From an uncultured Flavobacteriales bacterium (lineage in GTDB: Bacteria; Bacteroidota; Bacteroidia; Flavobacteriales_D; Parvicellaceae), in contig CAJQPO010000050.1 of NCBI GenBank assembly GCA_905480225.1, positions 1-48,850 of the forward strand: 48,850 bases of DNA, given 5' to 3'. Position 1 is the stretch's first letter. Every line of letters begins with the position of its first letter. Made by a program: the position numbers and the translations under genes. The notes below the pieces were generated by a model, which made no database searches, was not told the DNA's origin, and worked only from the letters and a program-made list of their open reading frames with translations. This document shows, piece by piece, positions 1 to 48,850 of the stretch.

Positions 1-441
1 GACAACATTGAGGCAAATACTTCTGGAGCAATATACCAATGGTTAGATTGCAATCAGAATTACTCAGAAATTATTGGAGAAACAAATCAGCAGTTCACAG
101 CAACAGCAAATGGAGACTATGCCGTCGAGGTAACGTTGAATGGATGTACTGATACTTCAGCGTGTTTTACTGTCTCAACGATAGGGATAATTGAAAGCAC
201 GTTTGATAAAGAAATAACAGTTTATCCGAATCCAACTGAAGGTAATATTAGTGTTGACTTAGTATCTAATTATGAATCAATTTCTATAACGCTGACAGAT
301 GCTCAGGGTAAAGTGATTAAGACCAACTCTTTGGAAGGCATTGAATCCTTTGATTTAAAAATAGATGGTCCATCAGGAATCTATTTGTTATCAATCAAAT
401 CGGAAACTGAAACTGCTTTAATTCGAATTATAAAACGGTAA
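1..441 (+). CDS. C-terminal part of a T9SS-exported protein (5' end outside the window)
   Basis: The frame is open from base 1 to the TAA at 439-441, so this is the end of a longer gene. About the first 50 residues are a glycine- and threonine-rich beta segment with two cysteines (in NGCTDTSACF), as in Ig-like or PKD-like repeats of Bacteroidota surface proteins. From about residue 68 comes a type A T9SS sorting domain: it opens with VYPNPTEG, continues with an ITLTDAQGKV strand, has the SGIYLLSI motif, and ends in the basic tail RIIKR. In this family the domain is recognised by the Por machinery in the outer membrane and removed after export. The function of the main protein cannot be judged from this fragment. 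An internal ATG at 136 is not the real start, because similar sequence continues upstream of it. Confidence 0.85.
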   Translation, partial: DNIEANTSGAIYQWLDCNQNYSEIIGETNQQFTATANGDYAVEVTLNGCTDTSACFTVSTIGIIESTFDKEITVYPNPTEGNISVDLVSNYESISITLTDAQGKVIKTNSLEGIESFDLKIDGPSGIYLLSIKSETETALIRIIKR

Positions 442-468
442 TTTCAAGGCTATACTGTCCATTGAAAA

Positions 469-597
469 ATGGTAGCAAGAAAAAAATTAATCCGCATTCT
501 TGATTTATAAGGCAGAGAAACCACGTTTAAACCCAACACACCACTCATTTATCAGTACGATGATGGAAGTGTGGAGAAGGTGATTAGGGGGTATTAA
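469..597 (+). pseudogene. Decayed remnant of a second T9SS sorting tail
   Basis: This frame reads MVARKKLIRILDL, then a TAA stop at 508-510, then GRETTFKPNTPLIYQYDDGS and VEKVIRGY before a stop at 595-597. The pattern IxDxxGRE...KPNTPLIYxYDDGSxEKV is the usual last 35-40 residues of another T9SS sorting-domain subtype in this group. The stop sits where a Leu or Met codon would be expected between DL and GRE, and nothing upstream (stop at 463-465) supplies the rest of a domain. I read it as a fragment left by deletion or recombination between paralogous exported-protein genes. The following bases to 779 show no gene, only a weak AT-rich stretch before the next start. Confidence 0.65.
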
Positions 598-779
598 TTA
601 CAACGCTTCAAGCAAACCTGCTGTTTCGTTATTTCTGCATGGCTGTTCGGTAAACAGAGAAAACCTTCCATTGGTCGAAAATTCGAGTAAAAAAGAGGGG
701 TTATCAGTAACTAACTTTCTCTTGCGCGTATAATAGGTCCAGCCTAAAATTATCTTCTTATTACTGCAAAGAATAACAA

Positions 780-1145
780 ATGAAGCTTGTGGCTTTTTTG
801 ATAGCAGTATTGGGCATCTTAAATATGTCAGCTCAAACCTATGAGGCATCCCAACGTGAACTAATCAATCACAATCAAGCTGAACCCGCAGTAGAAGTTG
901 ATTTTTGCAAGTGGCACATTACCGCCAGTCATGTTATTTGGGAGGCAGGAGACGGACACAGTGCTGATATTCACAAAGTAACCGATTACTTGGACACCAA
1001 ACAGGTTTACAAAATGAACACCTACGGAGAGGAATATCTATTGGAAATAAATAAAGACAAGCAGTCAGACAGGTATTTTCTTACGTATACGCCCACACAA
1101 GACACTTCTTGGCAAGCCATTTATCATTGTGTAAAGCGCCCCTGA
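780..1145 (+). CDS. Small secreted protein of unknown function
   Basis: This 121-residue frame begins with a clear signal peptide: basic start MK, hydrophobic core LVAFLIAVLGIL, and a likely cut after MSAQ. I do not recognise the mature part. It is about 100 residues, rich in charged and aromatic residues (FCKWHITASHVIW, DTSWQAIYHCVKRP), and has two cysteines that could pair in the periplasm. It has no sorting tail, so it would stay in the periplasm or be anchored otherwise. It stands alone, with a decayed sorting-tail fragment upstream and folE downstream. The signal peptide argues for a real gene, but lack of any recognised family keeps confidence moderate. Confidence 0.6.
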   Translation: MKLVAFLIAVLGILNMSAQTYEASQRELINHNQAEPAVEVDFCKWHITASHVIWEAGDGHSADIHKVTDYLDTKQVYKMNTYGEEYLLEINKDKQSDRYFLTYTPTQDTSWQAIYHCVKRP

Positions 1146-1247
1146 TTAATACAAACTGTATTTCAAATTATTTTTGGAGTCTTTTGTAAATCCAACGGCC
1201 TCTATTTTCATGCAATTTTTAACGTTTTAATTATCCGTATAACCTAG

Positions 1248-1270
1248 AACAATAAGGAATGATTATTGTT
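1248..1270 (+). terminator. AT-rich perfect stem-loop between the orphan gene and folE
   Basis: AACAATAA (1248-1255) pairs perfectly with TTATTGTT (1263-1270) across a 7-base loop. The stem has little GC and no long T-run after it, so it is at best a weak terminator or RNA-end stabiliser for the gene ending at 1145. It lies upstream of the probable folE promoter. Confidence 0.3.
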
Positions 1271-1307
1271 ATCACAGTATTGCATCCTGCAAGAAGTAAA
1301 CTTTAAC

Positions 1308-1315
1308 TATATTTA
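1308..1315 (+). promoter_or_regulatory. Probable -7 promoter element of folE
   Basis: TATATTTA matches seven of eight positions of a TAnnTTTG element and lies 13 bases before the chosen folE ATG. No well-spaced TTG at -33 is seen. Its position argues against the longer reading frame that starts with TTG at 1266. Confidence 0.4.
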
Positions 1316-1328
1316 CACCTTCAAAAAA

Positions 1329-2003
1329 ATGAGTGAATTGAAAGACATAGTGGCGATGGGAGAAGATCATGTTGGCTCTTCCGCAGAAACTCCTTTGAGA
1401 GATAACGCATTTGATTTATCTGACAACGAAAAAATAGAGCTGATCGAAAAGCACTTCAAAGAAATTATGATTACGCTTGGATTAGACTTGAATGACGATA
1501 GTTTGTCAGGAACCCCAAGGAGGGTAGCAAAAATGTATGTGGAAGAAATATTTGCTGGCTTGAACCCAAAGAATAGCCCATCCATATCACTTTTTAACAA
1601 TGCATACAAGTATGACGAAATGTTAATTGAAAAAGACATTGAAGTATACTCAACTTGTGAACATCATTTTGCACCCATAATTGGTAAGGCGCATGTGGCT
1701 TATTATGCCAAAGATAATGTGATTGGTTTGTCTAAAATCAACAGAATTGTGAGACACTTTGCCAAAAGACCGAGTGTTCAAGAACGCTTGACAGTTCAGA
1801 TAGTTGAAGAGTTGAGAGCAGTTTTAGGAACACCAGATGTGGCTTGTATTGTTGAAGCAAAACATTTATGTGTTAACTCAAGAGGAGTGGGCGACACCCA
1901 CAGCTCTACGATAACGAGTCAATTCAGTGGAAAATTTAATGACCATGCTGTGAAAATGGAACTGCTGGAGCAAATTGGCCTAGATTCAAAAATCGACATT
2001 TAA
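1329..2003 (+). CDS. folE: GTP cyclohydrolase I
   Basis: This enzyme opens GTP to 7,8-dihydroneopterin triphosphate, the first step of folate and, with QueD, of queuosine synthesis in the cytoplasm. The 224-residue product carries the zinc ligands in the standard places: C110 and H113 in STCEHHFAP, and C181 in HLCVNSRGV. The [12 protein letters not shown] segment contributes to the active site. The length agrees with the E. coli enzyme, including identical numbers for the zinc ligands. I chose the ATG at 1329 over the TTG at 1266, because the extra 21 residues are unlike the family and overlap a probable promoter. It is followed four bases later by cysS on the same strand. A queD gene lies on the opposite strand near 25 kb. 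Confidence 0.95.
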
Positions 2004-2007
2004 TAGG

Positions 2008-3507
2008 ATGACGAAATTCGAAGACAATAAAGTTTTCATTTACAATACCCTAAAAGCAAACAAGGAAGAATTTCACCCTATCAACAGCCCAAATGTGGGA
2101 CTTTACGTCTGCGGCCCCACTGTATACAGCAACGTTCATCTCGGAAATTGCCGTACTTTTTTAACATTCGACATGGTATACAGATACCTAATTCACTTAG
2201 GTTACAAAGTGCGTTATGTTAGGAACATTACAGATGCGGGGCATTTAGAAAACGATGCCGATGAAGGAGAGGATAAAATTGCGAAGAAGGCGCGTATTGA
2301 GCAATTAGAACCGATGGAGATTGTGCAAAGATATACAGTCGATTTTCATAACGTAATGAAACACTTCAATGCATGTGCGCCTTCAATAGAGCCAACAGCT
2401 ACCGGTCACATTCTAGAGCAAATAGAGATGATTCAGGATATACTGGACAAAAATTTGGCTTATGAAGTAAATGGGTCCGTATATTTTGATGTAAAAAAAT
2501 ATGCGGAGGCCAACGATTATGGCGAATTATCGGGTCGAAAAATAGAAGAGCTAAGAGAAGGTTCTCGAGAACTAGACGGTCAGTCAGAAAAGAGAGATGC
2601 AATCGATTTCGCGCTTTGGAAAAAAGCATCCGAAAATCACATCATGAGGTGGTCTTCACCGTGGAGCGTTGGATTTCCAGGATGGCATTTAGAATGTTCG
2701 GTAATGAGTTCTAAATATTTGGGAACCCAGTTTGATATTCATGGAGGAGGTATGGACCTGAAATTTCCACATCACGAATGTGAAATAGCACAAGGCCAAG
2801 CTTCACATGGTGTTAAACCAGTCAATTATTGGATGCATGGAAACATGCTCACATTAAACGGCAAACGAATGAGCAAATCTACCGGAAACACGCTGCTTCC
2901 TCACGAGCTTTTTTCAGGTGAGAATGAGCTCCTTGACAAGGCCTATTCCCCGATGGTCGTTCGTTTTTTCATGATGCAAGCACACTACAGAAGCACATTG
3001 GATTTTTCAAGTGAGGCATTGGCTGCCTCCGAGAAAGGGTTTCAGCGATTAATGACAGCTTTGAAAACATTGGGACAACTGAAATTTAAAAAAACGGAAG
3101 TAGATCCCATTTTGAACCAAGAAATAGAAGCACTTTGTGCCCAGTGCTATCAATTTATGGGTGATGATTTTAATACACCGAGAACCATCGCAACCCTCTT
3201 TGAATTAGTTGGTAAGATTAACGCTTTTGAAAAAGAAGGAGGAATCACCAAAATAGCTGAAGAAACCAAGGACTTACTTAGTAACACGTTTTCCGGTATG
3301 GTTGTGGATGTGCTTGGATTAAAAGTGGAAGAAACTGGAAATGAAGGTCTTTTAGACGAAGCATTGCAAATGCTTGTGAAGATTAGACAAGAGGCAAAGC
3401 AGAATAAGAACTTTGCACTTTCAGATAAAATACGAGATGAATTAAGTGCCGCAGGTGTTCAACTAAAAGACAGTCGAGACGGTACAACTGAATATATAAT
3501 AAACTAA
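2008..3507 (+). CDS. cysS: Cysteinyl-tRNA synthetase
   Basis: This class I synthetase charges tRNA-Cys with cysteine. The 499-residue protein has the HIGH-type motif HLGN (residues 44-47), the KMSKS-type motif KRMSKS (286-291), and the zinc-site cysteines and histidines expected for the family: C35 in VCGPTVY, the C in WHLECSVMS, and HHEC in [12 protein letters not shown]-terminal helical domain for anticodon recognition follows. Length is in the usual range for Bacteroidota CysRS, slightly longer than the E. coli enzyme. The gene follows folE by four bases and precedes the C1B peptidase by four bases, so these three probably share a transcript that ends at the terminator at 4757-4798. Confidence 0.97.
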
Positions 3508-3511
3508 AAGG

Positions 3512-4744
3512 ATGAAAAAAATAACAAAATCTCTGTTGCTTTCTGGCCTGATAATTTCGGGCGGTAGTGGCTTTGCACAAGAAGAAGCACCAATAACGAA
3601 TAAGAAAGGGAGCGAATATCAATTTGAAATTATTGCGGATAACGATGCTACGGGAGTTCAAAACCAAAACAGAACCGGTACTTGCTGGAGTTTTTCGTCA
3701 CTGTCGTTTTTTGAATCTGAATTGCTTCGAATGAAAAAAGGCAAACACAACTTATCTGAAATGTTTATCGTTCGAAACGCTTACATCGGTAAAGCAGAAA
3801 ATTATTTAAGAATGTATGGAACATTTAATTTTGGTCAAGGTGGAGCGTTTCATGACATTCCGTGGGTAATAGAGCGTTATGGAATTGTCCCAGAAGAAGT
3901 ATACAAGGGATTAGAATACGGCTCTGAAACACACAGTCACGAAGAGATGGAACAAATGATGAAAGCGATGGTTGGCGTTCTTGCCAAGAAGCCACAAGGA
4001 GGAAAGCTTTCAGGAAACTGGAAGAAAGCCATTTCGGGAGTAGTTGATGCCTATTTGGGAGATTTACCCGACGAAAACATGGAAGAGTTTAAGTTCACAT
4101 ATGAAGGAAATGAATACACTCCAATGAGTTTTTCTCAGTCGTTGGGCTGGAGCATGGATGATTACGTGTCTTTGACATCTTATACGCACCATCCTTTTTA
4201 TTCTCAATTTGCACTAGAGGTACAAGATAATTGGGCCATGCGCACGGGGTATAATTTGCCAATAGATGAATTAATGCAAGTAATGGAAGAATCCGTTAAA
4301 AATGGATATACGTTTGCATGGGGTGCCGACGTTTCAGAAAAAGGATTTTCATTTAGAGACGCATTGGCTATTTTGCCAGAAGATGAATCAACGATCAAGG
4401 CAAAAGGTAAAGACGACAAGTACTTTAACTCTGCGGGAGCAGAAAAGGTGTCTAATGCTTTTTTAACACCCGGCACAGAACGAACTGTTTCACAAAAGGA
4501 AAGACAAGAGGCATTTGATTCACAGGAAACCACAGATGATCACGGCATGCACATTACAGGTACCATGAAAGATCAAAATGGAACAAAGTATTTCATTGTA
4601 AAAAATTCATGGGGAACAAAACACAACGAATGTGATGGCTACTTTTATGCTTCATTCCCTTATGCGAGGTATAAAACAATGAATATTTTGATTCACAAGG
4701 ATGGAATTCCAAAAGACATTAAAAAGAAACTAGGAATTAAGTAA
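3512..4744 (+). CDS. Secreted C1B-family cysteine peptidase (PepC / bleomycin hydrolase-like)
   Basis: This papain-like peptidase belongs to the bleomycin hydrolase / aminopeptidase C family. The triad is visible: C58 in GTCWSFSS, H344 in DDHGMHIT, and N365 in VKNSWG. The 410-residue length is close to the roughly 450 residues of the family. Unlike the classic cytoplasmic enzymes it begins with a signal peptide (MKKITKSLLLSGLIISGGSG, probable cut after FAQ), so it should act in the periplasm or outside the cell. There is no T9SS sorting tail. The start at 3512 follows the cysS stop by four bases and has a weak AAAAGG upstream. Substrate preference (aminopeptidase or endopeptidase) cannot be read from sequence alone. 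Confidence 0.88.
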   Translation: MKKITKSLLLSGLIISGGSGFAQEEAPITNKKGSEYQFEIIADNDATGVQNQNRTGTCWSFSSLSFFESELLRMKKGKHNLSEMFIVRNAYIGKAENYLRMYGTFNFGQGGAFHDIPWVIERYGIVPEEVYKGLEYGSETHSHEEMEQMMKAMVGVLAKKPQGGKLSGNWKKAISGVVDAYLGDLPDENMEEFKFTYEGNEYTPMSFSQSLGWSMDDYVSLTSYTHHPFYSQFALEVQDNWAMRTGYNLPIDELMQVMEESVKNGYTFAWGADVSEKGFSFRDALAILPEDESTIKAKGKDDKYFNSAGAEKVSNAFLTPGTERTVSQKERQEAFDSQETTDDHGMHITGTMKDQNGTKYFIVKNSWGTKHNECDGYFYASFPYARYKTMNILIHKDGIPKDIKKKLGIK

Positions 4745-4756
4745 GAAATCAAACTT

Positions 4757-4798
4757 AAAATAACCCTGTTCGATCGCTGTATTGGGCAGGGTTATTTT
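4757..4798 (+). terminator. Intrinsic terminator after the folE-cysS-peptidase run
   Basis: AAAATAACCCTG (4757-4768) is perfectly complementary to CAGGGTTATTTT (4787-4798) over 12 bases, with an 18-base loop and an AT-rich 3' flank. It lies 13 bases after the stop of the peptidase gene and before a probable promoter for yidD. Confidence 0.85.
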
Positions 4799-4823
4799 AT
4801 ATTTAAAATCAAATATTTCTTGC

Positions 4824-4831
4824 TAACTTTC
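4824..4831 (+). promoter_or_regulatory. Probable -7 promoter element of the yidD gene run
   Basis: TAACTTTC differs from TAnnTTTG only in the last base and lies 9 bases before the yidD ATG, directly after the preceding terminator. No clear -33 TTG is visible. It would drive the closely packed genes up to 12988. Confidence 0.5.
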
Positions 4832-4840
4832 CGAACCCTT

Positions 4841-5134
4841 ATGAGGAAGGTTTTAAATAAAATTTTCATTTTTCCGGTAAAAATTTACCAATGGATTATA
4901 TCACCCCTTTTCCCTGGTTCGTGTCGGCATGAACCTACCTGTTCAAATTATGCGGTTGAAGCGATTGAAGAGTGGGGGCCACTGAAAGGGATGTTACTTG
5001 GAATAAAGAGACTGAGTAAATGCCATCCGTGGGGAACTTGGGGGCAAGATCCGGTTCCAAAAAAGAACGTGAAAAAGCCAAACAAGGAAAACACAAATCA
5101 ACAATGTTCAAATCAACTTATAAAAGCGGGATGA
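4841..5134 (+). CDS. yidD: Membrane protein insertion efficiency factor
   Basis: YidD is a small inner-membrane-associated protein that helps YidC insert membrane proteins. The 97-residue product has the signature pattern: IYQWIISPLFPGSCRHEPTC (three Pro-Gly/Cys landmarks), then SNYAVEAIEEWGPLKG and CHPWGTWGQDPVP. The cysteines in SCRHEPTCSNY and KCHPWG are typical. I start it at ATG 4841, not at TTG 4820, because the extra seven residues overlap the probable promoter. A lysine- and asparagine-rich tail of about 25 residues follows the conserved core. In many bacteria yidD sits between rpmH/rnpA and yidC; here it instead opens a run of envelope genes and ends one base before the ACMSD gene. 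Confidence 0.93.
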   Translation: MRKVLNKIFIFPVKIYQWIISPLFPGSCRHEPTCSNYAVEAIEEWGPLKGMLLGIKRLSKCHPWGTWGQDPVPKKNVKKPNKENTNQQCSNQLIKAG

Positions 5135-5135
5135 T

Positions 5136-6143
5136 ATGCTGAAAATTGACATGCATACACATTTAATGCCTGAACAAATGCCACGATGGTCTGAGAAGTT
5201 TGGCTACGGTGGTTTTATTCATTTAGACCACCACCGAAAAGGGTGGGCACGAATGATGCAAGACAGTAAATTTTTCAGAGAAATAAATGAGAATTGCTGG
5301 GACCCGAAAGTTAGGATTAATGAATACTTGGAATTTGATACACAGGTGCAAGTAATTTGTACGATTCCGGTGCTCTTTTCATATTGGGCGAAGCCAAAAG
5401 ATTGTCTTCAAATATCAGAATTCCTCAACGATCATATTGCAGATATTGTACACAAGTATCCGAAGCAATATGTTGGGTTAGGCACAGTGCCAATGCAAGA
5501 CGCAGAATTGGCGATTAAAGAATTACATCGGATCAAAGAAATGGGTCTGGTTGGAATCCAGATTGGATCCAACATCAATAATAAAAACTTAAACGAAGAC
5601 GAATTTTTTCCAATTTTTGAAGCATGTTCTAAATTAGGTTTAGCGGTAATGGTTCATCCATGGAACATGATGGGTAAAAAACACATGGAGCAGTACTGGC
5701 TGCCATGGCTTGTCGGTATGCCTGCAGAAACATCACGAGCAATGTGTTCTATGATTTTTGGAGGAGTTTTAGAAAAGCTTCCGGGATTAAGATTAAACTT
5801 TGTTCATTCAGGAGGCTCCTTCTTACCAACCATAGGAAGAGTAGAACACGGCTTCAACTGCAGGCCAGATTTAGTAGCAGTGGATAACCCGATTAATCCA
5901 AGAGAATACTTAGGTAAATTTTGGGTGGATTGTATTACGCATGATCCATTGATGCTGGAGTACATTTTGAAAGTGCAAGGTTCAAAAAGAATTACCCTCG
6001 GCAGCGATTACCCATTTCCTCTTGGTGATCTTGAAATTGGAAAGTTCATAACGGAAATGAATATAGATGAATCTGTAGTAGAAGATATTTTCTGCAATTC
6101 AACCTTGGAATGGCTTAATTTAACTAAGGAACAATTCTTGTAA
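5136..6143 (+). CDS. Amidohydrolase of the aminocarboxymuconate-semialdehyde decarboxylase family
   Basis: ACMSD decarboxylates 2-amino-3-carboxymuconate semialdehyde, diverting the kynurenine pathway of tryptophan breakdown away from quinolinate and NAD. The 335 residues align along the whole length with the known enzyme as I recall it: GYGGFIHLDHH, ENCWDP, VPVLFSYWAKP-like TIPVLFSYWAKP, WLPWLVGMPAET and GSDYPFPLGDLE. The metal ligands H7, H9, H174 (VMVHPW), H224 (NFVHSGG) and D291 (GSDYPF) are all present. The start at 5136 is one base after the yidD stop. No kynurenine pathway neighbours are in the window; the gene sits among envelope genes. A related substrate is possible, but the motif match makes ACMSD itself the best call. 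Confidence 0.9.
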   Translation: MLKIDMHTHLMPEQMPRWSEKFGYGGFIHLDHHRKGWARMMQDSKFFREINENCWDPKVRINEYLEFDTQVQVICTIPVLFSYWAKPKDCLQISEFLNDHIADIVHKYPKQYVGLGTVPMQDAELAIKELHRIKEMGLVGIQIGSNINNKNLNEDEFFPIFEACSKLGLAVMVHPWNMMGKKHMEQYWLPWLVGMPAETSRAMCSMIFGGVLEKLPGLRLNFVHSGGSFLPTIGRVEHGFNCRPDLVAVDNPINPREYLGKFWVDCITHDPLMLEYILKVQGSKRITLGSDYPFPLGDLEIGKFITEMNIDESVVEDIFCNSTLEWLNLTKEQFL

Positions 6144-6163
6144 ACCATTGTTAAAAATAAAAT

Positions 6164-8050
6164 ATGTTTAAACTTATTATAACATTTGTTTTAGTTGCAG
6201 TTGTAAGCAGTATAAGTGCACAACGACCACCAGAAAATCCGCCAACCATGAAAGGCCCGAACCCAGCTTATATGGGGTATTGGCAACAACGAATTCAGTA
6301 CAATATGGATATCGTTGTTGATCACGAACAGCACCAGTTTTCAGGCAAGCAAATGATTCGGTATACCAACAACTCACCAGACGAGTTGAATCAAGTGTTT
6401 TTTCATTTGTATTACAATGCTTTTCAACCTAACTCAATGATGGATACTCGTTCTCGAACCATTTCAGATCCTGATGGCCGAGTAACAGACAGAATTTTAC
6501 ACCTGGATCAGAAAGATGTAGGTTATCACAAAATTACTTCATTGAAGTTCCAAGGAGAGCCTGTTGAATTTATTGTGGAAGGTACCATTATGGAGGTGTC
6601 ACTACCTGTAGGTATTAAACCAAACACAACGGTTGAGTTTGAGATGGAATATGAATCACAAATTCCTTTACAGATCAGACGAACGGGCAAGATGAATAAT
6701 GAAGGAATTGATTATTCCATGACCCAATGGTACCCTAAAATGGCCGAATATGATAAGGAAGGATGGCATGCAAACCCTTATGTTGGAAGAGAATTCCATG
6801 GTGTATGGGGTGATTTTGATGTTACCATTCACATGGACAAAAGTTATGTTATTGGTGGAACGGGTGTTTTGCAAAATCCGGATGAAATAGGCCATGGTTA
6901 TGTTCCCAAAGGAACTGTTTTGAATAGGCCTAATGGAGAAGTTTTACATTGGCATTTTAAAGCAGAAAACGTACATGATTTTGCTTGGGCGGCCGACCCT
7001 GATTATCAGCACGACATTGTTCAGATGGAGAATGGCACCAGAATTCATTTTTTATATCAGGCCGATAGCTCAGCGCAGAATTGGACAAATCTACAGCCAT
7101 ATGCAGTACAGAGTTTTGAATACGTCAACGAGAATTTTGGTGTATATCCCTATCCACAATATTCAATCATCCAAGGAGGAGATGGGGGTATGGAATACCC
7201 GATGTGCACGCTAATAACGTCTCACGGATCTTTTGCAGGTTTAGTTAGTGTTACCGTTCACGAAAGCATTCACAGCTGGTATCAGGGAATGCTGGCTACG
7301 AATGAATCGAAGTATCCTTGGATGGATGAGGGGTTTACTACTTATGCTCAAGCAATGACGTTGGATCATTTGTACGAGCGAAATGCGGTCAATCCTTTAG
7401 CAAACTCTTATATGGGGTACGCGATGTTAGCCAGGTCGGTAGATCAAGAGCCGCTTACAACGCATGCGGATCATTACAAAAAGAACAGAACTTACGGCAT
7501 ATCGGTTTATTCAAAAGGAGCTGTTTTTTTGCACCAGTTGAGTTATATTGTTGGAAAAGAAGCATTTCAGCGGGGAATGTTGGATTACTACAAAACCTGG
7601 CGGTTTAAACATCCTACACCAGATGATTTTAAAAGAATTATGGAAAAGGCCTCTGGCTTAGAGCTGGATTGGTATATGGAGCAGTTTGTCGGTACGGTCA
7701 ATACAGTAGATTATGTTATAGACAGCGTACAGAAAAATGGCAAGGCAACAAAAATCGTATTAAAGAAACGGGGCGATATGCCCATGCCTTTAGACATTAA
7801 AATAACGCTATCAGATGGAACGGTGGAGTGGCATTATATTCCAATAAGAATAATGAGAGGTGAAAAAGGTCCGGATCTAGCCAAGTTTAATAAAATCCAG
7901 AAAGATTGGGGTTGGGCTTATCCAGAATATGAACTAGATATTGATGTTCCATTTAAAAAGATTGCAAAAGTTGAAATAGATCCTACTAGAAGGATGGCTG
8001 ACATTTACCCTGCGAACAATGTTTATCCTGCTCGAAAAAAGAAACCATAA
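6164..8050 (+). CDS. Secreted M1-family metallopeptidase
   Basis: This 628-residue protein is a gluzincin aminopeptidase-like enzyme. A signal peptide (MFKLIITFVLVAVVSSISAQ) directs it to the periplasm. After an N-terminal beta domain of about 230 residues comes the catalytic domain with the zinc motif HESIH (H366, E367, H370) and the third ligand E389 in WMDEGF, giving the exact HEXXH-X18-E spacing of family M1. The GGMEYP-type segment (DGGMEYPMCT) upstream matches the substrate-binding GxMEN region of the family, with Tyr-Pro instead of Asn. A smaller C-terminal beta domain follows; no T9SS tail is seen. It is 20 bases after the ACMSD gene and overlaps lgt by one base. Confidence 0.93.
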   Translation: MFKLIITFVLVAVVSSISAQRPPENPPTMKGPNPAYMGYWQQRIQYNMDIVVDHEQHQFSGKQMIRYTNNSPDELNQVFFHLYYNAFQPNSMMDTRSRTISDPDGRVTDRILHLDQKDVGYHKITSLKFQGEPVEFIVEGTIMEVSLPVGIKPNTTVEFEMEYESQIPLQIRRTGKMNNEGIDYSMTQWYPKMAEYDKEGWHANPYVGREFHGVWGDFDVTIHMDKSYVIGGTGVLQNPDEIGHGYVPKGTVLNRPNGEVLHWHFKAENVHDFAWAADPDYQHDIVQMENGTRIHFLYQADSSAQNWTNLQPYAVQSFEYVNENFGVYPYPQYSIIQGGDGGMEYPMCTLITSHGSFAGLVSVTVHESIHSWYQGMLATNESKYPWMDEGFTTYAQAMTLDHLYERNAVNPLANSYMGYAMLARSVDQEPLTTHADHYKKNRTYGISVYSKGAVFLHQLSYIVGKEAFQRGMLDYYKTWRFKHPTPDDFKRIMEKASGLELDWYMEQFVGTVNTVDYVIDSVQKNGKATKIVLKKRGDMPMPLDIKITLSDGTVEWHYIPIRIMRGEKGPDLAKFNKIQKDWGWAYPEYELDIDVPFKKIAKVEIDPTRRMADIYPANNVYPARKKKP

Positions 8051-8961
8051 TGATGAACATACTCGCAATAGAATGGAATGTAGAACCGGCCATGTTTTCA
8101 ATAGGAACTTTTGAAATCAGGTGGTATGGTTTGTTGTTTGCGGTGTCCTTTTTTGTTGGTTATCAGATTGTGCAAACCATGTTTAAGCGCGAGGGAGAGG
8201 ATTTAAAAAGGCTGGATAAATTATTGATGTACGTATTAATAGCAACAGTTGTTGGCGCACGTTTGGGACATGTGTTTTTTTATGATTGGCCATCCTACAG
8301 AGACGATTTATGGAGTATTTTAAACATTAGAGAAGGTGGGTTAGCGAGTCATGGTGCCGCCATTACTATCATTATTTCACTTATTATTTTTTCGAAGAGA
8401 ATATTAAAAGAAAAACCCGTCTTGTGGATTTTTGATCGCGTGGCTCCAGCAATTGCCATTGCGGCATTTTTTATTCGAATTGGGAACTTGTTCAATCATG
8501 AAATTATGGGGATAACTACAAATGTACCATGGGCATTCAGCTTTTCTCAGTATTGGAATAATAGCATTCATGGATTTGACTCAAGCCCCCGTCATCCTGC
8601 TCAACTTTATGAAGCACTCTGTTATTTACTCATATTTGGTTTATTGATTTGGGTTTTTTATAAGAAAAAGGGCTATACTCGAATGGGGTTGATTACAGGG
8701 CTCTTTTTTACGCTTTTGTTTACAGCAAGATTTTTTATCGAATTCATTAAAGAACATCAGGCTGAAAATATTGCCGATGATTCGGTATTAAATATGGGGC
8801 AGTATTTGTCAATACCGTGCATCTTACTTGGCCTCTTCTTTGTATTTAGATCGAGAAAACACGTTGTCCCAGACCTTGCTGAATTACACGCGCAACAATT
8901 GGCACTGGCTGATTCAGAAACCATCCAGGATACTGATAATGCAGATAATCAAAAAAATTGA
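8050..8961 (+). CDS. lgt: Prolipoprotein diacylglyceryl transferase
   Basis: Lgt moves diacylglycerol from phosphatidylglycerol to the lipobox cysteine of prelipoproteins at the inner membrane. The 303-residue product has about seven hydrophobic segments and the family motifs: IRWYGLLFAVSFF near the start, GGLASHGAAI (the conserved His region), and RIGNLFNHEIMG, which corresponds to the RIGNFxNxE Lgt signature with its essential Arg and Asn. The PRHPAQLYEAL motif is also typical. The ATG at 8050 overlaps the stop of the M1 peptidase gene (TAATG); an ATG three bases on is equally possible. The tail of about 30 acidic residues is not conserved. The next gene encodes a lipoprotein, which Lgt would modify. 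Confidence 0.97.
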   Translation: MMNILAIEWNVEPAMFSIGTFEIRWYGLLFAVSFFVGYQIVQTMFKREGEDLKRLDKLLMYVLIATVVGARLGHVFFYDWPSYRDDLWSILNIREGGLASHGAAITIIISLIIFSKRILKEKPVLWIFDRVAPAIAIAAFFIRIGNLFNHEIMGITTNVPWAFSFSQYWNNSIHGFDSSPRHPAQLYEALCYLLIFGLLIWVFYKKKGYTRMGLITGLFFTLLFTARFFIEFIKEHQAENIADDSVLNMGQYLSIPCILLGLFFVFRSRKHVVPDLAELHAQQLALADSETIQDTDNADNQKN

Positions 8962-8979
8962 ATTAGCACTATTTTCACT

Positions 8980-10494
8980 ATGAACAAAGTTCTTATTGTA
9001 CTATCTATTGTCTTACTGTCGGCCTGTGGAAAGAGTCAGCAAAGTACAAGCAGCGTAACTGTAATTGAACACCAATTAATTAATGAAGAGGAACAGGAGC
9101 GCGCGCACATTCCACCATTTACAGCCATTGATACGAACTATAATTCGATGGATTTACTATTGCCTGAGGGATTTAGTTATGAAATACTCTTTACGGAATT
9201 TATAGATAAGGTAACGCGTGCCGATGGCAAGCAGTTTCCGGCAAAAGGGAGTCATGACTTGTGTGTGTATATTCCAATAGAAAATTCCAGTGAACACGGG
9301 TACTTGTATATTGGGCATGAAGACAGGTATGTTAATCAGGCGCTTGGTGATGGTGGCGGAGCAACTATTTTTGAAGTAAAGAAAGACAGTATTGGTTGGA
9401 AAACGGTAGGTGATTTTAAACACGTTGATTTCCGACCAATTAGAGATACGCACAGAAATTGTGGTGGTACGATTACTCCATGGGGAACTGTTTTAAGTGC
9501 TGAAGAAACCTACCCTTTGTCTAATGCGAACATCTCGTTTAATGGAACTTATATTTCTGATCTGAGTCCAATTAACAATCGAGACGCTTATACCAATTTT
9601 GGTTGGATGGTTGAAATTGACCCCATTACGCAGAAACCGTTACAAAAATTATATGCGATGGGCAGGTTCATGCACGAAGACGCAGAATGTATGGAAGACG
9701 GTAAGACCGTTTATTTAACCGATGATTATCCTGTCGCTGTATTTTTTAAGTTTGTTGCTGATCAGGCTGGGGATTACACCAGTGGACAATTATACGCGTA
9801 CCGCCAATCGTTAGATGGTGAATCAGGGAAATGGCTTGAATTGCCTCGAGATACTAATTCGCTGATAAGGTGCAGGGACATTGCACTTGAAAGTGGGGCA
9901 ACTTTGTTTCAACGCCACGAATGGTTAGCATCGTCAAATGGCAAAATCTATATTTCAGAAACAGGAAATGTACAATTTGATTGGACCAGACGAATCTTAG
10001 AAGGCGCCGTTCCCGCGAAACATTTTATAGATCATTTTCAGGTAGGAAACAATGTGTTTTCCGATGTGCATGGTCGAATTTTAGAGTTTGATCCAGCAAC
10101 CAACAAGATGAGAAGCTATCTAGAGGGTGGCATTGATGAAGCAGATTCAGCCACTATATTATCTAATCCAGACGGAAATGCAATTCAAACTTTTGATGGT
10201 GTAGATTATCTTGTTATCAATGAAGACATTGATTGGTTTGATAGAGGTCGTGTTCCCCAATATGTAACCGCCGCTCAACGTTTCATTAATGAGGTCTATT
10301 TTTTACCTTTGAACAAGCAAGAGCCACAGCGAAGTGATTTAATGAGATTTGCTATTGGGCCTAAAGGAAGTGAAACAACAGGGACTTATTTTACTCCTGA
10401 CGGTAAAACCATGTTTTTAAATATTCAGCATCCTTGGCCAAGAAATAAGCCACCATTTAACCGGTCTTGCACAGTAGCGATTACGGGATTTTAA
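8980..10494 (+). CDS. PhoX-like phosphatase family lipoprotein
   Basis: The 504-residue protein starts with a lipoprotein signal: MNKVLIVLSIVLLSAC, with lipobox LSAC and the acylated Cys at 16. The mature part belongs to the PhoX family (DUF839), calcium- and iron-dependent alkaline phosphatases with a beta-propeller fold. Visible landmarks are DLCVYIPIE, YLYIGHEDR, NCGGTITPWGTVLSAEE (equivalent to the NCxGGxTPWGTxLxxEE motif), MGRFMHEDAE, VYLTDDY and GTYFTPDGKTMFLNIQHPW. Typical bacterial PhoX is Tat-exported, whereas this one uses a Sec lipoprotein signal, so the fold is firm but phosphatase activity on phosphate esters is less sure. It lies 18 bases after lgt and overlaps the ABC ATPase gene by one base. 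Confidence 0.85.
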   Translation: MNKVLIVLSIVLLSACGKSQQSTSSVTVIEHQLINEEEQERAHIPPFTAIDTNYNSMDLLLPEGFSYEILFTEFIDKVTRADGKQFPAKGSHDLCVYIPIENSSEHGYLYIGHEDRYVNQALGDGGGATIFEVKKDSIGWKTVGDFKHVDFRPIRDTHRNCGGTITPWGTVLSAEETYPLSNANISFNGTYISDLSPINNRDAYTNFGWMVEIDPITQKPLQKLYAMGRFMHEDAECMEDGKTVYLTDDYPVAVFFKFVADQAGDYTSGQLYAYRQSLDGESGKWLELPRDTNSLIRCRDIALESGATLFQRHEWLASSNGKIYISETGNVQFDWTRRILEGAVPAKHFIDHFQVGNNVFSDVHGRILEFDPATNKMRSYLEGGIDEADSATILSNPDGNAIQTFDGVDYLVINEDIDWFDRGRVPQYVTAAQRFINEVYFLPLNKQEPQRSDLMRFAIGPKGSETTGTYFTPDGKTMFLNIQHPWPRNKPPFNRSCTVAITGF

Positions 10495-11120
10495 TGATTG
10501 AAGTAAAAGACATATCATTTGCATATAAGGGGGGCGAACGAATCACTTTTCCCAGCTTCTCTTATCCGCAAGGTGAACAGGCATTAATAATTGGTAAGTC
10601 GGGTTGTGGTAAAACGACTTTATTGCATTTGTTGGCTGGATTAATTTCTCCATTAGATGGGCAAATTGATATTGCAGGAACCTGTACATCTCATTTGTCA
10701 GGCAGTAAAATGGATCGGTTTCGAGGAAATAATATTGGTGTGATTTTTCAGAAGCCGCATTTTGTGAAGGCACTGAATGTGCTTGAAAATGTCCTTTTAG
10801 CACAAAATCTAAGTGGAAACCAAAAAAATTTAAAGCATGCTCAGGACCTTTTAAACTCCTTGGGCCTCACCCATAAGTTAACGGCAAAGGTTACCGATTT
10901 AAGTGAGGGAGAAAAACAACGGGTGTCTATTGCTAGAGCGCTTGTAAATAACCCTCAATTGATTTTAGCAGATGAGCCCACTTCGGCGTTAGACGATGAG
11001 AACTGTGCGGCAGTAATTGAATTATTAAAACGAAGTTCGAAAGAAGCCAATTCTACTTTGCTCATTGTTACGCACGACAACCGATTAAAAGAACATTTTA
11101 GCAATAAGATAGCGCTATGA
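10494..11120 (+). CDS. ABC transporter ATPase, MacB/LolD type
   Basis: This is the cytoplasmic ATPase of an ABC complex of the MacB/LolD class. The 208 residues contain Walker A GKSGCGKTT (34-42), the Q-loop in FQKPHF, the signature LSEGEKQR, Walker B LILADEPTSALD, and the switch histidine in LLIVTHDN. It starts at the ATG at 10494, overlapping the PhoX stop (TAATG), and not at the upstream TTG at 10467 that lies inside the PhoX gene. It overlaps the permease gene by four bases (ATGA), so the two are translationally coupled and certainly form one unit. The substrate is inferred from the permease and the following DUF3299 gene. Confidence 0.95.
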   Translation: MIEVKDISFAYKGGERITFPSFSYPQGEQALIIGKSGCGKTTLLHLLAGLISPLDGQIDIAGTCTSHLSGSKMDRFRGNNIGVIFQKPHFVKALNVLENVLLAQNLSGNQKNLKHAQDLLNSLGLTHKLTAKVTDLSEGEKQRVSIARALVNNPQLILADEPTSALDDENCAAVIELLKRSSKEANSTLLIVTHDNRLKEHFSNKIAL

Positions 11121-12532
11121 ATGCAGTTAAACTCAGCTGGAAGAACATAAGGTACAGGCCATGGAGATCAGGATTGGCAGTGCTGCTTATGGCATCTGGT
11201 TTAAGTATAGTGATTGTCTTGGTATTAACCCAGAGCCAAATAGATGAAAAGTTTAAAAATAATTTAGCTGAAATTGACTTAGTTGTTGGTGCTAAAGGAT
11301 CGCCACTTCAGTTGGTATTGAGCAGTGTTTATCACATTGATAACCCTACTGGAAACATCCATGAAGACAGTTGTGAATTCATTAAGAATCATCCTTTTGT
11401 TGCCAGCACAATTCCTGTATGCATAGGGGATAATTTCAGAACGTATAGAATTGTAGGGACAACGGATGAATACCTTAAGATGTATGGTGCGCAACTCAAG
11501 ACGGGCGTTGTTTGGAATAAACCGATGCAGCTTGTAGTTGGTGCTAATGTCTATGAAAAATACCCGAATAAACTCAAGGTTGGAAAACGAATTACGGGTG
11601 GACATGGAATCGGTAATGATTTACTCGAAGAACACAATCACGCACATGACGGAACTCCATATGAAATTGTGGGTGTTTTGAAGCCGACAGGGAAGGTATT
11701 AGACAACATGTTGTTGTGTGATTATCGAAGTACATGGATTGTACATTCTGGTCACGATAGTGGCGCGAGTTTTGATTTAAAATCTAAAATCGACGTAGAT
11801 ACCTCTAATGTAGAATTGCAAGATGATTCTAACCAAGATAGCGCTGCGATATCGGCAGATACGCTAGTTGCGGAGCATACAGCTGAGGCCCATGCGGGTC
11901 ATGATCACAGCGAACACAATCACGGTCATCACGATCATGCTAAGCCTGTTCTAAACGTTGATAGTGTTTTGAAAACGATACCAAACTCCAACCGAGAAAT
12001 TACAGCATTATTGGTTAAATACAAGAATATGAGAGCACAGATGTTTATTCCAAATGCAGTGAATAAAAACTCTTCATTAATAGCAGCAGATCCGGATATT
12101 GAAAGAGATCGAATGTTGAAATTAGTAGACTCGGGTATTCAGACCGCCAATTTAATGGGTTATTTTGTTCTGATTATTTCGGCGATTAGCGTCTTCATTG
12201 CTCTTTTTAGTTCACTCAAAGACCGGGGATATGAAATAGCTTTAATTAGGGTCCAGGGAGCAAGCAGATTGAAGGTTTTTGCTATGATTCTCGGAGAGGG
12301 TTTGTTACTGTCAGTATTGGGATATATTTTTGCTATACTGATTAGTCACGTTGGAATGTGGGTAGTTTCGGGCATATTAGAAACGAATTATCATTACGCC
12401 TTTAATCCATGGGCCTTTTCAATTATGGAAGTTTATTTGTTGGGTACTGCATTATTAATTGGCCTGATTTCTGCGTTATTACCAGCAATGAAAGCTTACA
12501 AAACAGATATTTCTACAACTTTAAGTAAATAG
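11117..12532 (+). CDS. FtsX/MacB-like ABC permease with a histidine-rich periplasmic loop
   Basis: The 471-residue permease has one N-terminal membrane helix (about residues 18-38), a large periplasmic domain, and three C-terminal helices (about 347-365, 390-412, 440-465), the MacB/LolE layout. The periplasmic domain has EEHNHAHD (171-178) just before a conserved YEIVGVLKPTG segment. A second histidine cluster lies at 254-274, with nine His in 21 residues (GHDHSEHNHGHHDHA at 261-275). Such stretches bind zinc, nickel or similar ions in other proteins. With the ATPase before it and a DUF3299 protein after it, I infer a metal-linked envelope complex. MacB-type permeases work by coupling ATP hydrolysis to movements of the periplasmic domain, so it need not import metal through the membrane. 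The specific metal is unknown. Confidence 0.88.
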   Translation: MNAVKLSWKNIRYRPWRSGLAVLLMASGLSIVIVLVLTQSQIDEKFKNNLAEIDLVVGAKGSPLQLVLSSVYHIDNPTGNIHEDSCEFIKNHPFVASTIPVCIGDNFRTYRIVGTTDEYLKMYGAQLKTGVVWNKPMQLVVGANVYEKYPNKLKVGKRITGGHGIGNDLLEEHNHAHDGTPYEIVGVLKPTGKVLDNMLLCDYRSTWIVHSGHDSGASFDLKSKIDVDTSNVELQDDSNQDSAAISADTLVAEHTAEAHAGHDHSEHNHGHHDHAKPVLNVDSVLKTIPNSNREITALLVKYKNMRAQMFIPNAVNKNSSLIAADPDIERDRMLKLVDSGIQTANLMGYFVLIISAISVFIALFSSLKDRGYEIALIRVQGASRLKVFAMILGEGLLLSVLGYIFAILISHVGMWVVSGILETNYHYAFNPWAFSIMEVYLLGTALLIGLISALLPAMKAYKTDISTTLSK

Positions 12533-12535
12533 ATC

Positions 12536-12988
12536 ATGACCAAAACGTTAAAATTTGTAGCGCTTATTGCCTTTGTCGGAATAACTTTCGCATTTAGCAA
12601 ATCAGAGCCAATTAAAATTACCTGGGAGATATTAAAGGATGTAAAATTTTCAGATAAATGGTCGGATGAGTTTCAAGCCTATTATGCGGTGCCCTCATTT
12701 GGAAATAACATTAAAAAGTACAACGGTCAAGAGGTTCAAATTCGAGGATATATCATCCCTATTGATATTGTTGATGGGTATTATGTACTTTCAGCGAATC
12801 CCTATAGTCAATGTTTTTTCTGTGGAAATGCTGGTCCGGAGTCGGTTATGGAGATTCAAATGAAAAAAGAATACCGTGACCTTAGAATGGATCAAATTAT
12901 CACATACAAGGGGAAGCTGAGATTAAATAAAGATGACATTTACCAGCTGAATTATATATTGGAGGATGCGGAAATTGTTGCGCGTTAA
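12536..12988 (+). CDS. DUF3299 exported protein of the ABC module
   Basis: The 150-residue product has a signal peptide (MTKTLKFVALIAFVGITFAF, cut probably near SKS) and one DUF3299 domain. Landmarks are the QIRGYIIPID strand pair, the CFFCGNAGPESVMEI motif with a close cysteine pair (CxxC), and YKGKLRLN. The CxxC plus the following acidic residue could hold a metal or form a disulfide. The gene starts three bases after the permease stop, and pairing of DUF3299 proteins with MacB-type ABC genes is recurrent in Proteobacteria and Bacteroidota as I recall, in one Pseudomonas case under zinc control. Its stop codon overlaps the kdtA stop codon on the other strand, so the two convergent transcripts share their last bases. 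Confidence 0.82.
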   Translation: MTKTLKFVALIAFVGITFAFSKSEPIKITWEILKDVKFSDKWSDEFQAYYAVPSFGNNIKKYNGQEVQIRGYIIPIDIVDGYYVLSANPYSQCFFCGNAGPESVMEIQMKKEYRDLRMDQIITYKGKLRLNKDDIYQLNYILEDAEIVAR

Positions 12989-14196
12989 ATCATTGATTGA
13001 AGCTCTTCCATCAAAATTGCTGTCGCACCAGATCGACTTTCAACGAAATTTTTTGCAGCGGTTCCTGCCTGTTTTCTTTTAGATTCATCCATAACCAGTA
13101 ATTTAATAACTGGTGAGAATTCAGTTCTTGAAACGGAATAGCCACCACCAGATTCCACAAGCTCTTTACCCTCAGGATATTTTGAATGGTTATTACCATA
13201 AACAACCGGTATTCCAAAAGTAGCGGGTTCTAAAATATTGTGCAACGCATTCGTAAATCCGCCTCCAATAACTGCAACATCTGCGTAGTAGTACGCACTG
13301 GCTAGCTGACCGATGGTATTCAATATCATGATCGATGCGTCTTTAACTGGGGCTTCCTTATAATAATCTATTGGGATTTTTATTCTTTTACTTATTTCGT
13401 TAACGTGCCTATCAGAAACGTCGTGAGGTGCTATTATAAACTGAACGTGTTTGAAGTTTTCGCTATTTAAAATGGGCATAATTAGTTCCTCTTCAACTTG
13501 CCAGGAACTCCCCAAAATAACTAATAGTTTCTCTTTTTTAAATTGTGCTATTCTATCATTTTGATTGACCTCCGTGCGCTGCTCAATAACCCTGTCGTAT
13601 CTCGTGTCTCCTGCTTGCATGGCTGCAATCTCGCCTTTCGACTCCAATAATTTCAAAGATGCCTTGTCTTGCGTAAATATTTTGGTGCACAATTGCAATG
13701 TTGAAAACATAAAGCCACCATAAGATTTAAAATAGATTTGATTTGGTCGAAAAGATGCGGCAATTAAATAAAGGCTGGTATTACGTATTTTTAATTGCTT
13801 AAAGAAATGATGCCATACTTCGTATTTTACAAAAATGGCCAATCGAGGATTTATACTATCCAGGAACTTACTGGCATTAGCACTTGAGTCAATTGGTAAA
13901 TAATAAATTCCGTCAGCAAGTGGATAATCTTTTTTGTTTTCATAACCGGAAGGTGAAAAAAACGTAAGAACAATACTTTGTTTTGGCCATCTTCTTTTAA
14001 TGCCTTCAATCAATGGTCGGGCCTGTTCAAATTCCCCTAATGAAGCACAATGAAACCAAATAGAACCTGGGTGATTATTAAAAACCTGATTCTTCCTTCC
14101 ATTAATCCATAACCTGGCTTTTTTATTAAATGGTGCAGTTATGTAAATACCTATTAAATATCCTACAATTCCTATGTTGTACAGAAATTTACCCAC
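12985..14196 (-). CDS. kdtA: 3-deoxy-D-manno-octulosonic acid (Kdo) transferase
   Basis: KdtA/WaaA adds Kdo from CMP-Kdo to lipid A precursor at the inner face of the inner membrane. The product has an N-terminal membrane anchor (FLYNIGIVGYLIGIYI), KARLWINGRKN, the GxFEQARPLI-type acceptor segment (WFHCASLGEFEQARPL), an NPRLAIFVKYEVWHH strand and the GT-B C-terminal site (YADVAVIGGGFTNALHNILE, then PVVYG). I place the start at GTG 14196 (403 residues). The longer frame from ATG 14265 would overlap the upstream gene by 52 bases, contain the promoter box, and carry 23 residues unlike the family. The start GTG lies only four bases after a -7 box, suggesting a nearly leaderless mRNA. Confidence 0.93.
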   Translation of the reverse strand: MGKFLYNIGIVGYLIGIYITAPFNKKARLWINGRKNQVFNNHPGSIWFHCASLGEFEQARPLIEGIKRRWPKQSIVLTFFSPSGYENKKDYPLADGIYYLPIDSSANASKFLDSINPRLAIFVKYEVWHHFFKQLKIRNTSLYLIAASFRPNQIYFKSYGGFMFSTLQLCTKIFTQDKASLKLLESKGEIAAMQAGDTRYDRVIEQRTEVNQNDRIAQFKKEKLLVILGSSWQVEEELIMPILNSENFKHVQFIIAPHDVSDRHVNEISKRIKIPIDYYKEAPVKDASIMILNTIGQLASAYYYADVAVIGGGFTNALHNILEPATFGIPVVYGNNHSKYPEGKELVESGGGYSVSRTEFSPVIKLLVMDESKRKQAGTAAKNFVESRSGATAILMEELQSMI

Positions 14197-14200
14197 GGGA

Positions 14201-14208
14201 TAAAGATA
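14201..14208 (-). promoter_or_regulatory. -7 promoter element of kdtA
   Basis: Read on the minus strand the bases are TATCTTTA, seven of eight matches to TAnnTTTG, ending four bases before the GTG start of kdtA. It overlaps the 3' end of the upstream gene region, just after that gene's stop codon. Confidence 0.5.
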
Positions 14209-14213
14209 AGTTT

Positions 14214-14966
14214 TTAGTTCAAGTAGAAATCTTGAAGAGGTCTTTTGCGAATTGGAACAATCCAACCTGCTCGAATGCCCATCAAGAGATCTGTTCTACT
14301 TTGATTTACTTGGGTAGCAGCTCCAGCTTGTCGCAGTCTTCTACCCCGAGTAAATCCTTCAGAAAGGTCTATTCCAGCGAAGAAATTAGCTAAACCTTTG
14401 TTACCCATATGAGAATAGCCAATAAATTGAGTCAGTACCAATCCGTTGGTGTAACGATCATAAAGTTTGCTGTATTCTCCGGTGAATTGTGGTACCAAGT
14501 CTTGTTCTGCTTCAATGCGAACTTTGTGTTGGATGAAGCCAGCTCCGAATTTCAACAAGATACCGCTGTTAGGATTAGGTCCTATTATCGGGAAAACTTT
14601 CCCAATATTTCCTGTGAAAATCCAACCGCGTTCGTAAGCCAAGACATTGGCAAACGCTCCGTTCTGATTGATGATTTGGCCGTTGGAAGTATACATGTCA
14701 GTAAGCATTGAGGTATCTTTTACCTGATTGCCAAAAAAGAACTGTGAATTAATACCTATCACCCAATTGGAGGCTAATTTAAAATCGACATTGAAACCAA
14801 TATTAGAATTCCAGCCAAATCGATTTTTAAGATCACCTTCAGGTATCTGTGCTGCATATGAAAGACTTACTTGCGTTGTGAAAATAGAACTGTCTTTTAC
14901 AGACTGACTAGTCCCTAATGAAGTAAAAAATACCACCAAAAAGAGTGTTGCAAAAGTAGATCTCAT
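14214..14966 (-). CDS. Predicted outer-membrane beta-barrel protein
   Basis: The 250-residue product has a signal peptide (MRSTFATLFLVVFFTSLG, cut near TSQS) and a mature part of alternating hydrophobic strands (WVIGINSQFFFG, GILLKFGAGFIQHKV, LVLTQFIGYSHMG, LLMGIRAGWIVPI), the pattern of an 8-10 stranded Bacteroidota outer-membrane barrel. I do not know its function. The segment GKVFPIIGPNPNSGILLKFG resembles conserved proteins that sit next to kdtA or other LPS genes in Flavobacteriales, as far as I can recall. The ATG at 14966 is preferred to the one at 14999 because it gives a proper signal peptide and lies 7 bases after a promoter box. It may share a transcript with kdtA. Confidence 0.75.
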   Translation of the reverse strand: MRSTFATLFLVVFFTSLGTSQSVKDSSIFTTQVSLSYAAQIPEGDLKNRFGWNSNIGFNVDFKLASNWVIGINSQFFFGNQVKDTSMLTDMYTSNGQIINQNGAFANVLAYERGWIFTGNIGKVFPIIGPNPNSGILLKFGAGFIQHKVRIEAEQDLVPQFTGEYSKLYDRYTNGLVLTQFIGYSHMGNKGLANFFAGIDLSEGFTRGRRLRQAGAATQVNQSRTDLLMGIRAGWIVPIRKRPLQDFYLN

Positions 14967-14973
14967 TTCGCAG

Positions 14974-14981
14974 TAAATGTA
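14974..14981 (-). promoter_or_regulatory. -7 promoter element of the barrel-protein gene
   Basis: On the minus strand this reads TACATTTA, seven of eight matches to TAnnTTTG, ending seven bases before the ATG at 14966. It faces away from the aminotransferase promoter at 15089, so the 137-base gap is a divergent promoter region. Confidence 0.45.
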
Positions 14982-15088
14982 AGGTTTATCATCCATCAAT
15001 TTGAGTAGATTATCCTAGAAACTGAAAAGTTCATTATTAATTGTAAGTAATTCGTGTTATTTAAGCTATTCAGTGTATATCGATTCAC

Positions 15089-15096
15089 TATATTCG
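15089..15096 (+). promoter_or_regulatory. -7 promoter element of the nucleotide-sugar operon
   Basis: TATATTCG matches seven of eight positions of TAnnTTTG and lies six bases before the ATG at 15103. Eight closely packed genes follow up to 23252, and I see no other clear promoter between them. Confidence 0.5.
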
Positions 15097-15102
15097 CAGC
15101 TT

Positions 15103-16248
15103 ATGTCTGAAGTCTTGAATAAAATACAAATGGTTGATTTAAAGTCACAGTACGAAAAAATCAAACCAGAGATCGATAAAGCAATTATAAGTGTAGTGGA
15201 ATCATCCCAATACATTAATGGCCCCGAGGTTAAATCTTTTCAGCAAGAAATGGAAAGCTACCTTGGTGTGAAGCACGTAATTCCTTGTGCAAATGGAACA
15301 GATGCATTGCAAATTTCAATGATGGCGCTAGGATTAAAACCAGGTGATGAAGTCATTACGCCTTCTTACACCTATATAGCGACAACTGAAGTGATTGGCT
15401 TGTTGAGGTTGAAGCCTGTTTTTGTGGATTGCGAATCGGACACATTTAACATTTCTCCAGAGGCGATTGAAAAGGCAATTACACCAAAAACAAAAGCAAT
15501 TGTTCCTGTTCATTTGTATGGCCAGTCTTGTGATATGGATGCCATAATGAAAATTGCACAGAAGCACAGCTTGTTTGTTATCGAAGATAATGCACAAGCA
15601 ATTGGTTGTAGTTACACCTTTGCTGATGGAACAACCGCTAAAACCGGTACAATTGGAGATGTTGGATGTACGAGCTTTTTTCCATCAAAAAATTTAGGAT
15701 GCTATGGAGATGGCGGTGCGATATGTACCAATAACGATGAATTAGCGCATCAAATTAGAATGGTAGCTAATCATGGTCAAAGTAAGCGTTACTATCATGA
15801 TTTAGTTGGTTGTAATTCTAGGCTAGATTCAATCCAAGCTGCAATTCTTAGAATCAAATTACGAGAGTTAGATACCTATATTGAAAATAGAAACACTGCA
15901 GCTGCTTTCTATGATGAAGCATTTGCAGACATTCCCGAGCTTACTGTTCCATTTAGGAGCGCACAAAGTAAGCATGTATTTCACCAGTATACGCTTCAAT
16001 TAGCAGACCGTATCAATCGCGACGATTTAGTAGAATATTTAGGAAAGAAAGAAATTCCGGCTATGATTTATTATCCTGTGCCGGCACATAAACAAAAAAT
16101 GTTTGATCATTTAGATGTGATCTGTACAGACATGTCAGTTACGGATTGGTTAACTACGAGAGTCTTTTCTTTACCCATGCATACTGAATTGACAAATCAG
16201 CAGTTAAAGTACATTACAGAATCAGTAAAAGAATTTATTAGAAAATGA
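15103..16248 (+). CDS. DegT/DnrJ/EryC1 sugar aminotransferase, WbpE-like
   Basis: This PLP enzyme transfers an amino group from glutamate to a keto sugar nucleotide. The 381-residue product has the family landmarks IQMVDLKSQYEKIK, INGPEVKSFQ, ANGTDALQISMMAL, PVHLYGQ, VIEDNAQAIG and FFPSKNLGCYGDGGA, with the PLP lysine at K196. With the WbpB-, WbpD- and WbpA-like genes downstream, the likely role is forming UDP-GlcNAc3NA from the 3-keto intermediate. The ATG at 15103 is chosen over the GTG at 15073, which lies before the promoter box. The stop overlaps the next gene's ATG by four bases (ATGA). Confidence 0.88.
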   Translation: MSEVLNKIQMVDLKSQYEKIKPEIDKAIISVVESSQYINGPEVKSFQQEMESYLGVKHVIPCANGTDALQISMMALGLKPGDEVITPSYTYIATTEVIGLLRLKPVFVDCESDTFNISPEAIEKAITPKTKAIVPVHLYGQSCDMDAIMKIAQKHSLFVIEDNAQAIGCSYTFADGTTAKTGTIGDVGCTSFFPSKNLGCYGDGGAICTNNDELAHQIRMVANHGQSKRYYHDLVGCNSRLDSIQAAILRIKLRELDTYIENRNTAAAFYDEAFADIPELTVPFRSAQSKHVFHQYTLQLADRINRDDLVEYLGKKEIPAMIYYPVPAHKQKMFDHLDVICTDMSVTDWLTTRVFSLPMHTELTNQQLKYITESVKEFIRK

Positions 16249-17579
16249 ATATAGCTGTTGTAGGAACAGGTTACGTTGGATTAGTTACAGGAACATGTTT
16301 TGCTGAAACGGGAAATAACGTAATATGTGTAGATATAGATAAGAACAAGGTCGACATGATGCGGAAAGGTGTCGTGCCGATTTACGAACCGCATTTGGAT
16401 GTCATTTTTGATAGAAATATTCAACAGAAAAGGCTTCAGTTTACGACTAATTTGAAAGAAGCAATTGATCAAAGTCAAATTGTATTTCTAGCATTGCCTA
16501 CTCCTCCTGGAGAAGATGGATCAGCTGATTTGTCTTACGTTTTAGCAGTGGCTGAAGAATTGGGAGAGATCATGACAGAGTATAAAGTAATCATAGATAA
16601 AAGTACAGTGCCTGTTGGAACAGCTGAGAAAGTGCATGAAGCAGTTGCAAAAAAAGCTCAAGTCGATTTTGATGTGGTTTCTAATCCAGAATTTTTAAGA
16701 GAAGGATTTGCTGTAGATGATTTTTTAAAACCAGATCGTGTGGTGATTGGAACATCTTCTGCTAAGGCTAGACAAATACTTGAAAAACTGTATAAACCAT
16801 TTGTAAGACAAGGGAATCCCATCTATTTTATGGACGAGCGATCTGCAGAGCTTACCAAGTACGCGGCGAATGCATTTTTGGCAACGAAAATTACATTTAT
16901 GAATGAGATTGCTAATTTCTGTGAGTTGGTTGGCGCCGATGTTGATGCGGTAAGAAAAGGAGTAGGTTCTGATTCGAGAATTGGCAATAGGTTTTTGTTT
17001 TCTGGTATTGGTTATGGTGGAAGCTGTTTCCCAAAAGATGTTCAGGCATTAGCCAAATCCGGCAAAGATGCAGGATATAATTTTGGAATTATTGAATCTG
17101 TTATGAAAGTCAATCATGAACAGAAATATACGTTGATACGCAAGGTGAAAAATTATTATGGAGATAATTTGAAAGGCAAAACTTTTGCACTTTGGGGGCT
17201 GGCATTCAAGCCCGATACAGATGATATTAGAGAAGCCCCTTCTTTGTATATGATTGAGGATCTGCTCGCTGCGGGCGCTAAGGTTAAAACATTCGACCCC
17301 GAAGCAATGGAAAATGTAAAAAAGATAGTGGGTGATTCTATTATGTATTGTGCGAATCAGTACGACGCGTTAGAAGGCGCCGATGCCTTGTTGATAGCTA
17401 CTGAATGGCCTGTGTTTCGTGCGCCGGATTTTGGTAAAATAAAGGGTTTACTCAAGGAGAATGTTATTTTTGATGGAAGAAATTTGTACGATTTAACAAA
17501 TATGCGAGATAACGAGTTTTATTACGAGAGCATTGGTAGAAAAACAGTGCTAGGACATTATACAAAAGAAGTTGAGTAA
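16245..17579 (+). CDS. ugd: UDP-glucose 6-dehydrogenase
   Basis: This NAD-dependent enzyme oxidises UDP-glucose to UDP-glucuronate in two steps. The 444-residue protein has the N-terminal nucleotide-binding motif [10 protein letters not shown], the central [10 protein letters not shown] and NPEFLREG motifs, and the catalytic cysteine C261 in [10 protein letters not shown]. The C-terminal domain has the [16 protein letters not shown] segment. This is the Ugd/TuaD subfamily, separate from the other dehydrogenase at 20135. It overlaps the aminotransferase by four bases and the decarboxylase by eight. UDP-glucuronate made here is the substrate of the next enzyme. Confidence 0.95.
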
Positions 17580-18561
17580 GAAAGTCTTAATAACAGGAGC
17601 AGCGGGTTTTTTAGGTTCACATCTTTGTGAGCGGTTTGTGAATGAAGGATTTCATGTAATTGGAATGGATAACCTGATTACTGGGAGAATGAGCAATCTG
17701 GAACACCTGAAGAATGAGGCAAATTTTGAATTTGTTAAACATGACATTTCAGAGCATATCGTCATTGAATCAGATTTAGATTACATTTTACATTTTGCGT
17801 CGCCTGCTAGTCCTATAGATTATTTAAAAATCCCTATACAAACATTAAAAGTTGGATCTCTTGGCACGCACAATTGTTTAGGTTTAGCAAAAGCTAAGAA
17901 TGCAAGAATTATAGTTGCATCCACGTCAGAAGTATATGGAGACCCAACAGTTCACCCCCAAACAGAAGACTATTGGGGTAATGTAAACCCAGTGGGTCCA
18001 AGGGGAGTTTATGATGAAGCCAAAAGATTTCAAGAGGCCATTACCATGGCTTACCATACGTACCATGGGGTAGAAACAAGGATAGTTAGAATTTTCAACA
18101 CTTACGGTCCACGTATGCGACTAAATGATGGACGAGTTTTGCCCGCTTTTATTGGCCAAGCGCTAAGAGGAGAGGATCTTACCATATTTGGTGACGGTAG
18201 TCAGACCAGGTCTTTTTGTTTTGTTGATGACTTGGTTGAAGGCATCTACAGATTATTATTGAGCGATTGTCCTGAACCGGTTAATGTTGGTAATCCAGAT
18301 GAGATATCGATTGGAGATTTTGCAGAGGAAATTATTAAATTAACCGGTACGAATCAAAAGGTAATTTATAAAGACCTCCCAGTAAATGACCCAAAGCAAA
18401 GACAGCCTGATATCAGCAAAGCAATTAAACTATTAGGGTGGACACCGAAAATTGACCGAGCTGAAGGCCTAAGAATTACGTATGACTATTTTAGATCTTT
18501 GCCTGAAGAAGAATTGTATAAAAAAGAGCACAATAACTTCGAAAAATATATAAAAAAGTAA
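17572..18561 (+). CDS. UDP-glucuronate decarboxylase (UDP-xylose synthase)
   Basis: This short-chain dehydrogenase/reductase turns UDP-glucuronate into UDP-xylose, keeping its NAD bound. The 329-residue product has the dinucleotide motif [11 protein letters not shown], the [11 protein letters not shown] segment, the catalytic Ser-Tyr-Lys set in STSEVYGDP and YDEAK, and [10 protein letters not shown] followed by [16 protein letters not shown], all characteristic of UXS proteins. The only start that keeps the GxxGxxG strand is the TTG at 17572, inside the end of ugd. The next ATG would remove that strand, so TTG it must be. It shares one base with the acetyltransferase gene (TAATG). Confidence 0.93.
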
Positions 18562-19136
18562 TGAGCTATTTTGCCCATGAAACAGCTGTAATTGATGAAG
18601 GTTGCCAAATTGGTCCAGGTACCAAAATATGGCATTTTTCTCATGTCATGCCTAATTGCAAAATTGGGGAACGATGTAACTTGGGGCAAAATGTGGTAGT
18701 GTCTTCTAACGTCACACTTGGAGTGAATGTGAAAGTTCAAAATAACGTCTCTATTTATACGGGTGTCGAATGTGAAGATGATGTATTCTTAGGGCCTTCG
18801 ATGGTTTTTACTAATATTACAAATCCGAGAAGTGCCATTATTAGAAGAGACCAGTATGCCAAAACGCTTGTAAGAAAGGGGGCTTCTATTGGAGCCAATG
18901 CCACAATCATTTGTGGTAATAATATTGGGAAATTTGCCTTGATAGGAGCGGGAGCAGTTGTTACAAAAGATGTGCCTGATTATGCCCTTCTAGTAGGAAA
19001 CCCTGCTAAACAAATTGGTTGGGTTAGTGAGTATGGACATCGATTACAATTTAATGATGAGGATACCGCTGTGTGCATTGAGAGTGGTGCAACCTATGCA
19101 ATCAGTGGAAAAAAAGTAATAAAAACGAATGGGTAA
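18561..19136 (+). CDS. Left-handed beta-helix N-acetyltransferase, WbpD-like
   Basis: The 191-residue protein is a hexapeptide-repeat acetyltransferase of the left-handed beta-helix class. It acetylates the 3-amino group of UDP-GlcNAc3NA using acetyl-CoA. Landmarks match WbpD as I recall it: a start [54 protein letters not shown], and NPAKQIGWVSEYG near the end. The active-site histidine region is FSHV/WHF. Repeat periodicity (I-G-x-x-x-x) runs from about residue 17 to 155. It overlaps the oxidoreductase gene by eight bases. Confidence 0.9.
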   Translation: MSYFAHETAVIDEGCQIGPGTKIWHFSHVMPNCKIGERCNLGQNVVVSSNVTLGVNVKVQNNVSIYTGVECEDDVFLGPSMVFTNITNPRSAIIRRDQYAKTLVRKGASIGANATIICGNNIGKFALIGAGAVVTKDVPDYALLVGNPAKQIGWVSEYGHRLQFNDEDTAVCIESGATYAISGKKVIKTNG

Positions 19137-20154
19137 AATTAGATTTGCAGTTATTGGCTGTGGACACATAGGAAAAAGACACGCTGAAATGATTCTTCGA
19201 AATGACGAGGCTCAGCTAGTCGCTTTATGTGACATCAAAGAAAAGGGCGCACTTTCCATAGAGGCATACGATGAGGTACCTTTTTACTCTTCAATGCAGG
19301 ACTTACTTCAGGATGAAGAAGTAGATGTCATAAATATTTGTACTCCAAATGGTCTTCATTCAGATCAGGCGAGCGCAGCTTTGGATGCTGGAAAGCACGT
19401 AGTCTGTGAAAAACCTATGGGTTTGTCTAAGGCCAAATGTGAGTCGGTGATATATAAAGCATTAAAAGCAAACAAACACTTTTTTTGTGTCATGCAAAAT
19501 AGGTATTCACCACCATCAGAGTGGATCAAGGGAGTTATTGATCATGGGTTGTTGGGTGATATTTTTAATGTACAATTGAATTGTTATTGGAATAGGGATG
19601 ATCGCTATTACAAAAAAGGGGGTTGGAAAGGAACAGCAGACCTAGATGGTGGAACTTTGTTTACTCAGTTTTCTCATTTCATTGACATCATGTACTGGTT
19701 ATTTGGTGACATCACCAATATTCAAGGAAAATTCAAAGATTTTACACATACGAACTCTACTGATTTTGAAGATTCAGGTTTGGTTAGTTTTGATTTCGTT
19801 AACGGAGGTATGGGGTGCCTGAACTATTCAACTGCTATCTGGGGAATGAATCTAGAGAGCTCAATGACTATAATTGGGAGTAAAGGCAGTGTTAAGATTG
19901 GTGGTCAATATATGAATGAAGTTGAAGTTTGTAATATAGAAGGATATGAAATGCCAGAGTTGGCACCATCAAACCCCGCCAATGATTATGGTCCTTACAA
20001 AGGGTCTGCAGCAAATCACCATTACATCATTGAGAATGTCGTGGATACATTAAAAGAAAGAACAACGGCAACTACGAATGCATTAGAAGGTTTGAAAGTT
20101 GTTGAAATTATAGAAAGAATATATCAAGTTAGAGATGAGTATGGACATGTATGA
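19129..20154 (+). CDS. Gfo/Idh/MocA sugar oxidoreductase, WbpB-like
   Basis: This NAD-dependent oxidoreductase is predicted to oxidise UDP-GlcNAcA at C3, giving the keto substrate of the WbpE-like transaminase. The 341-residue product has the Rossmann motif GCGHIGKRH, the CEKPM motif with its lysine, and the GGTLFTQFSHFIDIMYWLFG segment with the catalytic Asp/His positions. WbpB enzymes recycle tightly bound NADH with 2-oxoglutarate, which fits pairing with a glutamate-dependent transaminase. The gene overlaps both neighbours (8 bases before, up to 20 after). Confidence 0.88.
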   Translation: MGKIRFAVIGCGHIGKRHAEMILRNDEAQLVALCDIKEKGALSIEAYDEVPFYSSMQDLLQDEEVDVINICTPNGLHSDQASAALDAGKHVVCEKPMGLSKAKCESVIYKALKANKHFFCVMQNRYSPPSEWIKGVIDHGLLGDIFNVQLNCYWNRDDRYYKKGGWKGTADLDGGTLFTQFSHFIDIMYWLFGDITNIQGKFKDFTHTNSTDFEDSGLVSFDFVNGGMGCLNYSTAIWGMNLESSMTIIGSKGSVKIGGQYMNEVEVCNIEGYEMPELAPSNPANDYGPYKGSAANHHYIIENVVDTLKERTTATTNALEGLKVVEIIERIYQVRDEYGHV

Positions 20155-21442
20155 TAAATTAGTTACGAAAGAAGTTAAATTAGCCGTAATAGGATTAGGT
20201 TATGTGGGATTACCGATAGCCTTGGAATTTGCTAAAAGAATTAAAGTAGTCGGTTTTGATATCAATCAGGAAAGGATTGATTTAATGCGGAAAAACATTG
20301 ATCCTTCGAAAGAATTGGATGAATCTGAATTTGAAGGAACGGATATCTATTTTACAGCTGATCCAAATGATTTGAAAGATGTGTCTTTTTATATCATAGC
20401 GGTACCTACCCCAATTGACGATTCAAATTTACCAAACTTGAAGCCACTTATTGGGGCATCTACTACGGTGGGTAAAGTATTGTCGAAAGGAGATTATGTA
20501 GTTTATGAATCAACCGTTTATCCAGGATGTACTGAGGAGGATTGTGTTCCAGTATTAGAATCACTTTCAGGACTCAAATTTAATGAGGACTTTAAAGTGG
20601 GTTATTCACCGGAGCGAATTAACCCTGGAGATAAGGAACATACGCTTTCTTCCATTATTAAAGTATCATCTGGGTCTTGCGAAGACTCTGCTGAGAATAT
20701 TGCGAAGACGTATGAATTAGTGGTTGAGGCGGGAGTGCACAGGGCAGCATCGATAAAAGTTGCTGAGGCTGCAAAAATTATTGAAAATACGCAACGAGAC
20801 GTAAACATTGCATTGGTTAACGAGCTATCCATTATTTTTAATCGTTTAGGAATAAATACTTACGATGTGCTTAAAGCGGCAGGAACAAAATGGAATTTTT
20901 TGAAGTTTTTTCCAGGTTTAGTTGGGGGACATTGTATCGGTGTTGACCCATATTACCTCACACACAAAGCTAAACAAACAGGTTACCATGCTAAAATCAT
21001 TAATTCTGGTCGTTATGTGAACGATTCAATGGGCTTCTATGTTGGGAAACAAACGGTTAAAATGATCATTGCTCAGGGTAAGGTGGTTATGGATGCTAAA
21101 GTCTTAATATTAGGCGCGACTTTTAAAGAAGACGTAGCCGACATTAGAAACTCTAAAGTGATTGATGTTATTAGAGAAATTGAATCCTTTTCTATCGCTG
21201 TTGACGTAGTTGACCCGCATGCTGACCCTGATGAGGTTAACCACGAGTATGGTTATAGAACTAAGCGCGAACCAGAAGGAAATTACGATGCAGTTATTCT
21301 GGCTGTTAATCACCAAGAATATAAAGGTCTTCCAGAAGAATATTTTGAAGGATTAATGCCTAATGGAGGTGTTTTTGTTGATATTAAAGGAGTTTATAAA
21401 AACTTTGCTAAAAATACTAAAATAGACTACTGGAGCCTTTGA
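20135..21442 (+). CDS. UDP-HexNAc 6-dehydrogenase, TviB/WbpO/WbpA type
   Basis: This enzyme oxidises UDP-GlcNAc or UDP-GalNAc to the uronic acid, the entry step of the diacetamido-uronate route. The 435-residue product has GLGYVGLPIALEFA, the STVYPGCTEED segment, NPGDKEHTL, and catalytic C267 in GGHCIGVDPYY. The GHC-type site separates this subfamily from the GSCFPKD Ugd at 16245. The sequence is closer to TviB/WbpO than to P. aeruginosa WbpA, so the C4 configuration of the substrate is not settled. In-frame ATGs at 20135, 20141 and 20147 are all possible starts; I report the first, which overlaps the previous gene by 20 bases. Confidence 0.9.
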   Translation: MSMDMYDKLVTKEVKLAVIGLGYVGLPIALEFAKRIKVVGFDINQERIDLMRKNIDPSKELDESEFEGTDIYFTADPNDLKDVSFYIIAVPTPIDDSNLPNLKPLIGASTTVGKVLSKGDYVVYESTVYPGCTEEDCVPVLESLSGLKFNEDFKVGYSPERINPGDKEHTLSSIIKVSSGSCEDSAENIAKTYELVVEAGVHRAASIKVAEAAKIIENTQRDVNIALVNELSIIFNRLGINTYDVLKAAGTKWNFLKFFPGLVGGHCIGVDPYYLTHKAKQTGYHAKIINSGRYVNDSMGFYVGKQTVKMIIAQGKVVMDAKVLILGATFKEDVADIRNSKVIDVIREIESFSIAVDVVDPHADPDEVNHEYGYRTKREPEGNYDAVILAVNHQEYKGLPEEYFEGLMPNGGVFVDIKGVYKNFAKNTKIDYWSL

Positions 21443-22503
21443 TGAACTTTCAAAAAAACATACTCGTTACTGGTGGAGCAGGATTTATTGGTTCACATGT
21501 GGTGAGGAGGCTGGTCAATAATTACCCAACGTACAAAATTGTCAATCTGGATGCATTGACATATGCTGGTAACCTTAGCAATCTTAAGGATATTGAATCT
21601 GCACCAAATTATTTATTTGAAAAGGGAAACATCTGTGATGCAGCATTGGTTGCGGAAATTTTCTCGAAGCACGATATAGATGCTGTAATTCATTTGGCTG
21701 CAGAATCACATGTTGACCGCTCGATAAGTAATCCGACCGAATTCATCATGACTAATATTATTGGAACAGTCAATTTGTTAAATGCAGCAAAAGCTTGTTG
21801 GGGAGAAAATATTGAGGGCAAGTGTTTTTATCATATTTCCACCGATGAGGTGTATGGTACATTGGGTAAAGAAGGTTTGTTTACAGAAAAAACGCCGTAC
21901 GACCCTAGAAGTCCGTACTCTTCATCAAAAGCAAGTTCAGATCACATTGTAAGGTCTTATTTTCACACCTACAAACTGCCAGTTAAACTTTCAAATTGTT
22001 CGAACAATTATGGAGCTAATCAATTTCCAGAGAAATTAATTCCGTTAATTATAAACAACATCAAAAACGAAAAACCACTGCCGGTTTATGGTGAAGGATT
22101 GAATATTCGAGATTGGTTATGGGTGGAGGATCATGCATCAGCAATTGATACGGTATTTCATAATGGTAAAGTAGGAGAGACGTACAATATTGGGGGATTG
22201 AATGAATGGAAGAATATAGATTTGGTTCATATGATTTGTGATCAAATGGACGAAAAGCTAGGCCAAATTAAAGGCTCGTCAAGGTCACTCATTACGTTTG
22301 TTAAAGACCGCGCAGGTCATGACTTGAGATATGCAATCGATGCAAGTAAAATTGAAAATGAACTGGGCTGGAAACCTTCCATTACTTTTGAACAAGGCTT
22401 GTCTTTAACTATCGATTGGTACATGAAAAATGAAAGTTGGTTAAATGATTTGACATCCGGTGAGTACAAAAAATATTATGCTAATCAATACACAAATAGG
22501 TAA
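21442..22503 (+). CDS. rfbB: dTDP-glucose 4,6-dehydratase
   Basis: RmlB/RfbB converts dTDP-glucose to dTDP-4-keto-6-deoxyglucose, the branch point to many deoxy and amino-deoxy sugars. The 353-residue protein has TGGAGFIGSHVVRRL, the HLAAESHVDRSI motif, HISTDEVYGTLG with the Thr/Asp/Glu catalytic set, YSSSKASSDH with Tyr and Lys, and NCSNNYGANQFPEKLIPL, all standard for the family. The start is the ATG at 21442, overlapping the previous TGA by one base. The thymidylyltransferase RfbA and the later enzymes RfbC and RfbD are absent here, so either they lie elsewhere or the product feeds another sugar. Confidence 0.95.
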   Translation: MNFQKNILVTGGAGFIGSHVVRRLVNNYPTYKIVNLDALTYAGNLSNLKDIESAPNYLFEKGNICDAALVAEIFSKHDIDAVIHLAAESHVDRSISNPTEFIMTNIIGTVNLLNAAKACWGENIEGKCFYHISTDEVYGTLGKEGLFTEKTPYDPRSPYSSSKASSDHIVRSYFHTYKLPVKLSNCSNNYGANQFPEKLIPLIINNIKNEKPLPVYGEGLNIRDWLWVEDHASAIDTVFHNGKVGETYNIGGLNEWKNIDLVHMICDQMDEKLGQIKGSSRSLITFVKDRAGHDLRYAIDASKIENELGWKPSITFEQGLSLTIDWYMKNESWLNDLTSGEYKKYYANQYTNR

Positions 22504-23252
22504 TGTCTATTTTTGGTAAAATTTTTGGAAAAAAGGAGATTGAATTAGAACCGTGTGACTTATCTATTTTAGGCACGGATGTTCATTCTCACTTAATCCC
22601 AGGGATTGATGATGGAGCCAAGGACATGGATGATTCGTTAATCTTAATTCGTGCGCTGGTCGATCTCGGGTATAAAAAGATTGTTACTACGCCGCATGTG
22701 ATGAGTGATTATTATCGCAATACACCAAAAATAATTCTTGGAGGATTAACGGAACTGCAACAAAAGATAACGGAAGAAAACCTTGCAGTAGAAATTTCTG
22801 CTGCAGCAGAATACAATCTAGATGCTGATTTTGAGCCTAAGATAAGTAACAACGAACTATTGACTTTTGGTGAAAAGTATGTTCTTTTTGAGCTTCCATT
22901 TATGCAAGAGCCCCCAAATTTGGGCAGTGCTATTTTTGAATTGCAAACCAATGGATATATTCCAGTTCTTGCACATGCTGAACGCTACCCATTTTGGTTT
23001 CGTGATTTTCAGAAAATTGTCGATTTACGTGAAAGAGGGGTGAAAATACAGCTGAATATTAATTCTTTAACTGGTTATTATGGTCCTGAAGTACGAGCGA
23101 TGGGCGAGCGTATTATCGACGAATCCTGCTTAGACTTATTAGGGTCTGATTGCCATCATTATGGGCACATTGAGTTGCTTAACCAAGCTCGAAAAAAACC
23201 TTATTTGCATAAGGCTATTGAGATTCCTGGTTTAATCAATAAAGAATTATAG
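22503..23252 (+). CDS. CpsB/YwqE-type protein-tyrosine phosphatase (PHP fold)
   Basis: This manganese-dependent phosphatase family removes phosphate from the tyrosine-rich tail of Wzc-type capsule kinases and so controls polysaccharide export. The 249-residue product has the PHP metal motifs DVHSHLIPGIDDGAKDMDDS, the TTPHVM histidine, the AAAEYNLD glutamate, VLAHAERYPFW, and DCHHYGH near the end. The first 30 residues are basic and variable. It is the last gene of the operon, overlapping rfbB by one base. No Wzc kinase is in the window, so its partner must be elsewhere. The gene ends 29 bases before the convergent fabD gene. Confidence 0.87.
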   Translation: MSIFGKIFGKKEIELEPCDLSILGTDVHSHLIPGIDDGAKDMDDSLILIRALVDLGYKKIVTTPHVMSDYYRNTPKIILGGLTELQQKITEENLAVEISAAAEYNLDADFEPKISNNELLTFGEKYVLFELPFMQEPPNLGSAIFELQTNGYIPVLAHAERYPFWFRDFQKIVDLRERGVKIQLNINSLTGYYGPEVRAMGERIIDESCLDLLGSDCHHYGHIELLNQARKKPYLHKAIEIPGLINKEL

Positions 23253-23281
23253 TACGTCATTTCTGATTAAAGGAGTGCTCC

Positions 23282-24160
23282 TTAAATTGCAGCACTATTT
23301 ACAGCAAATTTGCGATCAATCTTTTTGAACATACCTTGAAGTGCTCTTCCTGGACCAACTTCAACGGCTTCAGCACATCCATCAGTAATCATATTTTGCA
23401 TTATTTGAGTCCATCTAACAGGTGCTGTAAGTTGGGCCTTCAAATTGTCTTTAATACGATCAGGGTCATTCACTGGTTGAGCAGTAACATTCTGGTAAAT
23501 GGGGCAAATCGGGGATTTGATTGCGGTATTGTTAATCGCAGAAGATAATTCCTCTCCAGCTGGTGCCATGAGTGGCGAGTGAAATGCGCCTCCAACTGGT
23601 AACATCAAAGCACGCTTGGCGCCTGCTTCGGTCATTTTTTCACAGGCTTCTTTAACGGCTTCATTACTACCTGATATTACCAATTGTCCAGGGCAGTTAT
23701 AATTAGCAGCAACTACTGTTCCAGTGATTGACTCACAGATTCCTTCAACTATTTGATCTTCTAAACCTAATATAGCCGCCATGGTGGAGGGGTTTTCTTC
23801 ACAAGCCTTTTGCATCGCCATTGCTCTAGCTGCTACAAGTTTAAGCCCTGCTTCAAATTCTAGTGCTTCAGCTGCAACCAAAGCCGATAGTTCACCGAGA
23901 GAATGACCTGCAACCATACTTGGTTTAAAATCAGGTAAAGATTTAGCTAAAATTACAGAATGCAAAAATACAGCTGGCTGCGTAACTTTTGTTTGTTTTA
24001 AGTCATCATCACTACCTGTAAACATGATGTCGGTTATTTTAAATCCCAACAAATCATTGGCTTGCTCAAATAAGGATTTAGCAGCGGGAATCGAATCGTA
24101 TAAGTCTTTTCCCATTCCAACGAATTGGGAACCTTGACCAGGAAATACGTATGCTTTCAT
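23282..24160 (-). CDS. fabD: Malonyl-CoA:ACP transacylase
   Basis: FabD loads malonyl groups onto acyl carrier protein for fatty-acid elongation. The 292-residue product has FPGQGSQFVGMGKDL, the nucleophile S87 in GHSLGEL, the arginine in AARAMAMQ, the QLVISG loop, and catalytic H194 in GGAFHSPLM. Length and motifs are those of the usual bacterial enzyme. It lies 22 bases downstream of the BI-1/YccA gene on the same strand and is probably cotranscribed with it, apart from the other fatty-acid genes, which are not in the window. Confidence 0.96.
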   Translation of the reverse strand: MKAYVFPGQGSQFVGMGKDLYDSIPAAKSLFEQANDLLGFKITDIMFTGSDDDLKQTKVTQPAVFLHSVILAKSLPDFKPSMVAGHSLGELSALVAAEALEFEAGLKLVAARAMAMQKACEENPSTMAAILGLEDQIVEGICESITGTVVAANYNCPGQLVISGSNEAVKEACEKMTEAGAKRALMLPVGGAFHSPLMAPAGEELSSAINNTAIKSPICPIYQNVTAQPVNDPDRIKDNLKAQLTAPVRWTQIMQNMITDGCAEAVEVGPGRALQGMFKKIDRKFAVNSAAI

Positions 24161-24182
24161 TGAATTGTTTTGAGTCAGTAAA

Positions 24183-24926
24183 TTAATCTTGGAGACGGGA
24201 TAGTAATCTAAGAAATTCTATATACAACCAAACGATTGTAGCCAATAATGCCATCGAACCAATCCATTCCATTTTCTTTGGAACTTTTGCCTGAATATTT
24301 TTATCTATCATGTCAAAATCTAATAAAAAACTAAGTGCTGCAATTACAATAATTGCAATGTTGATTCCAATGCCAAGAGGTGAACTATCATGCATAAATG
24401 GCAGAACAACTCCGAAAAATCCAAGAATCCAGGTTACTAGGTATAAAATGGCAATTGCACCAATTGCCATGGCCATAATTGCTTTAAACTTTTCTGTTAC
24501 TTTAATAATTTTGGTTGTGTAGAGAAAAAGCATAACGCCCAGTGTGGCGAATGTTAAAATGATTGCATTGACTACAATTCCTTCAAACATCGACCCAAAA
24601 AGAGCGGTGACAACACCCACAAATAAACCTTCAATTACTGCATAGACTGGGGCAGTAATATGGGCGTTGTTAGGATTCTTTATGGTGTAGTAAAACAGGA
24701 TGGCACCAGCAATTAGACTTATAAAAAGGACCGGGTACAATGCAGCACCCATACTTAACATGAATTGCCAGCTACAAGCACCGGTTACAACTGTAATGAA
24801 CAACAGCCAAATTGTTTTGGTAATGGTTCCATTAACACTCATTGTTCCACTGTCTATCGTCTCTAACCTTTTTAAGACGGCTTCTTTAAACATTGGATTT
24901 GAACTCTTTTTATCTAATACTCCCAT
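24183..24926 (-). CDS. Bax inhibitor-1/YccA family membrane protein
   Basis: The 247-residue protein has a soluble N-terminus of about 35 residues (SNPMFKEAVLKRLETIDSG, typical of the COG4760 branch) and seven hydrophobic segments, for example IWLLFITVVTGACSW, LYPVLFISLIAGAILFYY and IGIGINIAIIVIAALSFLLD. The conserved DFDMIDKNI segment in the last third contains the acidic pair that forms the calcium/pH-sensing site of BsYetJ-like family members. Its role in bacteria is poorly defined; related proteins are proposed calcium leak channels or FtsH-associated factors. It starts 10 bases after queD. Confidence 0.88.
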   Translation of the reverse strand: MGVLDKKSSNPMFKEAVLKRLETIDSGTMSVNGTITKTIWLLFITVVTGACSWQFMLSMGAALYPVLFISLIAGAILFYYTIKNPNNAHITAPVYAVIEGLFVGVVTALFGSMFEGIVVNAIILTFATLGVMLFLYTTKIIKVTEKFKAIMAMAIGAIAILYLVTWILGFFGVVLPFMHDSSPLGIGINIAIIVIAALSFLLDFDMIDKNIQAKVPKKMEWIGSMALLATIVWLYIEFLRLLSRLQD

Positions 24927-24936
24927 AATTTAATTT

Positions 24937-25347
24937 TTACCCGAAATATTCAACATATTGATTTTCGGTTTCTGTTATTTTGACACAGTGTAATTCACAC
25001 CCTAGCGAATCCATGGCTGAATTAATTTGATTCCATATTTCAACAGCGAGATTCTCTGTAGAGGTTATGATGCCTTTCATAAAATCGCAATCTAAGTTTA
25101 AATTTTTATGGTCCATTTTCGAAATCACTTTTTCATTTAAAATTTTGCCGATTTCTTTAAGGTCTGCAACATAACCAGTGCCAGGGTCAATTGTTCCTTT
25201 CACAGTGACAAACAATTCATAGTTATGACCATGCCAATTGGGATTGGCACATTTTCCAAATGTGCTAAAATTTTTCTCGTCGCTCCAGTTGTTGTTCCAA
25301 AGTTTATGAGCTGCACTAAATCGTTCTCTTCTAGTTATAAAAATCAT
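24937..25347 (-). CDS. queD: 6-carboxy-5,6,7,8-tetrahydropterin synthase
   Basis: QueD turns dihydroneopterin triphosphate, the product of FolE, into 6-carboxytetrahydropterin, the second step to queuosine. The 136-residue product has the zinc-binding histidines in FSAAHKLW and in NWHGHNYEL, the cysteine in FGKCANPNWHG that serves as catalytic residue in the family, and the acidic pair in MDHKNLNLD and TSTENLA. QueD and eukaryotic-type 6-pyruvoyl-tetrahydropterin synthase share these; QueD is favoured by length and by the bacterial setting. It has its own probable promoter at 25364-25371 and is followed 10 bases later by the BI-1 gene. Confidence 0.92.
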   Translation of the reverse strand: MIFITRRERFSAAHKLWNNNWSDEKNFSTFGKCANPNWHGHNYELFVTVKGTIDPGTGYVADLKEIGKILNEKVISKMDHKNLNLDCDFMKGIITSTENLAVEIWNQINSAMDSLGCELHCVKITETENQYVEYFG

Positions 25348-25363
25348 TGAAATAATTTGTTAA

Positions 25364-25371
25364 CAAAGTTA
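25364..25371 (-). promoter_or_regulatory. -7 promoter element of queD
   Basis: On the minus strand this is TAACTTTG, a perfect TAnnTTTG match, ending 16 bases before the queD ATG. The nearest upstream TTG is 15 bases away, shorter than the usual 19-21. Confidence 0.55.
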
Positions 25372-25424
25372 AGTCAAATCCCACGCCAAACTGTGGAATC
25401 TGCCAAAATGACTTTTGCTGACCA

Positions 25425-25445
25425 TTTATTTTATGACAAAATAAA
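25425..25445 (-). terminator. AT-rich hairpin between merR and queD
   Basis: TTTATTTT (25425-25432) pairs with AAAATAAA (25438-25445) across a five-base loop. It is downstream of the merR-type gene and upstream of the queD promoter, so it may end the regulator's transcript. It has no GC in the stem, so it is weak as an intrinsic terminator. Confidence 0.3.
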
Positions 25446-25501
25446 CCTTAGAAAACTGCCAATTTGGAAAAAATGCACTGCCATGCAAAAAAAGAAATGG
25501 A

Positions 25502-25837
25502 TTACAAGTGGCTTTTAAGATTGAGCAAATATGATTTTATTTCTTTTAAACGATCTACAATTTCCATATTGTGATCCAACTCGTCTGGGTTACCTTTTAG
25601 TCTTTTTCTTGCACCTTCAAGTGTATAGCCTCTTTCTTTAACCAAATGATAGATTAGCTTTAGATTTTCTAGATCCTTAGGAGTAAAAAGTCTATTCCCT
25701 TTTTTATTCTTTTTTGGTTTGAGAACTTCAAATTCTTTTTCCCAAAACCTAATTAACGAATGATTAACGCGTAGCATAGAGGCGACGTCTCCCATGGTGT
25801 AATACAATTTCGTTATTTCCTTTTCTTTATACGGCAT
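25502..25837 (-). CDS. MerR-family transcriptional regulator
   Basis: The 111-residue protein has an N-terminal winged helix of the MerR type: YTMGDVASMLRVNHSLIRFW (helix-turn-helix), then KPKKNKKGNRLFTPKDLENL (wing and second helix), then a coiled-coil-like helix (MEIVDRLKEIKSYLLNLKSHL). There is no C-terminal effector domain and no cysteine, so it is not a metal or redox sensor of the classical kind. Short MerR proteins like this are common in Flavobacteriales and their targets are mostly unknown. The gene precedes queD with a 154-base gap that has repeated CTGCCA sites, a possible target. Confidence 0.85.
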   Translation of the reverse strand: MPYKEKEITKLYYTMGDVASMLRVNHSLIRFWEKEFEVLKPKKNKKGNRLFTPKDLENLKLIYHLVKERGYTLEGARKRLKGNPDELDHNMEIVDRLKEIKSYLLNLKSHL

Positions 25838-25851
25838 ATTCCTCTATATTA

Positions 25852-25859
25852 TAAATGTA
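25852..25859 (-). promoter_or_regulatory. -7 promoter element of the merR-type gene
   Basis: Reads TACATTTA on the minus strand, seven of eight matches to TAnnTTTG, 14 bases before the ATG. A GAGGAAT stretch between box and start could serve as a weak ribosome-binding site. Confidence 0.4.
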
Positions 25860-25925
25860 GTGAATCAACCTTAATGGAAAAATAAAAAGGCAAAGGATTA
25901 TCTACAATGCAACGTTTATTTCTTG

Positions 25926-26828
25926 TTACCAGGATTTTTGGAACCCGATATATCCCATAGGTCCAAATTGATTTTCTACTCTTGGGGATAATCGGTATTG
26001 ATAAATTAATTCTTGATAGCCAATTGTGCCGATAGCTGTGCTGAAAACGATGTTTTTTTTCCAATGATGCTGAAATCCAAGCATTCCAGAAAATATACCT
26101 AAAAGAGAATTTGATTCTATTTCTTTACCAAAAATCCATTCTGCTACAAGAGAAAATTTTTGCGAAACTCGAGACTTTAGTCCAAATGTTGAGAACAGGA
26201 TCTGAATTTTTTCGTCACCCCTTTTAAGTAAACCGATACCAGGGCCAAAAGAAATGTTTTTTTCTTGATTTCCATTAGTTAATAATGCTTGAAATGCCAT
26301 AAGTTCAGTGTCGACATCAATATAGCTGGCCCATGATGCAAACCCTTTTATTGCTGCATGCAAGGAGGGACCGAAGCTGTACTTTCCCTTAATAGTTGCA
26401 GTTAGTGGAGCACCTAAAATGGTGCTAAAGCCGAGGTCAATATTTTTAGTCAAAGCAATTTGTAAGTCATTGTAGAAAAGAAAGCTTGATTTGATAGAAA
26501 TCTTTTTATTTTCCAGTGTAAAAGCACTAGTACTTATGAAATAGTTAGTATTTGAAATACTAGGATAGATATACTTATTTTTAATAATGAGGTCATTTTC
26601 ATTTAATTCTTTATAGAAAGTAATTAATTCTTTTTTAAATGATTTTTGTTCGATTCCATTTATTTTTAATTCTATTATAGAGTCATTGTTAAGAAGAATT
26701 TCCCCAATAAAATGAGTATTGTTTTTTGTTATGACAACAGCCATTTTTGATGCCGGGAAAGAACTGTTTTGAGCAGATGCGTATCCTGTAAGAATCGATA
26801 ATGTAATTAATACAATGATTTTCCGCAT
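25926..26828 (-). CDS. Exported protein of unknown function, predicted barrel
   Basis: The 300-residue product has a signal peptide ([20 protein letters not shown]). The mature N-terminal 80 residues ([20 protein letters not shown], then a lysine-rich stretch) resemble small SH3-like beta folds of Bacteroidota exported proteins that begin with 'need to store or show a value' strands. From about residue 100 alternating strands suggest an outer-membrane barrel ([55 protein letters not shown], with an aromatic last residue as usual for barrels). I do not recognise the family. The ATG at 26828 is chosen because the in-frame TTG at 26834 is part of the promoter box. Confidence 0.7.
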
Positions 26829-26831
26829 TTT

Positions 26832-26839
26832 CAAATATC
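26832..26839 (-). promoter_or_regulatory. Probable -7 promoter element of the exported-protein gene
   Basis: Reads GATATTTG on the minus strand (seven of eight matches to TAnnTTTG), only three bases before the ATG at 26828. It and the hemE box at 26882 form a divergent promoter pair within 66 bases. Confidence 0.35.
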
Positions 26840-26881
26840 GTTATTTATACAGAACTATGACACAGAATCACACCTATCACT

Positions 26882-26889
26882 TACCTTTG
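26882..26889 (+). promoter_or_regulatory. -7 promoter element of hemE
   Basis: TACCTTTG is a perfect TAnnTTTG match that ends five bases before the hemE ATG at 26895, so the mRNA probably starts at or next to the start codon. Confidence 0.6.
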
Positions 26890-26894
26890 CCGGC

Positions 26895-27926
26895 ATGGCA
26901 ATAAAAAATGATTTAATTCTTAGGGCAGCAAGAGGAGAGCAAGTCGAAAGAACACCTGTTTGGCTCATGCGTCAGGCTGGTAGGATATTACCGGAGTATA
27001 GGGCAATTAGACAGAAATTATCTGGATTCAAAGAGCTAGTAGAGACACCGGAATTAGCGGCAGAAGTAACTATACAGCCTGTTACAATTCTAAAGGTTGA
27101 TGCAGCAATTATTTTTTCAGATATTTTGGTTATCCCCGAGGCTATGGGGTTAGAATATCAAATGATTGAGAAGAAAGGACCTTGGTTTGAAAAGACAATA
27201 GAATCTCAAGCAGATGTGGATAAGCTGCGGATTCCTGATCCTAAAGATGAACTGGGATATGTATTGGAAGCCATATCAATTGTGAAAAAGGAATTGAATA
27301 ATAGTATTCCTCTGATTGGATTTGCAGGTGCACCTTGGACCATATTTTCTTATATGATTGAAGGACAAGGTTCAAAAACATTTAGTAAGGCGAAGAAGAT
27401 GCTCTATAGTAATCCGAGATTAAGTCATGAGCTATTAGATAAAATTACAGAATCTACCATTGCCTATTTAAAAGCGCAGATAAAAGCCGGCGCAGACTTG
27501 GTTCAGGTTTTTGATTCTTGGGCTGGAATCCTTACTCAGCAGCAATATACAGAGTTTGGAATGAAATATGTATCGAACATCTGTGATGCAATTACTGAAG
27601 TGCCTATTACTGTCTTTTCCAGAGGGGCTTACGGGTCAAGAAAAGAAATGAGCAAATTGAATTGTGAAACAATTGGATTAGATTGGAATATGAATGTACA
27701 AGAATCACGAATGTTGATTGGTTCAAATAAAACACTGCAAGGTAATTTGGACCCCTGTGCACTCTATGGAGATTTTAAAGCAATCGAATTGGAAACGAAG
27801 AAAATGCTCAGTAGCTTTGGGCCTGATAGACACATTGCCAATCTTGGTCATGGGGTTTATCCAGACACGCATCCTGATAAAGTAAAGTGCTTTATTGAGA
27901 CTGTTAAAGAATTTAAACACAACTGA
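26895..27926 (+). CDS. hemE: Uroporphyrinogen decarboxylase
   Basis: HemE removes four carboxyl groups from uroporphyrinogen III to give coproporphyrinogen III in haem synthesis. The 343-residue protein has the N-terminal signature [16 protein letters not shown] with its substrate-binding arginines, [12 protein letters not shown] with the catalytic Asp, [24 protein letters not shown], and [10 protein letters not shown] near the C-terminus. Length is usual. No other haem gene is in the window. The OmpA-domain gene begins one base after its stop, so the two are probably cotranscribed. Confidence 0.97.
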
Positions 27927-27927
27927 A

Positions 27928-29097
27928 ATGAAACGATTACTACTAGGTATTTTAACTATTGTTACTTGTATCTATGCCATTGGACAGGATGACAAGAATT
28001 TAGTGATAAATCCAAGTTTTGAAAGCATTAAAGGAAAATTAAAAAAGCAAAAACAGATAGCGATTGCCACTAACTGGGAATCACCAACAGAACTAGCTGC
28101 AGATCTATTTTCGAGTAATGTTAAGGATTTAGTAGGCACCCCAAAGAATATTTATGGCAATGAAAAGCCGTTAGATGGTGAAAATTACGCTGGCATTGTG
28201 GGGGTTAGCTATAATGATAAGGAGCCTCGCACGTATTTACAAACGGAGCTATTGGGGTCACTCAAGAAGGGAACACAGTATTGCTTGAAATTCAACGTTT
28301 CATTAGCCGATAAATCGAAGTATTCGTGTAATAACATTGGTGCATATGTTACTCAAAAAAGGTTTGAAGTAGAAGGAAAATCAAACATCATATTTGATTC
28401 GGAAAAAGAAAAAAATAAAGTAGTAAAGCATCCAGAAAATAACACATTTGATGGGCGATTTAATTGGGAAAAAGTTTGTAACGTTTTTACTGCAGATGGT
28501 AAAGAGAAATTCTTAATAATTGGAAACTTTTACAATTTTAAGGAGACGAAGTTTAAAAAATTAAAAAAACCATCCGATTTGATGGGACAGCAAATTCCTG
28601 TAGCCTATTACTATATTGATCAGGTAGAATTATTTGTTCTTGACAGCATTCAAGAATGTGATTGCATAGAAAAGCTAGAAGAACAAGATCGTGTATTGTT
28701 TCACAAGCAAGTAACCGCAGAGGGAGGCATGTCTGTTGCACAACAAGTTAAGTACTCATCCATTTATTTTGACTTTACCAGAACCAACATTGACGAATCA
28801 ATGAGTAACGACCTTGACCATTTGCTAGAGCTACTGAAAAGCGAAGAAGGTAAGGATCTGAAATTAACAATTCAAGGACATCATGGTGTTGAGGAAAACA
28901 GAGAGATTGAAAAGAATGATTATTTGAGAGGATTAGGTTTGAAACGTGCCAATGTAATCCAGAAATATTTGATTAGTAAAGGTGTCAATGCCGATCGGCT
29001 TGAAGTCGTGGGTAAAGGTATGGACATGTTGTCGAATGAGGGAACTGAAGAATATCAAAAAGCTCAAAACAGAAGAGTAGATTTTATTTTGAGATAA
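27928..29097 (+). CDS. OmpA-domain protein with an N-terminal beta-sandwich domain
   Basis: The 389-residue product has a signal peptide (MKRLLLGILTIVTCIYAIGQ). Residues about 25-240 look like a galactose-binding-like beta sandwich (NLVINPSFES at the start, GTQYCLKFNVSLA, YYYIDQVELFVLD), a common partner in Bacteroidota envelope proteins. After a short linker with CDCIEKLEEQ, residues about 275-389 form an OmpA C-terminal peptidoglycan-binding domain: IYFDFTRTNIDES, LTIQGHHG, and RANVIQKYLISKGVNADRL with AQNRRVDFIL. The true start is the ATG at 27928, one base after hemE. It probably links the outer membrane or a bound glycan to peptidoglycan. Confidence 0.87.
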   Translation: MKRLLLGILTIVTCIYAIGQDDKNLVINPSFESIKGKLKKQKQIAIATNWESPTELAADLFSSNVKDLVGTPKNIYGNEKPLDGENYAGIVGVSYNDKEPRTYLQTELLGSLKKGTQYCLKFNVSLADKSKYSCNNIGAYVTQKRFEVEGKSNIIFDSEKEKNKVVKHPENNTFDGRFNWEKVCNVFTADGKEKFLIIGNFYNFKETKFKKLKKPSDLMGQQIPVAYYYIDQVELFVLDSIQECDCIEKLEEQDRVLFHKQVTAEGGMSVAQQVKYSSIYFDFTRTNIDESMSNDLDHLLELLKSEEGKDLKLTIQGHHGVEENREIEKNDYLRGLGLKRANVIQKYLISKGVNADRLEVVGKGMDMLSNEGTEEYQKAQNRRVDFILR

Positions 29098-29116
29098 ATT
29101 AAATGAAATTTTATTT

Positions 29117-29154
29117 AAAGACCTGCACTAGCTCATAGTCAGGTCTTTTTTTTT
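29117..29154 (+). terminator. Intrinsic terminator after the hemE-OmpA genes
   Basis: AAAGACCTG (29117-29125) pairs perfectly with CAGGTCTTT (29140-29148) across a 14-base loop, followed by a run of T to 29154. This is a classical rho-independent terminator 19 bases after the stop codon. Confidence 0.9.
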
Positions 29155-29185
29155 ACCTTGTAAGTAATAGGACTAACGCTACAAC

Positions 29186-30556
29186 ATGCAGAATACGGAT
29201 TCGGACAATGTAAAACAGTTGCCAGAAACTCCAATTTATACTAAAAAAACACAAAATGCGTGGGCGTTTTATGATTTGGCAAATTCTGTATATCCGTTGG
29301 TTATTACGACTGCCATCTTTCCAATTTTTTACGATAGCCATGTAGTTGAATTTACCAAAGTTGTTAAAGGTGAAGTTGTCAGTTATGTAAATTTTTTCGG
29401 ATTTGAAATGGTTAACACAGCTGTAGTGGCCATTGTAAGTGCATGTTATTTTTTGTTGATTTGCCTATTCATTCCTCTGCTTTCTGGAATTGCTGATTAC
29501 TCTGGAAGTAAGAAAAATTACTTGCGATTCTTTTGCTATTTCGGCTCTGTTTCCTGCGTGGCACTGTATTTTTTTAATATTGAATATCTGGAAATTAGTA
29601 TGATCATATTTGCGCTGGCGGGCATAGGTTTTTGGAGCAGTCTTGTCTTTTACAACGCATATCTCCCTGAAGTTGCACCCGAGAAAGAGCACGATCGTTT
29701 GAGTGCGAAGGGATTTTCGATGGGTTATGTAGGAAGTGTTGTTTTATTAATTCTTTGTCTTGTAATTGTAATGACAAGAGAAACGGGGCCAGAAAAAATT
29801 GAAGCAATGAAATTGTGCTTCGTCCTAACAGGTATATGGTGGTTTGCATTCAGTCATGTCACGTACCGTCATTTACCGGGTAGAGTTGAAAAAAAGAAAA
29901 AGCAAAAGGGCATCATTTGGAAAGGCTTTCAAGAATTGAAATCCGTTTTAAATCAGATTAAAAAGACGAAACGTTTAAAACGTTATTTATCTGCATTTTT
30001 TGTCTATAGTATGGCTGTTCAGACAATCATGTTAATGGCTGTCTATTTTGGTCAGAAAGAGATTGATTGGCCAAAAAGTGCTGATGGCTCAGATGGGTCT
30101 AAAACAGGCTTGATAATAGCGGTATTGCTCATACAATTAATTGCTGTTCCAGGTGCGATTGGATTGTCACGAATTTCAGACCGAATAGGAAATATTAAAG
30201 CCCTAACACTCATATTAGTCATGTGGATTTTGATATGTCTTAGTGCATTCATTGTATCGACACCATTACATTTTTATATCATTGCAGGTCTTGTTGGATT
30301 GGTAATGGGGGGAATACAGTCGCTGTCCAGATCTACCTATTCAAAGTTTTTACCAAAAACAAAGGACACGTCATCGTTTTTTTCTTTTTATGATGTAGCT
30401 GAGAAGTTAGGCATCGTAATTGGAATGGCAAGTTACGGACTAATTGAGCAATGGACCGGAAGTATGAAAAACTCTATCGTAGCCTTAGTAGTTTTCTTTA
30501 TAATTGGGTTGATTTTATTGCTTCGAGTTCCTAGCCAAGAAGAGACATTTAATTAA
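29186..30556 (+). CDS. UMF1/Atg22-type major facilitator transporter
   Basis: The 456-residue protein has about twelve hydrophobic segments and the UMF1 family opening (AWAFYDLANSVYPLVITTAIFP). It continues with SGIADYSGSKKNYLRFF (the cytoplasmic loop motif), FYNAYLPEVA with the family's LPEVA, and GGIQSLSRSTYSKFLPKTK in the second half. UMF1 proteins are related to yeast Atg22, a vacuolar amino-acid effluxer; bacterial substrates are unknown. The gene stands alone between the preceding terminator and lhgO. Confidence 0.9.
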   Translation: MQNTDSDNVKQLPETPIYTKKTQNAWAFYDLANSVYPLVITTAIFPIFYDSHVVEFTKVVKGEVVSYVNFFGFEMVNTAVVAIVSACYFLLICLFIPLLSGIADYSGSKKNYLRFFCYFGSVSCVALYFFNIEYLEISMIIFALAGIGFWSSLVFYNAYLPEVAPEKEHDRLSAKGFSMGYVGSVVLLILCLVIVMTRETGPEKIEAMKLCFVLTGIWWFAFSHVTYRHLPGRVEKKKKQKGIIWKGFQELKSVLNQIKKTKRLKRYLSAFFVYSMAVQTIMLMAVYFGQKEIDWPKSADGSDGSKTGLIIAVLLIQLIAVPGAIGLSRISDRIGNIKALTLILVMWILICLSAFIVSTPLHFYIIAGLVGLVMGGIQSLSRSTYSKFLPKTKDTSSFFSFYDVAEKLGIVIGMASYGLIEQWTGSMKNSIVALVVFFIIGLILLLRVPSQEETFN

Positions 30557-30579
30557 TTTTAGATTTCAGCATTTCATCT

Positions 30580-30587
30580 TACCTTCG
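30580..30587 (+). promoter_or_regulatory. Probable -7 promoter element of lhgO
   Basis: TACCTTCG matches seven of eight positions of TAnnTTTG and lies 19 bases before the lhgO ATG. Confidence 0.4.
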
Positions 30588-30606
30588 CGTCTAGTAAAAT
30601 TGTCCG

Positions 30607-31827
30607 ATGTCAGAAAATAATAAGTTTGATTTTGCAATTATTGGTGGAGGAATAGTTGGTGCTGCGACATTTTATAAAATGCAATCAGCGTTCCCCGAGA
30701 AGAACATCATCTTAATAGAAAAGGAAGATATTCTTGCAGATCATCAAACAGGTCACAATTCAGGGGTTATCCACTCAGGTTTGTATTATACACCAGGATC
30801 ATTAAAGGCAGAAAATTGTGTTAAAGGCCGTCATGAATTGGTAGCTTTTGCCGCCGCTCATAATATCGACCATGATGTATGTGGAAAAGTAGTTGCCGCA
30901 GTAGAGGAGTCTGAGCTTCCTTTTATGGATAAAATATTTCAGAATGGTTTAGCAAACAACACGGAAGGAATTGAAAAAATCGGACCTGATCAAATCAGAG
31001 AAATAGAACCTCACGTAAAGTCAATTGGTGGAATCTGGGTTCCTTGTACTGGAATAATTGATTTTCGAAGTACAACTTCAAAATTGGCAGAAATTGCACA
31101 AGCAAAAAATGAAAAGAGCACTATCGTCTTGGGTGAAGAAGCATTATCTTTTGAGACCGTTGGCAATCAAACAACAATTACAACTACAAAATCAAAATAC
31201 ATCGCGAATAGATTGATTTTTTGCGGAGGACTGCAAGCTGATCGATTAGCCAAAAAAGACCAAGTTCCACTGAAAGAAAAAGTGATTGGTTTTCGAGGAG
31301 ATTATTATGAGTTAACAGAACAGGCACGTCATAAGGTTCGCAATTTAATATATCCAGTTCCCAATCCTGAATTTCCCTTTTTAGGAGTTCATTTTACCCG
31401 AATGACGAACGGCGAAATAGAATGTGGACCAAATGCGGTATTCACTTTTAAAAGAGAAGGATATGGTAAAACTGATTTCAATCTGAAGGATACTGCTAAC
31501 GCTTTGGGCTATGGTGGTACATGGAAGTTTTTCTTTAACAATATTGGTTTTGGAATTAAAGAGTATCGAAGAGCATTTTCAAAGCGATTATTTCTAAAGA
31601 CACTACAGCGACTTATTCCAGAATTAGAAATGGATGATCTTAAGCCCGGTCGGTCTGGAGTTCGAGCCATGCTGATGAATACAAAAGGGGATACAAAAGA
31701 TGATTTTAGAATAGAATTCACAGATCACAGTATTCACGTTCTAAATGCGCCTTCGCCTGCGGCAACGGCGTGTTTAGCAATTGGGGGCCAGATTACAGAC
31801 ATGGCTAAAAAGCATTTTGAGCTTTAA
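30607..31827 (+). CDS. lhgO: L-2-hydroxyglutarate oxidase/dehydrogenase
   Basis: LhgO oxidises L-2-hydroxyglutarate to 2-oxoglutarate with FAD, clearing a by-product of malate dehydrogenase and similar enzymes. The 406-residue product has the FAD motif IIGGGIVGAATF (residues 10-21), then HNSGVIHSGLYYTPGSLKA with the conserved HSG pair, VIGFRGDYYEL, PVPNPEFPFLGVHFTRM, GPNAVFTFKREGY and GRSGVRAMLMN, all landmarks of the LhgO/YgaF family. It is a peripheral flavoprotein that passes electrons to the quinone pool in characterised cases. Confidence 0.95.
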   Translation: MSENNKFDFAIIGGGIVGAATFYKMQSAFPEKNIILIEKEDILADHQTGHNSGVIHSGLYYTPGSLKAENCVKGRHELVAFAAAHNIDHDVCGKVVAAVEESELPFMDKIFQNGLANNTEGIEKIGPDQIREIEPHVKSIGGIWVPCTGIIDFRSTTSKLAEIAQAKNEKSTIVLGEEALSFETVGNQTTITTTKSKYIANRLIFCGGLQADRLAKKDQVPLKEKVIGFRGDYYELTEQARHKVRNLIYPVPNPEFPFLGVHFTRMTNGEIECGPNAVFTFKREGYGKTDFNLKDTANALGYGGTWKFFFNNIGFGIKEYRRAFSKRLFLKTLQRLIPELEMDDLKPGRSGVRAMLMNTKGDTKDDFRIEFTDHSIHVLNAPSPAATACLAIGGQITDMAKKHFEL

Positions 31828-31832
31828 TTAGC

Positions 31833-31856
31833 GTCCATGCAAATCATTACATGGAC
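31833..31856. terminator. Stem-loop at the convergent lhgO / M23 peptidase ends
   Basis: GTCCATG (31833-31839) pairs perfectly with CATGGAC (31850-31856) across a 10-base loop. It overlaps the last codons of the M23 gene and lies six bases after lhgO. There is no T-run, so it may be a weak two-way terminator or mRNA 3'-end stabiliser. Confidence 0.4.
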
Positions 31857-32842
31857 TGGGTGGGTCTTGAAGAAATTTCAATGACTTTTTCGTACTCGTC
31901 TGGAGATAAATCGTTGAAGAAATAATTGACGGGATTAACAGGTTTATAAGTGCTTTTACCGTTCGACGTCTTTTCTCTTTTCCTAACCTCATAATGAACA
32001 TGCGGACCAGTAGAAACACCCGTATTTCCGACTAACGCAATCACCTCGCCTTTTCTTACTTTCTGGCCAACTTTAACCATGTGTTTGCTGCAATGTGCAT
32101 ACAAAGACTTATAACCAAAACCATGATCAATAATAACGACCTTTCCATAACCACTCATGCGCCCAGCCTTTTCAATTACTCCATTCCCAGTTGCATAGAT
32201 ATCGGTTCCGCGGTCTGCAGTAAAATCGATTCCGGAATGCATCTTTTTGATTTTATAAATTGGATGCATTCGAAATCCAAAACCAGATGCTAATCTGGTC
32301 AAATCTTTGTTTGCAATGGGTTGAATCGAAGGTATAGCAGCAAGCATTTCTTTCTTTGTTTTCACTAATTGCTTCAGCTCATCGTAGGACTCGCTTTGCG
32401 TGACCATTTTCTTTTGCACTTCTTCCAAAGATTTTCTGATTTCAATAATCAATTCGGAATGACTAAACCCTTTGTATTGATCGTATTTTTTTTGATTGCC
32501 ACCAGTTCCAAATTCTCTTTTGTAGGCGGGTATTGGTTCAGCTTCGTATATACTCCTGTAAATGTTGTCGTCTGTATCTTGGAGATGCTGCAATACCTTA
32601 CTGGTAAATTCTACGTCCATTTTCAGATCATGTAGATCTTTTTCTAATTGTGTATTGGCTCTGGCTAATTCACTATCATTACTTTTCTGAATAGCTTTGA
32701 ATGAGATTAAAGTAACGATAAAGGAGACAACTATTCCAACAATAGCGTAGTACGAAACCTTTAGGATTTTGTCTTTGATAGAGAGCTCAACTTGTTCATA
32801 AGAGAGCGTGTTCGGATTATATTTATATTTCGTATTTGCCAT
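31847..32842 (-). CDS. M23-family metallopeptidase
   Basis: The 331-residue protein has one N-terminal membrane helix (about residues 30-50, YYAIVGIVVSFIVTLISF), a periplasmic coiled-coil stretch (about 55-165), and a C-terminal lysostaphin-type M23 domain. Zinc ligands are visible: His and Asp in KMHSGIDF, and the last His pair in GPHVHYEVR. The GFGYRMHPI-like start of the domain (SGFGFRMHPIYK) and LYAHCSKHMVKVGQKV are typical. It probably cuts peptide cross-links in peptidoglycan, or regulates an enzyme that does. It lies next to the divergent alaS gene; this pairing is common in Bacteroidota. Confidence 0.92.
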   Translation of the reverse strand: MANTKYKYNPNTLSYEQVELSIKDKILKVSYYAIVGIVVSFIVTLISFKAIQKSNDSELARANTQLEKDLHDLKMDVEFTSKVLQHLQDTDDNIYRSIYEAEPIPAYKREFGTGGNQKKYDQYKGFSHSELIIEIRKSLEEVQKKMVTQSESYDELKQLVKTKKEMLAAIPSIQPIANKDLTRLASGFGFRMHPIYKIKKMHSGIDFTADRGTDIYATGNGVIEKAGRMSGYGKVVIIDHGFGYKSLYAHCSKHMVKVGQKVRKGEVIALVGNTGVSTGPHVHYEVRKREKTSNGKSTYKPVNPVNYFFNDLSPDEYEKVIEISSRPTQSM

Positions 32843-32953
32843 GGTAAAACTTTCGTTTTTAAGGCGGTGCTAATTTACCATAAAAATCTAACTTAGCAAT
32901 CCGTTTGGTCTAGCCTTAAAGGCGCTTGGACTAATTTTAAGCATTGTTAACAA

Positions 32954-35557
32954 ATGAATTCAAAAGAAATACGAGCCGCTTTTATCGATTTTTTTAAGGG
33001 AAAAGAACACGAAATGGTTTCTTCTGCACCCATGGTGATCAAAAATGATCCTACGTTAATGTTCACCAATGCTGGAATGAATCAATTTAAGGAAGTTTTT
33101 TTAGGAAATACGCAGCCAAAATCCAGTAGAATTTGTAATTCTCAAAAATGCCTTAGAGTATCAGGTAAGCACAATGATTTAGAAGAAGTGGGTGTAGATA
33201 CTTATCACCACACGATGTTTGAAATGCTCGGTAATTGGTCTTTTGGTGATTATTTTAAAAAAGAAGCTATTGAATGGGCTTGGGAATTATTAACGGAAAT
33301 ATACAAGATCGATAAGTCCAAAATTTATGTTACGATTTTTGAAGGTGATGAGGAGGATGGAACCGATATGGATCAGGAAGCATATGATATTTGGAAAGAA
33401 CTGATAGCCGAAGATCGTATCATAAAGGCTTCAAAAAAAGATAATTTCTGGGAAATGGGTGAAATGGGCCCGTGTGGACCCTGTTCCGAAATTCATTGCG
33501 ACCTAAGAACCAAAGAAGAAAGAGCCAAAGTTGATGGAAAAGAATTAGTGAATCAGGATCATCCACAGGTTATAGAAATTTGGAATTTGGTTTTTATGGA
33601 ATACAATAGAAAAGCCAATGGTTCGTTAGTTGGTCTTCCTGAAAAACATGTCGATACAGGAATGGGCTTCGAAAGACTTTGCATGGTGTTGCAAGGAAAG
33701 ACTTCTAATTACGATACCGACCTTTTTAAACCAATCATTCGACATTTAGAAGCAATTGCTACTTGTTCGTATGGTGCCGATTTTAAAACGGACGTTGCAC
33801 TGCGAGTAATTTCAGATCACGTTAGGGCGATCTCTTTTAGTATCGCTGATGGTCAGCTTCCTTCCAATACGGGTGCAGGATACGTAATCCGGCGTATACT
33901 CAGAAGAGCGGTGAGATACGGTTATCAAACATTAAATTTAAAACAACCCTTTTTATACCAATGTGTAGAAATCGTTGTTAACGAATTAGGTCAGGCATTT
34001 CCAGAAATAGCTGCACAGCAGGAGCTAATAGAAAAGGTGATAAAAGAGGAGGAGTCTTCATTTTATCGCACTCTTGAGAAGGGAATACAGCGTTTTAACG
34101 AATATGTGAAAAAAGGAAAACAGCTGATAGATGGTGATTTTGCTTTTGAATTATTTGATACGTACGGTTTCCCCATTGATTTGACAGAATTAATGGCACA
34201 CGACAATAAACTTAAGGTAGATCAAAAAGCATTCGCTGAATGTCTTGAAAAACAAAAAGAAAGGTCGAGGAAAGCAGCGGTGGTAGCAACGGAAGATTGG
34301 GTAGTGCTGCTGGAAGATGAAAAAGAAGAATTTGTTGGTTATGACTATACGGAAGTGAACGTGCGTATCACGCGTTACAGAAAAGTTGTTTCTAAAGAGA
34401 AAGAAAGATATCAAATCGTTTTTAATTATACACCGTTTTATGCAGAAGGTGGGGGCCAAGTGGGCGATACTGGATACATCGAGGCTAATGGACATAAAAC
34501 AGCAATTGTTGACACAAAAAAGGAAAACAACTTGATTGTGCATTTTGCCAATGAATTGCCACCAGAATTAACACAGAGCTTTTCAGCAGTAGTCAATAAA
34601 AGTAACCGGGCATTGATCCAAGCAAATCACACGGCAACGCATTTGGTTCATGCTGCGTTGAGAGCGGTATTAGGTTCTCATGTAGAGCAAAAGGGTTCTT
34701 TAGTAAATGCTCGGTATTTGCGGTTCGATTTCTCGCACTTCTCGAAATTGAGCGAGGACGAGATTCTGAAAATTGAATACCTCGTTAATGAGCAGATAAG
34801 GGAAAACATTTTGTTAGAAGAGCACAGGGAGATTCCAATTAAAATGGCTAAAGATATGGGGGCTTTGGCTCTTTTTGGTGAAAAATATGGAGACCTAGTT
34901 CGGGCAATTAAATTTGGAGATTCGGTAGAACTTTGTGGTGGCACTCATGTGAAGTCTACAGGCCGTATCGGTAATTTTAAATTGCTCTCAGAAAGTTCTG
35001 TAGCTGCTGGGATTAGACGAATTGAATGCATTACCTCTGTCACTGCTGATGCTTGGGTTAAAGATCAGTTGACTTTGTTAAATGAGGTTAGAGCTGCGTT
35101 AAAAAGTCCTAAGGATTTACTTAAGGCGATTGATGAATTAGCTCAGCAGAAAGCAGAACTTGAAAAAGAAATTAGTGCTTTTAAAAAAGCACGGGCGGGG
35201 GATATGAAAGGCGATTTAATCAATGAAACAGTCGAATTAAATGGGATTAATTTCATTGGGAAAAAGGTCGATTTGGATCCCAAGTCCATCAAAGACTTGG
35301 CATTCCAATTAAAATCTGAAATAAATAATTTGTTTATTATTCTAGGAGCAGAATTTGGAGGTAAATCAACCATTACCATAGCCCTATCTGATAATTTGGT
35401 TACTGATAAGGATTTACACGCCGGGAACATTATTCGAGTGCTTTCAAAAGAAATTAATGGTGGTGGAGGTGGACAGGCGAATTATGCAACTGCTGGGGGA
35501 AGCAAACCAGAAGGAATTGAGTCTGCAATCGAAAAGGCAAAGGAATATTTAAACTAG
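32954..35557 (+). CDS. alaS: Alanyl-tRNA synthetase
   Basis: AlaRS charges tRNA-Ala. The 867-residue protein has the class II catalytic domain (FTNAGMNQFKEVFLG, then TYHHTMFEMLGNWSFGDYF), the tRNA-recognition helices, and the editing domain with zinc ligands in HTATHLVHAAL and CGGTHV. The C-terminal DHHA1-type domain contains the GGGGGQANYATAGG loop. All regions are intact and the length is standard. A weak -7 box, TAATTTTA at 32932-32939, lies 14 bases before the ATG. It is divergent from the M23 peptidase gene. Confidence 0.98.
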   Translation: MNSKEIRAAFIDFFKGKEHEMVSSAPMVIKNDPTLMFTNAGMNQFKEVFLGNTQPKSSRICNSQKCLRVSGKHNDLEEVGVDTYHHTMFEMLGNWSFGDYFKKEAIEWAWELLTEIYKIDKSKIYVTIFEGDEEDGTDMDQEAYDIWKELIAEDRIIKASKKDNFWEMGEMGPCGPCSEIHCDLRTKEERAKVDGKELVNQDHPQVIEIWNLVFMEYNRKANGSLVGLPEKHVDTGMGFERLCMVLQGKTSNYDTDLFKPIIRHLEAIATCSYGADFKTDVALRVISDHVRAISFSIADGQLPSNTGAGYVIRRILRRAVRYGYQTLNLKQPFLYQCVEIVVNELGQAFPEIAAQQELIEKVIKEEESSFYRTLEKGIQRFNEYVKKGKQLIDGDFAFELFDTYGFPIDLTELMAHDNKLKVDQKAFAECLEKQKERSRKAAVVATEDWVVLLEDEKEEFVGYDYTEVNVRITRYRKVVSKEKERYQIVFNYTPFYAEGGGQVGDTGYIEANGHKTAIVDTKKENNLIVHFANELPPELTQSFSAVVNKSNRALIQANHTATHLVHAALRAVLGSHVEQKGSLVNARYLRFDFSHFSKLSEDEILKIEYLVNEQIRENILLEEHREIPIKMAKDMGALALFGEKYGDLVRAIKFGDSVELCGGTHVKSTGRIGNFKLLSESSVAAGIRRIECITSVTADAWVKDQLTLLNEVRAALKSPKDLLKAIDELAQQKAELEKEISAFKKARAGDMKGDLINETVELNGINFIGKKVDLDPKSIKDLAFQLKSEINNLFIILGAEFGGKSTITIALSDNLVTDKDLHAGNIIRVLSKEINGGGGGQANYATAGGSKPEGIESAIEKAKEYLN

Positions 35558-35633
35558 TGTTTTTCTTAAGGATGATCGGTCACTGTTCATGCGGTGCGTG
35601 CTTATGAAAAAAGCAATTCGATGTGGTTGGTAA

Positions 35634-36224
35634 TTATGGCAAGTCTTTCAGCTTTTCTCTAAGATCTAGGATGTTTTTCTTTTTCCGTTTTACGCGCATT
35701 CCGATGGATGTTTCGGTTAAGAATCGATGTCGATTCTCCAGATAATCCAGCTGTTTTTCAATCCACATTTTATCACTCATTGCAATATTGTATTCCACTA
35801 ATTCTCGTTTAAAAGAGTCTGCAATTAAATGATAATCGGATCGTCCAAAATAGTCATGGTCCGCGTCACTCATTATTTTCTCTAACATGGTTTGTGGCAC
35901 TCTGTCTGGTATAGTCGACTCTATTATGCTGCATATAAGAGCTATGTCGGAATTTTTGAATCCAAATGAAGGTAAAATTTCTTTAACTAAATCGATGGCG
36001 ATGGATTCGTTATCCAAATAGGATTTGATATAACCTGTATCATGAAATAGTGCAGCCGTCAATAGCAATTTGCTCTCGTGTTCGGTTATTCCTTCATTGA
36101 GAGCAATCAACTTCGCAGAGTTGTAAACATCCCAAGTATGGTGCAGACCATGGTAATGTAAATTGCTTGGGAGCTCCCTTTTAAGCAATCTTAAAATATA
36201 TGTCTTTGCGGCACTATATTTCAC
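35634..36224 (-). CDS. HD-domain hydrolase
   Basis: The 196-residue protein has an HD domain: conserved His in YHGLHHTWDV, the HD pair in ALFHDTGY, and the distal Asp in SDADHDYFGRSD. The family includes phosphohydrolases acting on nucleotides and cyclic-di-nucleotides; this one has no extra domain that would tell its substrate, and it lacks the RelA synthetase and GYP motifs. A basic C-terminal tail (MRVKRKKKNIL) may bind nucleic acid or membrane. It is convergent with alaS. The 237-base stretch after its start up to hisS (36225-36461) is AT-rich and holds no gene that I can see, only the two divergent promoter regions. Confidence 0.8.
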   Translation of the reverse strand: MKYSAAKTYILRLLKRELPSNLHYHGLHHTWDVYNSAKLIALNEGITEHESKLLLTAALFHDTGYIKSYLDNESIAIDLVKEILPSFGFKNSDIALICSIIESTIPDRVPQTMLEKIMSDADHDYFGRSDYHLIADSFKRELVEYNIAMSDKMWIEKQLDYLENRHRFLTETSIGMRVKRKKKNILDLREKLKDLP

Positions 36225-36461
36225 ACAATTTAGTTAAGACCAAAACCAAACAAACTTTTCAATTGAGTATAAACACTGAGTTGGCAAAATAATTAATCTA
36301 AATTTCTCATTTACAAATCAAGCAATCAAATCGCAAAAAGAGGAGTTAATTCCAATCAATTTACTTACTTTATAGAATAGCCGAAAATAACATTGGTGCT
36401 ATTGCTAATTAGCTTTATAAAAAAAATTAATTTTGGTCAGTTTGCTAAATGACTAATTTAA

Positions 36462-37832
36462 ATGAATAAGCCTTCAATTCCTAAGGGGACCAGAGATTTT
36501 TTACCTGCTCAAATGGCGCGTAGAAATCACATTTTTGATACAATTAAAGCAGGTTTTAAGAAATATGGGTTTTTACCTATTGAAACCCCTGCAATGGAGA
36601 AATTGTCTACACTTACTGGAAAGTATGGCGAAGAAGGTGACCAACTAATTTTCAAAATACTAAATCGCGGTGATAAGCTAGGTACCAGCATCCGTAATGT
36701 CCCTGAAAATTGGTCTTCCCAAGGTCAAATTGAACATTTATTATGTGAACAGGCATTGAGATATGATTTAACTGTTCCATTTGCTCGATTTGTTGTTCAG
36801 CACCAAAATGACATAGCTTTCCCTTTTAAGCGATATCAAATTCAAACGGTATGGCGGGCGGATCGACCACAAAAAGGTAGGTATCGCGAGTTTTACCAGT
36901 GTGATGCGGATATTATTGGAACGGATTCACTTTTGTGCGAAATAGAGCTAATTCAACTGATGGATGAGGTATTGGATAATTTAGGAATCAATGATTTCAC
37001 CATTAAGATGAACAACAGAAAGGTATTGTCTGGTATCGTTGAAATTACAGGGGAATCTGAGAAGATTGTTGAAATAATGGTCGCTATAGATAAGCTAGAT
37101 AAGATTGGTGAATCAGGAGTGATTAAAGAATTAGAGGACAAAGGAGTTGCACGTTCAGCAGTTGAGAAGATTAAACCACTTTTTGGCATTGCCGGTTCTA
37201 ATGAAGAGTTATTAGCTAAAATGAGGGTTATGTTGGTGGATTCACCAATTGGTTTAAAAGGATTGGAAGAGCTAACTTTTGTCATAGATCAAATTAATAA
37301 GCTGGGTCTTGTGAAGGCCAAATTATCTATTGACCTGACTTTAGCACGCGGCCTTAATTATTACACTGGAGCAATATTTGAGGTGAAAGCAAATGGTGTT
37401 GACATCGGTTCGATTTGTGGCGGTGGACGTTACGATGATTTGACAGGAATTTTTGGATTAAAAGACCTATCAGGTGTGGGTGTTTCATTCGGTGCAGACC
37501 GGATTTACGATGTACTGAACGAATTGAATCTCTTCGAGGCCGCAGTTGAAGAAACAACGCAGGTATTATTTATCAATTTTGGAAATCCGGAATCCATATA
37601 TTGTCTTGGTTTATTGAAAGAACTAAGAACTGCTGGTATTAATGCAGAGCTATATCCGACAGCTGCTAAATTAAAAAAGCAAATGAATTATGCACATGTT
37701 AAGGGTGTCAGCTTTGCGGTTATGGTTGGGACCAATGAAATTGAATCGGGAATCATTCGTGTAAAAGACATGACAACGGGGGATCAAATAGATACAAGTA
37801 TTCAGGGACTCATTAATATGCTTAATAAATGA
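36462..37832 (+). CDS. hisS: Histidyl-tRNA synthetase
   Basis: HisRS charges tRNA-His. The 456-residue class II enzyme has PKGTRDFLPAQMARR, the motif 2 region FPFKRYQIQTVWRADRPQKG with REFYQCDADIIG, the histidine-binding ARGLNYYTGAIFEV, and the motif 3 region GVGVSFGADRIYD. A C-terminal anticodon-binding domain follows from about residue 360. It overlaps hutH by four bases (ATGA), so translation of the two is coupled. Confidence 0.97.
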   Translation: MNKPSIPKGTRDFLPAQMARRNHIFDTIKAGFKKYGFLPIETPAMEKLSTLTGKYGEEGDQLIFKILNRGDKLGTSIRNVPENWSSQGQIEHLLCEQALRYDLTVPFARFVVQHQNDIAFPFKRYQIQTVWRADRPQKGRYREFYQCDADIIGTDSLLCEIELIQLMDEVLDNLGINDFTIKMNNRKVLSGIVEITGESEKIVEIMVAIDKLDKIGESGVIKELEDKGVARSAVEKIKPLFGIAGSNEELLAKMRVMLVDSPIGLKGLEELTFVIDQINKLGLVKAKLSIDLTLARGLNYYTGAIFEVKANGVDIGSICGGGRYDDLTGIFGLKDLSGVGVSFGADRIYDVLNELNLFEAAVEETTQVLFINFGNPESIYCLGLLKELRTAGINAELYPTAAKLKKQMNYAHVKGVSFAVMVGTNEIESGIIRVKDMTTGDQIDTSIQGLINMLNK

Positions 37833-39319
37833 AAACACATCATTTAAACACAGAGTTTTTATCCATTGATAAGCTAAAAGAAGTTGTGTTTGGCGGATAT
37901 CGTATTGAACTTTCTGATCAGGCGAAAGAGAACATCCAGTATTGTCGAATTTTCTTAGATGAAAAAATCGCCAATTCTACTGTTCCGATTTACGGAATTA
38001 ATACAGGATTTGGTTCTTTATGTAATGAGTCGATTTCAAATCATGACCTTGAAAAATTACAAGAGAATTTAGTCATGTCTCATGCTTGTGGTATGGGGGA
38101 AGAAGTTCCAGAAAATATTGTAAGATTGATGTTGTTTTTAAAGGCGCAAGGTTTAGCTTATGGACATTCTGGCGTACATGTCAAAACAGTTCAACGATTA
38201 CTTGACTTTTTAAATGAGGGCGTGTACCCAATCATATATCAGCAGGGCTCACTAGGGGCATCTGGTGATTTGGCTCCACTTGCAAATATGTCTCTGGCCC
38301 TTTTAGGTAAAGGAGAAGTAAATTTCAAAGGGGAGCGAAAGTCAGCGATGGATGTATTAAGTCTGTTTTCTTGGTCGCCGATAACATTAAGTTCTAAAGA
38401 AGGGCTTGCTTTATTAAATGGTACACAATTCATGTCTGCCTATGGCACATGGAACTTAATGCAAGCCAGGCATCTTATAGAAATGGCAGATTTAATAGGT
38501 TCAGTATCATTGGAAGCTTTCGATGGACGCATTGAGCCTTTTCAAGAAAATGTGCATGTATTAAGAAGGCACCAAGGACAAATTCAAACAGCAAAGAACA
38601 TAAGGGATTATTTGAATGGTAGCGAATTGATTACGCAAGAAAAATCTCATGTGCAAGATCCTTATTCATTTCGATGCATGCCACAAGTTCACGGAGCATC
38701 ACGGGATGCAATAACTTACATCACGGGTGTTTTTGAAAATGAGATCAATGCGGTAACAGATAATCCCACTATTTTTCCAAATGATAATCAGATTGTTTCG
38801 GCTGGAAATTTTCATGGTCAACCGCTTGCTATCAATCTAGATTACTTGGCTATTGCTGTCGCTGAGCTAGGAAGTATATCAGAAAGAAGAACCTATAAAT
38901 TAATTGCTGGCCTGAGAGGACTTCCAGCTTTTTTGGTTGTGAACCCAGGCTTAAACTCTGGATTCATGATTCCACAATATGCTGCTGCTTCAATTGTTAG
39001 TCAAAATAAACAATTATGTACGCCTGCTTCAGTAGATACAATTGATTCATCTAATGGTCAGGAAGATCATGTTAGTATGGGAGCAAACGCAGGAACAAAG
39101 TGCCACGCTGTCGTTGAAAATGTACAAAAATTACTAGGAATTGAACTTTTCAATGCTGCTCAGGGCATTCATTTTAGAAGGCCCCTTAAATCTTCAAAAT
39201 ACATTGAAAGTTTTATCTCAGAATTCCAGAAAAAAGTACCCTTTGTTGAAGAGGACATTGTTATGTACGAATCCATGAATGAAGCCGTTGCTTTTATTCA
39301 AAATTTCCCATGTAAATAG
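37829..39319 (+). CDS. hutH: Histidine ammonia-lyase
   Basis: HutH removes ammonia from histidine to give urocanate. The 496-residue protein has the autocatalytic MIO triad A144-S145-G146 in GSLGASGDLAPLAN, the active-site tyrosine region YGINTGFG (53-62), VQDPYSFRCMPQVHGASRD, and NFHGQPLAINLD. The family includes tyrosine and phenylalanine lyases; the HutH-type histidine-binding residue in LVMSHACGMG (His 85) supports histidine. The other hut genes are absent in the window; the gene is coupled to hisS. Its stop is 10 bases before the convergent DUF4159 gene. Confidence 0.9.
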   Translation: MKTHHLNTEFLSIDKLKEVVFGGYRIELSDQAKENIQYCRIFLDEKIANSTVPIYGINTGFGSLCNESISNHDLEKLQENLVMSHACGMGEEVPENIVRLMLFLKAQGLAYGHSGVHVKTVQRLLDFLNEGVYPIIYQQGSLGASGDLAPLANMSLALLGKGEVNFKGERKSAMDVLSLFSWSPITLSSKEGLALLNGTQFMSAYGTWNLMQARHLIEMADLIGSVSLEAFDGRIEPFQENVHVLRRHQGQIQTAKNIRDYLNGSELITQEKSHVQDPYSFRCMPQVHGASRDAITYITGVFENEINAVTDNPTIFPNDNQIVSAGNFHGQPLAINLDYLAIAVAELGSISERRTYKLIAGLRGLPAFLVVNPGLNSGFMIPQYAAASIVSQNKQLCTPASVDTIDSSNGQEDHVSMGANAGTKCHAVVENVQKLLGIELFNAAQGIHFRRPLKSSKYIESFISEFQKKVPFVEEDIVMYESMNEAVAFIQNFPCK

Positions 39320-39329
39320 ATTCAATTGG

Positions 39330-40004
39330 CTAATTGCCATTGGTGCCACCCATGAATGTATATTGAACAATATTCATTCCCATTTTAAGTGCTTTCAGTC
39401 GAATTTCTTTTGTGTCGTTATGCACTTCTTCGTCTTCCCATCCATCGCCCAAATCACATTCTACGCTGTAAAAACAGATTAGCCTGCCTTCATATATCAG
39501 GCCGAAACCTTGAGCGGGATTGTTATCGTGCAGATGAATTTTAGGTAAACCTTTTTCAAAAGAAAAGGATTGATGATAAATTGGATGTGAGTAAGGCAAT
39601 TCAATAAAATCTAACTCAGGAAATACTTTTTTCATTTGTGGACGGATAAATTTATCCATTCCATAGTTATCATCGATGTGTAAAAATCCTCCTGAAATAA
39701 GATAGTTGCGAAGATTAGTAGCTTCTTGGTTATTGAATACAACGTTACCATGACCCGTCATGTGAATAAAAGGATAATTCATGATTTCGGCATTGCTCAC
39801 GTGAATTTCTCCTACCTCGGGATTAATATTCATATTCCCGTTTTTATTACAAAACTCCACTAGATTAGGAATGGAAGTCGGATTCGAGTACCAATCTCCA
39901 CCACCGTTGTATTTTAATAAACCAAATTGATAGGTATGACTCGTTTGTGCATATATATTAGTATGAAATACTATTAGTAGCATATATGTTGCACATCTAA
40001 TCAT
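39330..40004 (-). CDS. DUF4159 exported protein
   Basis: The 224-residue product has a signal peptide (MIRCATYMLLIVFHTNIYAQ) and one DUF4159 domain: FGLLKYNGGGDWYSNPTSIP, PFIHMTGHGNV, LRNYLISGGFLHIDDNYGMD, and LPYSHPIYH. The fold resembles class I glutamine amidotransferases, but the nucleophilic Cys is replaced in this domain, so it is probably not an amidotransferase. DUF4159 proteins often occur with MoxR/VWA gene clusters, which are absent here. It overlaps the rlmD stop by four bases (ATGA), so the two are coupled. Confidence 0.85.
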   Translation of the reverse strand: MIRCATYMLLIVFHTNIYAQTSHTYQFGLLKYNGGGDWYSNPTSIPNLVEFCNKNGNMNINPEVGEIHVSNAEIMNYPFIHMTGHGNVVFNNQEATNLRNYLISGGFLHIDDNYGMDKFIRPQMKKVFPELDFIELPYSHPIYHQSFSFEKGLPKIHLHDNNPAQGFGLIYEGRLICFYSVECDLGDGWEDEEVHNDTKEIRLKALKMGMNIVQYTFMGGTNGN

Positions 40005-41470
40005 GGCATAAAGTTACTTGAATTTTCATCTAATTCGAGTGTAATTTTTTTAAAAGCTCCAATACTTTCTATATGACCAGTATGTGGAAATTGATCGACC
40101 AGAGAAAATTTAACCAGCTCGTATCCATTGGAAGTAAGTACGGCGATGTCTCTAGCCTGAGTGGCAGGATTACATGATACGTAAATCAACCGATTCGCTC
40201 CAAGAGCAATTACTTTTTGTAAGGTTTTTGGTGCGATTCCTGCACGGGGTGGATCCAGTATAATTGTATCAATACGACCTTTGTAATTTGGATGTTCACT
40301 CAAGAACTTACCAACGTCTGCAGCAAACCAATTAATTCCATTTAACCCATTTTTTTTTGCATTTTTCTTAGCGTTGGAAATAGCTGACTCTACGATATCG
40401 ACTCCAATTACTTGAGCTGTTGGAATTTGCGAGGCAATAATTTGGCCAATGGTACCTGTTCCGCAGAATAAATCCATAATTACCTGCCCTTCAAGGTTGG
40501 AACTTTCCGTAGCGTATTCGATTACTTTTGAATATAGTTTTTCAGCACTTTTGGGATTTGTTTGAAAAAAGCTTTGCATACTAATTTCAAAATTAAGGCC
40601 TAAAATATTTTCGTTGATTCGATCTTTTCCCCAAATCAGGCCACTTGGTCCGTTGTCCAACTTTGCCCTGTCTGCAACATCATCATTCACCGTGTGAATA
40701 TAACCTGCTAAACGGTTGCCTAATAGTTCTATTAAATAATCTTTAAAAGCTATTTTGTTGAATTGATCTATTCCTTCAGATGATGTGACCAGATTAATTA
40801 AAAGCTCGTTTTCTGAGAATGATTTTCTAACTACTAAGTGCCTGAAAAAACCTTCCTTTTTAGGAGGGTGCCATGCTGGTAGTTTGGTTTCTTGAAGCCA
40901 GAGTCTAATTTTATGGAGTTCGTTTTCCAATTGTTCATCAAACATTCCTGAATCGGAATCAAGATTTTCTACTTTCCACCAAGTTCCAGTTCGTTTAAAA
41001 CCTAAGCCAAAATCATCTTTTTCTTGATCGGAATTGAGGTCGTGTCGTATTACTGAAAAGGAATATTCCATTTTATTCCTGTAATGAAATGTATTGGGGG
41101 AGTTAATGAATTCATCATAGAGCGCAACAGGATTTTCAATGGCTGCAAACTTTTGAAACAAATCCATAACGGCTGCAGTTTTGAAAGTTTGTTGTTGCTT
41201 AATGGGCAGGGTAATATACGGTGCTCCTGAAATGGATTGAAACACTTGTGTTTCTTCAAGCTCTGATCTTTTTAGAACGGCAACAAGTCTTGCTTCCGCG
41301 TAGCGTTTGCGCTTTTTTTGAATTTTGGCTTTGACAACTTGGCCTGGAAGTGCGTTTAGCACAAAAATGATGTAATTCCCCTGTTCGGTTTGCATGCGGT
41401 GAATACCTTTTCCTCCAAATGCAAAATCATGGATTTCTAATTCTACTATTTCTCCTTTTTTGTAATTCAA
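40001..41470 (-). CDS. rlmD: 23S rRNA (uracil-C5)-methyltransferase, RlmD type
   Basis: This SAM-dependent enzyme of the RumA/TrmA family methylates a uridine of 23S rRNA or of tRNA. The product has an N-terminal TRAM domain (KGEIVELEIHDFAFGGKGIHR), then the Rossmann methyltransferase domain with DLFCGTGTIGQ, ILDPPRAGI, and the catalytic cysteine in YVSCNPATQARD. FQTNPKSAEKLY is the family's QxN motif. It lacks the four-cysteine iron-sulfur cluster set of E. coli RumA. I place the start at the TTG at 41470 (489 residues), since the ATGs upstream (41488, 41551) either lie inside or before the promoter box at 41475-41482. Confidence 0.9.
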   Translation of the reverse strand: MNYKKGEIVELEIHDFAFGGKGIHRMQTEQGNYIIFVLNALPGQVVKAKIQKKRKRYAEARLVAVLKRSELEETQVFQSISGAPYITLPIKQQQTFKTAAVMDLFQKFAAIENPVALYDEFINSPNTFHYRNKMEYSFSVIRHDLNSDQEKDDFGLGFKRTGTWWKVENLDSDSGMFDEQLENELHKIRLWLQETKLPAWHPPKKEGFFRHLVVRKSFSENELLINLVTSSEGIDQFNKIAFKDYLIELLGNRLAGYIHTVNDDVADRAKLDNGPSGLIWGKDRINENILGLNFEISMQSFFQTNPKSAEKLYSKVIEYATESSNLEGQVIMDLFCGTGTIGQIIASQIPTAQVIGVDIVESAISNAKKNAKKNGLNGINWFAADVGKFLSEHPNYKGRIDTIILDPPRAGIAPKTLQKVIALGANRLIYVSCNPATQARDIAVLTSNGYELVKFSLVDQFPHTGHIESIGAFKKITLELDENSSNFMP

Positions 41471-41474
41471 GCGG

Positions 41475-41482
41475 CAAATATA
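41475..41482 (-). promoter_or_regulatory. -7 promoter element of rlmD
   Basis: On the minus strand this reads TATATTTG, a perfect TAnnTTTG match, with a TTG 21 bases further upstream, which fits the -33 position. It ends four bases before the TTG start codon at 41470, inside what would otherwise be called the coding region. Confidence 0.65.
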
Positions 41483-41582
41483 ATGCATAGAATATGCTAT
41501 AGACAATAATGTGTGCAGTAATTGATGATAAAGACAAAATGGAAACCGCAAGATTATGTCGTGTCTTTTTCTAAGATTCGTT

Positions 41583-41590
41583 TATCTTTG
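41583..41590 (+). promoter_or_regulatory. -7 promoter element of the ornithine aminotransferase gene
   Basis: TATCTTTG is a perfect match to TAnnTTTG. It lies 106 bases before the chosen ATG, so the transcript has an unusually long leader. It is divergent from the rlmD promoter. Confidence 0.6.
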
Positions 41591-41626
41591 CGCTCGGTTG
41601 ATTTCTCGCCAGAAAAGTAGGAAAGG

Positions 41627-41674
41627 ATGGCTACTCTCCATGATGAGGCACCTAACTCGGAAATGTTCTGTTAG
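41627..41674 (+). CDS. Possible leader peptide (uORF) in the rocD 5' leader
   Basis: An ATG at 41627, preceded by a good ribosome-binding stretch (AGGAAAGG), opens a 15-residue frame [15 protein letters not shown] ending with TAG at 41672-41674. Its last codons lie in a stem-loop: CCTAAC (41651-41656) pairs with GTTAGG (41670-41675) around a 13-base loop. The peptide has no arginine or ornithine codons that would point to classical attenuation. No homologue is known to me, so this is only a candidate. Confidence 0.3.
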
Positions 41675-41675
41675 G
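41651..41675 (+). promoter_or_regulatory. Stem-loop in the rocD leader
   Basis: CCTAAC and GTTAGG form a perfect six-base stem with a 13-base loop, 22 bases before the start codon. Its second arm covers the stop codon of the candidate uORF, so a ribosome ending there would melt it. Confidence 0.35.
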
Positions 41676-41696
41676 ATTGCATTAAATTTATTAAAA

Positions 41697-42977
41697 ATGG
41701 AAACATCAATTAAAATGAGCTCAGAAGAAGCAATACGTCTTGAAGATCAGTTTGGAGCACACAATTATCATCCGCTTCCTGTGGTTCTTGCAAGAGGTGA
41801 AGGCGTTTATGTTTGGGATTGTGAAGGTAAAAAGTACTATGATTTTTTATCTGCCTATTCCGCAGTAAATCAAGGCCATTGTCATCCTAAAATTATCAAT
41901 GCGTTAAAAGAGCAAGCTGAAACGTTAACCCTAACTTCCCGTGCATTTTTTAATGACACACTTGGTCCGTATGAGGAATTTATCACAAACTTCTTTGGAT
42001 TTGACAAAGTGCTACCAATGAACACCGGTGCTGAAGCGGTAGAAACGGCCATTAAACTCTGTAGAAAATGGGCTTATGAGAAAAAACATATTCCTGAAAA
42101 CGAAGCGAAAATTATAGTTTGCGAAAATAATTTTCATGGTAGAACAACAACAATTGTGTCTTTTTCTAATGATCCTGATGCGCGTAAGAACTTTGGCCCG
42201 TATACACCAGGATTCATTAAAATTCCATACGATGATATAGCAGCTTTGGAAGCAGCGTTGAAAGAAGATAATGTTGCTGGATTTTTAGTAGAACCGATAC
42301 AAGGTGAGGCAGGAGTTTATGTTCCCAGTGAAGATTACTTAAAAGCTGCAAAATCTTTGTGTGAGCAATATGGTAGTTTGTTTATTGCTGATGAAGTACA
42401 AACAGGAATTGCCAGAACGGGCAGACTGCTGGCTACTTGCGGAAACTGTACCTGTCCAGAAAAAAATTGTTCAGGAACGCCTGATGTAAAAGCAGACATT
42501 CTAATTTTAGGAAAAGCAGTTTCCGGAGGGGTTTATCCGGTTTCGGCTGTATTGGCAAATGACGATATCATGTCCGTAATTAAGCCAGGTCAGCATGGCT
42601 CTACTTTTGGAGGTAATCCATTAGCGGCTAAAGTAGCTGTTGCAGCTTTAGAGGTAATTAAAGATGAAAAATTAGCGGAGAATGCTGATCGCCTTGGTCG
42701 CAAATTTCGAAATGAAATGAATCGAATAATTAACCAATCGACTTTAGTAAATGCAGTTCGAGGTAAGGGCTTATTAAATGCCATATTAATCAATGATTCG
42801 GAAGAAAGCTCTACGGCTTGGGACCTTTGTGTAGCCTTGAAGAATAATGGCTTATTAGCGAAGCCAACACACGGCAATATCATTCGTTTTGCGCCTCCAT
42901 TGGTCATCACTGATGAACAGCTGGATTCGTGTATATCAATTATTGAATCTACTATTTCTGAGTTTCAGTCTTCATAA
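41697..42977 (+). CDS. rocD: Ornithine aminotransferase with a four-cysteine insert
   Basis: This PLP enzyme turns ornithine and 2-oxoglutarate into glutamate semialdehyde and glutamate. The 426-residue protein has the family landmarks [75 protein letters not shown] and [11 protein letters not shown], then the PLP lysine in [16 protein letters not shown]. Between the last two is an insert [11 protein letters not shown] (C248, C251, C253, C258), where most ornithine aminotransferases have a short loop. The ATG at 41697 keeps the conserved opening; the frame extends upstream to 41556 through the promoter and leader, which is not coding. ATG at 41715 is an alternative start. Confidence 0.93.
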
Positions 42978-43006
42978 TTCCTATTTGCTAGTTTTTGTGA
43001 CAAAAA

Positions 43007-43036
43007 AAAAGACCATTGTAAAAACAATGGCCTTTT
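43007..43036. terminator. Bidirectional terminator between rocD and the giant T9SS gene
   Basis: CCATTGT (43013-43019) pairs with ACAATGG (43024-43030) over a four-A loop, flanked by AAAAG and CTTTT that extend the stem past one mismatch. A-rich on one side and T-rich on the other, it can end transcripts from both the plus strand (rocD) and the minus strand (giant gene). Confidence 0.75.
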
Positions 43037-43101
43037 CCGATAAACTAGGTGTTGATGTGAGCTTATTATGCTAAGCTCTTAGCGCATTTATATATTTAAT
43101 A

Positions 43102-46100
43102 TTACCGTAGGATTACGAATTTCTTTTTAAATACTCCTTCTGTTGTATTTAAATGAACAAAGTAAATCCCACTTTCAATTGATGATACATTGTAATCGAC
43201 TCTATAGGTTATCATACTTTCAGCATGACCACTATACAAGGTCTGAATTACTTTTCCTCGGATATTCATTACAGTAACTGTAATTTCTTGATCCTTCGTT
43301 ACTGTAAATTCAAAGGTCGCATTTTGATCTGCAGGATTTGGATACTGCTGAATAATTGGACCTGCTTCGTTCACATTGGTTATTTCTGTTTCTGGTTTTG
43401 TGCGATCAGAACTGTTAGCCTTGGCTGCAGAAGAACTGCATTCGTTGCCTTCAGTATCCGTCCAAGCAATTACTTCGAATGGGAAGAAAAACCTTCCTAC
43501 AGGATTGTCGCAACAGTTGGTTGGGATTTTAATCGGTCCAAAATCAGTACCTGCAAGTTCAAAGTAGGTTTCTTTTCTCAAGTAATCTAATCCTGCAGAA
43601 GCAGCATCAATTGTAAACACATCTCCTGTATTTGCATTCGAGGCGCTCAGTAGGGTAACGTTACACTTTTTTGCAGTAACATTTAAATCCTGATTGGAAG
43701 GACCGATGTATCGTACTGTAAGCGTGACTAATTTGCCATCACAAACACAAGAAACAGAATCGTTGTCCACTTGGGCATTGCTACATGCAGCTGTTTGTTG
43801 CGCATCGCAGGGGCCTAAGGTATATCCACAATTCAGTCTTTTTTGAATGTGTTTTTGTTGCACGCAATACGTTTCTCCTTCAAAACACATTAAGACCTTG
43901 TCTTTCTTACCAGCCTTACTATTGGATTTGCAATCAGAGCCTGAAGCACTGCTGTAATCAGAAATTTGGTGACTTATTTTTGAATATTTAGAAAGGTGAC
44001 AATTAGAACTACTTCCAGAGCCAGAGCTACTTCCAGAGCCAGAGCCACTGCCAGAACCAGAGCTACTTCCAGAACCAGAGCCACTGCCAGAGTTAGAACT
44101 ACTTCCAGATGGACAACTTACACCACTAGCATGACTAGCATAGCTAATTCCTGAACTTGATCCGCTTCCAGAACCAGAATGTGATACGCTTCCAGAACCA
44201 GAATGTGATCCGCTTCCAGAGCCAGAATGTGATCCACTTCCAGAACCAGAATGTGATCCGCTTCCAGAACTAGACCCGCCAGGCGTGCAAGAAATATCAA
44301 CCTGCTCCACTGTCCAATCAATGGTGGTTATACAGCCATTGGCGTCTGTTACTGTAAGTGTGTATGTTGATGTGCTATCAGGGCATACAATTATAGAAGA
44401 TGTAGTTTCACTAGTAGACCAATCATAACCATAACCTGGAGTTCCACCAGTCGCTGCACCATCAATTGTAGCACATCCGAATTCGATTCCGGCTCCTCCG
44501 TATACTAACGAACATCCATCAGCATCTGCTACCAATGGGGTAGGTTCCGCTATCGTTATTGTGGTTGATTCTGAACATCCTTTTGAATCCGTAACAACAT
44601 ACGTGTATGTTCCAGCAACTTCAGAATAACTGCCAATTCCGGTATATGGTGGAGCACCACCATTAGCGGTAACTTCAACGATTGTTGTATCTCCGAAACA
44701 AAGGACAGGACCAGCAGTTGCTGAAACGGTCAAGTCAGGATCTCTAGTTACCGAGAATGTGCAATTGGCTACATTTCCAGAATTGTCTATCGCCGTTATT
44801 GTTACCGTCGTAGTAGTACCTTCTGCAAATGTCGATCCACTTGGGATATCAGATGAGACAGAAGAAACGCCACAATTATCTGATGCAATTAAATCCCAGC
44901 TAGCAGTTGGAGTACATTCTGATAAAACGATGTCAGAAGGACAATCAATTACGGGTAATTCAGCATCTGTTACCGTTACATCCATTGAACAGTTTGAAGT
45001 ATTTCCAGAACCGTCCGTTACTGTCCAGGTAACTGTTGTCGTTCCTAAAGGATAAGTATCACTGGCATCCGAAGTACCGTTGTAATCATTGATAACTGAA
45101 ACTACAGAACAATTGTCTGAAGAAGCGGGTGCTGCAATGGTAGTCATTGCTTCACAGACACCTGCGTCCGTATTGACAGCTACATCAGCAGGGCAATTGA
45201 TTACAGGAGCCTCATTATCCGTTACGGTAACATCTATTGAGCAGTTAGCTGTATTTCCAGAACCATCCGTTACCGTCCAGGTAACTGTTGTCGTTCCTAA
45301 AGGATAAGTATCACTCGCATCTGATGTGCCGTTGTAATCATTAACAACAGAAGCCACAGAACAATTATCTGAACTGGTTGGTGGATCAATGCTAATCAAT
45401 GCTTCACAAACTCCAGGATCACTATTAACAGCAACATCTGCAGAACAAGCAATAGAAGGATCTTCTGTATCTGTAACAGTAACATCCATTGAGCAGTTAG
45501 CTGTATTTCCAGAACCGTCCGTTACTGTCCAGGTAACGGTTGTCGTTCCTAAAGGATAAGTATCACTGGCATCCGAAGTACCGTTATAATCATTAATAAC
45601 AGAAGCCACAGAACAATTATCTGAACTGGTTGGTGCAGCTATGCTAATTAATGCCTCACAAACTCCAGAGTCTGTATTGACAGCTGCATCAGCAGGACAA
45701 TTAATCGTTGGAGCAGTAACGTCAGGAACAACGGTCGTAGTGATTGTTGTTGAAGCCGTACAGCCATTATTATCTGTAATCAAATAATCGTAAGTGCCTT
45801 CATTAACAGTAAATGTTCCCGCTCCGCTGTAGGGCGCAACACCGCCACTAGCAGACACGGTAACATCTGTCATTCCTCCAATACAAAGGATTTGTGGAGC
45901 AGATGAGGAAGCCACTAATAAGTCTGGTTCTGATATTAAGACATCTTCTAATGGTGATACACAACCATTGGCGTCTTCAACATAAACACTGGATGATCCG
46001 GCAGATAATCCAGTAAAAACATTAGAAGTCTGAGAAGTTCCTCCACTGCTACCAGTAGTCGTAAAGGACCCTATAGGAAAAGGCGACGAAGCAGTGGCGT

Positions 46101-48850
46101 TTGATGATTCACCATCGAGTGCGTTTTTACCACTAAAAGACCATTCTGAGATATCCCAAACACCATCGTTAGTAAAGGAACCAGAATTACGGTAAGCCCA
46201 ACCATCTAGATATTCCCAAGGCTGTCCTGTCCCGTCCACATTGATGTTACCAAAGACATCTATAACAGCTCCGCTTTTAAAGAGCTCAATGGCGTCATCC
46301 CCATTAATACCCATAGATCCACTTGTATAAGAAGGGGAAGTTCCTAAGAAATTTCCAAATTGTAACGCTTCGTAGGAAACGGTAATGTACGAACCAGCTG
46401 ATACTGAAACAGCGGGAAAAGTAAATTCTTGACCATCCGAGCCCCCACCGTTATTGGCAGAACCTAAACCGTAAATACTAAGGTCAGAAATGGCATCAAT
46501 TACATATAATTCCACAGCTTTTGGAGTTCCGCCAGAAAGAGGTCCATCAATTACACCCGAAATAATTAATGCATTTTCAAGGGCATTTACTAAGAAGTAG
46601 GTAAATGGAGCATCTCCTACATTGGGGCTAATGGATATAGAGCCATCTGTGCCTCCAAAGCAACTGACATCGGATATGCTTATTGAAATTTCTGGAATTG
46701 GATTGGAACCTATATCAACCGTTTGACTGGCAGAAACACACCCATTAGCGTCAGTAATACTAACGCTGTATGTACCTTCTGTCAAACCAGAAAAGTCATT
46801 AGAACTTTGAGTGGTCGAACTTCCGCCACCAGAACTTGTAAAGCTTCCAATAGGAAAAGGCGAAGATGCGGTCGCATTAGATGATTCTCCATCTAGCGCA
46901 TTTTTACCACTGAAAGACCACTCAGAAATATCCCAGATGCCATTATTAGGTAATGATCCATTGTCTCTGTAAGCCCATCCATCTAAATATTCCCATGGTT
47001 GTCCTGAGCCATCGACATTGATATTCCCAAAAACATCAATAACAGAACCGCTTTTAAATAGCTCGATTGCATCGTCACCATTAATTCCCATAGAACCACT
47101 TGTATACGATGGCGAACTTCCTAGAAAGTTGCCGAATTGCAAAGATTCGTAGGAAACCGTAATGTAAGAACCCGCTGAAACGGAAACAGGAGGGAAGGTA
47201 AATTCTTGACCATCCGTACCTCCACCGTTATTGGCAGATCCCAATCCATATATACTTAAATCAGCAATGGATTCAATTGCATACAATTCTACTGCTTTGG
47301 GTGTGCCTCCTGATAAGGGCCCGTCGATTACACCACTGATAATTAATGGGTTTTCTAGAGAAGTACCTACTGTGTACGTAAATGGAGAGCTTCCTGTAGA
47401 TGGAGAAATGATAATTGAGCCATCAGATCCTCCAAAGCAAGATACATCTTCAATTGTCGTTGTAAAATTAGGTGTTGGAAGCACGGTTAAAGAAAGCGTT
47501 GAAGAATTTGTTCCACATGCGTTAGAGCCTACAACACTTACATTTCCTGAGCTGGAACCGAAGTCTACAGTTATGCTGTTAGTGCCAGCACCTGATGTGA
47601 TCGAAGCTCCTGACGGAACAGACCAACTATATGAATCAAAACTTGTTGGGAGGATATATGCTACACCTGTTTCGTTCGGGCATACAGCACTTGGTCCAGA
47701 TATGGTTCCGATAGAAGGTGAGAAAAGTGTACCGGAAACATTGAGGTTAAAAGAACCCTGAGAAGCAGAAGAAAATCCTTCTACATGAATGTAATAAGTG
47801 CCGGGAGTAAGAATGGCCGTAACACTGGATTGAAGCCCACATGCATCATCGTTGAGAGCAATGGAAGAACCACCGCAAGGTGCACTTCTTAAGTATAAAT
47901 AAGTATCCCAAGATGCACCACCGCATGTAGAAAAAGTATAGGATCCATTGCACGGTATATTCACAGCATAAACTCTATCATTTGAACTTCGTAAACTACA
48001 GTCGTTACAAGCTCCTACTGTCGTTCCTGAGATTACAAAAGGACTATTATAGGTATAGGTAGCATCTATTCCGCCAGGAGGTGCTACACAAGGACAGGCA
48101 ATTGTTAAACTTCCAGATCCAGCACTTGTGTTTTCTCGATCTAGGAGAAAATAATAAGTAACTCCAGCCACTAAATTGACCGAATTCGTTGCGCCAGAGG
48201 AAGAGATATCATCAACATAAGTCCATCCAGAACTACTACATGACCCAGATTTATAAAACAAATCAACCCATGATGTGCTAGATGTAACTGACACACTGTA
48301 AGCTCCTGTAACAGGTGCTGTGTAAGAGAATACTTGTTCACTCCCTGGGGTAGAATAAGGCCCACCGAGAGAATTCCAAGCACCACTTCCTGAGAGAGAA
48401 TAACTGGAGCCAACTCCACAGGTAATTGGTGTAATACTACTGCAAGGATTGGCTGCAGGAGGTCCAGAAATACGAGTAGCCTTTAAGGTCATACAAGAGC
48501 TTTGATTTGCACATGAATACCTATCAACAAGCACTCTAAGATTATTACCTGTGGCTGTTACTGTAACCTTACTTTGGAGACCGCAAAAATCATCGTTATA
48601 TGCAACATACGCCCCAGTTACGTTATCATAAATGGTGATTTGAGTATCAAATGCTGAGTTGCCGCAAGTTTCAAAAGAATAGAGTGATCCTGCAACTAAT
48701 CCAGTTACTAGTCGATATTCGCCACCCCAGATACAGGTTGTTAAGATAGAGGTTGAGCCCACAGTTGTCGGTGCCCCGGAAGTGCCGTATAAGGTATTAT
48801 TATTGGGACATTGTGAATAGTTGGTTAAAGGAATAAGGATAGTTAGCAGA
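43102..48850 (-). CDS. Giant modular T9SS-exported adhesin-like protein (start just outside the window)
   Basis: The open frame runs to the edge of the window (more than 1,910 residues). Its first visible residues, LLTILIPLTNYSQ then CPNN, look like the end of a signal peptide, so only a few codons are missing; the GTG at 48762 is not the start. In protein order: three PPC-like beta domains (48.78-47.76 kb), a PKD-like domain (47.74-47.47 kb), two SprB-type repeats each interrupted by an LTD-like domain (47.46-45.95 kb), another SprB-like repeat, three near-identical HYR domains plus a divergent fourth (45.72-44.74 kb), two SprB-like repeats, a Ser/Gly/His linker (44.29-44.00 kb), a small cysteine domain (CFEGETYC...LGPC), a DUF7467-like domain, and a type A T9SS sorting tail (QQYPNPADQNATFEF ... 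FVILR). It has no catalytic motif that I can see. Adhesion, gliding or surface-layer roles are inferred from SprB-like parts. Confidence 0.88.
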   Translation of the reverse strand, partial: LLTILIPLTNYSQCPNNNTLYGTSGAPTTVGSTSILTTCIWGGEYRLVTGLVAGSLYSFETCGNSAFDTQITIYDNVTGAYVAYNDDFCGLQSKVTVTATGNNLRVLVDRYSCANQSSCMTLKATRISGPPAANPCSSITPITCGVGSSYSLSGSGAWNSLGGPYSTPGSEQVFSYTAPVTGAYSVSVTSSTSWVDLFYKSGSCSSSGWTYVDDISSSGATNSVNLVAGVTYYFLLDRENTSAGSGSLTIACPCVAPPGGIDATYTYNSPFVISGTTVGACNDCSLRSSNDRVYAVNIPCNGSYTFSTCGGASWDTYLYLRSAPCGGSSIALNDDACGLQSSVTAILTPGTYYIHVEGFSSASQGSFNLNVSGTLFSPSIGTISGPSAVCPNETGVAYILPTSFDSYSWSVPSGASITSGAGTNSITVDFGSSSGNVSVVGSNACGTNSSTLSLTVLPTPNFTTTIEDVSCFGGSDGSIIISPSTGSSPFTYTVGTSLENPLIISGVIDGPLSGGTPKAVELYAIESIADLSIYGLGSANNGGGTDGQEFTFPPVSVSAGSYITVSYESLQFGNFLGSSPSYTSGSMGINGDDAIELFKSGSVIDVFGNINVDGSGQPWEYLDGWAYRDNGSLPNNGIWDISEWSFSGKNALDGESSNATASSPFPIGSFTSSGGGSSTTQSSNDFSGLTEGTYSVSITDANGCVSASQTVDIGSNPIPEISISISDVSCFGGTDGSISISPNVGDAPFTYFLVNALENALIISGVIDGPLSGGTPKAVELYVIDAISDLSIYGLGSANNGGGSDGQEFTFPAVSVSAGSYITVSYEALQFGNFLGTSPSYTSGSMGINGDDAIELFKSGAVIDVFGNINVDGTGQPWEYLDGWAYRNSGSFTNDGVWDISEWSFSGKNALDGESSNATASSPFPIGSFTTTGSSGGTSQTSNVFTGLSAGSSSVYVEDANGCVSPLEDVLISEPDLLVASSSAPQILCIGGMTDVTVSASGGVAPYSGAGTFTVNEGTYDYLITDNNGCTASTTITTTVVPDVTAPTINCPADAAVNTDSGVCEALISIAAPTSSDNCSVASVINDYNGTSDASDTYPLGTTTVTWTVTDGSGNTANCSMDVTVTDTEDPSIACSADVAVNSDPGVCEALISIDPPTSSDNCSVASVVNDYNGTSDASDTYPLGTTTVTWTVTDGSGNTANCSIDVTVTDNEAPVINCPADVAVNTDAGVCEAMTTIAAPASSDNCSVVSVINDYNGTSDASDTYPLGTTTVTWTVTDGSGNTSNCSMDVTVTDAELPVIDCPSDIVLSECTPTASWDLIASDNCGVSSVSSDIPSGSTFAEGTTTTVTITAIDNSGNVANCTFSVTRDPDLTVSATAGPVLCFGDTTIVEVTANGGAPPYTGIGSYSEVAGTYTYVVTDSKGCSESTTITIAEPTPLVADADGCSLVYGGAGIEFGCATIDGAATGGTPGYGYDWSTSETTSSIIVCPDSTSTYTLTVTDANGCITTIDWTVEQVDISCTPGGSSSGSGSHSGSGSGSHSGSGSGSHSGSGSVSHSGSGSGSSSGISYASHASGVSCPSGSSSNSGSGSGSGSSSGSGSGSGSGSSSGSGSSSNCHLSKYSKISHQISDYSSASGSDCKSNSKAGKKDKVLMCFEGETYCVQQKHIQKRLNCGYTLGPCDAQQTAACSNAQVDNDSVSCVCDGKLVTLTVRYIGPSNQDLNVTAKKCNVTLLSASNANTGDVFTIDAASAGLDYLRKETYFELAGTDFGPIKIPTNCCDNPVGRFFFPFEVIAWTDTEGNECSSSAAKANSSDRTKPETEITNVNEAGPIIQQYPNPADQNATFEFTVTKDQEITVTVMNIRGKVIQTLYSGHAESMITYRVDYNVSSIESGIYFVHLNTTEGVFKKKFVILR
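44008..44110 (-). repeat. 18-base imperfect repeats coding a Ser-Gly linker
   Basis: The stretch is built of short CCAGAG/CTTCCAGA-type units in an about 18-base period. On the coding strand it gives SGSGSGSSSG-type sequence. Perfect short repeats like this are prone to slippage and copy change between strains. Confidence 0.8.
44165..44260 (-). repeat. 24-base tandem repeat, four copies, coding GSHSGSGS
   Basis: Four units of 24 bases beginning CTTCCAGA follow one another, with only one or two changes between copies, and a partial fifth unit runs to about 44278. Each unit encodes eight residues, GSHSGSGS with one histidine. Together with the 18-base repeats they form a flexible linker between the adhesin domains and the C-terminal region. 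Confidence 0.85.
44990..45715 (-). repeat. 252-base tandem repeat, three HYR-domain copies
   Basis: Three copies with an exact 252-base period (marker GTTCCTAAAG at 45041, 45293 and 45545) encode 84-residue HYR domains: INCPADVAVNTD, SSDNCSV, DYNGTSDASDTYPLGTTTVT and VTDGSGNTANCS. The copies are almost identical in amino-acid sequence, and also in DNA, showing recent duplication or conversion. A fourth, divergent HYR-like domain lies at about 44745-44965. Confidence 0.88.
46062..47465 (-). repeat. 777-base duplicated module: LTD-like domain inserted in a SprB repeat
   Basis: Two copies with a 777-base period (CCAAAGCAA at 46655 and 47432) each encode the start of a SprB repeat (DVSCFGG(S/T)DGSI, FTY), then about 170 residues of an LTD-like domain (ISGVIDGPLSGGTPKAVELY ... 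NGDDAIELFK ... WEYLDGWAYR ... SFSGKNALDGESSNATA), and then the end of the SprB repeat (TYSVSITDANGCVS in the first copy, SSSVYVEDANGCVS in the second). Confidence 0.85.

Follow-up and report, generated by a model that had tools for sequence, protein, structure and literature searches.

A secreted repeat protein encoded in the 48,850-nucleotide stretch of an uncultured Flavobacteriales bacterium analysed here (hereafter the window) contains two SprB repeats, each interrupted at the same loop by a divergent lamin-tail (LTD) domain. On balance we favour the reading that both repeats act as split domains, with a probable binding module held off the stalk of the protein. The window is contig C50 of genome G000 in full. 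The open reading frame lies on its minus strand at positions 43102 to 48849, and the domains located within it below are on that strand; it can be read for 1915 residues, its 5' end being cut by the end of the contig, and because the first residues resemble the end of a signal peptide, little may be missing. Besides PKD_6, SprB and four stretches of HYR, the protein has a region rich in Ser, Gly and His and a type A tail of the type IX secretion system (T9SS). The C-terminal sorting domain (43111 to 43344) is recognized by both NCBIfam and Pfam, with TIGR04183 scoring 43.4 bits (cut-off 23) and PF18962 scoring 50.8 bits (cut-off 27).

The interrupted repeats lie in two consecutive units of 259 residues, whose starts are separated by 259 residues or 777 nucleotides, and in each unit a domain of 172-173 residues separates the first part of a SprB repeat from its last part. 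Unit 1 (46672 to 47448, residues 468-726) is directly preceded by the PKD_6 domain (47482 to 47712, Pfam), and its split repeat is made up of an opening half (47371 to 47463, residues 463-493) that forms three strands in the predicted model, an insert of the ExeM type (46837 to 47355, residues 499-671), and a closing half (46711 to 46812, residues 680-713). In unit 2 (45895 to 46671, residues 727-985) the corresponding parts are the opening half at 46597 to 46689 (residues 721-751), the insert at 46060 to 46578 (residues 758-930), and the closing half at 45925 to 46038 (residues 938-975). An earlier reading of the sequence alone had placed the arrangement at 46062-47465; both units are real, but that interval is slightly short, since it stops where the second insert ends and the closing SprB half of unit 2 (46038-45925) falls outside it. 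The units are followed by a three-copy array of a 252-nucleotide repeat with HYR domains (44933 to 45714), in which copies 2 and 3 are 78% and 82% identical to copy 1. The low-complexity Ser/Gly/His-rich stretch (44005-44274), built of 18- and 24-nucleotide tandem units, separates the repeats from the C-terminal part, and near the C-terminus is a short cysteine motif, CFEGETYCVQQKHIQKRLNCGYTLGPC (43807-43887), similar to ICHNGETLCVNANAVAAHLVHGDELGAC in a related protein of genome G352 (locus L191).

Nesting of one domain within another predicts that a complete host repeat reappears when the insert is removed. The Pfam SprB model PF13573 matches both opening halves (38.0 and 36.4 bits, cut-off 28), but its 37 positions span only the opening half of the repeat, and it was dropped as a joining test, joined and half constructs scoring alike with a model that covers the first half only. 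A SprB profile of 75 positions was therefore built from 23 intact repeats of the family genomes. Against this profile, the flanks of unit 1 with the insert removed score 54.5 bits over positions 3-68, as compared to 30.4 and 30.0 bits for the halves alone, and for unit 2 the joined flanks reach 49.3 bits (positions 3-74), against 30.3 and 21.7 bits for the separate halves. A complete SprB repeat of about 70-75 residues is thus recovered from both units, bearing out the earlier claim of an LTD-like domain nested twice inside a SprB repeat. The same test was applied to 125 LTD-type domains, near-copies included, in 87 open reading frames from the window and from loci L037-L042 and L055-L134, the relatives being the best 80 of 516. 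A joined SprB repeat was found around 12 of the 125, two in each of six proteins (the window protein, L055, L056, L058, L108 and L126, of which L055 nearly duplicates the window protein and L126 nearly duplicates L108), and the other 113, which serve as a control set, have no SprB match across the junction. The close relatives L055 and L056 come from metagenome-assembled genomes labelled Crocinitomicaceae and Flavobacteriales, respectively.

Predicted structures are consistent with the two SprB halves forming one sandwich with the LTD-like domain as a side lobe, the picture that the sequence-only reading had proposed to check by modelling. The AlphaFold model of unit 1, computed from an alignment of 44 sequences into which no row of an intact SprB repeat was entered, has a mean pLDDT of 85.9 and a pTM of 0.72. 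Single contiguous FN3/Ig domains align to it from about residue 2 to residue 264 over some 70-85 residues (Z 7.3-8.8), as expected if both halves form one domain; these are end points of the alignments, so residues inside the insert may be included. The spanning matches include domains from the grappling-hook protein of Aureispira that are themselves SprB-like (9flv, Z 8.7; 9flp, Z 8.5; 25% identity). The insert, in turn, aligns with BT_1938 (4q1z, Z 10.0 across 153 residues) as well as with lamin tails (lamin B2 2lll, Z 8.2 across 111 residues; 3gef, Z 7.9); the guidance given with the tool rates Z values around 8 as modest. Foldseek relates the insert to the mouse lamin Ig domain (1ufg) with a probability of 0.96 and an E-value of 0.029, no match reaching 0.001. 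Taken together, the joined-flank scores, the predicted models and their structural matches describe an Ig-like domain that is discontinuous around a complete second domain.

The identity of the second domain is clearer from predicted fold, which is that of a lamin-tail Ig domain, than from curated profiles. The Pfam LTD model PF00932 has no match in the reading frame or in insert 1 up to E 10, and it matches two of 44 relatives (best E 3.6e-5); searches of the PDB by sequence gave no match to the insert up to E 10, and neither the insert alone nor alignment A2 returned anything convincing. The label LTD-like therefore holds for the predicted fold and for a partial match to ExeM, and does not extend to a Pfam LTD match in the window copies. 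The ExeM match, to the N-terminus of the NCBIfam model (E 6.2e-18 for the reading frame, 1.1e-9 for insert 1 alone), is the sole NCBIfam match of the insert and falls far below the model's whole-protein cut-off. It nevertheless raises the alternative that the LTD is a nucleic-acid-binding or enzyme-assisting module, as proposed for LTD-bearing extracellular nucleases, and that the protein binds extracellular DNA. DNA binding has been suggested for the LTDs of halophile DNases (PMC4486849). Neither Pfam nor NCBIfam lists a nuclease domain in the window protein, however, and even ExeM can lose its LTD and still degrade extracellular DNA in vivo, although the truncated enzyme works more slowly in vitro (PMC6085458), a result that also tells against the split-domain reading. 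We regard this alternative as unlikely, and it overlaps with the split-domain reading, DNA being the ligand.

The arrangement recurs beyond the window. A search for proteins with the same break points, which had been put forward with the original observation, found full-length matches to the whole unit in at least seven of 399 genomes of the order (G000, G037, G038, G320, G332, G368 and G352); because about six candidates per genome were scored and counts were made among the matches listed, this number is a lower bound. By their group codes these genomes fall in two families, and they always hold the unit as a doublet, the first unit of G352 being cut by a contig end, while one further genome (G391) has only a fragment, positions 3-111 of 270. 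When 296 genomes sampled from the phylum were searched, none of the 295 besides the window's own gave a full-length unit at E 1e-80, a threshold at which a more diverged unit could be missed.

Comparison of the two window copies indicates which part of the unit is under constraint. Fourfold-degenerate sites are identical at 31 of 96 positions and thus approximately saturated, yet the inserts are identical at 155 of 172 residues (90%), as compared to 44 of 88 (50%) for the host halves. From this pattern of substitution, the insert is the constrained part of the unit. The same contrast bears on a further proposal, in which the insert is a passenger, whether neutral or structural, that the loop tolerates and that lengthens or stiffens the stalk while binding nothing. 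SprB loops do tolerate two unrelated inserts (see below), but a passenger would not be expected to stay nearly unchanged while its host halves diverge, nor to be kept as a doublet in at least seven genomes; this proposal seems to us improbable.

Whether the LTD entered the repeat before the unit was copied is more difficult to ascertain. The sequence-only reading had argued that it must have, since both units share the same break points, but this argument is insufficient because an unrelated module uses the same SprB loop. The conclusion itself is plausible: doublets occur in sister species and in other genera, and in most comparisons of host halves each copy is closest to its same-numbered counterpart. 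Between the window and L056 (G037), opening halves are identical at 29/46 (copy 1 to copy 1) and 30/46 (copy 2 to copy 2) positions, as compared to 23/46 (copy 1 to copy 2) and 24/46 (copy 2 to copy 1), and the closing half of copy 1 matches its own counterpart at 33/41 positions versus 19/42 for the other copy; the closing half of copy 2 has no clear pairing (21/42 own, 20/41 other). In addition, L108 and G352, from two genera, have in common a trait of copy 1, ISDANG.SE without the cysteine. The inserts, by contrast, are more alike within the window than between the window and their L056 counterparts (150/172 for copy 1 and 136/172 for copy 2, both below 155/172), and the insert tree groups both copies of the window and L055 together with L056 outside (support 92). 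No recent gene conversion is seen between the window copies, which have no exact common run of 25 nucleotides or more. The likeness of their inserts could reflect either old conversion or strong constraint. Gene conversion is likely to have occurred between the two units of G352 (L191), where fourfold sites are identical at 21 of 24 positions in the middle of the insert versus 11 of 21 in the next part. Insertion before duplication is thus likely but not settled, with the host halves favouring an old doublet and the insert tree opposing it.

The SprB loop that holds the LTD also accepts a second, unrelated module. In a 3344-residue protein of the window's own genome (L165, G000:C30:12000-28000, frame 4260-14291, minus strand), two SprB repeats are split at the same loop by an insert of about 100-109 residues (CCDYTIDMTDSFGDGWNG..., at residues ~2257-2367 and ~2736-2846), one copy of which has a GDGWNG motif, and the rejoined repeats score 52 and 55 bits. 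Neither Pfam (up to E 1) nor NCBIfam matches this insert, and BLASTP finds no similarity between it and the LTD. The GDGW-type module is also found in the SprB loop in relatives G001, G002, G048 and G003, and it is often un-nested, as a joined SprB repeat accompanies 14 of its 39 matches and none accompanies the remaining 25. The nested cases in this 39-match scan amount to seven modules in four proteins, because rows repeat one protein across two loci and one candidate (L218, residues 152-257) gains only 3 bits. Split repeats of either kind are rare. A census of SprB-rich stretches, sampled as 20 from the window's genome and 40 from relatives, plus the window, counted 1272 intact repeats in 86 open reading frames versus five split ones, namely two in the window, two in C30 and one in G003. 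Three further candidates (L249, L161 and L169) were dropped because their gaps read as ordinary repeats overlooked by the half-models.

More diverse host repeats are interrupted by the same LTD family. In 14 domains of 13 proteins (E < 0.01), the LTD splits an HYR-like repeat just before the sequence 'VTLTVTD'; the joined flanks score 30-104 bits and gain 5.5-17 bits over the better half, most of the score coming from the opening half. The working profile was seeded with five intact neighbours located in five of the 13 proteins scored, and it replaced a first profile of poor fit, with which joined flanks scored 2.6-31 bits and often fell below the closing half plus the following intact HYR repeat. 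Pfam detects no HYR domain when the flanks of the G037 paralogue are joined. A model of an HYR-nested domain (L113; pLDDT 81.9, pTM 0.70) gives a similar picture with lower Z scores than the SprB-nested unit, Rib and PKD domains spanning residues ~3-270 in alignments of 70-80 residues (Z 6.4-7.4) and lamin tails matching 61-220. The protein at L116 (frame 1906-10917) has a different LTD-like stretch of 163 residues (INEFHYDNSGSDVNEFVEVA, residues 1045-1207) in the HYR-like loop that elsewhere in L116 holds an ExeM-type LTD; with this stretch removed, the joined repeat scores 64.5 bits over all 78 positions, as compared to 53.5 and 19.3 bits for the halves.

Such a range of hosts could also arise if the LTD segment were a mobile in-frame cassette that entered repeat loops repeatedly. 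Nesting in SprB and HYR-like repeats is found by the joined-flank test, further apparent split hosts are seen by eye only (Ig_7-like in L133, FN3-like in L092, and a Saprospiraceae repeat in L060, L084 and L123), and host labels change 11 times on the insert tree versus a minimum of five. This tree comprises 105 rows, 20 of the 125 LTDs having been omitted for thinning (12 loci, eight of them Alteromonadaceae). The SprB-nested LTDs need only two changes on it, however, and the AU test does not reject placing the SprB- and HYR-nested inserts together in one clade (p 0.18). We consider repeated entry of a mobile cassette the least probable of the explanations weighed here.

Under the split-domain reading, the chain would lay down the first three strands of an Ig/FN3-like SprB sandwich, exit through the loop after the PYTYxW strand, fold a complete lamin-tail-type domain outside the sandwich, and then re-enter to complete that sandwich with its final strands. 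The stalk would remain continuous, with the LTD predicted to be held at its side. SprB is a gliding adhesin. We infer that the LTD may serve as a ligand-binding module on a T9SS-exported adhesin, recognizing a surface glycan, a protein or DNA, and that two copies would give avidity; the earlier suggestion of a possible binding module is accordingly a plausible one.

A broader proposal, for which we judge the chances to be about even, is that split domains are used generally among the SprB and HYR stalk repeats of Bacteroidota T9SS proteins, in convergence with RTX adhesins: here and there a repeat, rarely, would be interrupted at one fixed loop so as to hold out one of several interchangeable modules (the LTD, the GDGW-type module, and perhaps others). 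A broken repeat would then mark the binding module in giant surface proteins. Giant repeat proteins of the Bacteroidota are hard to read, consisting of long Ig-like arrays with no hint of a ligand, and if the rule holds for SprB and HYR arrays, scanning for repeats broken in mid-loop would point to the few residues worth testing. Bacterial lamin-tail domains would likewise gain a testable role as presented binding heads. Among the papers searched, none joins the lamin tail domain with SprB, or a split domain with type IX secretion, and the literature retrieved for lamin tail domain and adhesin contains none on a nested LTD, judged by titles.

Several known systems are close to the window protein. 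The HYR-like repeat proteins of Flavobacteriales (L113, L124, L131 and others) carry the same LTD family, placed in a single loop ahead of the final strands, and, in the two that were scanned (L113 and L131), a T9SS tail; the host repeat is HYR-like rather than SprB. ExeM resembles the window protein in the match to its N-terminus and in the lamin-tail fold of the insert, but its LTD is N-terminal and followed by nuclease domains, whereas that of the window is nested in a stalk repeat of a protein with no nuclease listed. The domains of GhpA, the grappling-hook protein of Aureispira (PDB 9flv, 9flp and others), align to the rejoined SprB halves of the window, although the matched stretches are contiguous in GhpA and split in the window. 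The arrangement itself is known from RTX adhesins, whose stalks hold out ligand-binding domains by means of split Ig-like domains (PMC12077191, PMC10865825), and the split-domain rule has already been used to pick ligand-binding domains (PMC12077191). In FrhA, MpIBP and AhLap, an Ig-like stalk domain is discontinuous and a second domain buds out of it, an anatomy of the same kind as that of the window units. A point against the analogy is that the split domain of FrhA (the SBD host) is cut after one strand and the SprB repeat of the window after three. RTX adhesins are type I-secreted proteins of Gammaproteobacteria; Pfam and NCBIfam scans list no RTX repeat in the window protein, which instead has a T9SS tail, SprB hosts (HYR elsewhere) and a lamin-tail insert.
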